Part shown: in pieces, positions 1-43,171 of the stretch
How positions within the stretch are numbered: the first letter of the stretch is position 1
How the letters are laid out: every line of letters starts with the position of its first letter
Virus record (IMG/VR): IMGVR_UViG_3300044841_000029
Coordinates: 1 to 43,171 of that record
Direction: 5' to 3' (one strand)
DNA: 43,171 nt
From: a virus
The notes under the pieces: generated by a model
Told to the model about the DNA's origin: nothing
The model's input: only the letters and a program-made list of their open reading frames with translations
Databases searched by the model: none
Program-made: the position numbers and the translations under genes

Positions 1-43
1 GGTCTAGATGTTGGGTGTTTGGGGGCCACCCCCCACCCCTGGG

Positions 44-58
44 GTCACCCTGCGTGAC
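44..58. repeat. Left copy of a 15-bp dyad flanking the genome ends
   Basis: The sequence GTCACCCTGCGTGAC has 5-bp inverted arms (GTCAC/GTGAC). A copy differing at one base lies at 43118-43132, so the two flank the junction between the window ends. The stop codon of the HNH gene falls inside this copy. Inference: a cos-recognition element for terminase. Confidence 0.55.
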
Positions 59-365
59 CAGCGCCTCGGGAGAGGTTGCAGGCTGCGTGGGTGATGCGGT
101 CACCCTTGCTGGTGGTATCCACAGACAGGGGGATCGAGTGGTCAAGGTGGAGAGCTTGATGCGGGTACATGTACTCGTCGCATAGCGGGCACAGCGTGCC
201 GTACGCGAGAGGCAGCAGGGCTGCACGTGTCAACTCATGCTCACGGCCATAGCCACGCTGCTGTCTCGTGCCTCGTGCCTGCTCTGTCTCACGCTCGTGT
301 GTGGTGCATCGCCGCTTGCCCTTGGCTGTCAGCACTGGGCATCCAGGTACAGCACACACGCGCAT
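45..365 (-). CDS. HNH endonuclease next to cos
   Basis: A 106-residue HNH nuclease. The fold is visible as a CPLC knuckle at C59/C62, an HLDH core at residues 73-76 that supplies the catalytic histidine and metal ligand, and HAACN at 93-97. An N-terminal C4/C9/C20/H23 set could bind a second zinc. If the ends are joined, it is read directly into the terminase genes that start at 43078. This is the standard place for the HNH protein that works with the terminase in cos cleavage of HK97-like phages. That role is inferred from position; the family is clear. The ATG start at 365 gives a complete domain. Confidence 0.85.
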   Translation of the reverse strand: MRVCAVPGCPVLTAKGKRRCTTHERETEQARGTRQQRGYGREHELTRAALLPLAYGTLCPLCDEYMYPHQALHLDHSIPLSVDTTSKGDRITHAACNLSRGAGHAG

Positions 366-403
366 GCTCAGCCCTCGTGCTCTGGGGTACCACCTGCATG
401 ACA

Positions 404-433
404 GAAGCCCCGACCATCCGAGGTCAGGGCTTC
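404..433 (-). terminator. Hairpin after the early operon
   Basis: An inverted repeat of GAAGCCCCGACC and GGTCAGGGCTTC (one G-T pair) with a 6-base loop lies in the 109-bp gap between the last early gene (ends 475) and the HNH gene (starts 365). It is placed to end the long leftward early transcript. No clear T-run follows, so it may be a weak or factor-aided terminator. Nothing else is evident in this gap. Confidence 0.5.
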
Positions 434-474
434 AGGGACAACTGTGCAGTCAACTCAGATGATTGCTCACCGCA

Positions 475-696
475 TCACTCAGCGTCAACTTCGACACGCT
501 GAGGCATGGCATCACGTTGCAACGCATCGGACTGCAGCAGCTTCCTCAGCGCCATGATCTCGTCGTAGTCCACACGCCATGGCTTGGCCTCGCCGTACCT
601 CACCAGCCTGCCTTCTGCCAGCCAGCGCCTGATGGTGCCTGACGGGATACCGGTGATCTTGGCGGCGTCAGGGATACATCCCCTCATGGGCGCCAC
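475..696 (-). CDS. Small winged-helix DNA-binding protein (MerR/excisionase-like)
   Basis: A 73-residue protein whose residues about 8-50 form the AlpA/excisionase-type helix-turn-helix. Features are IPDAAKITGIPSGTIRRWL, a basic turn (EGRLVRY), then WRVDYDEIMALR. This fold binds DNA as an Xis or a transcription regulator. It is the last gene of the leftward early operon and overlaps the previous gene's end by 13 bp. It is one of four small proteins of this type in the genome (also 12713, 13031 and 15832), and its specific target is unknown. Confidence 0.75.
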   Translation of the reverse strand: MAPMRGCIPDAAKITGIPSGTIRRWLAEGRLVRYGEAKPWRVDYDEIMALRKLLQSDALQRDAMPQRVEVDAE

Positions 697-875
697 TCTT
701 GGCGGTGGCCGGGCCTACGGACATGCTGGTCTGCCCACGTCATCACCTCGCCATGCTGGTCGCCCATCGCTCCAAGTCCGCAGTTCTGACACCCCGCGAT
801 CCATCGCATGGGCTCACCTGCACGCGGGTGGTCGGGGCGCTGTCGACGTACCACGATGCATGGCCGACCGCTCAT
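684..875 (-). CDS. Small Cys-containing hypothetical protein
   Basis: A 63-residue protein of unknown function. The start is chosen at 875 because ATG there overlaps the preceding gene's TGA as ATGA, the rule in this operon. The middle carries a WIAGCQNCG knuckle (CxxC), and the C-terminus has a QHVRRPGHRQ basic stretch. A single CxxC could be half of a zinc site. No family recognised. Confidence 0.6.
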   Translation of the reverse strand: MSGRPCIVVRRQRPDHPRAGEPMRWIAGCQNCGLGAMGDQHGEVMTWADQHVRRPGHRQEWRP

Positions 876-1495
876 GCTGCACTCCCTCGGTTCATGATTC
901 TGTCGCCGACTCGTTTCCACTCGATCGCTGGCCAGGCTGTCCCACACCAGCGGCACTCCATGGTGGCAGGCTTCTCGCGCGGGATGCTGGCCCACACCCC
1001 ACCGGGGCAGGGGTGTCCGGCGGCGTCGGTCTCAGGGCACTGGCCGACCTTGATGCGGATGTCGGGCTGGGGGTCGATCACGCGCATGATGCGGGCGGTG
1101 ATGGCGTGGATGGCGTCGGAGATGTCCGGGCCGGCGGGGTCGAGCCGGATCGAGTCGTGGTACTTCAGCAGCCAGTGCGCCATCGAGGTGGGGTTGTCGG
1201 CGGGGCCTGTCACAATGCCCCGCGCTTCGGTGAGGTGGCGGATCGCCGAGACGAGGGTGTGCCGCAGGTCGTGGGCCACATCGGCGGCCGCGAGATTCAG
1301 GCTCAGGGGTTGCGAGTCGGCCTTCGTCGGCTTGCCTTCGCTGTGTGCCCCTGTGACGGCCTGACGGGTCAGGGTGACATCCAGGTCCGCGATCAGGGCT
1401 GGGAGGTCGCTCAGTGCCCTACGCAGGCGCTCGGAGCAGCCACGGCCCAAGAATGCGTCCCCGGATGGTTCGCCACATGGGCACTTGGTCGTCAT
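872..1495 (-). CDS. Zinc-ribbon and helical phage protein
   Basis: A 207-residue protein starting at ATG 1495, which overlaps the upstream TGA as ATGA. It opens with a CPCGEPSGDAF knuckle and ends with a second Cys pair group (ETDAAGHPCPGGVW, then MECRWCGTAWPAIEW). The central 120 residues are helical. Proteins with Cys knuckles at both ends and a helical centre are common in actinobacteriophage early regions and are usually left as hypothetical. DNA or RNA binding is plausible from the paired zinc sites but not shown. The C-terminal WKRVGDRIM segment resembles a short winged-helix recognition strand. Confidence 0.7.
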   Translation of the reverse strand: MTTKCPCGEPSGDAFLGRGCSERLRRALSDLPALIADLDVTLTRQAVTGAHSEGKPTKADSQPLSLNLAAADVAHDLRHTLVSAIRHLTEARGIVTGPADNPTSMAHWLLKYHDSIRLDPAGPDISDAIHAITARIMRVIDPQPDIRIKVGQCPETDAAGHPCPGGVWASIPREKPATMECRWCGTAWPAIEWKRVGDRIMNRGSAA

Positions 1496-1728
1496 CGGGC
1501 CACCTTCGGGGTTGCGTGTACGACATGCGTCCCCTCGTTGTCTTGATTGGGGTTGTACGGATCCCGACAGACTCCGCCGAGGCCGACCAAGCCGACGTCG
1601 GTCAGGGTGAATGGCTCTCCGCACACCACGCATACGAGCTCGGTGCCTATACCGTCGGCGTACGGTCTCTGCCGGGTAGCGGGGGTTCCGCAGCCATCGG
1701 CGCAGATGGGGTCGTCGAGGCGGGTCAT
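1492..1728 (-). CDS. Small zinc-ribbon protein
   Basis: A 78-residue protein with ICADGCGTP near the start, VCVVCGEPF in the middle and GGVCRDPYNPN later. Five cysteines could form one or two zinc ribbons. ATG 1728 overlaps the previous gene's TGA. No specific family recognised; the likely role is nucleic-acid or protein binding in the early operon. Confidence 0.65.
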   Translation of the reverse strand: MTRLDDPICADGCGTPATRQRPYADGIGTELVCVVCGEPFTLTDVGLVGLGGVCRDPYNPNQDNEGTHVVHATPKVAR

Positions 1729-2084
1729 GGGGTCTCCACCTGCGCAGTGATGGTCAGCTTGGTGCCCTCAGGGAAGTCCTCAGCGTGGGCGTTGAAGCCG
1801 GGGCCGTGGGTGTAGCCCGACCCCGTCTGCGGCCCATCCTCCGGGTACCAGAAGGTGCCGCTGCCTGAGCGCGTGGCGGTGAGCACGGCTGTGGTGGTTA
1901 GGTTGTCCGGGCGAAGGTTCTTCTCCGGCTCGCGGTGTCGGCTGCACCGGTACTTCGTGCCGTACTCGCGTCGCGGCTGCATGAACTCGCGGTACTCCCG
2001 CTGCGTGTCGAACCGGGTGAATGTCGTATCCGAGCAGCCTTCCTGGGCGCATACATCCCGGTGGAGCACTTCGCGCCTGCTCAT
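1725..2084 (-). CDS. Hypothetical early protein with N-terminal Cys/His motif
   Basis: A 119-residue protein starting at ATG 2084 (ATGA overlap with the gene before). The N-terminal half has CAQEGCSDTTF followed by YRCSRHREPEK, a C-C-C-H pattern compatible with one zinc. The C-terminal half is a beta-rich segment (TTTAVLTATRSGSGTFWYP then TKLTITAQVETP). Unknown function. Confidence 0.65.
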   Translation of the reverse strand: MSRREVLHRDVCAQEGCSDTTFTRFDTQREYREFMQPRREYGTKYRCSRHREPEKNLRPDNLTTTAVLTATRSGSGTFWYPEDGPQTGSGYTHGPGFNAHAEDFPEGTKLTITAQVETP

Positions 2085-2461
2085 GCGGAGTCCCCCTTGC
2101 CGGTATCCCGGGCGGCCATGATCTGGCGCCAAGATTCCTTGTCGATCTGGACGTCGACGTACCGAAACCGAGTGTCGGTCCACTGCCATGGCTCGGACAG
2201 GGCCATCTCGCCTGCGGTGGCGGCCAGCGCTTCCTGGCGGCCTAGCTTCAATGCCACCTCGGTAGCGAGTCGGAGTTCCTGCGCCTCGACCAGGGGGCGG
2301 AGGTGAGGGAGGGCGGCCTCCAAGGCGAGGCGAGTGGCACGCTCCAAGGCGTCCCGGGCCGTTGGGCTGAGTCGGCTGTAGTCCTCGTCCAGACCGCCGT
2401 TGGTCCAGTAGGCCCGCGCTGCTGCCTCTACCGCGGCGGGTGGGATCACTGGGTCGGTCAT
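2081..2461 (-). CDS. Hypothetical helical early protein
   Basis: A 126-residue, alanine-rich and largely helical protein. The start at ATG 2461 shares its last base with the TGA of the gene before (TGATG). The first third, VIPPAAVEAAARAYW and LALEAALPHLRPL, resembles a segment of the gene immediately upstream (VIPPAAIEAAS and ILTAAIPHLQG). The two may therefore share a duplicated or recombined module. The C-terminus has QWTDTRFRYVDVQIDKESW. Function unknown. Confidence 0.65.
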   Translation of the reverse strand: MTDPVIPPAAVEAAARAYWTNGGLDEDYSRLSPTARDALERATRLALEAALPHLRPLVEAQELRLATEVALKLGRQEALAATAGEMALSEPWQWTDTRFRYVDVQIDKESWRQIMAARDTGKGDSA

Positions 2462-3027
2462 CAGAATCTCCCGTCCCGATCGGTGATGAGGGTGCCGGTC
2501 TCGGCATCGATGCGCCGTGTGCGGGTCCGGATGTCTTCGGGCGTGGGTCCGGTGCGGACGCCGTAGACGACCCAGATCGAGTCGCTGGTGATGTGGAGTT
2601 CGACGATCTCCTCCGGCTTCAGCCCGGTGTGGTCTGCGACGACTTTGGCGACGGCATTGCCGAGCTCGTAGCCGGTCGGCTGGGTCTGGTCGGTCATCAG
2701 GGCTCCTTGGAGGTGAGGGATAGCGGCAGTGAGGATGGCGTGGGAGGCGTGCTGCAGATGCTCCACACCGGTCCGGAAGGACTGGCCGCACCGGCACTTC
2801 ACCGCGCCAAGCGTGACGGGAGCGGCGCGATGGGCGCACCTCGCATCGCTTGCGGCCTCAATAGCGGCGGGTGGGATCACCATGTCGGGCGCGGGGCAGG
2901 TGAGGCAGGCGCCGCCAGTCGTCGAGGGGGTGAAGCCGTGGTCACCCGCCTCATGCCCGCAACGACACATCCAGTCCCTTTCCTCGTCCGTGTGGACAAA
3001 CTTCAGACAGGCCACTCGGTCGGTCAT
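2461..3027 (-). CDS. Hypothetical protein, possible fusion of two early genes
   Basis: A 188-residue frame. Residues 1-110 carry zinc-knuckle motifs (MCRCGHEAGDHGF, ACLTCPAP, VKCRCGQSF) and the IPPAAIEAA module shared with the next gene. Residues 111-188 are a separate small domain starting MTDQTQPTGYELGNAV and ending RRIDAETGTLITD. A strong AAGGAG ribosome site lies 6 bases before that internal ATG at 2697, and a TGA overlaps it in the next frame. This looks like two overlapping genes fused by a one-base change, or one gene with an internal start that also gives a 78-residue product. Function unknown. Confidence 0.6.
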   Translation of the reverse strand: MTDRVACLKFVHTDEERDWMCRCGHEAGDHGFTPSTTGGACLTCPAPDMVIPPAAIEAASDARCAHRAAPVTLGAVKCRCGQSFRTGVEHLQHASHAILTAAIPHLQGALMTDQTQPTGYELGNAVAKVVADHTGLKPEEIVELHITSDSIWVVYGVRTGPTPEDIRTRTRRIDAETGTLITDRDGRF

Positions 3028-3167
3028 GAGTCGCTCCTAGGGGTGTCGGTGATGTCGCCAAGGCTGGTTCGGATGCGGACTGCGAGGGAGTGGGCTAGGC
3101 GCCTCGCGTGCTGTAGATGCTTGCCGGCCTCGCGGGCGGCGTCGAACTCGGTGCGGTCGTACGTCAT
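3024..3167 (-). CDS. Small helical hypothetical protein
   Basis: A 47-residue protein starting at ATG 3167, which overlaps the helicase-loader TGA as ATGA. Its own TGA overlaps the next ATG. It begins MTYDRTEFDAAREAGKHLQ and continues as one amphipathic, Arg/Ala-rich helix. The tight overlap on both sides supports it as a real gene. Function unknown. Confidence 0.6.
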   Translation of the reverse strand: MTYDRTEFDAAREAGKHLQHARRLAHSLAVRIRTSLGDITDTPRSDS

Positions 3168-3577
3168 CGGTCTGCACCTCGCGGGACTCGCTTGAAGGCG
3201 CCTTCAATGGCGGCCATGTTGCGCTCCGGTAGCTCCAACTTCACCGGCTTCAGTTCGCCGTCAGCGATCTGCCGCTCCGTGGCCGCCAGCCACTCCTGGA
3301 ACGCCCGCCAGTTGTCCGGGTCGATGTCCGCCGGCGGGTGGATGGGGCCGAACTCCTCGATGCGCTTGGCCCGCATCTTCTTGACCTCCGCGATGATCTC
3401 CGAGGGTGAGCACCAAGGGCTGCGAGCAACGATGCGGACCACGGCCTCCTCCGCATCCACGAACCGGATATCAGTGAGGATCTTGGCCCACATGTCGGGG
3501 GTGTACTGGTCGAACGCCTGCTGCGGGCAGGCGCCCTTGACCAGCCGACAGAGCGTCACGGCCTCAGTGGGGGTCAT
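3164..3577 (-). CDS. Helicase loader-like replication protein (G39P-type)
   Basis: A 137-residue protein directly after the replisome organizer (ATGA overlap at 3574-3577). It opens with MTPTEAVTLCRLVKGACPQQ and FDQYTPDMWAKIL, followed by a compact helical domain (DAEEAVVRIVARSPWCSPSEI). This matches the small SPP1 gp39-type loader/inhibitor proteins that deliver the host or phage replicative helicase to the origin complex. The C-terminal 50 residues are polar and would be the flexible helicase-contact tail in that family. No phage helicase gene is recognised in the window, so a host DnaB-type helicase would be the partner. The assignment rests on pattern and gene order. Confidence 0.65.
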   Translation of the reverse strand: MTPTEAVTLCRLVKGACPQQAFDQYTPDMWAKILTDIRFVDAEEAVVRIVARSPWCSPSEIIAEVKKMRAKRIEEFGPIHPPADIDPDNWRAFQEWLAATERQIADGELKPVKLELPERNMAAIEGAFKRVPRGADR

Positions 3578-4506
3578 TGCACGATCTCCAGGTGCTCGCG
3601 GTGCTTGGCACGGTCGAACGCTTCCTCGAACATGTCGTCGGTCTGGGACTGGCGAGTCCTCGGTGCATCGTCGGAGGCCTTCAGCAGCCAGTTCTTCCAG
3701 GTGGCCGGCCAGTCCACCTTGACGGCGTCTTTCCCTGCCTTTGCCATCCAGTAATTGACGAAGCGCTCCGTCTGCTGGCTGCACCAGCCGGGTGCGAATC
3801 CGCGATCGACGGCCCAGTCACGCATGGGCAGATCGACGACGAACGGCTCCGGGATTCGTGTGCCTCGCTTGCGGGGCATGGGCTCCGAAGGGGAGCAGGG
3901 AGAGGGAGTAGGGAGTAGGGAGTTAGGAGAAGGGAGTGAGGCATGGGTTACCGGGAGGGTTCGGGTAAGCCCTACCGAAGGGTTAGGGGAAGGGTTACTG
4001 GAACCCCAACCGGAAGGGTTACTGGAAGGGTTAACCGAAGGGTTACCGAGCAGTGAGGACGCCCGCTCCTTGCCGGTCTTGGCGTCCTTCCAGCCCTTCA
4101 GGTCGGGCTTCTCCTCGAACAGTCGCTGCAGTTCATGGACGACAACTCCGCGGATTGCAGGAGAGGCGATCTTGCCGTAATCGCGCACCATTGCCGCGGC
4201 CACATTCGGCTGCTCCATCAGTCCGTCGTTCCGGATGAATGAGCGGACCAGTACCTCCTCGGTCTCCTCGTCCACGACGATGTAGAGCCGCTGATGGAGG
4301 ATCAGTCCCGCCTGGATGACCTGTTCGGCGGTCAGGTCGGACGCGGTCTTGGCGATACGAGCTGGGCGCCAGTCGTGGACACCGGCGAACGAGAGGCCGG
4401 CCGAGGTCCACAGCACGACGTACAGATGCTGTGCGTCCCGGGTGAGGGCCCTGAAATCGTCTTCGTTCCAGATCTCGGTCTTGAAGTGGGCGAATGTCCT
4501 AGCCAT
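3574..4506 (-). CDS. Replisome organizer / replication initiator
   Basis: A 310-residue protein starting at ATG 4506 (TGATG overlap). Residues 1-130 form a winged-helix DNA-binding domain of the phage replisome-organizer type (MARTFAHFKTEIWNEDDFRA, RDAQHLYVVLWTSAGLS). Residues about 150-213 are a low-complexity linker built from NPS repeats. The C-terminal domain (WAVDRGFAPG, WPATWKNWL) resembles the helicase-contact domains of these initiators. The linker DNA is a run of 12-bp repeats (see 3945-4051), placed as the lambda origin is inside gene O. The next gene is a helicase loader, which completes an initiator-loader pair. Confidence 0.75.
   Translation of the reverse strand: MARTFAHFKTEIWNEDDFRALTRDAQHLYVVLWTSAGLSFAGVHDWRPARIAKTASDLTAEQVIQAGLILHQRLYIVVDEETEEVLVRSFIRNDGLMEQPNVAAAMVRDYGKIASPAIRGVVVHELQRLFEEKPDLKGWKDAKTGKERASSLLGNPSVNPSSNPSGWGSSNPSPNPSVGLTRTLPVTHASLPSPNSLLPTPSPCSPSEPMPRKRGTRIPEPFVVDLPMRDWAVDRGFAPGWCSQQTERFVNYWMAKAGKDAVKVDWPATWKNWLLKASDDAPRTRQSQTDDMFEEAFDRAKHREHLEIVQ
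3893..4051. repeat. Candidate replication origin: 12-bp iterons and a purine-rich tract
   Basis: Seven copies of a GGGTTACYGGAA-like unit start at 3945, 3957, 3980, 3992, 4016, 4028 and 4040, with degenerate units at 3969 and 4004. Spacing is 12 bp apart from one 11-bp unit. Next to them, 3893-3942 is almost pure purine on the plus strand with repeated GGGAGTA. The array lies inside the initiator gene and encodes its NPS linker. An origin inside the initiator gene is known for lambda and several Gram-positive phages; here it is inferred. Confidence 0.6.
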
Positions 4507-5090
4507 CAGGCGTCCTCCTCGAACTCGAGCAACGCGCGGGCGCCGTTGTGCATCTGCTCGACCTTGCGCCACGCGACGCCGCACATGTAGCGGAAGGTGT
4601 TGTCGACCTTGACCATGCTGTTACTGCAGGCGACCTGGACCGCATCTTGCAGCTCCCCCAGAGGGAGGCCCGTGTCGTGGAATTGCCAGATCGTGGTCAA
4701 CCAGTCGGCCGGCTTCGGGATGGGCTGCCGGTTATCCGCGGGACCGTAGGTCCACTCGTCCCAGGAGTCGGTGAAGAAGTCGACGTAGCAGTCACGTTCG
4801 AACCGCCGGTCACGCCTGATGGCATTCCAGCGCTCGATAGCCGCACCCCAGCGAACCGCCTTCTCCTCGACGTCGGCCACGATCGGGGCATCGGGAGATA
4901 CTGACGTCTTCCCGGAGTTACAGGGAGCACATGCCGTCACCAGGTTCGTGGGGTCGTCGCTGCCACCTAGTGCAGTCGGGGTGACATGGTCCACGGTCAG
5001 GGCGACGTCGGGCGCAGATGCCCCGCAGTACCTGCAAGTGTGATTGTCGCGGCGCAGGATCTCGAACCGCAGACGTTTGGATACGGCCAC
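4506..5090 (-). CDS. HNH endonuclease
   Basis: A 194-residue protein with a GTG start at 5090. The HNH domain occupies the first 65 residues: RRDNHTCRYCG (zinc knuckle), LTVDHVTPTALGG (catalytic DH) and NLVTACAPCNSGK. The rest is a helical domain with FFTDSWDEWTYG and DNTFRYMCGVAWRKVEQM, which suggests DNA or protein contact beyond cutting. It lies directly before the replisome organizer. It could be a homing nuclease or a replication or recombination nuclease. Confidence 0.85.
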   Translation of the reverse strand: MAVSKRLRFEILRRDNHTCRYCGASAPDVALTVDHVTPTALGGSDDPTNLVTACAPCNSGKTSVSPDAPIVADVEEKAVRWGAAIERWNAIRRDRRFERDCYVDFFTDSWDEWTYGPADNRQPIPKPADWLTTIWQFHDTGLPLGELQDAVQVACSNSMVKVDNTFRYMCGVAWRKVEQMHNGARALLEFEEDA

Positions 5091-5267
5091 CTAGGCCACC
5101 TCCTCGTTCTCTGTCTCGTGTGCGTCTTCGGGTACGTCGGTCAGTTGGCGCCTGCGGATGCCTTGCATCAGCGGGCTGTCGTTCTCTTCGGGCTTGGTCG
5201 TGCTCCACCAGACGGGCTTCTTGGCGTACCGCTCCTTGCGGAGATCGGCGTACAGCGGATTGGTCAT
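5091..5267 (-). CDS. Small polar hypothetical protein
   Basis: A 58-residue protein starting MTNPLYADLRKERYAKKPVW and ending in an acidic tail (EDAHETENEEVA). It sits between the methyltransferase and the HNH gene, overlapping the former by one base. It stops with TAG, while most of its neighbours use TGA. No family recognised; the basic start and acidic end suggest a small regulator or DNA mimic-like tail, without proof. Confidence 0.6.
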   Translation of the reverse strand: MTNPLYADLRKERYAKKPVWWSTTKPEENDSPLMQGIRRRQLTDVPEDAHETENEEVA

Positions 5268-5890
5268 CAGGCAGCCCCCTCGGAGCACATCAGGGCACCC
5301 ATCAACTGGGAGCCGATCCACTCGGTGTAAGCCGGCGGGATCGCCTGTCTGCCGCCGAGGCTGGACATCCAGTCGCAGCCCATGGCATCGGCGAACGCGC
5401 GCTCGTCCTTGTGCTCGAACACCTTCAGGTCCGGCCGGCGGTAGCAGTTGCAGGGCGGGAGTAGCTCGTAGCTGTCCCAGTTGCCGCGCTCGAAGATGCG
5501 GTGCCGACGGATCGGCAGCCCGAACTGGGTTCCGCACAGGATGAAATCGGCGCGGAGCTCGTCGCCTGCCTCGGGGACGTTCTCCACGACGTACGGGACA
5601 TCCATGCCGCGGAGCGCTTCCAGGGTCGGCGTGAGGGTGTTCGGGTGGCTCTCCCTGTCCCCGCGCCATGCCGTGACACGGGCCTTGCGCTGACAGGTCG
5701 GGCTGGCGCCGATCGCGTCGTACTCGTGGCCGTGCTCGTTCAGGAACTCCAGCGCGTCGCCCTGGTGGAACTCGAACGGGTACCGCGGTTGCGGGTAGAG
5801 GTCGACGCCGGTCACATCGAACCCAGCACGGTGGTAGCCCATGCCTGCCCCGCCCTGGCAGCAGAACAGGTCGAGCAGGCGCGGCTTCAT
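5267..5890 (-). CDS. DNA (cytosine-5) methyltransferase
   Basis: A 207-residue protein starting at ATG 5890 (ATGA overlap). Motif I is LLDLFCCQGGAGMGYHRAGF (residues 5-24), which binds S-adenosylmethionine. The catalytic loop is SPTCQ (63-67) with the nucleophile C66. Motif VI is VVENV (101-105), and IRRHRIF (127-133) fits motif VIII. It is short for a C5 methyltransferase, with a small target-recognition region, as in many phage copies. SPTCQ differs from the usual PPCQ by Thr before the cysteine. No matching restriction nuclease is recognised, so protection of phage DNA from host restriction is the likely role. Confidence 0.85.
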   Translation of the reverse strand: MKPRLLDLFCCQGGAGMGYHRAGFDVTGVDLYPQPRYPFEFHQGDALEFLNEHGHEYDAIGASPTCQRKARVTAWRGDRESHPNTLTPTLEALRGMDVPYVVENVPEAGDELRADFILCGTQFGLPIRRHRIFERGNWDSYELLPPCNCYRRPDLKVFEHKDERAFADAMGCDWMSSLGGRQAIPPAYTEWIGSQLMGALMCSEGAA

Positions 5891-6267
5891 GCCGCCCCCG
5901 CGTAGGGCAGGGAGCCGCCCAGGTCGTCGAGCAACCGCCAGCCGGCAAAGGTGAACAGCGGCTCCTGCGTGGTGTCGATGTCCGGGTTGCACTTGGGCAA
6001 CAGCCAGCCTGTGCGCTCGGCCCACAGGCGGTCCACGTGCTCCATGCGGTTGTGACAACTGCCCGGCGTGGTCGCTGAGCCGCAGACCAGGACGCCATTG
6101 GACGGCCGGTTGACCCGCGCGCTTCCCCCGGCGCCGCGGGGCACGCGATGTTGGATGGAGGCGAGCTTGTTCGTGACGTCGCAGCCGCAGCACTGACAGG
6201 TCGTGCCGTCGCGGGCTAGGACCACCCCCCGGAAGGCGTCCATCTCGGCCCTTGTGGACTTGGGCAT
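5887..6267 (-). CDS. HNH endonuclease (free-standing)
   Basis: A 126-residue protein starting at ATG 6267, 1 bp after the SSB stop. The domain is visible as RDGTTCQCCGCDV, ASIQHRVPRGAGGSARVNRPSNGVLVCGSATTPGSCHNRMEH in two parts around H-R-V-P, and a conserved ERTGWLLPKCNPD segment. This is the phage HNH subtype with the histidine in IQHRVPRG instead of DH. It lies in the replication operon between SSB and the methyltransferase. The usual readings are homing or DNA processing. Confidence 0.85.
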   Translation of the reverse strand: MPKSTRAEMDAFRGVVLARDGTTCQCCGCDVTNKLASIQHRVPRGAGGSARVNRPSNGVLVCGSATTPGSCHNRMEHVDRLWAERTGWLLPKCNPDIDTTQEPLFTFAGWRLLDDLGGSLPYAGAA

Positions 6268-6268
6268 G

Positions 6269-6706
6269 TCAGAAAGGCGGGGCGGTGTCGGAGCCAGTGG
6301 GGGTCGCCCACGGATCAGTGGCCGGGGTGCTCGGCCGGCCACCCTGTGCGGGCTTCTCGCGGGTCGCGGTCTGGCCCTTGACTACGAGTGCCACCTCGTA
6401 CGCCTGGACTTCGTACACCTGGCGCTTGTTGCCGTCGCGGTCGTCGTACTCGCGCTGCTTCAGTTGGCCGGTGACTATGACCTTGGCGCCGCGGGTGACC
6501 TGCTCGGCGATGGCCTCGGCCTGCAGTTCCCAGGCGTTGACGGTGAGGAAGCAGGACTCGGCGGTCTCCCACTTGCCGGTGGCCTCGTCCTTCTTGGACT
6601 TGTTGGCCGCGACGCGGAAGTTGGCGACCGCTTTACCGGATGCGGTGAAGCGGAGTTCGGGATCGTCGACGACGTTGCCGGTGATCTGGATCGATGGCAA
6701 AGGCAT
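6269..6706 (-). CDS. ssb: Single-stranded DNA-binding protein
   Basis: A 145-residue SSB with an N-terminal OB fold: IQITGNVVDDPELRFTASGK, VANFRVAAN, FLTVNAWELQAEAIAEQVTRG, VIVTGQLKQREY and KRQVYEVQAYEVA. The last 30 residues are a Gly/Pro-rich tail ending DTAPPF, close to the DDxPF tip that recruits replication and repair proteins. It coats ssDNA during phage replication and ERF-mediated annealing. The start at ATG 6706 gives the standard N-terminus. Confidence 0.95.
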   Translation of the reverse strand: MPLPSIQITGNVVDDPELRFTASGKAVANFRVAANKSKKDEATGKWETAESCFLTVNAWELQAEAIAEQVTRGAKVIVTGQLKQREYDDRDGNKRQVYEVQAYEVALVVKGQTATREKPAQGGRPSTPATDPWATPTGSDTAPPF

Positions 6707-6707
6707 G

Positions 6708-7049
6708 TCAGTTCTCCTCGGTCTGGGCGGTGAGTGCGGGGAAGATGCGGCCTTCGGGATCGATCGGCTCGCCCTTGGTGAGGCGCTCATGCCATGCCCA
6801 GGCGTTCTCGCAGGCGTTTTGCCAGTCCAGGTCGTCGTCGATGTGCGTGGCGACACGTTCGGCAGCGGCCGGGTCGATCCGCCGAAGGGTCTCCAGCGCG
6901 ACGGTCGTCCAGTACGCGTAGATGCTGGACATCGCCCGTGCGGCGTCGTACCGCGCCTGCTCGGAGTGCTTCGCGTCTGGCGTCCAGTTCACTACCCGGA
7001 CGGCTTCCTGGATGAGGTCAGCGGCAGTTCGCGGGCTGTACTCGGTCAT
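6708..7049 (-). CDS. Hypothetical helical early protein
   Basis: A 113-residue, Ala/Glu-rich helical protein with SPRTAADLIQEAVRVVNW, ARAMSSIYAYWTTVALETL and DLDWQNACENAWAWHERL. It ends 2 bp before the SSB start and follows a 49-bp gap that holds a small CTGGCT-AG-AGCCAG palindrome (7067-7080). Many actinobacteriophages have a helical protein of this size beside SSB. No function is recognised. Confidence 0.65.
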   Translation of the reverse strand: MTEYSPRTAADLIQEAVRVVNWTPDAKHSEQARYDAARAMSSIYAYWTTVALETLRRIDPAAAERVATHIDDDLDWQNACENAWAWHERLTKGEPIDPEGRIFPALTAQTEEN

Positions 7050-7098
7050 GGTCAGACTCCTTCGTGCTGGCTAGAGCCAGACAGGTTGTTGGGGGCGG

Positions 7099-7347
7099 TC
7101 ATGTCATGTCGTCTGGGCCGAGAGTGGTTTCCCAAGGGCGCTCAGGCGGCGACAGGGTGAAGTCGTCCTGGGTCAGCGAGGTCGCGCAGGCAAGTACGCG
7201 CAGCGCGACCCGGTACCCGGCGCCCCACTCGTGCGGCCGGTGGTACACGGGCGCGTCCTCGGTCTGCTTGGTGTCGTCGCGGCACTTATGGACCGGGCCG
7301 AACACGATCTCGTCGCGCCCATTGGGGCAGTTGCAGCGGAGGCTCAT
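7099..7347 (-). CDS. Hypothetical protein, N-terminal Cys motif
   Basis: An 82-residue protein starting at ATG 7347 (ATGA overlap). It begins MSLRCNCPNGRDEIVFGPVHK with two or three cysteines, then VYHRPHEWGAGYRVALRV. Function unknown. Its start overlaps the previous gene's stop, so it is likely to be translated by coupling. Confidence 0.6.
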   Translation of the reverse strand: MSLRCNCPNGRDEIVFGPVHKCRDDTKQTEDAPVYHRPHEWGAGYRVALRVLACATSLTQDDFTLSPPERPWETTLGPDDMT

Positions 7348-7547
7348 GAAAGCGCCTGCTTGTCCGGGTTCATGCCATCGGCGGCCTTGTCGCCCCACGG
7401 ACACGTGGCGTAGTTGGCGGCGTAGTAGCCGTCGAAGTCGCAGGTCTGGCAGATGTTCTCGTTGGAGTGCGGGCACTGTTTCGGGTCGGTCCACCAGCGG
7501 TGGCCCTCACTATTCACGAAGCCCCACGGATTGCTCAAGGCGCTCAT
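7344..7547 (-). CDS. Small Cys-rich protein
   Basis: A 67-residue protein with QCPHSNENICQTCDFDGYY and a further YATCPWGD. The C-H-C-C-C pattern suits a single zinc site. ATG 7547 overlaps the stop of the gene before. Unknown function. Confidence 0.6.
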   Translation of the reverse strand: MSALSNPWGFVNSEGHRWWTDPKQCPHSNENICQTCDFDGYYAANYATCPWGDKAADGMNPDKQALS

Positions 7548-7702
7548 GACGCCACCTCAGGCTTCGGGGCCTTCTTCGGCATGGGGATCTCCTCGAGCAC
7601 CACGCCGTGCTTGATGCCTCCGGCCCCCTCTGTCCACTCGATGGTGGGTGGGTGCGCCTCCAGGTGGGCATCCATCTCGGTGGTGTGCTTGTTGGGCTTC
7701 AT
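7544..7702 (-). CDS. Very small hypothetical protein
   Basis: A 52-residue protein starting MKPNKHTTEMDAHLEAHPPT and ending MPKKAPKPEVAS. The start at 7702 overlaps the upstream TGA as ATGA. His-rich start and Lys/Pro-rich end; no family recognised. Confidence 0.55.
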   Translation of the reverse strand: MKPNKHTTEMDAHLEAHPPTIEWTEGAGGIKHGVVLEEIPMPKKAPKPEVAS

Positions 7703-7917
7703 GACAGCCGCCCCGGCGTCGCGACGTAGGGGACGAATGGGCCGCAGTCGACGAGGTGGCCCGATGGGGAGTCGTCGTACCATGCCTGCGACAAAGCGCG
7801 TTCCGGATCGTAACCGGGCTCGTCCTCGCGAACCCAGCGCTTATGGCTCCTCGGCTGCCGCTTGGCGTGCGACCACTTGCCGCAGGTTGTGCAGCGGTAC
7901 ATCTGGACGGTGGGCAT
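7699..7917 (-). CDS. Small zinc-ribbon protein
   Basis: A 72-residue protein whose first 20 residues hold YRCTTCGKWSHAKRQP, a CxxC half-ribbon with nearby His. A single Cys follows at LVDCGPF. ATG 7917 shares one base with the previous stop. Unknown function; small nucleic-acid-binding proteins of this type are frequent in the operon. Confidence 0.6.
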   Translation of the reverse strand: MPTVQMYRCTTCGKWSHAKRQPRSHKRWVREDEPGYDPERALSQAWYDDSPSGHLVDCGPFVPYVATPGRLS

Positions 7918-8195
7918 CAGATCTCCACCCCGCTCGGCTCATTCATGGGCACACCGGTACGGGCGCGCTGCACCAACTGGCGGCACGTCTGGGCTGCGAA
8001 CCCGTCCGGGTCGGCACTGGTCTGCGCGAGCGTCCTGAATGCTGCGAAGAGGAACCAGAAGCCCTCAGGCAGTAGGGCGCGGTCGTCGTGCATGGCGTCG
8101 TAGACGTCGTCGTAGATCGCGTCGGACTCGTCCTGCCGCATCGGCTCGGCGTATGCCAGATCGACGCCAGCGATCCATGCTGCTGCGGTGGTCAC
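7917..8195 (-). CDS. Hypothetical acidic early protein
   Basis: A 92-residue protein with a GTG start at 8195, overlapping the ERF stop as GTGA. It contains an acidic DESDAIYDDVYDAMHDD stretch, then GFWFLFAAFRTLAQT. It directly follows the recombinase gene, so it could be a partner, but nothing in the sequence proves it. Confidence 0.6.
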   Translation of the reverse strand: MTTAAAWIAGVDLAYAEPMRQDESDAIYDDVYDAMHDDRALLPEGFWFLFAAFRTLAQTSADPDGFAAQTCRQLVQRARTGVPMNEPSGVEI

Positions 8196-8818
8196 TTCGC
8201 CACCTCCGTCAGGTCGGCGGCGAACTCCAGCAGGCGTGGTGCGTTGGCGTTGGACAACAGTTCGCCCTGCGACCATTCCTTGAACCGCTCCGCCACCTCA
8301 TCGGCATCGAACGGGCCGCCCTCCTTCTTCTCCCATGCGTCCACCACGGCCTGCTTGGCGGCTGCGAGTGGGTCAGGCGGCGGTGCATAGGAGCGCTCGT
8401 ACGCCTTCTCGTCCGGGTCCGGCTCGTCGGTGGGGATGCACAACGCCTGCAGCAGCGCGATGCGGTAGGCGACGCTCATCGCCTTGGCGGTGCCCTTGTC
8501 GCCGTTGTCCATCGACTCACCGGGGACCGTGACCTCCAGCGAGTCGCCGGCCGGGCCGACGAACGTGTACCGCACCCGCACTGTGACCTCGCGGGCTGGC
8601 TTGTCGCGGCTGGTCCGCACGTCCCGGTAGGACGCGTCGAGCAGTTCGGGCAGCAGCAGCACGCTGTGCTTGCGGAGCACTGGGCCGACCGCGTTGACCA
8701 CGGCGTCTACGCCACGGAACGAATAGTTCTGGTCGGTGTTGCGGCCGGTCTTGCCGACGTTCTGGACCTCGGTCATCACTGCCGACAGCGCGGCGTGGAT
8801 GGTTGGCGTCTCGGTCAT
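8192..8818 (-). CDS. erf: ERF-family single-strand annealing recombinase
   Basis: A 208-residue protein of the ERF superfamily, which anneals complementary ssDNA during phage recombination and genome circularisation or repair. The family core is seen as IHAALSAVMTEVQNVGKTG, the YSFRGVDAVVNAVGPVL block, the VRVRYTFVGPAGDSLEV strands, and the signature DKGTAKAMSVAYRIALLQAL with IPTDEPDPDE after it. The C-terminal 60 residues are a charged helical tail. SSB, RusA and ERF in one operon make a standard recombination set. ATG 8818 overlaps the WhiB stop. Confidence 0.92.
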   Translation of the reverse strand: MTETPTIHAALSAVMTEVQNVGKTGRNTDQNYSFRGVDAVVNAVGPVLRKHSVLLLPELLDASYRDVRTSRDKPAREVTVRVRYTFVGPAGDSLEVTVPGESMDNGDKGTAKAMSVAYRIALLQALCIPTDEPDPDEKAYERSYAPPPDPLAAAKQAVVDAWEKKEGGPFDADEVAERFKEWSQGELLSNANAPRLLEFAADLTEVAK

Positions 8819-9072
8819 GCTGCTGCACTCCTCTGGCGCCGGCGACGCAGGTTCACGCGCTCCTCGTGCGAGAGGCCGCCGAACACGCCATCGCGCTCGT
8901 TGTTGGTCATCGCGAGCTCAAGGCAGTCGCCTCGCACCGAGCAACCTCGGCAGACCCGCTTCGCTTCATCGTTCGCGTCCGGACTTCCCTTGATCGGGAA
9001 GAACAGGTCTGGGTCTTCATCGAGGCATGCGGCTTTAGCCACCCATGGCACGCGGTTCGGTCCGAGGTTCAT
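8815..9072 (-). CDS. whiB: WhiB-family iron-sulfur transcription regulator
   Basis: An 85-residue WhiB-like protein starting at ATG 9072 (ATGA overlap with RusA). The four [4Fe-4S] ligands are C16, C41, C44 and C50, in the C-X2-C-X5-C spacing of the family. The turn motif is GVFGG (62-66) where most members have GVWGG. An Arg-rich tail (RVNLRRRRQR) would contact DNA. WhiB proteins are found only in actinobacteria and their phages, where they act with the primary sigma factor. The mycobacteriophage TM4 WhiB blocks superinfection and represses host whiB2. Here it sits between RusA and ERF. Confidence 0.93.
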   Translation of the reverse strand: MNLGPNRVPWVAKAACLDEDPDLFFPIKGSPDANDEAKRVCRGCSVRGDCLELAMTNNERDGVFGGLSHEERVNLRRRRQRSAAA

Positions 9073-9473
9073 AGCGTTCCGTTCGTGGTGAGAGCCGTGA
9101 CGACCAGCCACAGGGCGGGCATGCGATCAGGCAGGGATGGCGGGTGGATGCGAGGTGCGGACCAGTCGAGGTGCTTGGGGTCGTCGTCGGGGATGACCTT
9201 CGCGTCTCGCAGCCCATCGATTGCAGGTTTCAAGGTGGCCACGAGGTTGTCTGCGTCGTGCCGTACTGCGGTCTTGGGGCGGTAGTGGAGTCGGACGTGA
9301 ATCGCCTGCTGCGGCGGGATCTTCGCGGCCGTGGCGAGGGTGTGCACGTCAGCGCGGATCATTGCCGCCTTGGCGGACTTGGCCTGGCGGGCGCCCTTGG
9401 TCTGGCCGCGGTCGTTCATCGACAGCGGCGGCGCCTCGTATGGGAGCTGCAGGACCCAGCGCCATGCGCTCAC
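9069..9473 (-). CDS. rusA: RusA-like Holliday-junction resolvase
   Basis: A 134-residue protein with a GTG start at 9473 (GTGA overlap). The RusA signature is present: an N-terminal PPLSMNDRG motif (residues 15-23) with a Lys-rich loop, and the acidic cluster HDADNLVATLKPAIDGLRD (72-90) followed by VIPDDDPKHL. D73, D75 and D90 correspond to the metal-binding aspartates. It cuts four-way junctions and so resolves replication and recombination intermediates before packaging. Confidence 0.93.
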   Translation of the reverse strand: MSAWRWVLQLPYEAPPLSMNDRGQTKGARQAKSAKAAMIRADVHTLATAAKIPPQQAIHVRLHYRPKTAVRHDADNLVATLKPAIDGLRDAKVIPDDDPKHLDWSAPRIHPPSLPDRMPALWLVVTALTTNGTL

Positions 9474-9595
9474 GGCTTGCTCCTGAGGTTGCGCTGGATC
9501 TCGGTACGGACCGCTGCGGGGTTGTACGGGCGGACCGCTGCGGGCTGGTCGTGGGGTATGAGCTGCCCGAGGAGGTAGAGCCAGACGCCGATCAC
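9470..9595 (-). CDS. Very small membrane-like protein
   Basis: A 41-residue reading frame from GTG 9595, overlapping the previous gene's TGA and the RusA GTG as GTGA on both sides. The N-terminal VIGVWLYLLGQLIP is hydrophobic; the rest is polar with RPYNPAAVR. The two-sided overlap is the main support. Function unknown. Confidence 0.5.
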   Translation of the reverse strand: MIGVWLYLLGQLIPHDQPAAVRPYNPAAVRTEIQRNLRSKP

Positions 9596-10284
9596 GAGGG
9601 CGGCGCCGTCGGGAGTAGGGCGTCGGCCACGTAGTCGGCGGCGCGTTTGTACGCGTAGGCGGATGTCACCAAGCGGCCCTCTTGGCTGGCCCAGCGGCGC
9701 AGGGCAGCGACGACCTCCCGCACCTTCTCCACCGGTACGCCGGGCTGTTGCCCACCCACCTCAAGGACGCGGCCGGCGAGGACACGAAGCCTCCGTCGGT
9801 AGTTGTCGCTGGCGGATGGCGCGAATGCATGCACCAGCGCTTCGATCGCGTCCGATTCGGCGTTCGCCGCGTCGCCGCGTGCCCACTCAGGAGCCGATGC
9901 GGCCTCTACCTGCTCATGCGCGGGACAGCCGATGTGCGCAGCAGGGTCCATGTCGTCGGGATAAGCGCAGGTGCACCGCGCGGCCTCTACCTGCTCAGGG
10001 GTGGGCTCGGGGAACGGCTGCCACGGCGGACCGCACTGGATCTCGGCGGACTGGCCGATCCGCCGGCAGCCGTCAGCGTGCTGCTGGGGCTCCTTCGGGT
10101 CGTCGCCGCAGTCCGGGCAAGGCACATGCGTCGCCTCGTCGGCTTCTACTGCCAGCGACGGGGCAACTGGTGGACGGGCGTCGCGCACGGCGTCAATGAG
10201 GTACTGGTCCACGTCGATGGCGGCAAGGACGTTCACGGCGACGTCGCGGCGGTAAGCGACGCTCTCAGGGTTGTCGGCGCTCAC
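9592..10284 (-). CDS. Cys-rich hypothetical early protein
   Basis: A 230-residue protein with a GTG start at 10284 (GTGA overlap). The middle holds two Cys clusters, VPCPDCGDDP with HADGCRR, and RCTCAYPDD with IGCPAHEQ, compatible with two zinc sites. EQVEAA occurs twice around the second cluster. The C-terminus is helical (VEKVREVVAALRRWASQEG and YAYKRAADYVADALL). Not assigned to a family. Confidence 0.65.
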   Translation of the reverse strand: MSADNPESVAYRRDVAVNVLAAIDVDQYLIDAVRDARPPVAPSLAVEADEATHVPCPDCGDDPKEPQQHADGCRRIGQSAEIQCGPPWQPFPEPTPEQVEAARCTCAYPDDMDPAAHIGCPAHEQVEAASAPEWARGDAANAESDAIEALVHAFAPSASDNYRRRLRVLAGRVLEVGGQQPGVPVEKVREVVAALRRWASQEGRLVTSAYAYKRAADYVADALLPTAPPS

Positions 10285-10445
10285 AGGAACTCACCGCCGG
10301 TGATGTAGTGGATCAGCGCGTTGGTCTGGTCATCCGACCGAAGGGCGGCCTGATGGTCACGGCACGGCTGGCAGGTGGTCTCGCCGTCCAGCACGGTCTC
10401 TTCGCAGTTAGCACACTTGGTGGGCTCGTTCGTGTTGTCGCTCAT
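10281..10445 (-). CDS. Small zinc-ribbon protein
   Basis: A 54-residue protein, MSDNTNEPTKCANCEETVL with a second knuckle CQPCRDHQ. A CxxC-X10-CxxC ribbon is complete, so it very probably binds zinc. ATG 10445 overlaps the stop of the gene before. Its target is unknown. Confidence 0.65.
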   Translation of the reverse strand: MSDNTNEPTKCANCEETVLDGETTCQPCRDHQAALRSDDQTNALIHYITGGEFL

Positions 10446-10573
10446 CGGGCGTCCTCTTGGGTTGCGTTCGGGTGGAGCCAGCGCCACAGGGAGCCGGCGA
10501 GGGTCAGCAGGATCAGGAGCCAGACGGCGCCGGTCCATGCGAGCCCGGTGAGGTGCTCCAGTAGCCAGGTCAT
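10442..10573 (-). CDS. Small single-pass membrane protein
   Basis: A 43-residue protein starting MTWLLEHLTGLAWTGAVW with a long hydrophobic stretch (to LTLAGSLW) and a short polar tail. ATG 10573 overlaps the previous TGA. It would insert once in the host membrane. Early membrane proteins sometimes act in host takeover or superinfection exclusion; no evidence here. Confidence 0.6.
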   Translation of the reverse strand: MTWLLEHLTGLAWTGAVWLLILLTLAGSLWRWLHPNATQEDAR

Positions 10574-10950
10574 GAGAGATCGACATCCAGCACCTTGGAT
10601 GTGGCGCACGGCATCCGGCCCGCGCACGACACGCAGCGCCCCGGCTCGCGGGGATCGGGGACATGCAGCGAACGGACCGCAGAGAGCTGGGCTTGGACTG
10701 CGTCCCAGTGGTAGACGTGCGGCGGCTTACGACCTGCCGCCCGCCACGTCTCGTCGGCGTAGTTGTCGCAGGGGTGACAGGAGCCGCAAGGCTTGTCGAA
10801 GGCGTCCACTACCGACTGGATGTCAGACAGATAGAGCGAGGCGCCCGGGAACGAGCAGGAGAGCCTGTCGTTCACGAACGTCGGGGCCTCAGGGATGTAG
10901 GCCGCGATCCAGTCACGGATGCGCTTGCGGGCGGTCGTCGGTGCGGTCAT
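10570..10950 (-). CDS. Hypothetical early protein with two Cys groups
   Basis: A 126-residue protein starting at ATG 10950 (ATGA overlap). It begins with a basic segment (TTARKRIRDWIAAYI), then KPCGSCHPCDNYADE and GRCVSCAGRMPC. Six or seven cysteines suggest two zinc sites. Unknown function. Confidence 0.6.
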   Translation of the reverse strand: MTAPTTARKRIRDWIAAYIPEAPTFVNDRLSCSFPGASLYLSDIQSVVDAFDKPCGSCHPCDNYADETWRAAGRKPPHVYHWDAVQAQLSAVRSLHVPDPREPGRCVSCAGRMPCATSKVLDVDLS

Positions 10951-11423
10951 CGGGTCATCTCCGGGTCGTCTTGGTAGCGGCGCTGTCGATGTCCTTCGCG
11001 GGTGGTGCGCGCCATGTGGCAGGTGTGGCAACGGGCAACGCAGAGCTTCAGCTCCTGCTCAATGCGCTCCCATGACCAGGTCGTACTGAAGGCTCCGGTC
11101 TGGGTGCTGCCTCGGTGTTTTGTGTCAGGGTTCTCGTGGTCGAAGTCGAGCTTGGTCACTTCACCTGCCGTGGAAGGACTCCAGCCGCAGTCGACGCATG
11201 CGAGGGTCAGTTTCAGCGCAACGATGTTCGCGCGGATCTTCGCCTTCCGGACTGCGACCTGGGCCGCTTTGCGCTCCCGGTTCTTCGCGTACCACTCGGA
11301 GTACCGGCTGGCCTGGCACGCCTTGCACTCCGACTGCAGGCCATTGGGACTGCGGCGGGCGGGGTAGAAGTCTTCGGCGGACTTGGTCGCCTCACACCTC
11401 TGGCACTTCTTCTGTTTCGACAT
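10947..11423 (-). CDS. HNH-type endonuclease with N-terminal zinc finger
   Basis: A 158-residue protein. Residues 6-36 hold a zinc finger (KCQRCEATKSAEDFYPARR and SECKACQASR) of the type often found in front of phage HNH domains. After a basic helix the nuclease core follows: ACVDCGW, KLDFDHENPDTKHRG (catalytic DH), and CVARCHTCHMART. The N-H part is less canonical than in the other HNH genes. It lies in the early operon between small hypotheticals. Likely a free-standing or homing nuclease. Confidence 0.75.
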   Translation of the reverse strand: MSKQKKCQRCEATKSAEDFYPARRSPNGLQSECKACQASRYSEWYAKNRERKAAQVAVRKAKIRANIVALKLTLACVDCGWSPSTAGEVTKLDFDHENPDTKHRGSTQTGAFSTTWSWERIEQELKLCVARCHTCHMARTTREGHRQRRYQDDPEMTR

Positions 11424-11426
11424 GGC

Positions 11427-11711
11427 TCAGTCCCTGTCGTCGTACGGTGAGGTGGCGGGGTTGCGGTCGTTCGCCGCTGCGGGCGTGTACTGCTTTGGGG
11501 TGTCCCAGACGATCCGGGTAGCCCCGCCGTGTCCGTGGATCGCTTCCACGTGGCGGATGTCGCTGTGGATCTCGAGCGACGGGGTAGCGCTCAGCCAGAG
11601 CACGATGACCCACTCCCCGTCGCTGCTTTCCCAGCCTTCTGCGACCGTGCCGGTGCCGGAGACGCCGGAGACATCGCGGTCCCGGTGGATCGTGAAGGTC
11701 GCCCCCGTCAT
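11427..11711 (-). CDS. Hypothetical beta-rich early protein
   Basis: A 94-residue protein from ATG 11711 (ATGA overlap), 3 bp before the HNH start. Segments such as TGATFTIHRDRDVSGVSGTG and EWVIVLWLSATPSLEIHSD suggest beta strands. A HGHGG loop follows. No family recognised. Confidence 0.6.
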   Translation of the reverse strand: MTGATFTIHRDRDVSGVSGTGTVAEGWESSDGEWVIVLWLSATPSLEIHSDIRHVEAIHGHGGATRIVWDTPKQYTPAAANDRNPATSPYDDRD

Positions 11712-12007
11712 GCGTCCACCACAGGCAGCCCGGTACGGGTAGCACCCGTCTGCTGGATGACCTCGACCGTGACGTGCCGGCCAAGGATGGTCTGGCGACG
11801 GACCCCGGCGGCGTTCGTGTGCGACGGGAGGATGCGGCCACCGACAACGGAGCGCCACAGGTTCGCCTCGTCGTAGCCGCCGGTCACCTCGATGGAGACC
11901 AGCCCTGCGATGACCGTCACACGCCATGCGGTAGTGCCCAGGTCGGGGAAGTCGTGGAGCAGGTCATCGATCCACTTGGTGTTGTCGGCCAGCGTGAGGG
12001 TCGTCAT
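11708..12007 (-). CDS. Hypothetical early protein
   Basis: A 99-residue protein from ATG 12007 (ATGA overlap). It starts MTTLTLADNTKWIDDLLHDF and has alternating strands (WRVTVIAGLVSIEVTGGYD and HVTVEVIQQTGATRTG). Function unknown. Confidence 0.6.
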   Translation of the reverse strand: MTTLTLADNTKWIDDLLHDFPDLGTTAWRVTVIAGLVSIEVTGGYDEANLWRSVVGGRILPSHTNAAGVRRQTILGRHVTVEVIQQTGATRTGLPVVDA

Positions 12008-12318
12008 GACGCGCTCCCGTTGATCAGGGCAAGCACGGCGCCGGCGTAGGTGCCGAGGCATATGCGGCAGTCCTCGCAAGCGTCGATGCCGTCCTCGTAG
12101 TCGCACATTCCGCACCACGCGCCCTTGTTGTGCAGCAGCCGCATGAGCGTCTCTCGGTCGATCCCCGGCTGAGGCGCGGGCTTGGCGGCGTCGCGGTCGC
12201 GCATCCAGTTGGAGGACAGCAGGTAGCGCGCCCGCTGGTCGTTGCTCTCGAAGTAGTCCATCCGGTCCAGCAGGCCGCGGAGCGCGTCCACGTCTGCCTG
12301 GTTCGGCACGGCGCTCAT
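12004..12318 (-). CDS. Hypothetical protein with Cys cluster
   Basis: A 104-residue protein with a helical first half (DVDALRGLLDRMDYFES) and a C-terminal AWCGMCDYEDGIDACEDCRIC cluster of six cysteines, ending in a hydrophobic AGAVLALI. The cluster could bind zinc or an iron-sulfur centre. ATG 12318 overlaps the previous gene's stop. Confidence 0.6.
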   Translation of the reverse strand: MSAVPNQADVDALRGLLDRMDYFESNDQRARYLLSSNWMRDRDAAKPAPQPGIDRETLMRLLHNKGAWCGMCDYEDGIDACEDCRICLGTYAGAVLALINGSAS

Positions 12319-12554
12319 CGGGCATCGCCGAGCAGGACAACGGCGCGGACGATCGAGCGATTCAAGGTCTTGCGGAGCTGGCGCTCCTGGCGGACGGTCA
12401 GCGGGCGGCGGCCGTTCTGCCGGTAGTAGGCGTCGTCGCGGTCGGCGTAGAGCATCGGCGCCGAGTGCTCGTACTTGTGCTGGACGGTCGTGGTCACCGG
12501 ACCCATGGCGGTCATGGCGGTGACCGTCTGCTGGTGGTTGTAGGTCGACTTCAT
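12315..12554 (-). CDS. Small basic hypothetical protein
   Basis: A 79-residue protein with a clear GAGGG ribosome site before ATG 12554, so this is a new translational start rather than a coupled one. It begins MKSTYNHQQTVTAMTAMGP and ends with basic helices (RRPLTVRQERQLRKTL and NRSIVRAVVLLG). It could bind nucleic acid. The 158 bp before it (12555-12712) hold only hairpins. Confidence 0.6.
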   Translation of the reverse strand: MKSTYNHQQTVTAMTAMGPVTTTVQHKYEHSAPMLYADRDDAYYRQNGRRPLTVRQERQLRKTLNRSIVRAVVLLGDAR

Positions 12555-12575
12555 TGCTACCCTCGTTTCGTTCGT

Positions 12576-12612
12576 GGCCCGGCTTCTTCTTTGCGGATGG
12601 AGGCCGGGCCTC
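12576..12612. terminator. Inverted repeats in a 158-bp non-coding gap
   Basis: GGCCCGGC (12576-12583) pairs with GCCGGGCC (12603-12610), and a perfect 13-base palindrome GAGGCCGGGCCTC lies at 12600-12612. The plus strand continues CGGCTTTTCTC, a weak terminator tail. A second small inverted repeat, GCGCT/AGCGC, occurs at about 12669-12690. The gap may hold an attenuator or operator for the early operon. Confidence 0.35.
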
Positions 12613-12712
12613 GGCTTTTCTCTTCTGAAGTTGGAACCCAGTCGGCGCCAGGAGCGGGCATGCTCAAGCGCTAGGGGGGGTTCAGCGCCGTTGACCAACG
12701 CCGACCGGGGGT

Positions 12713-12904
12713 CTAGGCCGCGGTCCGTTTCCGGGCCGCGATGAACGCCTCCAGGTCCCTCACGTCAATGCGCGAGTCGGATCCACGGGTGGCGATGTTC
12801 ACGACAGGCAGTTCGCCGCGGGCGATGTACTGGTAGACCGTGTCGCGGTGGACGTCGAGGATCTCGGCGGCCCGCTTGACCTTCACCAGCTGCGGGGTGG
12901 TCAC
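12713..12904 (-). CDS. Excisionase-family helix-turn-helix protein
   Basis: A 63-residue protein, GTG start at 12904 overlapping the upstream stop. Nearly the whole length is the HTH_17 fold: LVKVKRAAEILDVHRDTVYQ, YIARGELPVVNI, then a SRIDVRDLEAFIAARKR wing and helix. It is the third gene of the leftward operon. It could be an RDF or an early regulator; another Xis candidate lies at 15832. Confidence 0.8.
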   Translation of the reverse strand: MTTPQLVKVKRAAEILDVHRDTVYQYIARGELPVVNIATRGSDSRIDVRDLEAFIAARKRTAA

Positions 12905-13023
12905 GAGATCACCGACCAGATCGCGTAGCCGCCGAGGGTGACGAAGCCGGCCACCGTGGCGAGCATGCCGAGAGCGGCAACGGCGAAGAGGGGGCAGCCC
13001 TTCACTGGCGGCGAGGCCTTCAT
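12901..13023 (-). CDS. Small membrane protein
   Basis: A 40-residue frame from ATG 13023 whose TGA overlaps the next GTG. After a short basic start (MKASPPVKGCP) it is one hydrophobic helix (LFAVAALGMLATVAGFVTLG). It sits between two helix-turn-helix genes in the immunity region. Function unknown. Confidence 0.55.
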   Translation of the reverse strand: MKASPPVKGCPLFAVAALGMLATVAGFVTLGGYAIWSVIS

Positions 13024-13030
13024 CAGCGGC

Positions 13031-13225
13031 TCAGGCAACATCGGAGCGCTCCTTGGTGAAGGCCTCGAGGTCCTCGGCGGCGATCCGCTTGCGGGACTTC
13101 AGGCCGGGCCGGGGGTGGTGCTGGACGGTGGGAAGCTCGCCCCCACGGATGAGCCGCCAGACCGTGGAGCGGCTGACACCGAGACGCTCCGCCGCCTCAT
13201 CGGGGGTGTAGACGGTCTGTTCCAT
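13031..13225 (-). CDS. Cro-position helix-turn-helix protein
   Basis: A 64-residue protein, first gene of the leftward early operon and divergent from the repressor. It starts at ATG 13225 with AAGG upstream. The HTH_17 fold is clear: VYTPDEAAERLGVSRSTVWR, LIRGGELPTVQ, KSRKRIAAEDLEAFTKE. By position it corresponds to Cro or Xis of other actinobacteriophages. It would be made when the leftward promoter (13273-13301) is free of repressor. Confidence 0.8.
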   Translation of the reverse strand: MEQTVYTPDEAAERLGVSRSTVWRLIRGGELPTVQHHPRPGLKSRKRIAAEDLEAFTKERSDVA

Positions 13226-13256
13226 GGTGTGCCTTCCTGCCGGATCCTGTACCAAA

Positions 13257-13301
13257 CTGTGCCAGTGGTAGGACCGTACTCCCGGCGCGTACCCTCCGCA
13301 A
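13257..13301 (-). promoter_or_regulatory. Leftward early promoter with operator at the start site
   Basis: On the minus strand, TTGCGG (13296-13301) and TACGGT (13273-13278) are separated by 17 bp. They fit a sigma-A type promoter for the early operon. A TGGCAC box (13259-13264) lies where transcription would start, so a bound repressor would block it. A further copy of the box (13322-13327) lies just upstream. Confidence 0.45.
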
Positions 13302-13346
13302 CCTTTTGGTGAACTCTTTCTGTGCCAATCTGCCCGAAACTAGCCG

Positions 13347-13420
13347 TAGACGTTCCAATCTGTATCAGGTACGGTGGCACCACTTGGCACACGTTGGCTG
13401 CCCCTGGCACAGAAAGGCAC
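13347..13420 (+). promoter_or_regulatory. Repressor promoter and five phased TGGCAC operator boxes
   Basis: TAGACG (13347-13352) and TACGGT (13370-13375) with a 17-bp spacer make a rightward promoter candidate. From there, six-base boxes start at 13375, 13385, 13395, 13405 and 13415 as TGGCAC, TGGCAC, TGGCTG, TGGCAC and AGGCAC, each exactly 10 bp from the last. The array covers the start of the repressor transcript, which suggests autoregulation by protein bound along one face of the DNA. Confidence 0.55.
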
Positions 13421-13429
13421 AAATACCGG

Positions 13430-13768
13430 ATGATCCACTACATGATCGACAACAGTGGTCGTGCCCGCATTGGGGAGTTCGTCAGAAAGGCCATCGCCTG
13501 GAAGCAGACATCGGCCGTGAAGGTCGCAGCCATGACGGGCCGGCCGAGCCGCCAGACCATCCAACGGATCGTCGCTGGGGAGGAGGTCTCGGAGATGAGC
13601 CTGATGGCGCTGGGGACCAAGTTGGGGCTACCGGCCGACTACCTGCTCTACGTCGGCACTGGGGATATCCCGAGGATCCGCCGGTCCGGTGCGGACCCGG
13701 ATTTGATCAGAGTCACGCTCGAGCTGATCCAGCCAGACGAGTCCGACGCCGGCTACAACCACGCATAA
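13430..13768 (+). CDS. Immunity repressor (helix-turn-helix)
   Basis: A 112-residue protein, first rightward gene of the lysogeny module and divergent from the early operon. A helix-turn-helix lies at about residues 29-50 (AVKVAAMTGRPSRQTIQRIV), with a following helix (MSLMALGTKLGLPADYLLYV) typical of small XRE-like repressors. The C-terminal 40 residues are polar. The start at 13430 is chosen because the upstream DNA is an operator array; ATG 13442 is an alternative. No good ribosome site is seen before 13430, so a leaderless or weakly translated message is possible. It would bind the TGGCAC boxes and keep the prophage silent. Confidence 0.75.
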   Translation: MIHYMIDNSGRARIGEFVRKAIAWKQTSAVKVAAMTGRPSRQTIQRIVAGEEVSEMSLMALGTKLGLPADYLLYVGTGDIPRIRRSGADPDLIRVTLELIQPDESDAGYNHA

Positions 13769-13792
13769 GACCTAACTGGGGGAGTAGAGACG

Positions 13793-14308
13793 ATGCCGCC
13801 CGTTGTACAAACGATTGAGTCCCAATCGAGACCTGCACTGCGTAACGAAACGTCACTGGGGGTAGATACACGGCTTGTGGCCCGATTGAGGCGACCGCCG
13901 GGGGGCTACGAACTCATACGAGGGTTCTTCGGGAGGAGCGTGTCTGTGCGACGTAAGGTCGATGGGAGATTCGCAGGGTTCGCGGTAGTGGCAGTGGGGG
14001 TCGTGATCGTTGTGTGGACCAATATTCAAGAGCCCGATCTGATGAGCATCGGGCGGGTACTGATCATCGTGGGTGCGTTGACCGCGTTCGGCGCGATGCT
14101 CAAGGCGTTCGCCAAGATGCTGACCGCGTTCTCGGCGATGCTGAAGGAGCGGACAGGCGCGACTCATGAGGCCTTCCTCACCGGGCGCGACGTGGGCCGC
14201 GAGGAAGGCTACGAGGAAGGCTTCCTGGCGGGCCAGAAGGCCAAGCCGGAGCGGCCGGTCCTAGTCGACCTGGCCGACCACATCGAGCGCAACCGCGCTG
14301 GCATCTGA
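13793..14308 (+). CDS. Two-span membrane protein in the lysogeny module
   Basis: A 171-residue protein between repressor and integrase. Two hydrophobic helices are clear: FAGFAVVAVGVVIVVW and GRVLIIVGALTAFGAMLKAF. A charged cytoplasmic tail (GREEGYEEGFLAGQKAKPE) follows. ATG 13793 has GGGGGAG upstream; GTG 13946, preceded by GGGAGGAG, would give a 120-residue form starting VRRKVDGRF. Membrane proteins expressed from prophage lysogeny modules often act in superinfection exclusion; this is inference from position only. Confidence 0.7.
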   Translation: MPPVVQTIESQSRPALRNETSLGVDTRLVARLRRPPGGYELIRGFFGRSVSVRRKVDGRFAGFAVVAVGVVIVVWTNIQEPDLMSIGRVLIIVGALTAFGAMLKAFAKMLTAFSAMLKERTGATHEAFLTGRDVGREEGYEEGFLAGQKAKPERPVLVDLADHIERNRAGI

Positions 14309-14384
14309 CGGACCCCGCCCCTGCGGGCCTGTCCAGATAGCCCTCGCCCCAGCCCCCGGCGAGATGGCGTAGCCAAGGGAGAGC

Positions 14385-15503
14385 ATGGCGCACATTCGGA
14401 AGCTGAAGTCGGGCCGGTGGCAGGCCACGATCCGCCACCCGTCCGGCCAGCGCTGGTCCCGGACCGACCCACTTAAGCGGGTCGTCGCCGAGTGGGCCGC
14501 CGAGCAGGAAGCCCGGATACGCCGCGGGGACTTCATCGATCCGACCGCCGGCAAGATGACCCTTGCGGATTGGTGGGCCAAGTGGTCCGCCACCCGCCGG
14601 GTCGAGGCCGCGACGACAGACAAGAACGCCTCCTGGTGGCGCAATCACATCGAGCCCCAGTTCGGACCGTGGCCGATCGCGTCGATCCACTCCTGGGACG
14701 TCGAGGCGTGGATCACCGACATGACCGGCGCGGTCGGGGCTGAGACCGTGGCCTCATCCCTGCGGTTGCTGACGCAGATACTGAATGCCGCGGTGAAGCA
14801 TCAACTCCTGGCCACCAACCTGGCCGCACTGGTGAAGGCGCCCACGCCCCCGAAGCACGTCGATAGGTTCCTGTCCCACGACGAGGCTGAGCAGCTGCTC
14901 GAGCAGTTCACCGGCGAGGACCAGTTGTTCGTCGAGACGCTGCTCTACACCGGGGTCCGCTGGCAGGAGGCCGCAGGGCTGAGGGCGTTCCGGGTGGACC
15001 TGCTGCGGAAGCGGATCCAGATCGAGAAGGTGCGACCCCGCCGAGGTCCGGACAAGAAACCGAAGTCGGATGCCGGGACCAGGCCGGTTCCCCTGACCGA
15101 CGGGCTGACGGTCCAACTCTCGCGGCACATCACCGAGCCGGGGGAGGCACTGGTGTTCACCTCGCCCAACGGGAAACCGCTGCGCTACCCGAACTGGTTG
15201 CGCCGGGTCTGGGCGCCAGGTCTGGCCAAAGCGAAGCTGGCGGATCCGCAACCGACACCGCATGACCTGCGGCACACGTACGCATCATGGCTGGCTGACG
15301 CTGGCCGGCCGCCACACGAGATCGCGGCGATCATGGGGCATGCGTCCCTCCAGTCGGTGCAGCGATACCTGCATGCGTCCGAGGCTCGATTCGAGGGGGC
15401 GCGTGACGCGCTGGGCGAGCGGCAGGAGAGCGGCAGGAGCACCCATCCCCGACCGACCCCGACCGACCCTAGCCGACAGATTTCACGCTCAGAGGAGGGG
15501 TGA
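14385..15503 (+). CDS. int: Tyrosine-family integrase
   Basis: A 372-residue site-specific recombinase with AAGGGAG before ATG 14385. The N-terminus (RKLKSGRWQATIRHPSGQR) is the arm-binding domain, followed by a SAM-like core-binding domain (about 60-150). Catalytic residues are R192 in YTGVRWQE, H293 and R296 in HDLRHTYAS, H319 in MGHAS, and the nucleophile Y328 in QRYLHA. attP lies directly downstream, and one pair of arm-type repeats is inside the last codons. It joins attP with a host tRNA-Val(TAC) gene, judging by the core sequence. Confidence 0.96.
   Translation: MAHIRKLKSGRWQATIRHPSGQRWSRTDPLKRVVAEWAAEQEARIRRGDFIDPTAGKMTLADWWAKWSATRRVEAATTDKNASWWRNHIEPQFGPWPIASIHSWDVEAWITDMTGAVGAETVASSLRLLTQILNAAVKHQLLATNLAALVKAPTPPKHVDRFLSHDEAEQLLEQFTGEDQLFVETLLYTGVRWQEAAGLRAFRVDLLRKRIQIEKVRPRRGPDKKPKSDAGTRPVPLTDGLTVQLSRHITEPGEALVFTSPNGKPLRYPNWLRRVWAPGLAKAKLADPQPTPHDLRHTYASWLADAGRPPHEIAAIMGHASLQSVQRYLHASEARFEGARDALGERQESGRSTHPRPTPTDPSRQISRSEEG
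15417..15438 (+). repeat. Left attP arm: tandem 11-bp repeat pair
   Basis: Two adjacent copies of GAGCGGCAGGA inside the 3' end of int. A matching pair in the same orientation lies at 15647-15668, on the other side of the tRNA-like core. Paired, directly oriented arm sites around a core are the arm-type binding architecture of lambda- and L5-type integrases. Confidence 0.65.
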
Positions 15504-15510
15504 CATGGCC

Positions 15511-15594
15511 CTGACCTGCACGTTGTACTTCCCTTACAAGGAAGATGTCGCAGGTTCGAATCCTGCTGTGCCCACAGGTGAACGTGCAGGTCAG
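15511..15594. other. attP: attP core from tRNA-Val(TAC) inside a 14-bp inverted repeat
   Basis: 15528-15574 matches the 3' part of a tRNA. It shows an anticodon arm (CTTCC/GGAAG stem, loop CTTACAA, anticodon TAC for valine), a 5-base variable loop, a T arm (GCAGG-TTCGAAT-CCTGC), and the acceptor strand TGTGCCC plus A. The 5' half of a tRNA is absent, so this is an attachment core and not a tRNA gene. It is enclosed by perfect 14-bp inverted repeats, CTGACCTGCACGTT at 15511-15524 and AACGTGCAGGTCAG at 15581-15594. Only one core copy is present, which supports the unintegrated form. Confidence 0.85.
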
Positions 15595-15606
15595 AGCCAC
15601 ATTGCA

Positions 15607-15637
15607 GCCCCTCTGGATGGATCCCAGAGGGGCTTTT
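15607..15637 (+). terminator. Rho-independent terminator after int
   Basis: A perfect 10-bp stem GCCCCTCTGG/CCAGAGGGGC with a 7-base loop followed by TTTTCC. It ends the repressor-integrase transcript. It lies between the attP core and the right arm repeats. Confidence 0.85.
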
Positions 15638-15646
15638 CCTATCTCA

Positions 15647-15668
15647 GAGCGGCAGGGGAGCGGCAGGA
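15647..15668 (+). repeat. Right attP arm: tandem 11-bp repeat pair
   Basis: GAGCGGCAGGG followed directly by GAGCGGCAGGA; 21 of 22 bases match the left arm at 15417-15438. Centre-to-core distances are about 125 bp (left) and 105 bp (right). Confidence 0.65.
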
Positions 15669-15685
15669 CTTTTTGCAGCGGCGCT

Positions 15686-15835
15686 CTACCAGCAGTCCGG
15701 GCAGGCGCTGTACTTGCACTCGCTGCACCATGTCCGCCGCATCACCGGGTGCCACCAATAGAACATCACGGCCTTGCCGTAGGCGCCGCAGCACCAGCAG
15801 CCGAGGCCTGCCCGCCTCGCCAGCCAGCGGATCAT
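15686..15835 (-). CDS. Small Cys/Trp-rich protein beside attP
   Basis: A 49-residue frame from ATG 15835, overlapping the excisionase TGA as ATGA. It starts MIRWLARRAGLGCWCCGAYG, then FYWWHPVMRR and CSECKYSACPDC. Seven cysteines fit a zinc ribbon. Translational coupling to xis suggests joint expression. Function unknown. Confidence 0.5.
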   Translation of the reverse strand: MIRWLARRAGLGCWCCGAYGKAVMFYWWHPVMRRTWCSECKYSACPDCW

Positions 15836-16014
15836 TCGGAGTCCTTCAGCGCGAGCACATCGCCGCGCCTGAACAGGTATGCCCCAGTTGGCCCGGGCAG
15901 CTTGCCGGCGGGCTTCAACCGGCCGCGGTCAACCCAGCGTTTCACCGTGGACCGGTCGACTCCGAGGAGCTCGCATACCGCTGACGTCCCGATGAGGTCC
16001 CCCGGCTTCTCCAT
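15832..16014 (-). CDS. xis: Excisionase / recombination directionality factor candidate
   Basis: A 60-residue MerR-like winged helix protein: LIGTSAVCELLGVDRSTVKR, WVDRGRLKPAGK, then AYLFRRGDVLALKD. It is read toward attP from the side opposite to int, the usual neighbourhood of an RDF. AGGATC precedes ATG 16014. Its family is clear; the Xis role is inferred from size and closeness to attP. After integration it would lie at the other prophage end from int. Confidence 0.7.
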   Translation of the reverse strand: MEKPGDLIGTSAVCELLGVDRSTVKRWVDRGRLKPAGKLPGPTGAYLFRRGDVLALKDSE

Positions 16015-16033
16015 GGCAAGGATCCTACCGCAT

Positions 16034-16071
16034 CAACTGTTGCGTGACGCGTCAGACGCATGCAACAATTG
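16034..16071. promoter_or_regulatory. Nested dyads in the xis / accessory-operon divergent promoter region
   Basis: CAACTGTTGC (16034-16043) and GCAACAATTG (16062-16071) form an inverted repeat with one mismatch. Between them is a perfect palindrome, TGACGCGTCA (16045-16054). They lie in the 86-bp gap between xis (leftward) and a membrane-protein gene (rightward), where both promoters must be. Likely an operator; the protein is unknown. Confidence 0.5.
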
Positions 16072-16100
16072 GTGCATCACTGATCAACGGGAGTGGGCGA

Positions 16101-16262
16101 ATGAGGCTAGGCAGAGTATTCGGTGTGATCGCTGCCATGATCGGTGTCTACGCGTTCGCGGCAGTAGGTACGACGTGGGCGCAGTACGCCATGAAGGGGA
16201 TGGTTGTGTGGGCCGTGGCCTGGGCGCTGTTCTATGCGTTCGTGCAAAGAGTCAGTAAATGA
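16101..16262 (+). CDS. Small two-span membrane protein
   Basis: A 53-residue protein starting at ATG 16101 with GGGAG upstream. Two hydrophobic helices (VFGVIAAMIGVYAFAAVG and MVVWAVAWALFYAFV) are separated by a short loop. First gene of the rightward accessory block. Function unknown. Confidence 0.65.
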   Translation: MRLGRVFGVIAAMIGVYAFAAVGTTWAQYAMKGMVVWAVAWALFYAFVQRVSK

Positions 16263-16311
16263 CCCCCATGGCCGAGCTCGTTCGCGATTGTGCAGGGAAA
16301 GTGAGTCCGAA

Positions 16312-16647
16312 GTGACCGAGAGCCAGACCACCGAGCATGAGCCCGTGTATGCAGCCCGAGAGATCCAGCACGTGATCCCAGTGGATGGGTTCGACCACGA
16401 TCTTGAGGATTGCATCTGCCATCCCGAGATCAAGGAAGAGTCCGCCTTCGCAGCCAGCATCGGGCTGGACGAGGAGCTAGGGGTGAAGCGTCGCGGAAGC
16501 GGGGCGCTCATCTTCTCGCACAACAAGCTGGCAGAGGCGCACGTGTACCAGTTCGTGGATGAGGTCGCCGAATGGGAGGACGAGCGTCCGGACCATTACG
16601 AGCACCCCGACCCAGGACGCTGGGAGGCACCGGAGCGACCGGATTAA
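16312..16647 (+). CDS. Acidic hypothetical protein of the accessory block
   Basis: A 111-residue protein from GTG 16312. It has an acidic, soluble sequence with DLEDCICHPEIKEESAFAAS, RRGSGALIFSHNKLAEAH and a C-terminal EWEDERPDHYEHPDPGRWEAP. The ribosome site is weak (AGGGAAAG, somewhat distant). No family recognised. The 122 bp after it lead to the DUF2637 gene and contain no further gene. Confidence 0.6.
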   Translation: MTESQTTEHEPVYAAREIQHVIPVDGFDHDLEDCICHPEIKEESAFAASIGLDEELGVKRRGSGALIFSHNKLAEAHVYQFVDEVAEWEDERPDHYEHPDPGRWEAPERPD

Positions 16648-16769
16648 CGGGCTGCGCCACCGACGTCCAGCAGTACCTGAACAAGGCCTGACAGGCCGCA
16701 AGCGAGACGGCCCCCGCCGGTGCTACCAACACCGAGCGAGGGCCTAGACCGGACAACGGAGGTCCGACC

Positions 16770-17624
16770 ATGAGCGACAACTTATCGAAACACTCTGGTG
16801 TGGATCGGCTGCGGGTAGCGGCTGCTGCCGCGTCGCAGGTCCGGGCGCTGTCCACTCATCCCGACGTGGTGGCGTTGCGGGTGGAGTCGATCCGAACCCA
16901 GGTGGACGTGCTGATGTGGCTGGGCATCGTGCTCGGTCTCGCGTTCACGATGGTGAACGTTCAGGACTTCGCCGCGGGCGGCGCGGCTGTGTTCTCCCTG
17001 GCATGGTTCGCTGCCTGGCTCCTCGACCCGATGGTGTCGCTGGTGCTGATCGCGGTACTGCGCGCTGAGCAGATCACCGCCCGGTACCAGGTCAGCGACG
17101 TCGGTCCGTGGATCGGCCGGACGAAGGTCTTCGCCTTCCTCGCCACCTACGCGATGAACACGTGGTCGTCGTGGCTGGCTGTCGACGTGGCCGGCATCGT
17201 GCTGCACTCGGTGCCGCCGTTGCTGGTGTTCTGCGCTGCCGAGACCGCCCCAGTCCTGCGGGACCGGCTGACCGAAGCGGTGCTGCGGGCCGAGCAGGCT
17301 GCCGCGCTGGCTGACCCGCGGAAGGCCGCTGAGCCGCTGGAGATACCCCCCGCCGCAGTAGAGATCCCCCCCGCCCATGTAGCTCGCAAGCCCGCCAAGC
17401 CCCGCCAGAAGGCAGCCGCGAAGGGCGGCCGGAGGTTGCTGGCCGACTACGTGGCCGACGCCCTGGCAGCCGTTGAGCCGGGCGTGAAGATCACTCCCGC
17501 GTGGGCTCGCCGGGTCAGTGGCTGCTCGGCCGGCCTTTCGGTCAAGGTCGCTGCCGCTGTCCGCAACGAGTTGACCACTGACGACGCGGCTGGCACGGGC
17601 GACCTCGCTCGTGCGGCGGCTTGA
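16770..17624 (+). CDS. DUF2637 (SpdB-like) membrane protein
   Basis: A 284-residue protein with GGAGG upstream of ATG 16770. Four membrane helices lie at about residues 46-66 (VLMWLGIVLGLAFTMVN), 72-99 (FSLAWFAAWLLDPMVSLVL), 121-141 and 142-160, the DUF2637 topology. A Pro/Ala-Lys linker follows (AKPRQKAAAKGGRR). A C-terminal helical domain of about 55 residues (LLADYVADALAAVEPGVKI) may bind DNA. DUF2637 proteins accompany TraB/FtsK translocases in Streptomyces plasmids and AICEs, where Spd proteins are linked to plasmid spread along the mycelium. Here the stop is 20 bp before the FtsK-like gene, so the pair is probably co-translated. Confidence 0.8.
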   Translation: MSDNLSKHSGVDRLRVAAAAASQVRALSTHPDVVALRVESIRTQVDVLMWLGIVLGLAFTMVNVQDFAAGGAAVFSLAWFAAWLLDPMVSLVLIAVLRAEQITARYQVSDVGPWIGRTKVFAFLATYAMNTWSSWLAVDVAGIVLHSVPPLLVFCAAETAPVLRDRLTEAVLRAEQAAALADPRKAAEPLEIPPAAVEIPPAHVARKPAKPRQKAAAKGGRRLLADYVADALAAVEPGVKITPAWARRVSGCSAGLSVKVAAAVRNELTTDDAAGTGDLARAAA

Positions 17625-17644
17625 TCGAGACGGGAGACAGGTTC

Positions 17645-19906
17645 ATGGACAACATTCATACCCTTCACGACAACAGCCGCGTCGAGGTTCACGAGACCGT
17701 TCACGAAGACGTTCACGAAGACGTTCAGGACGAGGCTCACGGCATCGTTCATGGGGATGCCGAGCGCGTGCCCGTTGTGGTGCCCGATGGTGTTCACGGC
17801 GCGATGGAACGTCAGGTGATTGAGGGCGAGATCCTGACCGAGGATGAGGATGCCGAGCTGGACCGCCGGTTGGCGAACCGCGGCGCACTGGTTCGCCGCG
17901 CGGTGAACACTGGCCAGGTCGCAACCCGCGCCGTGGTCAAGGTCAGCACCCACGACCGGACCAAGACGGTCGGCAAGGTCGTGCTGCGGGAGTCGTTCAC
18001 CGTGATCCAGGGCGTGGAGTCGTGGACGAAGCGGGCGTGGGATGCCTCCACCATGGGTGTCCTCCGACGCCAGATCAAGGCCGCTGAGTTAGCCGGTGAC
18101 CGCGAAGAGCTGAAGGAGTGGGTCGACCGCAAGGAGATGGCCACCGAGCGCCGTCATCGCCGCCTGATGGATCTGCCGGCGCTGTTCATCGGCGTCGTGA
18201 AAGTGTTCGCCGCGCTGGTTCTCTGTGTCCCGCTGGCCGTGCTCGTGATCGCGGTTCTGGCCCAGGCGACAGGCAACGGATCGTTCAGGAGCGTGTGGCT
18301 CGGGTTCTTCGCCGTGATCGGGTTCATGATCGCCGCTATGGCGTTCGTGTGGGGGCTGTTCTCGTTCGCGTTGCCGGGGCTGCTGGTGCTGGCCGCGTGG
18401 CGGGAAGGCAAGCGTCGCGCCGAGCCGCCGATGTGGCTGGTCACGACGGCCGATGAGGCGTGGGACGTGGCGATCGATGAGACCACGATCGCGCAGGCCC
18501 TGAACGCGTTGCGGATCCCGGCCATCACGCAGTACCTGAAGTCGGGCCTGAAGCTGCAGTTCATTACTCCGGCCCGGGTGGACGGGCGCGGCACGCACGC
18601 GATCGTGCGGCTGCCTGCTGGTGTCACGGCGGAGAAGATCGCGCGGCGTCGCGCTGAGCTGGCCACGGGTCTCAGCCGGGCCGCTAAGGAGGTTTGGCCG
18701 ACGACCGGCAGCGAGGCCGGAATCCTGGACCTGTGGGCGGCGGACAAGGGCGCGCTGGCGGAAGGTGCGGGCGAGTATCCCTTGCTGGAGGGTGGTTTGG
18801 TCGACTTCTTCAGGGGCGTCCCGGCCGGCCGGACGCTGCGCGGCGAGCCAATGCTCGCGCCGCTGGCAGAGCGGAACACCATCACCGGCGGCATCCCCGG
18901 TCAGGGCAAGTCCGCCTCGGCGCGGGTGCTGATGATCGGTGCCGCGCTCGACCCGACCGCAGAGCTGCGGATCTGGGTGCCGGACACCAACTTCGACTTC
19001 GAGGTGTTCCGGCCGCGCTGCTCCCGCTACGTGATGGGTTCCGACGCTGAGGCGATCGAGCGGATTCGCGACGATCTGAAGGAGCTATTTGACGAGGTTC
19101 AGGCGCGCGGCGCGCTGCTGGTCAGGTACGAAATCCCTTCTGTCACAAGGGAAATCGCGAACAAGGGCGTCGGGCTGCACCCGCTCGTTGGGCTGCTCGA
19201 AGAGGCGCATGTGGCGCTGTACGACGACACGTACGGCAAGGAGATTCAGAAGTACGTGATCGAGATCGTCAAACTCGGCCGCAAGCGGGGTATTCACCTG
19301 ATCGTGTCCACGCAGGCGCCCACGGCCAAGTCGATGCCGCGCGACGTGACCCGCAACTGCTCCAACGGCGTCGCGTTCGCCGTCAGCGACTACGTGGCCA
19401 ACGATGCGCTGTTGGGTCAGGGCGCCTACTCCGCCGGGCACCGCGCAACCGAGCTGATCCCCGGCATCGACCGCGGAACGTCGATCGTGAAGGGCTTCAG
19501 CGGGGAGCGGTCGGAGATCTTGCAGTGGTACTTCCTCGACGTGTCGAAGGAGAACGACCAAGTGACACCGCTGATCGAGCGCGCGATGGCCGCGATCAAG
19601 GAGCGACGCGGGTCCAAGCCCGGCAGCGCGCCGGTGCAGATCGAGACCCGCGACCTGTTGACCGACCTGGACGAGGTTCTCGGCGATGACCCGGTGTCGA
19701 GCGCGGACGTGCCCGCGTTGCTCAAGCGCCTCGCGCCGACCTGGACCCCGTACCAGGGCATGACCGGCAAGTCGCTGCGGGACGCGCTCCAGAAGGATCA
19801 CGGGGTCAAGGTCCCATCGACCGGGAACCGCTGGCCGATCGATCCCGCTACGGTCCGTGCCGCGATCGTGCGGCGTGAGCAGGACTCGGACGAGCTCGCG
19901 AGTTAA
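17645..19906 (+). CDS. TraB/FtsK-type DNA translocase
   Basis: A 753-residue membrane ATPase with GGGAGA before ATG 17645. Residues about 12-45 are a His/Asp repeat region (VHED units). Two membrane segments lie at 176-208 (ALFIGVVKVFAALVLCVPLA) and 219-252. The motor domain has Walker A GIPGQGKS (416-423, K422), Walker B LVGLLEE (514-520) and a VSTQAPT sensor segment. The C-terminus (SADVPALLKRLAPTWTPYQG onward) is a winged-helix-like domain, as in FtsK gamma or TraB clt-binding domains. Such proteins pump double-stranded DNA between mycelial cells in actinomycete conjugation. No relaxase or RepSA-type gene is recognised. What it does in a phage is open: lysogen-to-neighbour transfer is one reading. 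Confidence 0.9.
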   Translation: MDNIHTLHDNSRVEVHETVHEDVHEDVQDEAHGIVHGDAERVPVVVPDGVHGAMERQVIEGEILTEDEDAELDRRLANRGALVRRAVNTGQVATRAVVKVSTHDRTKTVGKVVLRESFTVIQGVESWTKRAWDASTMGVLRRQIKAAELAGDREELKEWVDRKEMATERRHRRLMDLPALFIGVVKVFAALVLCVPLAVLVIAVLAQATGNGSFRSVWLGFFAVIGFMIAAMAFVWGLFSFALPGLLVLAAWREGKRRAEPPMWLVTTADEAWDVAIDETTIAQALNALRIPAITQYLKSGLKLQFITPARVDGRGTHAIVRLPAGVTAEKIARRRAELATGLSRAAKEVWPTTGSEAGILDLWAADKGALAEGAGEYPLLEGGLVDFFRGVPAGRTLRGEPMLAPLAERNTITGGIPGQGKSASARVLMIGAALDPTAELRIWVPDTNFDFEVFRPRCSRYVMGSDAEAIERIRDDLKELFDEVQARGALLVRYEIPSVTREIANKGVGLHPLVGLLEEAHVALYDDTYGKEIQKYVIEIVKLGRKRGIHLIVSTQAPTAKSMPRDVTRNCSNGVAFAVSDYVANDALLGQGAYSAGHRATELIPGIDRGTSIVKGFSGERSEILQWYFLDVSKENDQVTPLIERAMAAIKERRGSKPGSAPVQIETRDLLTDLDEVLGDDPVSSADVPALLKRLAPTWTPYQGMTGKSLRDALQKDHGVKVPSTGNRWPIDPATVRAAIVRREQDSDELAS
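17687..17758 (+). repeat. Six tandem 12-bp units in the translocase N-terminus
   Basis: Units of the GTTCACGAAGAC type start at 17687, 17699, 17711, 17723, 17735 and 17747, the later ones degenerate. They encode a tetrad repeat of the form V-H-E/G-D. The period of four with histidine every fourth residue would give a His-rich face on a helix. Confidence 0.75.
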
Positions 19907-19912
19907 CCCACG

Positions 19913-20068
19913 GCCGGGGGGTCGAAACACCGCTCTGAACGGCTCCGACCAGCGGTCTCCGCCCCCCGGCTAACTCGGCTCACAATCTAACTTTCCGCAG
20001 GTCAGAGCCACAATCAGCCCACCTCACCCTGTGAGTGACAAACCTAACTCGACCACCGGCAGTTAACT
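19913..20068. repeat. Long hairpin and CTAACT words downstream of the translocase
   Basis: The 199-bp gap after the translocase holds an outer 9-bp stem (GCCGGGGGG 19913-19921 with CCCCCCGGC 19962-19970). A 6-bp inner stem (ACCGCT/AGCGGT) lies within it. Then CTAACT occurs at 19970, 19987 and 20044, and TTAACT at 20063. No T-run follows the hairpin. It may be a terminator, or a cis site recognised by the translocase, comparable to the clt repeats of Streptomyces plasmids. The latter is speculative. Confidence 0.45.
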
Positions 20069-20105
20069 GCATCCCGAAACCTAGCCACAGAAGGAGATTG
20101 GCCCC

Positions 20106-20348
20106 ATGAACCGACTCATCGCAGTGGCACTCGCCTCCGCACTCCTGCTCCTGACGACCGCTTGCGAACCCGGAAAGCCCATCGCGGCTGGAACCGTCAC
20201 CAGCAAAGGGATCACCCGCAACACCCAGAACCACAGCACTTGCCACTGGATCAAGGTCAGCCACAACGACGGCACCAAGAGCCAGGGCTGCATCGCGATC
20301 GCGAGGTGGAAGAAGGCCACCAAGGGCGAACACTGGTCCGGCTCCTAA
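20106..20348 (+). CDS. Small lipoprotein
   Basis: An 80-residue secreted lipoprotein with AAGGAG before ATG 20106. The signal peptide MNRLIAVALASALLLLTTAC ends in a lipobox (LTTAC), so Cys20 would be lipidated after cleavage. The mature part has a second pair of cysteines (STCHWIK and SQGCIAIA) and a basic end. It would sit outside on the host membrane. Phage lipoproteins such as Ltp of TP-J34 block DNA entry by related phages; that role is possible here but only by analogy. Confidence 0.8.
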   Translation: MNRLIAVALASALLLLTTACEPGKPIAAGTVTSKGITRNTQNHSTCHWIKVSHNDGTKSQGCIAIARWKKATKGEHWSGS

Positions 20349-20383
20349 CCAATCCCCACCTGACTACTCGAGAGGACGCTCCC

Positions 20384-20611
20384 GTGACAGACCTGCTGAC
20401 CGCCGTCCTGATCGTCGCCGTCCTGGTCGCCGGCTACCTGCTCGGCTGCCGGATCTGGCCCTACGCCAATTGCCCCGCCTGCTCAGGTTCCGGCAAGTCC
20501 GGCTCCCCGACCCGCAAGTCGTTCCGCAACTGCCCACGCTGCAAAGGCTCCGGCCGGCGCCGCCGGTTCGGCCGCGTCCTGCTCGACCGCCGCGACGCCC
20601 GCAAGCACTGA
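20384..20611 (+). CDS. Membrane protein with two DnaJ-type zinc knuckles
   Basis: A 75-residue protein from GTG 20384. One membrane helix (LLTAVLIVAVLVAGYLLG) is followed by CPACSGSGKSG and CPRCKGSGRR, a pair of CxxCxGxG motifs that bind one zinc as in DnaJ. The tail is strongly basic (RRRRFGRVLLDRRDARKH). Small zinc-finger proteins of this type also occur near DUF2637/TraB genes in actinomycete elements, in line with a transferred block. Confidence 0.7.
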   Translation: MTDLLTAVLIVAVLVAGYLLGCRIWPYANCPACSGSGKSGSPTRKSFRNCPRCKGSGRRRRFGRVLLDRRDARKH

Positions 20612-20634
20612 CCACCAGGGAGACCCGCACCGCC

Positions 20635-20826
20635 ATGGCCACCGCACCCCGCAAGACCCGCAAGACCACCGCCAAGAAGACCTCCGCGCCCACAGCACGC
20701 GACGAGTACAAGGCCGCGGTTGCCGAGCTCAACCGCTTCGACGCGAACAACGAGACCGTTGAAGCCGCCGCGGCGCGCAACCGCTTCGAGGAGGCCGACC
20801 GCAAGCGCCACTGGTGGAGCTGGTGA
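20635..20826 (+). CDS. Small basic protein of the accessory block
   Basis: A 63-residue protein with GGGAGA upstream of ATG 20635. The first 22 residues are Lys/Thr/Ala-rich (ATAPRKTRKTTAKKTSAPTA), like a histone H1-type tail. The rest is one charged helix (RDEYKAAVAELNRFDANNE) ending KRHWWSW. It may bind DNA. Unknown function. Confidence 0.65.
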   Translation: MATAPRKTRKTTAKKTSAPTARDEYKAAVAELNRFDANNETVEAAAARNRFEEADRKRHWWSW

Positions 20827-20933
20827 CCGGGCATCCTTAACGCGCAGCGGCGAGCATGGCAGCCAGTCCGGGAACCAAGGCCCGGCGCCGCACTCTTCCA
20901 CCCATCTGGGGTGGGAATCAAGCAGGGGGAACC

Positions 20934-21035
20934 ATGTACCGCACCATTCTCGCCGTGACTGCTTCCGCGGTGACCGCCTTCGTTGCCCCGTATGCGCTGA
21001 CCTACTTCGTGCTGTGCCCGCTGATCTTCGGGTAG
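20934..21035 (+). CDS. Very small membrane peptide
   Basis: A 33-residue frame from ATG 20934 with AGGGGG upstream: MYRTILAVTASAVTAFVAPY then ALTYFVLCPLIFG. It is almost entirely hydrophobic. An in-frame ATG at 20856 would give 59 residues but has no ribosome site. Function unknown. Confidence 0.5.
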   Translation: MYRTILAVTASAVTAFVAPYALTYFVLCPLIFG

Positions 21036-21090
21036 CCGCTCCGTACTACCTGCGGTGACCGTCTGTCAGCGGTAGCCTCGACAAGAAAGC

Positions 21091-21120
21091 GGCCCCCACC
21101 CCCGCCGAGGGATGAGGGCC
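21091..21120 (+). terminator. Imperfect GC-rich hairpin
   Basis: GGCCCCCA (21091-21098) pairs with TGAGGGCC (21113-21120) with one mismatch. The preceding AAAGC plus the left arm (14 bases, AAAGCGGCCCCCAC) is repeated exactly at the convergent terminator near 22101. It separates the small membrane peptide gene from the last three rightward genes. Confidence 0.4.
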
Positions 21121-21143
21121 TGCCGACTGGATTGGAGTCGACC

Positions 21144-21422
21144 ATGCAGAACGATACCGACGTACCACTGCCGCGCGGCGAGCTCGTGTTCGCGGCGCAC
21201 GCCCTGCTGATGGCCGCGTCTGCGCTGGACGACCTGAGCCACATGGACGCCCGGATCCGGGCTGCGATGCCAGCCGACCTGCGGGACCGGATGCAGGCCA
21301 CCTACTACCAGGACAGCTTCGACCGGCTGCCTGAGGATATCCAGGCCGAGGCGCGGGCGCTGGCACTGGCTGACCCGGACATCCAGACAGCCCGCGGGGT
21401 CGACCGGATGGCTCGGCCGTGA
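21144..21422 (+). CDS. Hypothetical helical protein
   Basis: A 92-residue protein from ATG 21144 with GGAG upstream. Helical and mildly hydrophobic (GELVFAAHALLMAASALDDL), then DLRDRMQATYYQDSFDRL and Ala-rich helices. It overlaps the next gene as GTGA. No family recognised. Confidence 0.6.
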   Translation: MQNDTDVPLPRGELVFAAHALLMAASALDDLSHMDARIRAAMPADLRDRMQATYYQDSFDRLPEDIQAEARALALADPDIQTARGVDRMARP

Positions 21423-21784
21423 CCGAACAGCAGGCCGGACGCTTCGTAGGCAACCGGCCAACGACATGGCAGATGTGGGCTGGCGAGCGGCTGGGACGCG
21501 ATGGCATGACCAGGGCCATCGTGCATATCGGGGAGCACGAGAACTTCGCTCGGTACAGCGGAGTCAAGGAGCCCTTCGAGGTCTGCGTGACCGAGGTGCC
21601 CGAAGGTGAGCACACCCACGTCGGCTGGATGCGATCCAAGAGCGCCCGCGGCGACGGCATCCCCACGCTGATCTACGAGCGCATACAGGCGTTGCAGATC
21701 TGCATGCCCTACGGGATCGAGGCCGAGGTCGAGGCTGGACATGGTCGCGTGATTTACCTGAAGATTGAACGGAGCGCGCCGTGA
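21419..21784 (+). CDS. Hypothetical soluble protein
   Basis: A 121-residue protein from GTG 21419 (GTGA overlap). Mixed alpha/beta sequence with TRAIVHIGEHENFARYSGVK, PFEVCVTEVPEGEHTHVGWM and a final RVIYLKIERSAP strand. Translationally coupled on both sides. Function unknown. Confidence 0.6.
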   Translation: MTEQQAGRFVGNRPTTWQMWAGERLGRDGMTRAIVHIGEHENFARYSGVKEPFEVCVTEVPEGEHTHVGWMRSKSARGDGIPTLIYERIQALQICMPYGIEAEVEAGHGRVIYLKIERSAP

Positions 21785-22002
21785 CGGAGTACAAGCCCGA
21801 ACCCATCGTCAGCGCCACTCGGCTGCGGCCAGTGGAAGGCTTGGAGCGAGGCACCCGGTTGCGGTCGGAGGACTACGGCCCCGGAACGATCGTGTCGATC
21901 ATGGACAACCGGATCCTGATCTGGTGGGACCGCGCGGTGATCGGGGACACCAACCAACTTGAGCACGACCGGGTCTACGTCGAGGGACTCGAGCGGTTGT
22001 AG
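21781..22002 (+). CDS. Small beta-barrel-like protein
   Basis: A 73-residue protein from GTG 21781 (GTGA overlap), last rightward gene. LERGTRLRSEDYGPGTIVSI and NRILIWWDRAVIGD resemble an SH3/KOW-like small barrel such as those in CarD-type or restriction-alleviation proteins. The match is too weak for naming. Confidence 0.55.
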   Translation: MTEYKPEPIVSATRLRPVEGLERGTRLRSEDYGPGTIVSIMDNRILIWWDRAVIGDTNQLEHDRVYVEGLERL

Positions 22003-22055
22003 CCTAGGGCCCGGATCGCACGATCCAGCGTCATCGGCCTTGCATCTGGTGACAC

Positions 22056-22087
22056 GAGATGCCCCGGCGTGGAACCCGGGGCATCTC
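22056..22087. terminator. Hairpin ending the rightward accessory operon
   Basis: A perfect 12-bp stem, GAGATGCCCCGG with CCGGGGCATCTC, and an 8-base loop, 54 bp after the last rightward stop. No T-run follows. It lies next to the terminator at 22105-22141 in the convergent gap. Confidence 0.6.
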
Positions 22088-22104
22088 CCCGGACATACAA
22101 AAGC

Positions 22105-22141
22105 GGCCCCCACTCTCCTCGGACGGGAGGGAGTGGGGGCC
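22105..22141 (-). terminator. Terminator of the late operon
   Basis: A perfect 11-bp stem (GGCCCCCACTC/GAGTGGGGGCC) with extra pairing in the loop. On the minus strand it is followed by GCTTTTGTATG. It stands 10 bp after the last late gene (22152) and faces the rightward operon, so it can serve both. Confidence 0.85.
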
Positions 22142-22151
22142 TTGCTTGCGT

Positions 22152-22304
22152 TCAGAAGCTGGTGCGGACCAACTGGATGAGCGGGACGAGGACCCACAGG
22201 AACAGGCCGACGGCAACGAGGTTGAACCTGGAGCCCACGTCGAAGGCGGCAGCGAAGAAGCAGGCCGCCGCCAGTACGAGGAGGATCAGGAACAGGACGA
22301 CCAT
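22152..22304 (-). CDS. Small two-span membrane protein of the lysis cassette
   Basis: A 50-residue frame from ATG 22304, overlapping the holin stop. Two hydrophobic helices (MVVLFLILLVLAAACFFAAA and LVAVGLFLWVLVPLIQLV) are joined by a short polar loop. Last gene of the late operon, after holin and endolysin. A second holin or antiholin is plausible. Confidence 0.6.
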   Translation of the reverse strand: MVVLFLILLVLAAACFFAAAFDVGSRFNLVAVGLFLWVLVPLIQLVRTSF

Positions 22305-22522
22305 CAGAGGCCCTCGGTAATGTCGAGCGCGCCGTCTGGACCCTGCTTCGCCACGGCAGGCGTGTTGGGGATCTTGAAGGTCGCGAAAGCGGTGAGGATG
22401 GCCAGCACGATCGTGACGTACGGCGTGGCTGCGTCGGGGATGATGCCGGTAGTCCCGGCCAGTGCGGTCAGGACAGCGCCGATCAGAGCGGCGTAGGCCT
22501 TGGCTCGCTCGGCGAACTTCAC
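22304..22522 (-). CDS. Holin
   Basis: A 72-residue protein from GTG 22522, overlapping the endolysin stop as GTGA. A short charged N-terminus (KFAERAKAYAALIG) leads into two hydrophobic segments (AALIGAVLTALAGTTGII and ATPYVTIVLAILTAFATF), then a polar tail. This matches small actinobacteriophage holins found directly after the endolysin gene. It would form membrane lesions that release the amidase. Confidence 0.75.
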   Translation of the reverse strand: MKFAERAKAYAALIGAVLTALAGTTGIIPDAATPYVTIVLAILTAFATFKIPNTPAVAKQGPDGALDITEGL

Positions 22523-23334
22523 GGCTTGGCCTCGATCCGGTCCAGCTGGGCCTCGAACTGGCCGGACTGGGAGAACTGCTGCGCTAGCCAGTGCTGCTCG
22601 GCGAACACGGCGCGGACCGTGACGGCGGGCTTGGCGGGGGTGGTGGCCGTAGCGGGAGTCGCTGCGATTACTACGTCGTCGAGCTGCATGTCTAGTACCT
22701 CCAGGGGAATGGTCGGGGTGACGGGCGGCTTGGTGACAGGGGAGCTGGTCTTGGCTGCGGCGAACAGCTTGGCCACGTTGATCGCGCCCGGGTCGCCGTG
22801 GCTGTTGCCTGGGACCTGGCTGTGGCCGTAGTGGCCTGCCCTGGACAGCCAGATGGAACGGGATCGTTCATCCGCTGGGACGTTGCCGCGGCCGTCGACG
22901 TACTTCGGCGGATTGCCGGACGGCCAGGCGTCGGGGATGCCCCAGGACCGGATCGCGGCCATGAGCGCGCGGAAGTTCGGGCCGGGCGTCCAAGTGTCGG
23001 TGAAGGGGTGCGCCGAGTAGCCCATGACCTCGATCTGAATGCATACCCGCCCAGTGCGGTTCGTGCGGGTGGCGCCGTCGTTCTTCAGCGCGCGGCCGGA
23101 AAGGTTGAGGCCGAAGAACTGGCCCAAACGGTCGGTGATCGGGTCGTACAGGACGTTCGGCTCAGCGCTCTTGCCGGTGAGGACGTTGATCATCGACTGG
23201 TAGGTGCTGTCCTTGCCGGCGGGCGCTTCCACCGTGTGCCAGACGACGCGCGGCGGTGCGGCCGAGGTGATGGTTCCGCCGGGCGCGGAGGCGTGCAACC
23301 TCTCGGCGCCGGGGATCCAGATTGTTCCTGCCAT
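22519..23334 (-). CDS. Endolysin, N-acetylmuramoyl-L-alanine amidase type
   Basis: A 271-residue lysin. The catalytic domain fills residues 1-190: VVWHTVEAP gives the first zinc ligand H33, RVCIQIEVMGYS holds E102, and HYGHSQVPGNSHGDPGAI supplies H168/H171, H179 and D181. This is the PGRP-like amidase arrangement, which cuts the bond between muramic acid and the stem peptide. After a Pro/Thr linker, residues about 214-271 form a separate C-terminal region (AVFAEQHWLAQQFSQSGQFE) likely for wall binding or multimerisation. It has no signal peptide, so it needs the holin. Confidence 0.88.
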   Translation of the reverse strand: MAGTIWIPGAERLHASAPGGTITSAAPPRVVWHTVEAPAGKDSTYQSMINVLTGKSAEPNVLYDPITDRLGQFFGLNLSGRALKNDGATRTNRTGRVCIQIEVMGYSAHPFTDTWTPGPNFRALMAAIRSWGIPDAWPSGNPPKYVDGRGNVPADERSRSIWLSRAGHYGHSQVPGNSHGDPGAINVAKLFAAAKTSSPVTKPPVTPTIPLEVLDMQLDDVVIAATPATATTPAKPAVTVRAVFAEQHWLAQQFSQSGQFEAQLDRIEAKP

Positions 23335-23349
23335 GAAAGTTTCTCCCTG

Positions 23350-23982
23350 CTACTTTGCGGTGCAGATCCACGCGGTGACCATCCCCGGTGGGTTGGTGGT
23401 TGCGAGCGTCTGCTCCGTCAATTCGGTGCCCGCGGGGCAGGTCGGTCCGGGTGGGCCCTGCTGCCCGATTGCTCCGTCTGTCCCGTTCGTGCCGTTGGTC
23501 CCGTCCTTGCCATCGGCACCGGGCTTACCGTCAGCGCCAACTGGTCCCGTATCGCCCGTCGCACCTGCAGGGCCGGTATCGCCCTTCGATCCTTGGGCCC
23601 CAGCCGCACCAGTCCCGCCAGTGGCTCCTTTCGGACCGACGCACCTGGCTGGCTCGAGGAGGCAGGCAGGGGATCTCCCGGTGATGCCGATGGGGCCTTG
23701 CTTGCCCTGGGCACCGGGCGGCCCCTGCCAGCCGCGCGGGCCTTGCGGTCCCATGAGTCCTGGGTTGCCAGGCTGACCGGGCCGACCGGGCTCGACGACC
23801 GGGGTTCCGCCCAGCTGCTTGACCTGATTGGCCAGGGCGGACTGGTCCTTCCTCGCCTGATCTAGTTGCTTCCAGAAGATCGCCCCACCCCCGAGGAGGC
23901 CTGCGAGGAGGAGGGATACGACCGCGGCGAGGATCAGCGAGCCCGCGTCGCGGCGGTGCGTCTCTTTGGATTCCGTTGTCAT
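23350..23982 (-). CDS. Membrane-anchored collagen-like protein
   Basis: A 210-residue protein. One membrane helix near the start (LILAAVVSLLLAGLLGGGAI), a coiled segment (QLDQARKDQSALANQVKQL), then Gly-X-Y collagen repeats from about residue 66 to 180. The repeats are interrupted by a CLLEPARC loop. A small Cys-containing C-terminal domain ends it (PTCPAGTELTEQ, AWICTAK). The N-terminal anchor would leave the collagen part outside. It lies between the tip genes and the endolysin. It could be a lysis or surface protein; collagen-like tail fibres normally lack a membrane anchor. Confidence 0.8.
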   Translation of the reverse strand: MTTESKETHRRDAGSLILAAVVSLLLAGLLGGGAIFWKQLDQARKDQSALANQVKQLGGTPVVEPGRPGQPGNPGLMGPQGPRGWQGPPGAQGKQGPIGITGRSPACLLEPARCVGPKGATGGTGAAGAQGSKGDTGPAGATGDTGPVGADGKPGADGKDGTNGTNGTDGAIGQQGPPGPTCPAGTELTEQTLATTNPPGMVTAWICTAK

Positions 23983-23988
23983 ACCCGC

Positions 23989-24312
23989 TCACTTCAAGAT
24001 GATGGTGAGGAAGATGCCGGTGGCGATCGGCGCGACCACCGATGTGCCCACGGCGATGATGGCCGAGCGGCGGGACGCTGCGGCCCTGATGTCCGCAGCC
24101 GCCTTGTCGTTCGCGGCCTTCTCGCGGTCCGTCTTGGTGTCGATTTGCAGCGCAGTGATGTCCTTGGTCACCTGGACGAAGCGGAGCTCGAACCCTTCAC
24201 GCTCGGCCTTCCAAACATCGACCGTGAGCACCTTGGAGGACATCTGCTCCATGGCCCTGCGAAGGGAGTCCAAGCCTCGGCCGATCTCACCAAGAGTGGG
24301 CTCATCGGCCAC
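23989..24312 (-). CDS. Coiled-coil and membrane protein (XhlA-like)
   Basis: A 107-residue protein from GTG 24312. It has an N-terminal helix (TLGEIGRGLDSLRRAMEQM), a long charged coiled coil and a C-terminal membrane helix (AIIAVGTSVVAPIATGIFLT). This tail-anchored form resembles haemolysin XhlA-type lysis accessory proteins. It stands just before the collagen-like and endolysin genes, in keeping with a lysis role. Confidence 0.65.
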   Translation of the reverse strand: MADEPTLGEIGRGLDSLRRAMEQMSSKVLTVDVWKAEREGFELRFVQVTKDITALQIDTKTDREKAANDKAAADIRAAASRRSAIIAVGTSVVAPIATGIFLTIILK

Positions 24313-24358
24313 GGTTCCCCCGTCGAGTCGAATGCTTCATGGATTACTGGGCCGTGGC

Positions 24359-25105
24359 TCAGTAGAGATTTTCGACGATGCAGCCACCGTTTGCGCCCGC
24401 GCCGCCGTCCTGGAGGGCCTGCGCGCCACGGTTGACGCCACCGGACCCACCGCCACCGAACGACCGGCCTTGCACGCCGGGGCTAGTGTCAGACCCCGGG
24501 GCCTGCGACCCGCCTTGGCCCATTCCGCCGCCCGCGTCACCGCCACGGGAAGCATCGACGGGCTGGCTGGCGATGATCCTGCCGACGCCGCCCGTTCCAC
24601 CGGCGAGGTTGAGGGTGCCACCGGAGCCGATGCCGCCTGCGCCGCCGCCTGCAATGATGGTCGGGGCCGTGCCGCCCATGCTGTCGCCTGCCGCGCCGCC
24701 AGAGGCGGACAGGAACGCGCCGAACGACGTGGTACCACCGTTCGAGGCGGATGCGCCACCGGCGCCGACGGTGACTGCGACCGTCGCACCGAGCGAGGCA
24801 GCGGGGATGATCTCCTCGCTGTACCCACCGCCACCGCCACCGGCGCCACAGGCCGCCTGTCCTGCGGTAGTGGTCCCGGCCTGTCCGCCACCAGCACCGC
24901 CGCCGATGACACGGACCCTGACTGCCTTCAGTCCGGTCGGCTTGGTGTAGGTGGCGGACGCGGTGAACACCTGCATGCTGGGTTGGGTGTCCATGCGGGT
25001 CAGTTGGGTCTCTACCGCAGTGGCGAGATCCTGCCCGAGGGCTGACCCGTCGGGGGTCGCGCCGAGATCCTGATACGGGAGACCGTAGCCGGGGGTTGTG
25101 CCCAT
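24359..25105 (-). CDS. Glycine-rich tail tip protein
   Basis: A 248-residue protein. The N-terminus (MGTTPGYGLPYQDLGATPDG and ALGQDLATAVETQL) is a common phage fibre start that docks to the tail. Residues about 45 onward form a glycine-rich domain: FTASATYTKPTGLKAVRVRV, IGGGAGGGQAG, then long GGxGG runs ending CIVENLY. It is clearly similar to the C-terminal half of the protein at 25417-26739. Glycine-rich domains of this type in phage adhesins form polyglycine helices that bear receptor-binding loops. Confidence 0.75.
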   Translation of the reverse strand: MGTTPGYGLPYQDLGATPDGSALGQDLATAVETQLTRMDTQPSMQVFTASATYTKPTGLKAVRVRVIGGGAGGGQAGTTTAGQAACGAGGGGGGYSEEIIPAASLGATVAVTVGAGGASASNGGTTSFGAFLSASGGAAGDSMGGTAPTIIAGGGAGGIGSGGTLNLAGGTGGVGRIIASQPVDASRGGDAGGGMGQGGSQAPGSDTSPGVQGRSFGGGGSGGVNRGAQALQDGGAGANGGCIVENLY

Positions 25106-25148
25106 CGTCGTTTGCTCCTTGCATGGAAGGGGAGGGGAGGGACTCGGG

Positions 25149-25406
25149 TCACGTCCCGGTGGTGTCGGTGAGTTGGTTCAGCAGTAGCCGGATCAACGCG
25201 CTGGTCTCGCGGGTCAGGAGTTTCACCTGGGCGCTGACCTGGGCGCTGGTGGGGTTGGCGAGGGCGAGGAAGGTCACGTTCGCGGCGAGCGCGTTGACGG
25301 CCTTGGTCTCGATCGATTGCCGGTTCGTATCCTCTGCGGGCACGTTCTCGGTGACTGCCGTCAGGCTGCCGTCTGGGTTGATGATGTTGTACGTCTTGGT
25401 TGGCAT
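25149..25406 (-). CDS. Small minor tail protein
   Basis: An 85-residue protein from ATG 25406. It begins MPTKTYNIINPDGSLTAVTE and ends with helices (TSAQVSAQVKLLTRETSALI). Small proteins of this form stand between fibre genes in several actinobacteriophages. Structural role inferred from position. Confidence 0.6.
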   Translation of the reverse strand: MPTKTYNIINPDGSLTAVTENVPAEDTNRQSIETKAVNALAANVTFLALANPTSAQVSAQVKLLTRETSALIRLLLNQLTDTTGT

Positions 25407-25416
25407 GCGCGCCGCC

Positions 25417-26739
25417 TTAGAAGTAGGTGATGACGAGGCATGCACCGTTGCTGCCAGCGCCGCCCGCGCCGGAGTTGAACCCGCTGACTGAAGCCGCTCC
25501 GCCGCCCCCGCCACCGCCGTAGCTACCGCCCGCGCCACCCGCACCACCAGCGGCGGTGAGTGACGCGCTCCCGCCCCCGCCGCCTAGGCCCACGAGTCCA
25601 ACGCCGGGTCCGGCCGCGCCTGCACTCCCGGCAGTCCCCCGCGCTCCACCGACGATGTTCCCCAGCAGTGCATGCGTACCGCCGTCTCCGGCGACTTGGA
25701 GGGCGTTGGCATTGTTGATCCCGGCTCCGCCCCCTCCGCCGGTCGGCCCCCGTGACGTGTTCTGTACGATCCCCGCGACACCTATTGCCGTCCCGGCCGC
25801 ATTGCCACCGCGGGCGCCGAGATCGGTGCCGACCGCACCGGATAACGCGGCGGAGACGCCGTTGCCTAGCGTGCCGCCGCCGCTGCCATCGGGCCCGAGC
25901 GCGCGCAGTAGTACCCCGAAACTGGTTGTCCCGCCAGCGCCTCCAGATGCGCCGTCAGTGTCATTGGCGGTGTTGGGCGCTCCGCCCGTGCCGCCCGCGC
26001 CGACCACGACGGTTTCGGTTGCGCCAAGGTCGGCGGCCCGGAATGCCATGTGCGACAGGTTTCCTCCGGTACCGCCAGCGCCGCCTAGGCGAGTCGTTGC
26101 GGCGGCACCTCGTCGTCCGCTGCCGCCGCCCCCGCCACCCGCGATACAGATCACTTCTACGGCCTTGGCTCCGGTGGGTTTCGTCCAGGTCCCCCCTGCG
26201 GTGAACAGTTGCACGTCCGTAGCCGCGACTCCGCCACCGCCAGCAGCGGTGGCCCACTTCACGCCGTCTGACTGTGTTGAGTCGGCAGTCAGCACCTGCG
26301 CGTCGGCGCCGACAGGGCGTCGCGCCACGACACCGGGGCCGGTAGCAACGATCAGGTCGCCCTTGGTGGTGACGAGGGACTTGGGGATGGCAGCGGCAGC
26401 AGCAGCGGCAGCAGCGGCGGCGTCGGTACCAGCGGTGTTCGCTGTGGTCTGCGCAGTGACAATGTCGGCTGTCCACGTCGGGATCACAGAATCGCCCGGG
26501 TCGGTGATCTTCCCGACGATGAACCACGACGTATCCGCAGTCAGTATGCCCACGTGGTCCCCGGCATGAATGGCTGTCGCCGTGACACCCATGAGGGCCA
26601 CATTCTGCAACGTCGCACCGGCAACCTTGACCGTGTTCGCGCCAGTGGTCGGGTTCCAGGTCAGGACGGTGCCCTGCCGGAAAGATACGCCGGGGTTCTG
26701 GCCGCCGCCGAAGAGGCTCGAAAGGTCGTCGGCTATCAC
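25417..26739 (-). CDS. Minor tail protein with glycine-rich adhesin domain
   Basis: A 440-residue protein from GTG 26739 (GTGA overlap). Residues 1-90 form an OB-like domain (SFRQGTVLTWNPTTGANTVK, HVGILTADTSWFIVGKI) typical of baseplate or hub proteins. A short alanine run follows at about 109-117. From about residue 177 the chain is a glycine-rich adhesin (VQLFTAGGTWTKPTGAKAVE, ICIAGGGGGGSG) with many GGxGG runs, ending CLVITYF. It shares this domain with 24359-25105. A likely host receptor-binding protein. Confidence 0.8.
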   Translation of the reverse strand: MIADDLSSLFGGGQNPGVSFRQGTVLTWNPTTGANTVKVAGATLQNVALMGVTATAIHAGDHVGILTADTSWFIVGKITDPGDSVIPTWTADIVTAQTTANTAGTDAAAAAAAAAAAIPKSLVTTKGDLIVATGPGVVARRPVGADAQVLTADSTQSDGVKWATAAGGGGVAATDVQLFTAGGTWTKPTGAKAVEVICIAGGGGGGSGRRGAAATTRLGGAGGTGGNLSHMAFRAADLGATETVVVGAGGTGGAPNTANDTDGASGGAGGTTSFGVLLRALGPDGSGGGTLGNGVSAALSGAVGTDLGARGGNAAGTAIGVAGIVQNTSRGPTGGGGGAGINNANALQVAGDGGTHALLGNIVGGARGTAGSAGAAGPGVGLVGLGGGGGSASLTAAGGAGGAGGSYGGGGGGGAASVSGFNSGAGGAGSNGACLVITYF

Positions 26740-27881
26740 GCGATCTCCCCCAAGGTGTCGCCGATCTGGACCCGGGTCGCCAGCGAACCGGCTGTGCTCA
26801 CATCGAGCGGGATCACCACGTCATCGAGGACATGCACCTCAGTGACCAACGTCCGCGAGCGCGACTTCACCGGGTACGCCACCTCCACCACGTCGTACGG
26901 CTCCAGAGCTGCGTTCACGATCGACCCCAGGCTCACCTGATACGGCAGGCCCAGCGACTTGCGGAGCTCGGCCGTAGCGGCAGTGACGCACTGGGCGTTC
27001 GTCGAGAACAGTGGACTGCTGATCCGCCCCGGCACTGGTCCGAACGGGCCGCCATACCGCGTCGGTGAGTTCGGGGTCAGGTCCGCTACTACGCCGATCA
27101 CCGGAGCAGTGGCATCCGCCGATTCACCGGTGGCGATGATGATGTTCTTGACGCCCTTACGGGTCAGGTTGCGGGACATCTCCGTCAGTACGCCGTTCTC
27201 GCCCGCGTTGATCCGCCAGGCCGGCGCGCCCGTGACCAGCGGCGCGGTGCGGACGACGAACACACCCCTGTAGTCCCAGTAGCCGATCCGGCCCAGCGAT
27301 GTGAGCAGTTCCTTCAACGTTCCGAACCGGTCCGTATCCACCACGATCGAGCGGCCGAGCGGTAGGCCACTCGTCGCGGTGCCGTCATCCCACTCGACCA
27401 CCGCGGACGGGTACACCTCGCCGATCAACAGGGCGACGAGGGCGCCGCGGAGCATCGCCGCCGGGAACTGCCGGGGGTAGATGAACTCGGCATCGATGAT
27501 CCCCGACATGCGATCCTCGGCGTCGATCGTGATCGTCCCGTCAGGGACATCCGTCTGGGCCGGGGTATTGATGCGGAAGATTCCAAGCTGCACCCATTCG
27601 CGGCGTCCGTTGCCGAATGCCACCCCTCTGGAAACCGCGATCTCGTTGCCGTACGGCATCAGCAGGTCGCTCGTCTTGCGCGGCCACGGGGTATCGGTAG
27701 TGAGGTTCAGCGTGGACCTTATGTCCGCCTTCGCCGATGACGTCACATCCCCGGAGATGATGGGGATCTCCACCCCTGTTGGCGATACTCCCGTCTGGAA
27801 GGTGTCGAGCACGACGGCCTTGAAGACGGCGCGGTGGCTGCCCCGGATGGTGGCGAGGAACTCGCTGGATACCGGCCTCAA
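26736..27881 (-). CDS. Minor tail protein, DUF5047-type
   Basis: A 381-residue tail hub protein. The start is TTG 27881, with GAGGG upstream, overlapping the stop of an inserted HNH gene (TTGA). N-terminal segments FLATIRGSHRAVFKAVVLD and GVEIPIISGDVTSSAKADIR, and the middle SAVVEWDDGTATSGLPLGR, match DUF5047 minor tail proteins of actinobacteriophages, a central part of the distal tail. It follows the Dit-like gene at 28477, from which the HNH insertion separates it. Confidence 0.8.
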   Translation of the reverse strand: MRPVSSEFLATIRGSHRAVFKAVVLDTFQTGVSPTGVEIPIISGDVTSSAKADIRSTLNLTTDTPWPRKTSDLLMPYGNEIAVSRGVAFGNGRREWVQLGIFRINTPAQTDVPDGTITIDAEDRMSGIIDAEFIYPRQFPAAMLRGALVALLIGEVYPSAVVEWDDGTATSGLPLGRSIVVDTDRFGTLKELLTSLGRIGYWDYRGVFVVRTAPLVTGAPAWRINAGENGVLTEMSRNLTRKGVKNIIIATGESADATAPVIGVVADLTPNSPTRYGGPFGPVPGRISSPLFSTNAQCVTAATAELRKSLGLPYQVSLGSIVNAALEPYDVVEVAYPVKSRSRTLVTEVHVLDDVVIPLDVSTAGSLATRVQIGDTLGEIA

Positions 27882-28381
27882 AACTCGGCCCTCGCATCAG
27901 CGTCGAACTTGATGTGGCACGGCTTGCACATCGGCAGGTAGTGCGCCGGGTCGAGGCTGTAACGGAGGCCCTTAACCCTGCCATTGTCGCCGATCAGCTC
28001 GTTCGGGTCCTGGTGGTCATAGGCCCACTGGGTCGCCGCATCGCCGCAGAGGCAGTCGTATCCGGACGCCTTGCCGAGATCCTTGTAGACCCGCCCGTGC
28101 GCGGCGATGTATCCGGCTACCCGTAGGCGACGCCGCCCCGTTTGATTAACGACCAGAGGGGATCCGTACTTATACCACCGGGAGTGGTGCGTCGCGCACC
28201 AGGCGCGGGCGTGAACCTTCTTCTCGCAGCCGTCGATGGAACAGGTCATATCGGAGCACACGGGGCGTGACGGCAGAGGGTCGCCTGTCCGCTTCCAGCA
28301 AGCGTAGTGCTTCTTGCAGAAACCCTGACCGAGATGCTTACGGTCGCATTCCGGGACGGAACAGGTTCGGGTAACGTTCAT
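27878..28381 (-). CDS. HNH homing-type endonuclease inserted in the tail operon
   Basis: A 167-residue protein with AGGATGAG before ATG 28381. Two N-terminal Cys/His fingers (TCSVPECDRKHLGQGFCKKH and MTCSIDGCEKKVHARAWCATHH) bind zinc and probably DNA. The nuclease part is YDCLCGDAATQWAYDHQDPNEL with LPMCKPCHIKFDAD. It sits between two tail genes with its own ribosome site and a 95-bp leader that holds a strong hairpin. This is how free-standing homing nucleases invade phage structural operons. Confidence 0.88.
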   Translation of the reverse strand: MNVTRTCSVPECDRKHLGQGFCKKHYACWKRTGDPLPSRPVCSDMTCSIDGCEKKVHARAWCATHHSRWYKYGSPLVVNQTGRRRLRVAGYIAAHGRVYKDLGKASGYDCLCGDAATQWAYDHQDPNELIGDNGRVKGLRYSLDPAHYLPMCKPCHIKFDADARAEF

Positions 28382-28419
28382 CTCATCCTGCCTATCGCTT
28401 GAGTCGATTAGGTGGGTCA

Positions 28420-28453
28420 GAGGCCGTACGGAGCGACAACTCCGTGCGGCCTC
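28420..28453 (-). terminator. Hairpin in front of the inserted HNH gene
   Basis: GAGGCCGTACGGAG pairs with CTCCGTGCGGCCTC over 14 bp (one G-T) with a 6-base loop. On the minus strand it lies between the tail gene stop (28477) and the HNH start (28381). No T-run follows on that strand. It may reduce readthrough or block translation of the nuclease from the late transcript. Confidence 0.5.
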
Positions 28454-28476
28454 GCTTCTATTGTCCCACGGGATCA

Positions 28477-29277
28477 TCAAGAGACGACCACGTCGGAAGG
28501 CGAGCCTGTGCGCTCGAGCAGCGCAGCCCATGTGGCGTTGTCGGCCAGCAGATCGGCCCAGGTCGCGTAGTCGTTGATGACCGCCTGCCACGAGTACGAC
28601 GACCCGACAACGTCCGGGCCGGGCGGTGCGACCTCGGTCAGTGGCAGCGTGAACACTCTGGCCACCGACTGGCTGTGCGGCGCGCGCCAGGACACATCAC
28701 CCACGGAGTAGTAGCCGCCACGGATGCGCCGCTCGGCCTCCGCTGTGTGGATGAACACGATCTCACCCGAGGACAGCAGATACTCCAGGTCGGACTCCTG
28801 GGCGGCATCCAGCGTGCGGAGTGTCGCAGTGAATGCCAACGCCGAGCGGACATCCCCAACCGCTACCGGGTAGGTGCGGCCGATGACGTCGTGCAGCCCC
28901 GCCCGGGACTTCGTCGTCAACTCACTGACCGTCGACACCACGACCTGCCGGTTCAGGTACGGTGCGGCCGGGACCTTCAGCCAGATCGCGTCGGTGCCAA
29001 GATCCTGCGTTGCCACGACCGTGAACGTCTGCTGGAGCACGTTCGTGACGCTGTAGGACCGGACCCGGTAGGTCACTGGAATGCCGGCGGGGAACTCGTA
29101 GACGTCGACCGAGGAGCCCTGGGAGAGCACCTCGGTGTGCGTCCCACCGCGGGCCGTGGTGTACCTGATCCCGTCGGTCGTGTAGTCGAAGACGGCATAG
29201 GTCGCTGTCGCCCCGAGCAACGTCGCGGATAGACGCACCCTGGACAGGATCGGCTCGTACGTCGCAGTCAACGCCAT
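28477..29277 (-). CDS. Minor tail protein (distal tail-like)
   Basis: A 266-residue protein directly after the tape measure (1-bp gap). Beta-rich segments (YEPILSRVRLSATLLGATAT, VDVYEFPAGIPVTYRVRSYS and SWRAPHSQSVARVFTLPLTE) and an ending WADLLADNATWAALLERTG are typical of actinobacteriophage Dit-like minor tail proteins. It would form the ring that joins the tail tube to the tip. Confidence 0.75.
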   Translation of the reverse strand: MALTATYEPILSRVRLSATLLGATATYAVFDYTTDGIRYTTARGGTHTEVLSQGSSVDVYEFPAGIPVTYRVRSYSVTNVLQQTFTVVATQDLGTDAIWLKVPAAPYLNRQVVVSTVSELTTKSRAGLHDVIGRTYPVAVGDVRSALAFTATLRTLDAAQESDLEYLLSSGEIVFIHTAEAERRIRGGYYSVGDVSWRAPHSQSVARVFTLPLTEVAPPGPDVVGSSYSWQAVINDYATWADLLADNATWAALLERTGSPSDVVVS

Positions 29278-29278
29278 G

Positions 29279-32200
29279 TCAACGACCCCCGGTCTTCTGG
29301 TTCGCGGCCCGGACCGTCGCGGCGTTGTTGGCCTTGATCAACTGCTGCACCACCCGGGTCACTTCGTTGCCGATCTGGATGTTCGTCGTCAGGTACGCCA
29401 CCGAGAACTGCTGCGCCGCAGCACCCGCGCCGATCCGGCCGGCCTGACCCTGCAATGTCCCCTCGGCCTTGTTCAGTTGGTTGATGTAGCCCTTGCCGCT
29501 GGCGAGGATGTTCGCGGCGATGTCCGCGTTGGACAGGCCGCCGTCCCGCAGTTGATTCAAGAGCTCCACCGACAGACCCTGCTTCTGCAGCTTCTCCAGC
29601 GTCGTCGCGAATGCGCCGAGATTTTTGCCCTGCTTCTGCTTCGACGCCAGCAGCGTGGCGGCCGAGGCGTTGTTCGCGGTGAGGTCGGAGATCGACGAGC
29701 CCTGCAATTGTTGAGTGGCGATCTGCTTGGCCAGCGCGACCGCTTCCTGCCGGACCTGGTTGACCTGCTCCTGTGCCGCCTTGTACCGGTCCGCCGCAGC
29801 CTTCGATGCGTCGACTGTCTTGGTGTAAGCCTTCTCCGAGGCAGAGACGTCGGCGTTCTCCTTCTTCGTCTTCGCCTTCGCCGCGTTCAGTTGGTTCGTC
29901 AGCTTGATCTGGTCCAGTTGCGCAGCCTTGATCGCCTTGTCACTCGCACCAGATGCACGCAGTGTCGCGACCCGCGCGGAGCCCGCCTTGACTGCTGCGT
30001 CAGCGCGGGCCTGGGCCGCGGTCGCAGCGTTGCGCTCCCGCTGCTGCTGCGTCAGTGCCGCGCGGGCGCTCCGCTGAGCCTGCGCTGCAACCTGCGCAGC
30101 CTTCAGCAATGCGCTTGCGTTGATGCCTGCGAGCGGATTACCGGGCGCCGCGAACATCTGGCTGAACAGGAACCCGAGGTCGATACCGCCAACCTGACCA
30201 CCAGTCGCGAAGCCGATCCTGCCGCCGTTCGTGTAGCCCGCAGGCTTCGGGAAACTGCGGGTGCGGACCGCCTCCATGAACGACGGGCCGTAGTAGTCCA
30301 CCGCCGACACCGGCTGCATGAACTCGCCAGCCGTGGCCATGATCGGAATGTTGTCCGCCTTGGGCGACGGGCTATATCCCGGGATCGTGCCGCCGTCAGC
30401 CTTGGTGACCTTGACTCCGACCGACGGGTTGATGTTGGTCTGGATCATCCGGGTGTAGACGCTGACGGTCTTCGACGCCGGCAGGTTCTGCAGGCTCCGG
30501 TTCAGCCCGTCAACCTGCGCCTTTCCACCGGACGCGCCGGGAACGCTAACGCTGGTCTTCTTCGCTGTCGGGATGAGACCCAGGCTGGTCAGGTACGGGG
30601 TGAGGTTCTTCTTCGCTGTCGGCGCGGTGTTGGTGACGTTCGTCTTCTTCGCTGCGGGGACCGCGAGCACCGAATTGGCGTAGGCCACAGCCTGGGCCTT
30701 CGTGAGGCCCATCGACTGTCCGACCGTGATCAGCCGCGACTTGGTGGTGTCCAGGTTCTTCTGGATCGCCACCTGACTCGCACCGTTGCGGGTCAAGGTC
30801 TCGGTGAGGGTATTGCCCGCCTTCGCGATTGCGTCCAGGGCGTCCGCGTTGGCCCTGCCCTTCGGCGTGTTGATGTCGAGGGTCCGGCCGTTTGTCTTGA
30901 TCGACGCGGTTGCATCGTCGAAGGCGGACTCCGCCGCACGCTGGGCATCCCGCAGCGACAGCACCTGGCCGGGCATCTTGAGCATCGTCGCTATGAGATC
31001 GTCCAGCGACTGCTTCTCGTTGTCGGCGGCGGCTGCCGCCTTGGCGTGCGCAGCCGCTGCCAGATCCGTGGCACTGGCGTTCGTCTTCGCGCCCTCGGCC
31101 GCCAGCAGCAGTTCCTTCTGCGCCTGGGTCAGCGAGGTGGAGTTCTTGATGATCTCCACGCGCAGAGCCTTGGCGGCGGTCGCGTCTGCGGTCCACTGGG
31201 TGGCGACACCGCCCTTGCCTGCCGTCGCCTGCGTGGTGCCGGCTGCAATGATCCCGTCCAGGCTACCGAGCAGGTTGTCGAGAGCCGGCTTGCTGCCCAG
31301 TGCGGCGTCCGTGAGCAGGGAAAGGTTCAGGCCGAAGCCCTTAGCCTTTTCCAGCATGCCGGACGTGGCCAACTGGTTCGCCACGAAGGCACGGGTATTA
31401 CCAGTAATCGCGCCCGTGGTCGCATCCAGCGTGGACTTGAGATCGGAGACCCGCTGCTTCGCATCCGCGTTCTGCTTCGCGAACGCTGAGTAGACGAGGC
31501 CAGCGGCAACGAGGGCGACACCGATAGCGCCCGCAGCCAGCGTCAGGCCCCTGCCGACCTTGCCGAGTCCGGTCCAGGCTTCCTTCAGTGCGCCCGCAGC
31601 GGTGGCAGCTTTTAGCATCCCCGCCGCACTCAAGCCACCGATGGCGACGACAGCGGTCAGCGCGGTAGCGGTACCGGTGACAGCAGGAGGCAGGTTCGCG
31701 AAGGCCGTCACGGCGCCGTCGGCCGACTGCACGATGGCACGCAGGACGGTATTGGCACCGGAGCCGGAGCCGATCAGCGCCGTGTCGAACGAGCCACCGA
31801 GCCGCTCGACGTCGCCGGACAGGTTGTTGGTCTTGTCGCGGGCCTGCTGGGCCGCGAACCCCGCGTCGTTGACCTTCGTGGTCCAGTCCGAGATGCCCTT
31901 GGCGCCCTGCGTGTAGAGGACGTTCGCGGCGCGGATCGCGTCCGTGCCGAAGATCGTCGCGAGCGCGGCGTTGCGCTGCTCCTCCGACAGCCCGGACATC
32001 TTCGTCTTGAGCTGGTCCGCCAGCGGAGCGATGCCGATGAACGCGCCCTGCGCGTCGTACGCGTTGATGCCCAGTTCCTTCATCGCCGCTGCTGACTGCT
32101 TGCTGGGGTTGGCCAGCTGCAACAGCATCGTCTTGAAGGATGTGCCTGCGTCGGAGCCGATCAGGCCAGCTGAGGCGAACGCCGCCAGTGTGCCGGTCGT

Positions 32201-32833
32201 CTCCTCGACGGACAGGCCGAACTGGGCAGCGACCAGACCCGACTGCTTCAGGGCGCCGGCCATGTCAGTGACCTCGCCCTGCGCCTTACCGGCGCCGGCG
32301 GCTAACAGGTCGGCGATGTGCGGCACCTGGGCGCCCGACAGCCCGAACTGCGTCATGGCCGTCGCCGCGGTCTCAGCAGCCGTAGCTACGTCGATCTGGC
32401 CCGCAGCGGCGAGGTCGAGCGCGCCCTTCAGTCCGCCGCCGAGCACGTCCTTGGTCGACACACCCGCCTTGGCGAGCGCCTCGATACCCTGCGCCGCCTC
32501 GGTCGCGCTGAACGCCGTGTCCTTGCCTGCCTGCAACGCAGCGACGCGAAGCAGGTCCATGTTGCCGGCGGACTCCTGCGTGGCCGCCTTGACTCCGGAC
32601 ATCGCCTTGTCGAACTCGGCGAACTTCTTGACCGCCATGCCCAGTCCGACCGCCGCAGTGGCACCCACCGCCAGGGCGCCGCGGCCCACCTCGTCGAAGG
32701 ACGTCTTGTTCTTCTTCGCGAAGTCGATACCGGCATTGGCCGAGTCCTTGACGGACTTGGTCAACTTGCCGATGTTCGCGACCGCGCCCGAAACGTCAGC
32801 TATGAACCGGGCTGTGACTGTCCTGTCGGCCAT
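29279..32833 (-). CDS. Tail tape measure protein
   Basis: An 1184-residue tape measure protein. The N-terminal half matches the TP901 family core (FDKAMSGVKAATQESAGNMD, ATEAAQGIEALAKAGVSTKD, TSFKTMLLQLANPSKQSAAA). It is followed by hydrophobic helices (LTAVVAIGGLSAAGM and LTLAAGAIGVALVAAGLVYS). The C-terminal third is a long coiled coil (AARAALTQQQRERN, DASKAAADRYKAAQEQVNQV). Its length sets the tail at roughly 170-180 nm by the usual 1.5 Å per residue rule. ATG 32833 overlaps the end of the chaperone frame by 38 bp. Confidence 0.95.
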   Translation of the reverse strand: MADRTVTARFIADVSGAVANIGKLTKSVKDSANAGIDFAKKNKTSFDEVGRGALAVGATAAVGLGMAVKKFAEFDKAMSGVKAATQESAGNMDLLRVAALQAGKDTAFSATEAAQGIEALAKAGVSTKDVLGGGLKGALDLAAAGQIDVATAAETAATAMTQFGLSGAQVPHIADLLAAGAGKAQGEVTDMAGALKQSGLVAAQFGLSVEETTGTLAAFASAGLIGSDAGTSFKTMLLQLANPSKQSAAAMKELGINAYDAQGAFIGIAPLADQLKTKMSGLSEEQRNAALATIFGTDAIRAANVLYTQGAKGISDWTTKVNDAGFAAQQARDKTNNLSGDVERLGGSFDTALIGSGSGANTVLRAIVQSADGAVTAFANLPPAVTGTATALTAVVAIGGLSAAGMLKAATAAGALKEAWTGLGKVGRGLTLAAGAIGVALVAAGLVYSAFAKQNADAKQRVSDLKSTLDATTGAITGNTRAFVANQLATSGMLEKAKGFGLNLSLLTDAALGSKPALDNLLGSLDGIIAAGTTQATAGKGGVATQWTADATAAKALRVEIIKNSTSLTQAQKELLLAAEGAKTNASATDLAAAAHAKAAAAADNEKQSLDDLIATMLKMPGQVLSLRDAQRAAESAFDDATASIKTNGRTLDINTPKGRANADALDAIAKAGNTLTETLTRNGASQVAIQKNLDTTKSRLITVGQSMGLTKAQAVAYANSVLAVPAAKKTNVTNTAPTAKKNLTPYLTSLGLIPTAKKTSVSVPGASGGKAQVDGLNRSLQNLPASKTVSVYTRMIQTNINPSVGVKVTKADGGTIPGYSPSPKADNIPIMATAGEFMQPVSAVDYYGPSFMEAVRTRSFPKPAGYTNGGRIGFATGGQVGGIDLGFLFSQMFAAPGNPLAGINASALLKAAQVAAQAQRSARAALTQQQRERNAATAAQARADAAVKAGSARVATLRASGASDKAIKAAQLDQIKLTNQLNAAKAKTKKENADVSASEKAYTKTVDASKAAADRYKAAQEQVNQVRQEAVALAKQIATQQLQGSSISDLTANNASAATLLASKQKQGKNLGAFATTLEKLQKQGLSVELLNQLRDGGLSNADIAANILASGKGYINQLNKAEGTLQGQAGRIGAGAAAQQFSVAYLTTNIQIGNEVTRVVQQLIKANNAATVRAANQKTGGR

Positions 32834-33763
32834 CAGGGAGCCCCTCTCGGTGTTCGGTGGCGTACCACTTGCGTGCGCTCGGGTACGTCTTCCCGCCGGC
32901 CTGCTCGACCCTGGCGTCCTCGTCGGACTTCATCCGCTGCACGGTCTCCATCGCGCGGCAGCGGTAGCCGACGCGGTGGTCTACAAGCCACGCCCTGTCC
33001 GGGTCCATGCAGACCTCGCGCGGAACGCCGCACTCACACAGGCCATCGAGGTGGGCGGTGTAGGCGATCTCCCAGTTGCGGGAGTCCTGATCCCAGCGGG
33101 ACTCTCTCGTCACCAGAGTCGAGCCGGTAAAGATGCCATCAGCATCGAAGTGGTCTTGACGTTCGACCGTCGGCTGGCCGCGCCACTCCAGCCAGGTAGC
33201 GCCTACTGCGCGTCGGGTCCGGGCTTCTCGCTCTTCGTCCGCCGAACCATCGAGGCGCGCTCGGATTTTCCCACCGTGATACCGCCACGGTTGAGATCCC
33301 AGAGCTTGTTGATGATCTTCTCCCACTGGCCCTCGGACCGCTTGGTGAGAAACTCGGTTCGCTGCACCTCGGTCATCTCCGGGGAGGTGAGCGAGTCCGG
33401 GAACAGGTCCTCCATCAGGCCGTCCAGATCCAGCTTCTCGGCGCCGTCATCGTTCTGGGTGGTGTACTTGGCGACCGCCGTTGTCCAGCGCTTCCGGGGT
33501 ACAGCAGTCAGTCGGAGGTCCAGGGTCCACTCATTGGCCTCGGCCTCGAGCGCGCGGATCCGGTCGGCGAGATCGGCGGCGTCTCCCTCTGGGTTCCCCG
33601 CCAGCCGTTCATCGTCGACGTCGGCGTTCTGGATCTGCTCGATCCGCCGTTCCAACTGCTCGATCTCGGCCAGCAGGCTGGCCTTCATCACGATCGGGAC
33701 GGAACCCTGAGCGAGATCTGCGGCTTCCAGGAACTCGTCGATCGTCTTCGGGGTGGCGTTCAT
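32796..33763 (-). CDS. Tail assembly chaperone, frameshift product (gpGT)
   Basis: The -1 frameshift at 33266-33272 joins the first 166 residues of the short chaperone to 156 residues of the overlapping frame. The extension begins IRARLDGSADEEREARTRRA and ends PDGRQDSHSPVHS. It contains a Cys motif (GLCECGVPREVCMDPDRAW). In siphophages the fused form binds the tape measure and recruits tail tube subunits. The second frame has no convincing start of its own, and it ends inside the tape measure gene, as usual. Confidence 0.8.
33203..33763 (-). CDS. Tail assembly chaperone, short form (gpG)
   Basis: A 186-residue protein: MNATPKTIDEFLEAADLAQG, a coiled segment (LLAEIEQLERRIEQIQNADV), a WTLDLRLTAVPRKRWTTAV strand block and DALEKLD-type acidic helices, ending SMVRRTKSEKPGPDAQ. 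It precedes the tape measure and carries a slippery site near its end. It is made in excess over the fused form and keeps the tape measure soluble during tail assembly. Confidence 0.85.
   Translation of the reverse strand: MNATPKTIDEFLEAADLAQGSVPIVMKASLLAEIEQLERRIEQIQNADVDDERLAGNPEGDAADLADRIRALEAEANEWTLDLRLTAVPRKRWTTAVAKYTTQNDDGAEKLDLDGLMEDLFPDSLTSPEMTEVQRTEFLTKRSEGQWEKIINKLWDLNRGGITVGKSERASMVRRTKSEKPGPDAQ
33266..33272 (-). promoter_or_regulatory. -1 ribosomal frameshift site GGGAAAA
   Basis: The minus strand reads GTG GGA AAA TCC, so the heptamer G-GGA-AAA has the canonical X-XXY-YYZ phase in the short chaperone frame. Slipping back one base leads straight into the overlapping frame (ATC CGA GCG) that runs to 32796. 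Confidence 0.85.
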
Positions 33764-33810
33764 GGCTTGGTAACTCCTCGGCTTGGTGTTGGCTTGGAGG
33801 CATAGAAAGA

Positions 33811-33839
33811 GGGCAGTCGCCCAAGCCAGACGACTGCCC
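33811..33839 (-). terminator. Terminator-like hairpin after the major tail gene
   Basis: GGGCAGTCG/CGACTGCCC makes a 9-bp stem with an 11-base loop. On the minus strand TCTTTCTATG follows. It lies in the 90-bp gap between the tail tube gene and the chaperones, where partial termination would favour the abundant capsid and tube proteins. Confidence 0.7.
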
Positions 33840-33853
33840 CCGACTTGGGTTGG

Positions 33854-34378
33854 TCAGGCAACCAGTACGGCGTCGTACTCGTACGGACCGGTGACGAACG
33901 CCTTCTGCGTGATGCGGAACTTCCCGCCCTGCGCACTCGGGTCGAGCGGCATCCGGAACTGCTCACCGAGCCGAACCGGGTAGACGTCGACCTTCTGGCC
34001 GATGGCCAAGGCGGCCGTCCGGGCGTTCAGGCCGCGCCGGTCCACGAGGTAGCCGACAGCGCCGTTCACCAAGGTGTCGTACGCCTTGTTGTTCGGGTCC
34101 GCCGAAGCAGCCTGCGGGTAGTAGACGTACTCAAGGTTGTCGATCGAGACCTTGACATCTCCCGGGTCCTCGAAGATCTGCTCGGAACACAGTCGCGTGT
34201 CCTCGACCGAGTCCTGAGCTCCCTGCGGCGCGAAGCCGGAGACGAAGCAGGAGATGTTGCACGAGGTGGCGGCGTTCAGTTCGGTGAGCTTCGGCGCGGT
34301 CGGGGCAACGATGGTGGCCACGAAGATGACCGACTCGTTCCCGCGGGAACGAACACCATCGGGGTAGACGACAGTCAT
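33854..34378 (-). CDS. Major tail tube protein
   Basis: A 174-residue protein at the standard place, after the tail terminator and before the chaperones. It is beta-rich: ESVIFVATIVAPTAPKLTEL, TSCNISCFVSGFAPQGAQDS, LEYVYYPQAASADPNNKAYD, GGKFRITQKAFVTGPYEYD. An overlapping start with the small gene before it and the following terminator hairpin agree with high-level expression. It polymerises into the tail tube. Confidence 0.85.
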   Translation of the reverse strand: MTVVYPDGVRSRGNESVIFVATIVAPTAPKLTELNAATSCNISCFVSGFAPQGAQDSVEDTRLCSEQIFEDPGDVKVSIDNLEYVYYPQAASADPNNKAYDTLVNGAVGYLVDRRGLNARTAALAIGQKVDVYPVRLGEQFRMPLDPSAQGGKFRITQKAFVTGPYEYDAVLVA

Positions 34379-34566
34379 CAGATCTCCTTCTTGACCGGGG
34401 CCGCCTTCGGCAGCTCCACGTTCGGCTTACCGGGCAGCGGGCGCCCGTTGGAATCGACGGCGTCCTTGTCGAGGACCTCGAGCTTGTAGCCCTCGGCAAA
34501 TGCCTTTGTCACGGTGGATTCATGTCCGGTGGACTTATCCTTGACCCGGACGAACTCTGTAGCCAT
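34378..34566 (-). CDS. Small protein before the tail tube gene
   Basis: A 62-residue protein, MATEFVRVKDKSTGHESTVT with a following KAFAEGYKLEVLDKDAVDSN and a Pro/Lys-rich tail. Small proteins of this form are common between the tail terminator and tail tube genes in actinobacteriophages. Precise role unknown. Confidence 0.65.
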   Translation of the reverse strand: MATEFVRVKDKSTGHESTVTKAFAEGYKLEVLDKDAVDSNGRPLPGKPNVELPKAAPVKKEI

Positions 34567-34574
34567 GTCTCTCC

Positions 34575-34994
34575 TTACGGCTCTAGACGGAATTGCAGTG
34601 GCACGTAGTGCCGGGGAGGGACCACCGCGTCATCTCGACGCAGCGTGCCCGGGTCAAACGGTTGCTCGGTGATGAGCCCGGAGCCGATCTCGACTCCGTT
34701 GATCGTGGAGCGCACCTTGCCGATACCGAACAGGGCGCGATCAGGGGTGCCGCCGGCAACGGTCACCTGGAACGTCAGCGAGGACACGAACGCCGTAGCG
34801 TCGAGCCGTTCGTCAGCGGAGGCGCCGGAGCCCGCGTAGAGGATCCAGTACGCCTTCACCCGGTCATCACCCGTCGGGGTCGGCGGCGGGTCGCCCTGCG
34901 GGATTTCGCCGTTCGGGTAGCCGTGCATCTGGGCGTCGGGGATCGTCAGCAGCAGCGCCGCGATCTGCCCCACGGCGACTCGCACGTCAATCAC
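34575..34994 (-). CDS. Tail terminator / tail completion protein
   Basis: A 139-residue protein from GTG 34994 (GTGA overlap). It begins VAVGQIAALLLTIPDAQMHG and has strand pairs (RVKAYWILYAGSGASADERL, FVSSLTFQVTVAGGTPDRAL) and HYVPLQFRLEP at the end. Size and order (after the gp10-like protein, before the tube) fit the ring that ends tail growth and joins the head. Confidence 0.7.
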   Translation of the reverse strand: MIDVRVAVGQIAALLLTIPDAQMHGYPNGEIPQGDPPPTPTGDDRVKAYWILYAGSGASADERLDATAFVSSLTFQVTVAGGTPDRALFGIGKVRSTINGVEIGSGLITEQPFDPGTLRRDDAVVPPRHYVPLQFRLEP

Positions 34995-35341
34995 GCCAGG
35001 ATCTCTTTCGCGATGTCACCCATCGAGCGGACAAACGGCTCCGTGTTCTTGTCCATCGCCGGTGCGAGATACGGCTCAGGCGCCATCTTCGACGTGCCTT
35101 CCTCGACGTAGGCACCATGGAACGCCGTAGGCCCGACGGCGCCGGTCAGGCCCCGAACCTCGGAGGTGATCGAATCGCGCAGCCGGCCGGAGCCGACAGG
35201 GGCGTTAGCTTTCGCATCCCGCTGGGTGTCGCGGACCGCCTTCTCCACGGCCTTACCTGCCTCGCGCACCATTCGCAGGCTCCCCTTGCCGAGGTCGACT
35301 GCGAGCTTGTTTACTTCGCTCACATCCACGGAGAAGGTCAC
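34991..35341 (-). CDS. HK97 gp10-like head-tail joining protein
   Basis: A 116-residue protein from GTG 35341 (GTGA overlap). The family core is clear: VTFSVDVSEVNKLAVDLGKG, AVRDTQRDAKANAPVGSGRL RDSI split over two parts, then AFHGAYVEEGTSKMAPEPYL. The AP-x-x-SGxLRxSI and the YVExGTxxMxPxPYL motifs are the hallmark of this family. It takes part in head completion or tail attachment. Confidence 0.85.
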   Translation of the reverse strand: MTFSVDVSEVNKLAVDLGKGSLRMVREAGKAVEKAVRDTQRDAKANAPVGSGRLRDSITSEVRGLTGAVGPTAFHGAYVEEGTSKMAPEPYLAPAMDKNTEPFVRSMGDIAKEILA

Positions 35342-35757
35342 GGGTTCTCCTGATAGTCGACGCACAGCATGCGGCGTGCGGTCATGAAGGTGGACGAGTG
35401 GACACCGGTGACGCGCAACTGCTTGCCGACGTTCGCCGGGTCCAGTGACGCGGTACAGGTGACGATGTCCTCGGGGCGCACCTCGATCACCGACAGCGGC
35501 ACCGAGGCGATGAACCTCAGGGCCGTGACGATCTGGCCGGCCGCCTGCTCGCCGGCGGTCCGTACGACCTGGGGCGTGATCTTCCCTTTGCCCGTGTAGT
35601 ACGGCGCGTGAGGTACGACAGGGGCATACCCGAGGTCCGGGTCGAACGGCCCCTCGGTGCCGCCCGGGCGACGCATCGTGACGGTGTCTTGCTGGATCAC
35701 CGCCGCGTTCACGCGACCACGAGCCAGAGCCCGCAGCGCCCGGGGTGATGAGATCAC
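35338..35757 (-). CDS. Head closure protein
   Basis: A 139-residue protein. GTG 35757 is chosen because it overlaps the connector's TGA. Sequence: ALARGRVNAAVIQQDTVTMR, GTEGPFDPDLGYAPVVPHAP, YTGKGKITP, then LTVIEVRPED-like strands and ARRMLCVDYQENP. The size, order and the VTMRR and YxGxGxI motifs match actinobacteriophage head-closure (DUF6093-like) proteins that plug the portal. Confidence 0.7.
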   Translation of the reverse strand: MISSPRALRALARGRVNAAVIQQDTVTMRRPGGTEGPFDPDLGYAPVVPHAPYYTGKGKITPQVVRTAGEQAAGQIVTALRFIASVPLSVIEVRPEDIVTCTASLDPANVGKQLRVTGVHSSTFMTARRMLCVDYQENP

Positions 35758-36371
35758 CACCGCAGTTCCCCTGTGACGTAGACGCCGCTGCCGAACCGCT
35801 GCGCCAGCCACGCCTTCGTCGTTTCGGAGAGCTCCATCAGCGACCGCGCGCCCGCGGCGTACTGCACGTTCTCCGTGTAGTCATCGATCGTCACCGCCAA
35901 CGCCGCCAGAGCGGGTGCCGGGACCTCCTGCCCGACGGACTCGATTCCCAGCTTCGCCAGATCGGCGCACAGGTTGACGATGTCAGCCGGGATAGTCGGG
36001 AGACCGTGGGTGTAGGTGATGGTCACCGTCACCGGTTCGGCGATGCCATGGCGGAACGGCCGATTCAGGACGCGCCCGACCGACCAGCCACACCAGCGCC
36101 AGACCATCCCGCCGGCAAACTTCCATTCCGTCTCGGCTTCCCCGTCGATGAGGATGGAAGTGACAGACGTGGCAACCCCCGGGAGGGTCAGCCAGCGGCT
36201 CTCAGGGGCCAGGAGGGTGACCGTGGAGGTGGTCTGCGAGATCGTCGACCCCGCAGCCTCACGGATCACCGACGAGGCCACGTCGAGCATCAGCGTCACC
36301 AGCGCGGTGTTGGTGATGTCGACGCCCTTCACCTGGAGGTCGGTGTCCGCAGCGAGCGGTGCAAGCGTCAT
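35754..36371 (-). CDS. Head-tail connector (adaptor) protein
   Basis: A 205-residue protein directly after the capsid gene. It has the helical adaptor pattern: LVTLMLDVASSVIREAAGST, a beta hairpin (SRWLTLPGVATSVTSILIDG), HGIAEPVTVTITYTHGLPTI, then ADIVNLCADLAKLGIESV and a C-terminal AWLAQRFGSG. The G-x-P-x-D/I-x-x-x-C segment is common in HK97 gp6-type adaptors that ring the portal. Confidence 0.75.
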   Translation of the reverse strand: MTLAPLAADTDLQVKGVDITNTALVTLMLDVASSVIREAAGSTISQTTSTVTLLAPESRWLTLPGVATSVTSILIDGEAETEWKFAGGMVWRWCGWSVGRVLNRPFRHGIAEPVTVTITYTHGLPTIPADIVNLCADLAKLGIESVGQEVPAPALAALAVTIDDYTENVQYAAGARSLMELSETTKAWLAQRFGSGVYVTGELRW

Positions 36372-36402
36372 GACGGCCTTCCTCTCAGGTGAAGGGGGGT
36401 GA

Positions 36403-37620
36403 TCAGGAGTACAGACCGCGGATGACGCCGTGCGCCGCCTGGTTGCCGTACTTCAGGCCGATCTCGCCGTAGATCTGGGTGTTGTCCGACGCGCCGGTCT
36501 TGGCCAGCGCCTCCTCGAACAGGACGCCCTTGCCCGGGATGTTCAGGAACACCGGGTCAACCATCTCCAGCGACACCACGGCAGCGGCGTCGGCCGGCAA
36601 CTGCCGGTCGATGACGATGTTCAAGGTGCCGAAGTCGGTGATCAGCTGGTTCATGGAGACGCCACCGACGTTGCGGGTGTCGCCAAGGATGCCCTCGGTG
36701 CTCGAGTAGGCGGTCGCGTAGGCCTTCGTCAGCGTGCGCTTCACGCCCGAGGACACGAACAGGGTCGCGGTGTCCTGCTCGCCGATGCCGCCGTTGTCGA
36801 ACACCGACTGCAGCAGCGTGCCGAGCATGTCCGGGGTGATGAGCGAGGCGGCCTTCATGCCCCAGAAGGACACGGTCGCAGTGCCGACGGTGATCGCGGT
36901 GCCGCCCTTGGTCGCCGAGACCTTGAAGCTGGCCGTGGTGGAGATCGAGGTGACCCAGTAGGAGCGGCCGGCAACGATCGTGGTCGAGGCGCCAACGTCG
37001 GTGAAGACGACCTTGTCGTTGACGACGAGGTTGTGCGTCACCGTGATCGTGTCGGTCGCAGCCGAAGCGCCCACGGTCAGCGGGTTGGTCGCGTCGGCGA
37101 ACTGCGCGTTCGACGTCATCGCGCTCAGGAGGCCCTGGGTCTGACGAGCGGTCGCGTTCGTGGTCGGCTTGACCTTCGAGCCGTTCCAGAACACGTAGTT
37201 CACGTCGCGAGCGATCTGCTTCAACGACTGCATGATCTGCCACGGGTGCTCGTTCAGGACGAGCGCCTCACCGGAGTTCGCCTGGAACGGCGCCGACGTC
37301 GCGGTGGCGTACTGGCCGGTCGCAGCCGACTTCGTGTACGACGTGCTGACGGACTCGTGGAAGATCTGGCACACATTCTCCACGTTGGAACGGGTCCGCT
37401 CCTCAGCGGTCGGCGCAGCAGCACCTTCCAGGCGGGGCCGGGACGCGGCGTCGCGCAGGTCGGTGGTCTGCCACTCGAACGTAGTCGAGTCGGTCTGTCC
37501 GCCACCACCGATACCGCCGGCCGCAGACAGCAGCGGGGTATCGGTCGGGGTGAGCTCGAACAACTCACCGTGGTAGTTCGGCAGGTTGAAGGTGGTACCG
37601 AGGCCAGTGACAGCGCCCAT
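36403..37620 (-). CDS. Major capsid protein (SU10/DUF5309-like) with insertion domain
   Basis: A 405-residue HK97-fold capsid protein. The start (GTTFNLPNYHGELFELTPTD and TPLLSAAGG) and the GQTDSTTFEWQTTDLRDAAS segment are typical of the SU10/DUF5309 family. So are RSNVENVCQIFHESVSTSYT and the end YGEIGLKYGNQAAHGVIRGL. Residues about 179-254 (TNPLTVGASAATDTITVTHN to TATVSFWGM) are a beta-rich insertion not needed for the core fold, probably a surface domain. It follows the scaffold gene by 12 bp. Confidence 0.9.
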   Translation of the reverse strand: MGAVTGLGTTFNLPNYHGELFELTPTDTPLLSAAGGIGGGGQTDSTTFEWQTTDLRDAASRPRLEGAAAPTAEERTRSNVENVCQIFHESVSTSYTKSAATGQYATATSAPFQANSGEALVLNEHPWQIMQSLKQIARDVNYVFWNGSKVKPTTNATARQTQGLLSAMTSNAQFADATNPLTVGASAATDTITVTHNLVVNDKVVFTDVGASTTIVAGRSYWVTSISTTASFKVSATKGGTAITVGTATVSFWGMKAASLITPDMLGTLLQSVFDNGGIGEQDTATLFVSSGVKRTLTKAYATAYSSTEGILGDTRNVGGVSMNQLITDFGTLNIVIDRQLPADAAAVVSLEMVDPVFLNIPGKGVLFEEALAKTGASDNTQIYGEIGLKYGNQAAHGVIRGLYS

Positions 37621-37632
37621 GGTGATTACTCC

Positions 37633-38406
37633 TTACTTGGATGCGAGTTCCGCCGAACGCTTCTGCTTCAAAGCGATAGCGAGGATGTGGTTCCCGGCCT
37701 TGCGGGCCGCTTCGATCTGGTCGTCGATGGTCTTGGTGGACTCGTTGCGAGTCCCGCCATCGGCGCTGCCCTGGAACCTCTTGCCTTGCGCAGCCAGGTA
37801 GGGCTTGTCGGTGATGAGCTTGTCGATCGCGGCGGCGACAGCAGTGCTGTCAACCTCGCCATCGGATCCGACCTCGAGCTTGCTGAGGTCGAGGAACTGC
37901 AGCGCGTCTGCCGGGTCGGTGAGCTTGCCTGCCGCGGCGGCGCGTACTTCGGCCTTCAAGATCCGCTCGTTCGCCTTCGCCAGTGCGGCGGTCTCGACCT
38001 CGCGGGACTTCAACTCGGCGGCGTGCTCGGCTTCCTTACCGTCGATCTTGGCTTGGAGAGCGGCGAGCGCGTCCGCGTTCGACTTGGCCTGCTCCTTCGC
38101 GGTGCGGGCCTCGTCCTGGGCGGCCTTCTTCTCGGCCTTCATGCGGTCGAGTGCCTGCTTGCCCTTGTCGCCGAGGTGCTCGGCGCCGTCCGTATCGCCA
38201 GAGTCGTCCTTGGGTGACCCTGAACCGTCGCCGGCAGACGTCTCGCCTGCGCCGGTTCCATCACCACCCTCGTCACCCTCGGACGCACCCATGATCGGCC
38301 AGATCGGGGTGCCGTTGCGGCGGACCCCAACCGCTTGGAGCGGCAGGCCGGTGTGCGGGTGGACGAGGTACTCGTGGACAGGGAGGCTGTTCGGGTCGTT
38401 GGTCAT
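37633..38406 (-). CDS. Capsid scaffolding protein
   Basis: A 257-residue protein just before the capsid gene. N-terminal TGLPLQAVGVRRNGTPIWPI is a motif of actinobacteriophage scaffolds. It continues with a Gly/Ser/Asp-rich region and a long coiled coil (QALDRMKAEKKAAQDEARTA to KIDGKEAEHAAELKSREVET). The C-terminal domain (DPADALQFLDLSKLEVGSDG, GNHILAIALKQKRSAELASK) would contact the capsid protein. It guides procapsid assembly and is then lost. Confidence 0.85.
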   Translation of the reverse strand: MTNDPNSLPVHEYLVHPHTGLPLQAVGVRRNGTPIWPIMGASEGDEGGDGTGAGETSAGDGSGSPKDDSGDTDGAEHLGDKGKQALDRMKAEKKAAQDEARTAKEQAKSNADALAALQAKIDGKEAEHAAELKSREVETAALAKANERILKAEVRAAAAGKLTDPADALQFLDLSKLEVGSDGEVDSTAVAAAIDKLITDKPYLAAQGKRFQGSADGGTRNESTKTIDDQIEAARKAGNHILAIALKQKRSAELASK

Positions 38407-38434
38407 GCGAGTGATCTCCCTTGCGGAGGTCGGA

Positions 38435-38455
38435 CCCGACGCCTTGCGCGTCGGG
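38435..38455 (-). terminator. Small hairpin before the scaffold gene
   Basis: A perfect 8-bp stem, CCCGACGC/GCGTCGGG, with a 5-base loop in the 52-bp gap between the MuF-like gene and scaffold. No T-run on the minus strand. It could stabilise or process the message for the scaffold and capsid genes. Confidence 0.4.
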
Positions 38456-38458
38456 AAG

Positions 38459-39259
38459 CTAATTGAGGTAGCCGAACTTCTTCAGGGCACGCAGCGCGGC
38501 TGCTTGGTCGTCGCCAGCGGTGCGATACACCTGCTCCGGTGTCGGCCTCGGGCCCTTGACCCCGCCTCGGCGGGTGGTGGCCTCACGGGTGAACCTGTGG
38601 CCCGCGTCGTCCATGTAGAGCGAGCGACGGGCGTTGATCACCCGGCTGACGTCGGCGCCGGCTGTGATGGCCTTCTGTTCGGCCTGGGTGATGCCGTTGA
38701 CCCGGCCGCTGTCGAACAGTGCCTTCGGGTCGGTGCGGACATCCTCCGCGACGTCTTCCCGGGTGGGGATGTGCGTGCAGTCGCAAGCCGGATGCCTGTC
38801 AAAGCCCGCGTTCCACTTGAAGAACTTGCCCGCGAGGACCGCGCACCGGGCGCAGCACGGCGGGTTCACCATGCGCGTCCAGCCGACCTGCTGGCGTGTA
38901 GCAATCGACAGGCCGGCTGCGATGCGGGCGGCGTCGGCGATCTGCGTGACCGCCATCAGTTCCAGCGCATTCACGGTGGTGGCCTGCTCGAGCAGCGACA
39001 ACAACGGTCGGCCATCGGAGGCGATCCCGGTGAGCGAGTTCGTGTTCACCGTGGCTTCGGGTGGAGCGTCGATGTTCTGCTCGGCGAGCATCGCATCCAC
39101 ACTCGCGGCGCCATTCTGCGCCGATAGTTGCTGCAGCACCGTGAGGGGCGGCAGCAATCCACCAGGATGACCGAGGCGCCATGACCTGCGGGCCGCGGCG
39201 ATACCGACCGTCGCATAGCGCTGCTGCAGCAGGTAGGCCGCCTCAGACGACCGGAGCAC
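38459..39259 (-). CDS. MuF-like minor capsid protein
   Basis: A 266-residue protein from GTG 39259, overlapping the portal end by 17 bp. The region WTRMVNPPCCARCAVLAGKF, FKWNAGFDRHPACDC and THIPTRED has C136/C139, H156, C159/C161 and H163. This is the Cys/His signature of MuF or VG15 capsid proteins. The N-terminal half is helical. These proteins bind the portal inside the head and may enter the host with the DNA. Confidence 0.85.
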   Translation of the reverse strand: MLRSSEAAYLLQQRYATVGIAAARRSWRLGHPGGLLPPLTVLQQLSAQNGAASVDAMLAEQNIDAPPEATVNTNSLTGIASDGRPLLSLLEQATTVNALELMAVTQIADAARIAAGLSIATRQQVGWTRMVNPPCCARCAVLAGKFFKWNAGFDRHPACDCTHIPTREDVAEDVRTDPKALFDSGRVNGITQAEQKAITAGADVSRVINARRSLYMDDAGHRFTREATTRRGGVKGPRPTPEQVYRTAGDDQAAALRALKKFGYLN

Positions 39260-40742
39260 CAGGCACCACCGGAGCCTGTTGCGGCGTGGGGTTGGCTACG
39301 GACTTGAGGGCGCCCATCAGGACCGGGTCCGTCCGTTCTTTCTCCAGCATCACCTCGAGCTCAGCGAGCTGGGCCTGGGTGTAGCCGTACCGGTACTTCG
39401 CGATCCACATGATCGGGAAGCCGGTCGCCTTGTCCTTCGATGCCGCATCGGCCATTTGCGCCTGGGAGCGGATCTCCGGGTCACGCCACCCCACCTGACC
39501 CGTACGGCACTGGTCCGCAAGAGCCTTGTTGTCCTGCACCAGTGCGATTCGCCGGAACACGCCACGGATCGCGGGGGTGAAGAACTCGTGCGACTCGCGG
39601 ACCTTCATGGCCAGCGGGGTCTCAGTCGCCGTCAACGTCTCGCCGTTGACATTGCCCAGCTCCCCGACGATGTAGTGGATCGGGGTACGGGTCTGCGCCG
39701 CAAGGTGCTTCACCGCGACGTTGATGACCGCGGTGAAGACGTCGAGCTTCGCGGCGTCCCACTGCTTGATATCGCCGCCCTGGCCGGTGAGCCACAGCAT
39801 GCGGCCCTTCTGCAATGCCTCGATGTCGACGGCCTTCTCGCCGATCTTCTCGCCGGCCTCGTTGAGGATCGGGATCTTGGGCGGCTGCAACCCCATCACC
39901 ACACGGGCGGGCATGCTCGCGTAGTCAGCAGCTGCGAACAAATATTTCCACAGCATGTTGATGGCGTCCTGCATCGAGATCGTGCCCTCGATGTCACTGA
40001 CCGGCTGGCCTCCGAGCTTCGGGCGGTTCGGGAACTCTTGGATCGGGAGGATCCCCAGCGGATTCCCGATCGGCCAGTTGTCGTCGCCGGTGACCTCGCG
40101 CGGCTTCCATCCGCCAGGCGAAAGGGTGCCCGCGCTGTCCGAGATGATCATCAGGCCGGACTTCGTCACGCCGTTCGTGATCTCCACCGTGTGACGGGGG
40201 CGCTGGAACTTCCAGACCTCATCGGCGGTGTACAGCGTCGCTAGTTCGAGTTCATCGTCTAGCCACGCCTTCACCGCGAAGCGGGACTGACGGGTGGATG
40301 GGTCGTAGTCGACGATCACCTGCGAGGGGTGCTCCCAGGTGACGACTGGGTTGCCTTCGGTGTCACCCCAGACGAGGACGCTCGAACGGCGAGCCACCCG
40401 GGATGTCAGGAAGCCTTGCGATGCCTGTGACGGCATCTCGTTCAGGTCCCATTGCCGCCAGAGTTCCTTCTCGACGTCCGACTCGATCTCGTCATCGGAG
40501 CCGACCCGGAACCCGTCCAGCGCGGTCCGTTCACCGGGAGCGGCAGCGACGACGCCGCACCAGTTGTCCGACCAGCCCTGGAAGCGGGTCGAGTGATCCT
40601 GTGACCACTCCTCCGACCCCAACCTCAGCGGGTGCTTGCCATCGGCATACGCCTCGAAGTGGTCGTTCTCGCGGCGCCGCTCGGCGAGCTTGCCGTACAG
40701 CTGGTCGGTGATCTTGAGGGCCTGTTCGGCGGTGAGCGTCAC
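39243..40742 (-). CDS. Portal protein (SPP1 gp6-like)
   Basis: A 499-residue protein from GTG 40742 with AGGAGGGG upstream. Family segments: NDHFEAYADGKHPLRLGSEE, WCGVVAAAPGERTALDGFRV, RSSVLVWGDTEGNPVVTWEH, MQDAINMLWKYLFAADY-type clip helix, and GQGGDIKQWDAAKLDVFTAV with TRTPIHYIVGELGNVNGETL. It forms the dodecameric DNA channel. It follows the large terminase by 9 bp. Confidence 0.92.
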   Translation of the reverse strand: MTLTAEQALKITDQLYGKLAERRRENDHFEAYADGKHPLRLGSEEWSQDHSTRFQGWSDNWCGVVAAAPGERTALDGFRVGSDDEIESDVEKELWRQWDLNEMPSQASQGFLTSRVARRSSVLVWGDTEGNPVVTWEHPSQVIVDYDPSTRQSRFAVKAWLDDELELATLYTADEVWKFQRPRHTVEITNGVTKSGLMIISDSAGTLSPGGWKPREVTGDDNWPIGNPLGILPIQEFPNRPKLGGQPVSDIEGTISMQDAINMLWKYLFAAADYASMPARVVMGLQPPKIPILNEAGEKIGEKAVDIEALQKGRMLWLTGQGGDIKQWDAAKLDVFTAVINVAVKHLAAQTRTPIHYIVGELGNVNGETLTATETPLAMKVRESHEFFTPAIRGVFRRIALVQDNKALADQCRTGQVGWRDPEIRSQAQMADAASKDKATGFPIMWIAKYRYGYTQAQLAELEVMLEKERTDPVLMGALKSVANPTPQQAPVVPGAPVV

Positions 40743-40751
40743 AACCCCTCC

Positions 40752-42386
40752 TCAGCGGAAGTAGACGTAGGACTCTTCGGACAACCACCCGTCGGCGGCG
40801 GTGACATCCCCGGCGGCCTCGTGGCAGATGATTGACGCCACACAGGAGTCGATCTTCTGCTGCTGGGACGCCTTCGCGAGGACGTACCGCTGATTCGGGC
40901 GAGGGGCTTTGCGGGCGTTGCGGACATGGATCTTGGTGATCGCGCATCCGTCGTGAGTGAAGTCCGAATCCGACTTCGCGACGTCGGTCAGTAGGCGTTC
41001 GCAGGCCGCGTGCATCTGCACCGGCCTGTAGGTCTCCCAGCGGATGACGCGCTTCTCGCCGTACTTCTCGGCCAGAGCGTCGGCTTCGGTCTCCCAGTAG
41101 GGAGGGTCGATGTAGGCGCGTACGACCTCGAAGTACTCGAAGATCTCGTCGATCGCAGCCCGGACCTCGAGCCTTGGCACCCGGCCACCGTAGGAGCCGG
41201 GGTTCCAGATCGTCGGCAGCTTGTCCGGGCCGAAGGTCGGGGTGAACTGGTAGCCGTCGCGCGTCTCCGCACGAAGAGCCGTCCAGTCGTCCGTGTCGGA
41301 GCCGTCGATCCCGACGACAATCTGTGTACCGCGGGGGACTGCGCGATTCTTCGCGCGGTCGTCCCACTTGCCACCATCCATCCAAGTGCCCATACCGGCG
41401 ACGATGCGGTTGCCGTAGTAGCGCTCGGCCTGACCCGGATCGGTCTCGATCAACTCGGCAGCCTCGGCGAGCATCATGTCGACGCTCGCGTGCGGGGAGC
41501 CGGCGTAGTTGTAGGCGAAGATCCGGCGCCGGTCCGCCTTGACCGTGAACTTCAGGTTCTTCGGGGGTGGCTCGTAGTACTTGAAGACATCCTTTGCCTG
41601 ACCCTCATGGGTGCGCTGGGCAACGGACTGCTCTGAGGGGTCCCACGGGTTCGTGGTCTCCATGCTTCGGCCGCCCATACCCGCTGCGCCGCGGCGCATG
41701 GTCTCGGCGACCTTCCGCATCTTGTTCGTCTCGGTATACAGCTGCGACTCGTCCTGCAGGCAGAAGATCGTCGGGTTGCCGAGTCGGGACATGGCCGACG
41801 AGGTGACGATCTCGACAATCCCGTCCTCGCCTACGCGGATGAAGCCCTCGCGGACCTTCATCTGACCCGACAGCCGTTGGTGCCTCGCCATCCCCTTCAG
41901 GTGGCGGTAAACGTTGTCGACCTGATCCTCAGACGTGGCCAGCAGTTGGATCAGCGGAGTCGGCCACGGCATGCCCATCGGCTCACCGATGCGGTACTTG
42001 TAGCGCCAGCCGCAGTGACAGCCGTGGTCATCGCAGTCGTAGACGTCACCATCCTTGGCCCAGCCGGCGAACAGGACCGGGCCGACCGCTTCGGCGCACA
42101 CGATCGTCGCCGACCATGGCCCTTTGCCGGTCTTCTGCGGCCCGACGATCTGCGAGCGGCGGTAGTGGAACGCCGCACCTCGGGTCGGGTAACCGTTCTC
42201 GTCGTACGCAACGGCGTCCGGGCGGACCCGGTAGTGGTTGAGGGTGCACCACAGTTGCCAGTCGTACATCCGAAACGGACTGCCCTTGAGGAAGGAGTCA
42301 GCCACGATGCAGTGGCGCTTGATCCAGGCCGGGACGATGAAGAGGGTCGGGAAGTCGACGACGTAGCGGTCAGCCGCCAGTGCCAT
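40752..42386 (-). CDS. terL: Terminase large subunit
   Basis: A 544-residue packaging motor. The ATPase has a Walker A-type loop GPQKTGKG (82-89, K88) and Walker B IFCLQDES (207-214, D212/E213). The nuclease shows VVGIDGSDTDDW with D361, AYIDPPYW with D427, and KIDSCVASI with D513. A Cys/His patch CDDHGCHCGW (118-127) sits in the ATPase, as in related actinobacteriophage terminases. It cuts at cos and pumps DNA into the head. Confidence 0.95.
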   Translation of the reverse strand: MALAADRYVVDFPTLFIVPAWIKRHCIVADSFLKGSPFRMYDWQLWCTLNHYRVRPDAVAYDENGYPTRGAAFHYRRSQIVGPQKTGKGPWSATIVCAEAVGPVLFAGWAKDGDVYDCDDHGCHCGWRYKYRIGEPMGMPWPTPLIQLLATSEDQVDNVYRHLKGMARHQRLSGQMKVREGFIRVGEDGIVEIVTSSAMSRLGNPTIFCLQDESQLYTETNKMRKVAETMRRGAAGMGGRSMETTNPWDPSEQSVAQRTHEGQAKDVFKYYEPPPKNLKFTVKADRRRIFAYNYAGSPHASVDMMLAEAAELIETDPGQAERYYGNRIVAGMGTWMDGGKWDDRAKNRAVPRGTQIVVGIDGSDTDDWTALRAETRDGYQFTPTFGPDKLPTIWNPGSYGGRVPRLEVRAAIDEIFEYFEVVRAYIDPPYWETEADALAEKYGEKRVIRWETYRPVQMHAACERLLTDVAKSDSDFTHDGCAITKIHVRNARKAPRPNQRYVLAKASQQQKIDSCVASIICHEAAGDVTAADGWLSEESYVYFR

Positions 42387-42840
42387 CAGGCACGACCGTG
42401 AAGCGGTCTCTCAGGTCATCGTCTTCGTCAGCGTCTTCCTTGTCGGCACGACGCTCGGCGAGCTTGTCTTCGGCGATCCGCCAGCCGTTCTCTTTCAGGC
42501 CGGCCGGGGTCATGCCGATCTGGTCAGCGAAGCGGATAGCCGCGGTGACGTTCGCCGCGGTCGACTCGTGATCCTCGGAGAGGACCGACCAGCGGACCCA
42601 CTGAGCAACGCTGTAAATGCGCCACGGCTGAGCGGCCCAGGCGCAGGCCTGCGGAGTGCGCCAGGCGGTCGTCCACAGTTCGGTCTCGCGGTTCGTCCCG
42701 TCCGGCAGCGGGAAGTCGGGGATCTCGCCCCGGTAGCCCTCGGCCGGCAGAGCGGTGAAGACGAGGCCGCGGGTATCGGAGCGGCCAGAGTTCGGGTCGG
42801 GCTGGGGGCCGGAGCGGTTACGAGCTCCACCGCTAGGCAC
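42370..42840 (-). CDS. terS: Terminase small subunit
   Basis: A 156-residue protein from GTG 42840, overlapping the preceding gene by 8 bp and the large subunit by 17 bp. It has the actinobacteriophage TerS pattern: GPQPDPNSGRSDTRGLVFTA, a LPAEGYRGEIPDFPLP motif, ETELWTTAWRTPQACAWAAQ, and RFADQIGMTPAGLKENGWRI. An acidic end (DKEDADEDDDLRDRF) follows. It recognises cos and loads the large subunit. Confidence 0.85.
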   Translation of the reverse strand: MPSGGARNRSGPQPDPNSGRSDTRGLVFTALPAEGYRGEIPDFPLPDGTNRETELWTTAWRTPQACAWAAQPWRIYSVAQWVRWSVLSEDHESTAANVTAAIRFADQIGMTPAGLKENGWRIAEDKLAERRADKEDADEDDDLRDRFTVVPDGTGG

Positions 42841-43078
42841 GGGCCATCCGCCTGGCGAACTCGACCCGCTTGGGGTGGATCGAGGCGAGGGCGGCGAGCA
42901 CCGCATCGGTCTTGTCGAAGTGACTGATAGCGATGGCCGTCAGCACCTCGCGGTGAAGTGCACTCTCGGCCATCCGGCCCGCCTCGGGGTCGCCGCGCAG
43001 GGAGTCCACGTACTCGACGTACTGCTTCACAGCCTCGACCGTGAGCGTTGCCGCGTACGGGTAGTCGGGTTTCACCAT
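42833..43078 (-). CDS. Small protein before the terminase genes
   Basis: An 81-residue helical protein, MVKPDYPYAATLTVEAVKQY, then RMAESALHREVLTAIAISHF. ATG 43078 is chosen for the strong GAGGAG 6 bases upstream; in-frame ATGs further out (43108, 43153) lack one. It is the first gene after the genome end. Function unknown; a role at cos is possible. Confidence 0.6.
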   Translation of the reverse strand: MVKPDYPYAATLTVEAVKQYVEYVDSLRGDPEAGRMAESALHREVLTAIAISHFDKTDAVLAALASIHPKRVEFARRMARA

Positions 43079-43171
43079 TTCGATCTCCTCAACCGCCTTG
43101 CGCGGCATCGGGTGGTCGTCACCTTGCGTGACGAACCGGGGGTCTTGAACCATTCAGACCTGACGAAGCCC
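43079..43171. other. Right genome end, cos-side non-coding region
   Basis: 93 bp without a gene; with positions 1-44 it makes about 137 bp between the small terminase-side gene and the HNH gene. The left part has a GC-rich tract with GGGGGCCACC. The exact cos cut cannot be read from sequence. No clear promoter is visible, though late transcription must start here or beyond the HNH gene. Confidence 0.5.
43118..43132. repeat. Right copy of the 15-bp dyad flanking the genome ends
   Basis: GTCACCTTGCGTGAC, 14 of 15 bases identical to 44-58 and in the same orientation, with the same 5-bp inverted arms. The two copies would lie 82 bp apart across joined ends. Confidence 0.55.

Follow-up and report, generated by a model that had tools for sequence, protein, structure and literature searches.

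Gene organization of the probable control region

We analyzed the complete IMG/VR virus record IMGVR_UViG_3300044841_000029, a sequence of 43171 bases that is referred to here as the window. The genes and elements around the back-to-back pair xis1 and rep are:

12713..12904, − strand: xis2, second leftward gene, 63 aa, HTH_17/excisionase family (profile matches)
13031..13225, − strand: xis1, first gene of the leftward arm, 64 aa, winged-helix protein of the HTH_17/excisionase family (profile matches, model)
13430..13768, + strand: rep, 112 aa, XRE-like putative immunity repressor (weak PHROG matches)
13793-14308, rightward: open frame with a likely membrane segment, between rep and the integrase gene
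14385..15503, + strand: int, tyrosine integrase (profile matches)
15499..15574, + strand: tRNA-like attP region directly after int (Rfam tRNA match)
15832..16014, − strand: xis3, third HTH_17 protein, beside attP (profile matches)

This region is best explained as controlling the lysis-lysogeny decision of a temperate actinobacterial phage. Because xis3 adjoins attP, its product is more likely to be the excisionase proper. The tRNA-like attP element (15490-15615), directly past the integrase stop, is matched by Rfam but not by ARAGORN and lies between the halves of a 35-nt inverted repeat (77% complementary), which may represent integrase arm sites. Elsewhere in the window, the lysogeny arm encodes an FtsK/SpoIIIE-type ATPase (17621-19906) with weak similarity to plasmid TraB, which follows a membrane-protein-like frame and resembles a module of actinomycete integrative conjugative elements, and a phage-encoded WhiB-family transcription factor lies at 8815-9111 on the − strand (Pfam E value 1.4e-22).

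Five phased boxes precede rep

The interval upstream of rep contains a direct-repeat array:

13375..13424, + strand: right array, five boxes, one per 10 bp

The boxes TGGCAC, TGGCAC, TGGCTG, TGGCAC and AGGCAC start at 13375, 13385, 13395, 13405 and 13415 of the + strand, exactly as given in the initial annotation, and the last of them overlaps GAAAGG, a ribosome-site-like stretch of rep. The box positions agree with the consensus at 27 of 30 places while the 4-bp spacers (CACT, ACGT, CCCC, AGAA and AAAT) are all unlike, so that the array is no young tandem duplication; conserved boxes beside divergent spacers point instead to selection acting on the boxes. The 10-bp phasing is far above chance. 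In a motif-free scan for five 6-bp boxes the right array ranked first at step 10 in the whole 43171-base record, and the maximum was 25/30 both in 60 Markov genomes (steps 9-11) and in 3000 Markov regions of 260 bp.

A mirror-image array runs into xis1

The list of boxes made earlier is incomplete and missed a second array, on the − strand:

13215..13264, − strand: left (mirror) array, five boxes at exact 10-bp steps leftward

Its boxes, read on the − strand, are TGGCAC (13264), TGGTAC (13254), TCCGGC (13244, a poor match in the middle of the array), AGGCAC (13234, overlapping AGGAAGG) and TGGAAC (13224, overlapping the xis1 ATG). The left array has the step and motif of the right array and extends into the beginning of xis1, and it ranked second, behind the right array, in the motif-free scan of the record at step 10. 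A scoring matrix built from the right array alone and applied to both strands of the record returned the left array as the best non-self match (22.3 bits), the next independent match being antisense to the right array (14.3 bits) and the next elsewhere reaching 13.4 bits. Motif and matrix scans of the record found no TGGCAC-type phased array near attP (15499-15620).

The two leaders share a common order, TACGGT, a gap, TGGCACA and then AGGCAC over the ribosome site, and they align through GTACGGT, ACCAC, TGGCACA, TTGG and then CAG-AAGGCACA, an alignment that beats all 1000 shuffles. Because the leaders align and each has a TACGGT hexamer that reads as a weak promoter and a box over a ribosome-site-like stretch, the region resembles two back-to-back copies of a single module made of a promoter and an array.

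Putative promoters and additional boxes between the arrays

Four further elements were assigned by reading of the sequence or by motif match:

13347..13375, + strand: putative promoter PR of rep, TAGACG (13347-13352), 17 bp, TACGGT (13370-13375), sequence reading
13273..13301, − strand: putative promoter PL of xis1, TTGCGG (13301-13296), 17 bp, TACGGT (13278-13273), sequence reading
13322..13332, − strand: CAGATTGGCAC, single box between the promoters, motif match
13352..13362, − strand: CAGATTGGAAC, second copy, overlapping the end of the PR −35 element and the spacer, motif match

In each leader, TACGGT with TAGACG or TTGCGG 17 bp before it reads as a weak promoter; a consensus promoter scan detected neither PR nor PL. 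The likeness of TGGCAC to a sigma54 −24/−12 promoter was dropped, as its second element is displaced by one base from the proper register and, to our knowledge, actinobacteria lack sigma54.

The two additional boxes (13327 TGGCAC and 13357 TGGAAC, − strand) are 30 bp apart, and both sit in the sequence CAGATTGGMAC, whose two copies lie exactly 30 bp from each other and for which a search of the window allowing one mismatch returned no further copy. This pair is a possible Rep site. The longest perfect palindrome arms in 13226-13430 measure 4 bp, where 300 shuffles averaged 5.4 and none gave a shorter maximum. As no arms exceed 4 bp between the genes, a classic dimeric operator is absent, and no lambda-type CI/Cro palindromic operators were found over the divergent promoters (13226-13430); the expectation that the operators are non-palindromic is borne out.

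We also considered that the repeats might be coding sequence or act as RNA rather than as operators. An open frame that begins at GTG 13322 does cross the right array in frame with rep. However, a 10-bp step is no multiple of 3, and the mirror array lies on the opposite strand; an RNA element was rejected on the lack of any Rfam match at the leaders and on RNA folding, in which both leaders fold less well than shuffles. We regard this explanation as extremely unlikely.

Phased arrays in other phages

A 49% match to Xis1 (locus L130) led to the phage record G041 (IMG/VR 2648501444_000002), in which five TGGACA boxes at exact 10-bp steps lie between an HTH_17 gene and an XRE repressor gene (L308, 2060-2115). 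There, int adjoins the repressor gene and the gene order is that of the window; the proteins are only distantly related to those of the window. When the upstream regions of 42 HTH_17 genes from other phage records were scanned, G041 was the sole clear case, and the idea that phased arrays are generally enriched ahead of such genes was rejected, with none seen in related records beyond G041. Conservation of the array was absent from TerL-related phage records. Two further leads were discarded: the one exact match, TGGCACAGAAAGGCAC in the phage record G017, lies within a tape-measure gene and is ascribed to chance, and the array pattern in 394 Actinomycetes genomes returned almost only perfect or near-perfect tandem repeats, unlike the array of the window.

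A wider comparative set comprised TGGACA arrays in viral contigs and WGGCAC arrays, among the matches listed; these scans were seeded with chosen motifs, and the counts are not frequencies. Among the matches listed, an array lay less than 400 bp from the 3′ end of int in 9 of 19 integrase families (1.5 expected), and random placement in the same loci equalled this in 0 of 5000 trials. A control with TerL loci (0/80 near int) was not position-matched, and the same-locus random-position control was therefore used instead. The integrase counts come from locally built profiles rather than Pfam; in a Pfam search of 19 array-bearing records, 16 had an integrase. Individual examples include a TGGCAC array in the order HTH_17-int-array (L037) and arrays followed by a tRNA 3′ end (TGGCAC in L085, TGGACA in L365). 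Pfam HTH_17 was above cut-off in 13/19 array-bearing records searched and in 24/43 phages generally, this being a common family.

The binder cannot be read from the box alone because, among the matches listed, the TGGCAC arrays of Firmicutes-type phages (n = 18) start 4-6 bp past a sigma-region-4-like gene. Each consists of three or four boxes spaced by exactly 10 bp, placed past the stop codon of a sigma-70 region-4-like/DUF1492 gene and ahead of HNH-like and terminase-like genes, and is likely a late-gene control element (loci L010, L014, L020, L026, L028, L029, L040, L050, L056, L057, L058, L064, L070, L077, L084, L099, L115 and L119). In a low-GC phage (L106, 8724-8760), an AGGCAC array with 10-bp steps lies between two divergent XRE genes, and the XRE protein could be the binder there.

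Candidate DNA-binding proteins

Xis1 belongs to HTH_17 (Pfam E value 9e-15, 55.1 bits against a cut-off of 27) and passes the NCBIfam model 'excise' (TIGR01764, 42.6 bits against 28.8); Xis2 scores above both cut-offs, with 44.7 and 33.9 bits, respectively. The predicted structure of Xis1 (pLDDT 86, from an alignment of 12 sequences) is closest to the solved structures of Pukovnik Xis (Z score of 8.5) and DNA-bound BldC (Z scores of 8.4 and 8.0), values of 8 to 8.5 being modest. A profile search with Xis1 independently finds the Pukovnik Xis and BldC families (4j2n, E value 1.6e-9; 6amk, 1.2e-7; 6ama, 1.6e-7). The NCBIfam model HTH_BldC does not match Xis1, and xis3 reaches 23 bits, under the cut-off of 77. 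For Rep, the matches to PHROG repressor families are weak (E values 0.0035 and 0.008) and no HTH_3-type Pfam match was obtained. No credible relatives of Rep were found in phages, viral contigs or genome contigs (best phage match E 0.1), and the best match in 394 Actinomycetes genomes (E 8e-4) is at chance level for that number of genomes. Its single-sequence structure prediction had a pLDDT of 39 and was left unused.

Arrays of direct repeats one helical turn apart are a signature of excisionase-type winged-helix proteins (PMC7498355, PMC5859096, PMC11963761). Because of this signature, and because Xis1 is encoded directly opposite and similar arrays recur in other phages at integrase 3′ ends, where no immunity repressor is expected, an excisionase-type binder is favored; it appears the simplest reading for such boxes, and Xis1 (or its neighbor Xis2) is most likely the binder. 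The initial annotation had named the 112-residue repressor, an assignment that these observations do not support. Its proposals of boxes on one face of the DNA and of cooperative binding are supported, the likely mode being head to tail.

An extension of the initial reading to both arrays, in which monomers of Rep occupy the boxes head to tail, autoregulate and shut off the leftward lytic genes, is unlikely in our judgment. The arrays flank rep and the lytic promoter, a weak PHROG match gives the protein an XRE-like HTH, and no palindromic operator is available to it between the genes. However, XRE repressors normally bind dyads, whereas one-turn direct-repeat arrays belong to proteins of the excisionase/BldC type and are found at integrase 3′ ends in other phages. 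Also quite unlikely is a competition between Rep and Xis1 for both arrays, in the manner of lambdoid CI and Cro with their shared operators: back-to-back genes, two nearly identical leaders and the lack of a separate palindromic operator would suit such competition, but recognition of one 6-bp box by two different folds (XRE and winged MerR-like) would be unusual, and Rep has an alternative candidate site in the CAGATTGGMAC pair. The idea that an XRE-type repressor chains head to tail on the mirrored arrays, or that it and an excisionase-type antagonist both use them, is doubtful; if it is true, two unrelated folds would be rivals for a single repeat lattice.

A host or other phage regulator, such as an actinobacterial BldC-like protein or the product of xis3, the third HTH_17 protein of the phage, might also be proposed, given that BldC binds direct repeats (PMC5859096). 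However, both arrays lie exactly at the starts of xis1 and rep, and the BldC repeats described have AT-rich cores of the AATT type, not TGGCAC (PMC5859096); we consider such a regulator highly unlikely.

Proposed mechanism

We propose that an excisionase-type protein, most likely Xis1, fills both arrays and represses rep as well as its own transcription at the lysis-lysogeny switch, an account that we hold to be probable. It draws on computed features, namely both arrays, their phase and polarity, the shared layout, the predicted fold and the link to integrase 3′ ends and to the HTH_17/XRE pair; we infer the binder, the promoters, repression and the direction of regulation. Each divergent promoter would be followed by five TGGCACA-like 6-bp sites, one per helical turn, that point along transcription. 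Xis1 (or Xis2) would be made from PL early in infection, and HTH_17-type winged-helix proteins, most likely Xis1, would then bind head to tail and cooperatively, one monomer per box, and bend the DNA. Occupation of the right array would stop rep transcription and favor lytic growth, a Cro-like commitment step, and occupation of the left array would limit the xis1 operon by feedback. In the lysogen, Rep presumably represses PL, perhaps through the CAGATTGGMAC pair (13322-13332 and 13352-13362) or by sharing boxes. The arrays would most likely tune the choice between dormancy and attack. The earlier placement of the right array at the start of the repressor transcript is consistent with the putative PR; autoregulation of the repressor alone is an insufficient description because the mirror array is also present.

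Comparison with known systems

Among characterized proteins of this kind, one RdfS monomer occupies about 10 bp (PMC11963761), and BldC binds direct repeats head to tail and protects tracts one helical turn apart (PMC5859096). Phage 186 Apl recognizes 6-bp direct repeats at 10-11 bp, both in the pR-pL interval and at attP; it is a repressor of the two promoters, and its efficient binding in vitro requires three neighboring sites (PMC7498355). The window resembles the phage 186 Apl and P2-like Cox systems in having several adjacent 6-bp direct repeats one turn apart at the lytic/lysogenic control region and a small winged-helix regulator gene adjoining them: Xis1, by its HTH_17 match and predicted fold, is such a protein encoded at the switch, and the repeats lie over control promoters at their putative positions. 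However, in 186 and P2 a single array lies between promoters that point toward each other, whereas here two arrays of opposite polarity each lie downstream of a putative back-to-back promoter. In Apl/Cox-type systems the protein also promotes excision and a second operator set lies at attP, and the attP of the window (15499-15620) is without a matching array. Because these attP operators are missing, we do not assign the locus to the Apl/Cox system.

The Xis arrays of Pukovnik and L5 are similar in their head-to-tail binding on phased repeats, and Pukovnik Xis is the structurally closest protein to Xis1, but their sites are at attP with a role in recombination, while the arrays of the window are at putative promoters. 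Streptomyces BldC filaments share a MerR-like single-domain protein, about one turn per monomer and an actinobacterial setting; BldC differs as a host developmental regulator with AT-rich sites of little consensus, and its family model does not match Xis1. In Pf4, according to the part of the source available, the excisionase XisF4 and the repressor Pf4r are divergently transcribed and each represses the other; that part describes overlapping 5′ regions (PMC7379572) and no five-box helical-phase arrays. The HTH_17/XRE/int module of G041 has the gene order of the window and likewise carries five boxes spaced exactly 10 bp apart between its HTH_17 and XRE genes, and differs in its TGGACA box and single array, where the window has a TGGCAC-type box and two arrays.

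We found no description of two mirrored arrays at back-to-back genes in the literature searched; the mode of action proposed here fits the known Apl/Cox/Xis lattice principle, and it is the mirrored, doubled arrangement that we did not find described. Lattice operators of the Apl/Cox style are best known from P2-like phages with promoters face to face, and the same principle would here operate in an actinobacterial phage with back-to-back genes and two mirror-image arrays. TGGCAC- or TGGACA-type boxes at exact 10-bp steps are suggested as a search signature for likely excisionase sites, and may mark sites adjoining integrase genes in many uncharacterized phages. The mirrored arrays themselves provide a compact model in which to ask how two promoters are balanced by a head-to-tail filament.

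Follow-up and report, generated by a model that had tools for sequence, protein, structure and literature searches.

An AICE-derived transfer cassette with a candidate clt element in a temperate tailed phage, most likely of Kribbella

Main finding

The phage genome analysed here, a single metagenomic contig of 43,171 nt (IMGVR_UViG_3300044841_000029, hereafter 'the window'), carries the transfer cassette of an actinomycete integrative and conjugative element (AICE), including a repeat element behind the pump gene. The reading we favour, to which we give a probability of roughly two in three, is that a temperate tailed phage infecting a mycelial actinomycete, with Kribbella the likeliest host, captured this cassette and uses it to pump its double-stranded DNA by way of a clt. 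Judging from its genes, the phage may pass DNA from cell to cell without virus particles. Coordinates of all features are given in Table 1.

Table 1. Features of the window, in order of position
Feature	Position	Strand	Remarks
Phage replication initiator	3574..4506	-	phrog_3171 1e-56
Erf-like ssDNA annealing protein	8192..8818	-	phrog_155 2e-39
Repressor-like protein	13430..13768	+	weak phrog_4583; 48% to related Kribbellaceae prophage protein
Tyrosine integrase	14385..15503	+	PF00589 2e-23, phrog_1 3e-62
Candidate attP	15528..15575		matches mid-part of tRNA-Val(TAC) genes
Excisionase-like HTH protein	15832..16014	-	PF12728 5e-11
284-aa membrane protein, SpdB-like partner of FtsK	16770..17624	+	four long helices and C-terminal helical (HTH-like) domain
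Left homology block to Kribbella AICE	16786..20082	+	blastn, 84.8% over 3.4 kb
FtsK/TraB-type DNA translocase, 753 aa	17645..19906	+	membrane N-terminus, RecA-type motor, putative C-terminal winged-helix-like domain
clt-like element	19893..20081		about 180 bp, non-coding apart from last ftsK codons, where it begins
GC-rich hairpin inside element	19912..19971	+	z=-2.5 in window
80-aa lipoprotein, lipobox LTTAC	20106..20348	+	phage-specific insert between repeat element and zinc-knuckle gene
75-aa single-span protein, DnaJ-type CxxCxGxG zinc knuckle	20384..20611	+	conserved module partner; weak PF00684
Right homology block to Kribbella AICE	20392..20830	+	blastn, 74.6%
63-aa basic protein	20635..20826	+	last gene of AICE-derived cassette; homologous to L022-L025
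Endolysin	22519..23334	-	phrog_17214 5e-58
Tape measure protein	29279..32833	-	phrog_1533 4e-85
Major capsid protein	36403..37620	-	phrog_1328 1e-88
Portal protein	39243..40742	-	phrog_104 2e-88
Large terminase	40752..42386	-	phrog_19179 3e-149

The phage and its host

The window has the look of a complete temperate siphophage, with terminase, portal, capsid, tape measure, endolysin and integrase genes, and the matches to phage gene families bear out the capsid, tail and lysis set of the original prediction. The large terminase gene starts 785 bp from the end of the contig, a placement shared with related phages, and no terminal repeat was found at the physical ends of the contig; cos-type packaging, the label first given to this genome, is plausible. 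The cassette is read away from the lytic operons, as had been claimed: it shares the orientation of the repressor and integrase genes and runs opposite to both lytic arms. A terminator-like site stands downstream of the integrase gene (15606-15634). The candidate attP matches tRNA-Val(TAC) genes in four Kribbellaceae genomes (32 bp at 94%). The host is most likely a mycelial soil actinomycete, Kribbella; the genome relatives of the window stem from genera with a mycelial life style.

The pump and its membrane partner

Directly after the gene for the 284-aa membrane protein comes the FtsK/TraB ATPase with intact Walker A and B motifs that had been predicted: it matches PF01580 (1.9e-5, above the cut-off) and phrog_1358 (2e-23), its Walker A motif is GIPGQGKS and its Walker B region LVGLLEEAH. 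The frame may open at TTG 17621 (761 aa) or at ATG 17645 (753 aa), the latter being the likelier start because GGAGA stands upstream; the Walker A lysine is Lys430 in the longer frame and K422 in the shorter one. The NCBIfam plasmid TraB model reaches 4e-7 and 28.9 bits, against a full-length cut-off of 800. The N-terminal part is membrane-anchored, with hydrophobic spans at 181-257. The AlphaFold model of the C-terminal domain shows three helices, a strand pair and a further helix, and pLDDT is close to 90 in the blocks from residue 41 onwards; winged-helix proteins were listed by Foldseek for this domain, none as a significant match.

The partner had been described as a four-span DUF2637 protein. 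Four long helices followed by a C-terminal helical domain do appear in its AlphaFold model (mean pLDDT 67.6) and its gene adjoins ftsK, but the family assignment is not supported: neither this protein nor any of 16 homologues has a Pfam match to DUF2637 (PF10935), and aligning its profile with that of true family members gave no significant match (hhalign, probability 1.7%). A fold search returned no significant structural match. The protein matches its counterpart in a Kribbella AICE (L022) at 88% and, over residues 29-168, Pseudonocardia plasmid proteins at 61%. To judge by gene order, it occupies the DUF2637 slot, as a positional equivalent of those proteins. The cassette genes are under purifying selection, with a dN/dS of 0.154 for ftsK and about 0.21 for the gene of the 284-aa protein.

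Could the pump serve the phage within the hypha rather than between mycelia? Being akin to FtsK/SpoIIIE and belonging to a mycelial host, it might move the DNA of phage or prophage past septa as they close, such as sporulation septa, so that each compartment or spore inherits a copy without any inter-mycelial transfer; Spd proteins also influence plasmid stability (PMC4170104). However, the closest relatives are in AICEs, where the pair is known to serve only conjugal transfer and spread, and an integrated prophage has no need of a private segregation pump. We regard a role in segregation as unlikely.

Origin in Kribbella AICEs

A conjugative origin of the block is strongly supported by comparison with AICEs. 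Positions 16786-20830 match the transfer region of L022, an AICE of Kribbella sp. VKM Ac-2527, at 84.8% DNA identity over 3.4 kb; the two FtsK proteins are 88% identical, and outside the cassette no other part of the AICE and the phage matches. In the FtsK tree the window pairs with L022 (100/100), nested inside the Kribbella AICEs, in a clade whose other rows are seven AICEs and one that is unclassified. Shared gene order, 85% DNA identity, tree placement and a retained clt-like target together agree with the conjugation-type module first noted. AICEs are defined by int, rep and tra (PMC3218068). L022 has a Prim-Pol (PF09250) and an integrase, and L024, a further AICE relative, also has a DUF3631 RepAM. 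The window has the FtsK-type Tra; no AICE-type replication gene (RepSA, RepAM or Prim-Pol) was annotated in it, and its initiator is phage-type.

Counting terminase-verified phages only, the tree requires at least six switches between AICEs and phages, and capture was therefore repeated. One of its clades, with ten FtsK rows, consists of phages only; the position of pCM32 is unreliable because its deposited FtsK frame appears shifted near the C-terminus. When 50,697 phage records were searched, the module had no match at the DNA level and, at the protein level, two weak Staphylococcus phage matches only (33% over 105 aa); a related terminase is present in 1,637 of these records. It had been named beforehand as evidence against a transfer role if strictly lytic phages whose hosts are not mycelial held close relatives; none were found among them. 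Among terminase relatives, an FtsK match of any kind was seen in 6 of 36 viral records; the best relatives lack the module, as do most, and it is therefore not essential.

These comparisons also bear on whether the cassette is a non-functional passenger, left when AICE DNA was recently inserted by accident, or the product of a mis-joined contig. The origin of the window from a single metagenomic record, the abrupt ends of homology and its absence from the best terminase relatives would fit such an accident. Against it stand a DNA divergence of about 15% at a dN/dS of 0.15, the additional lipoprotein gene within the cassette, the phage-only clade, the recurrence of the order integrase - module - lysis in finished records such as pPaSha2, and the Actinomadura WMMA1423 chromosome, where FtsK has TerL nearby. 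Taken together, an accident of this kind is hardly probable.

A clt-like element behind ftsK

The conserved repeat element at the end of ftsK had no place in the original prediction. It is visible only through cross-locus comparison: tandem and k-mer repeat finders run on the intergenic region left it unflagged, and in the window its exact repeats are fewer than in most relatives (simple 6-mer test, p=0.55). The repeats centre on CTAACTCG, in both orientations, with the core TTTCCGCAGGTCAG and the IR GAGTGACAAACCTAACTCG. An nhmmer model built without the window and L022 finds one match in the whole window (E=1.3e-29); the element is common to AICEs and phages, and the rest of the window genome has no copy. 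Across 48 loci, CTAAC/GTTAG occurs 4.98 times per element and 0.043 times per equal tile, a 117-fold enrichment. A degenerate octamer pattern has just 2 matches in the element, so the profile result was used instead. The hairpin within the element is present at most loci, with a stem sequence that varies from locus to locus (z from -0.9 to -6.2 in eight relatives). In FtsK lineages further removed from this one, other repeats occupy that position behind ftsK. Rfam gave no match above the gathering score on the module, and a search of pPaSha2 for an array like that of the window yielded GC-rich k-mers only.

The experimentally mapped clt of pWTY27 comprises 16 bp of traA and 159 bp behind it (PMC3583192), and TraB recognises 8-bp repeats (PMC4170104; PMC12857230). 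At 19893-20081 the window likewise has a cis repeat target adjoining its tra gene; by analogy, the layout is that of the known TraB/TraA target, and we consider the element a candidate clt. Alternatively, the repeats could be iterons or a centromere in a replication or partition locus, with FtsK as a bystander. Their layout is iteron-like and, in AICEs, the element sits between ftsK and the Prim-Pol/Rep genes. Yet the phage retained the element and lost those genes; the repeats are not required as an origin because the phage has its own initiator gene, with a 12-bp iteron array inside it (3945-4048, tandem-repeat search); and the repeat sequence varies with the FtsK lineage while the position behind ftsK is fixed. 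A replication or partition locus is thus very improbable.

All three small genes expected further downstream, for a lipoprotein, a zinc-knuckle protein and a basic protein, are present, but the lipoprotein gene does not belong to the AICE cassette: AICE DNA homology ends at 20082 and starts again at 20392 (blastn), and no homologue of it was found among the module loci compared. Homologues of the zinc-knuckle protein lie directly 3' of ftsK in Kribbella and Kineosporia AICEs and in phage records (33-92%). A lipoprotein is a product typical of exclusion genes, and its gain, with the near identity of the window element to that of a Kribbella AICE and the co-orientation of the cassette with repressor and integrase, could indicate that pump and target were captured for mobilisation by resident AICEs or interference with them, or as a host-FtsK decoy or means of superinfection exclusion. 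The element alone would suffice as bait, however, and here both the catalytic motifs and the membrane partner have stayed intact, under purifying selection; we find such a function quite improbable.

Proposed mechanism and significance

In the transfer model that we prefer, integrase-mediated excision would produce circular phage DNA bearing its own clt. A membrane-anchored FtsK/TraB hexamer would use its putative C-terminal winged-helix-like domain to bind repeats of the CTAACTCG type and, where hyphae touch, would pump the double-stranded circle, unprocessed, through the membrane. With the SpdB-like 284-aa protein, and probably the zinc-knuckle protein, it would bring the DNA through the cross-walls of the recipient, where the phage would re-integrate at tRNA-Val. 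In this way excised phage DNA would pass in double-stranded form from one hyphal compartment or mycelium to another.

With slightly more reserve, we think it probable that integrative tailed phages of mycelial actinobacteria travel both as virions and as naked dsDNA circles, through a TraB-type pump acting on a phage-borne clt, and that AICEs yielded the cassette to phages on at least six occasions, one phage lineage retaining it for long periods. If so, tailed phages would gain a second, particle-free route through the mycelial colony, where spread by virions is limited by cross-walls and receptor-free hyphae. Repeated capture of the whole cassette with its DNA target would link the evolution of phages and conjugative elements. 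A broad family of AICEs would also gain a concrete candidate for its clt, and phages with the repeat element could be recognised from sequence.

Comparison with known systems

A precedent is the Streptomyces element pZL12, reportedly a plasmid prophage with theta replication and tra genes of its own, and said to be a plasmid-phage that is both conjugative and phage-like. The window differs from it in being an integrative siphophage whose pump derives from an AICE and which has a clt-like element. The pZL12 work (Zhong et al. 2010) is cited in PMC4487206 and PMC7157519.

Two circular phage-plasmids deposited as plain plasmids, pPaSha2 (CP052773) and Pseudonocardia broussonetiae unnamed3 (NZ_CP053567), combine phage structural genes with DUF2637 and FtsK genes in a module that adjoins the integrase. 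Their FtsK proteins are just 23-27% identical to that of the window, and their DUF2637 proteins are true members of the family.

The TraB-clt-Spd plasmids of Streptomyces (pSVH1, pIJ101, pJV1, pWTY27) share with the window an FtsK-type pump, a membrane partner gene and short repeats that follow the tra gene directly; the winged-helix-like domain at the C-terminus of their pump has a putative counterpart in the window. The window has another repeat sequence and a distant FtsK (28.9 bits, cut-off 800), and its module is phage-borne.

The Kribbella AICEs have the same transfer module as the window, in the order 284-aa protein, FtsK, repeat element, zinc-knuckle protein and basic protein. They carry Prim-Pol, Rep and an integrase of their own and no virion genes, whereas the window lacks the AICE rep genes and joins this module to a full virion, lysis and replication set.

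An AICE cassette in a temperate phage

The window, a 43,171-base record of IMG/VR type, carries the gene set of a temperate siphophage: profile searches identified large terminase, portal, protease, scaffold, major capsid, tail, tape measure, endolysin, an Erf-like annealing protein, a replication initiator and a tyrosine integrase. The transfer block named in the original prediction is real, judging from FtsK domain and profile matches and Walker motifs. It lies on the + strand, like repressor and integrase, with both lytic arms opposite.

Positions of features in the window
Feature	Position	Remarks
Tandem repeats, 12 bp	3945-4048	GGGTTACCGGAA, 8.8 copies; within replication initiator gene; probably the phage origin, as in lambda O
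tRNA-His call (ARAGORN)	7749-7827	anticodon atg; overlaps predicted minus-strand genes; probably false
Candidate attP	15528-15575	directly 3' of integrase; in four Kribbellaceae genomes it matches tRNA-Val(TAC) genes
Terminator-like site	15606-15634	3' of integrase gene, between integrase and cassette
First DNA block shared with L022	16786-20082	84.8%
clt-like element	19893-20081	single match to element profile, E = 1.3e-29
Second DNA block shared with L022	20392-20830	74.6%

The nearest FtsK, 88% at the protein level, belongs to Kribbella sp. VKM Ac-2527 (locus L022). DNA similarity to that locus is confined to two blocks, the rest of the window giving no further match, and homology starts just within the first gene and stops just 3' of the 63-aa gene. 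Downstream, the Kribbella loci carry Prim-Pol and integrase genes (additionally DUF3631 in L024), which, together with tra, match the int-rep-tra make-up that defines AICEs (PMC3218068); a family terminase search found none in the L022 genome. The phage thus carries a sharply bordered AICE transfer cassette. The lipoprotein, previously counted in the transfer module, does not belong there: AICE homology breaks exactly at its gene, which is therefore a phage-specific insert.

Since the split from L022, an interval that includes time in the AICE, dN/dS is 0.154 for FtsK and about 0.21 for the 284-aa protein. These sequence data indicate that both genes were kept by selection.

Repeated capture

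FtsK relatives occur in terminase-bearing IMG/VR records. Others lie close to a terminase in prophages of Prauserella shujinwangii, Actinomadura sp. WMMA1423 and Herbidospora daliensis. In a tree of 60 rows, the window pairs with L022 (100/100) inside a Kribbella clade whose remaining rows are seven AICEs and one unclassified locus. The P. shujinwangii locus is nested among Pseudonocardiaceae AICEs, L011 has a Streptosporangium AICE as its partner, and a further clade is made up of ten phage rows alone. Counting only phages with a verified terminase, a minimum of six AICE/phage switches is required. Of 36 viral records whose terminase is related, 6 contain any FtsK match, and a Kribbellaceae genome has a related prophage with none nearby. 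This makes the cassette accessory, repeatedly gained and long kept in one lineage.

Two circular Pseudonocardia records deposited as plain plasmids, CP052773.1 (L008, whole record) and NZ_CP053567.1 (L009), are unlabelled phage-plasmids with terminase, capsid protease, capsid and a DUF2637-FtsK pair. Actinomadura sp. WMMA1423 (G037:C1:5210122-5234257) and Pseudonocardia asaccharolytica (G029:C13:36852-58244) each have a second, divergent FtsK gene at 28-32% identity, located 20-24 kb away from a terminase gene; these add to the phage-borne pumps beyond the close family.

Host range

A Kribbella-like host would be in line with the candidate attP match. Our genome scan, covering close relatives, found loci in Kribbella, Pseudonocardiaceae, Streptosporangiaceae, Kineosporia, Actinomadura and Frankia-type genera, which are known to be mycelial, one Nocardioides metagenome-assembled genome being less clear. 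Close relatives in strictly lytic phages without mycelial hosts were sought and not found: among 50,697 phage records, which include more than a thousand mycobacteriophages with a related terminase, neither FtsK nor the 284-aa protein has a close relative.

A clt-like element behind ftsK

Nearly all close relatives carry a non-coding element of ~180 bp 3' of ftsK, beginning in its last codons, with the consensus AGTTAG - variable hairpin - CTAACTCG-GCTAACT-CTAACTTTCCGCAGGTCAG - spacer - GAGTTAGAAACCTAACCCG - CTAACC. The hairpin recurs with a locus-specific stem sequence. The profile matching the window was built without the window and L022. Across 48 loci, the CTAAC/GTTAG pentamer occurs 4.98 times per element versus 0.043 per equal tile elsewhere, and no tile outside the element has four or more.

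Repeats in the ~230 bp behind ftsK vary with FtsK lineage: at the equivalent site, loci with more distant FtsKs have GCTAGC (L005), CTGACC (L009, the P. broussonetiae phage-plasmid), TGCTCC (L021) or TGCTTC (L060), and L010, with a closer FtsK, has GTAACT. Together they make up a ready-made set of data from which to decode what the FtsK C-terminal domain recognises. The FtsK deposited for pCM32 (L006, 8700-9100) seems to have its reading frame shifted close to the C-terminus; another frame regains similarity to the window domain, and a CTAACT-type element comes next.

Comparison with known transfer systems

The 284-aa protein, with four membrane helices and a C-terminal helical domain in an AlphaFold model, is similar in build to SpdB2, an integral membrane, DNA-binding protein that interacts with TraB. 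Homologues (about 61% over residues 29-168) occur in the Pseudonocardia loci L003 (7857-11044) and L004 (5905-10411), which belong to large MOBF plasmids, and have a 'type IV secretory system conjugative DNA transfer' gene in their vicinity. This membrane protein may thus be a partner to DNA pumps of different kinds.

The clt of pWTY27 comprises 16 bp of traA and the following 159 bp and contains direct and inverted repeats, to which TraA binds (PMC3583192); TraB hexamers recognise 8-bp repeats (PMC4170104; PMC12857230). The element in the window has a like layout. The TraB/clt/Spd model of conjugative transfer is established (PMC12857230, PMC4170104). By analogy, FtsK would bind the clt-like element once the phage DNA has been excised and would drive the circle, as double strands, through the membranes of the hyphae; we infer that the cassette probably works as a transfer system. 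An element both conjugative and phage has a precedent in pZL12, reportedly a conjugative plasmid-phage. What is new here is that a tailed phage of the integrative kind carries a pump derived from an AICE, that it has retained a clt-like element, and that there is evidence of such cassettes being captured repeatedly.
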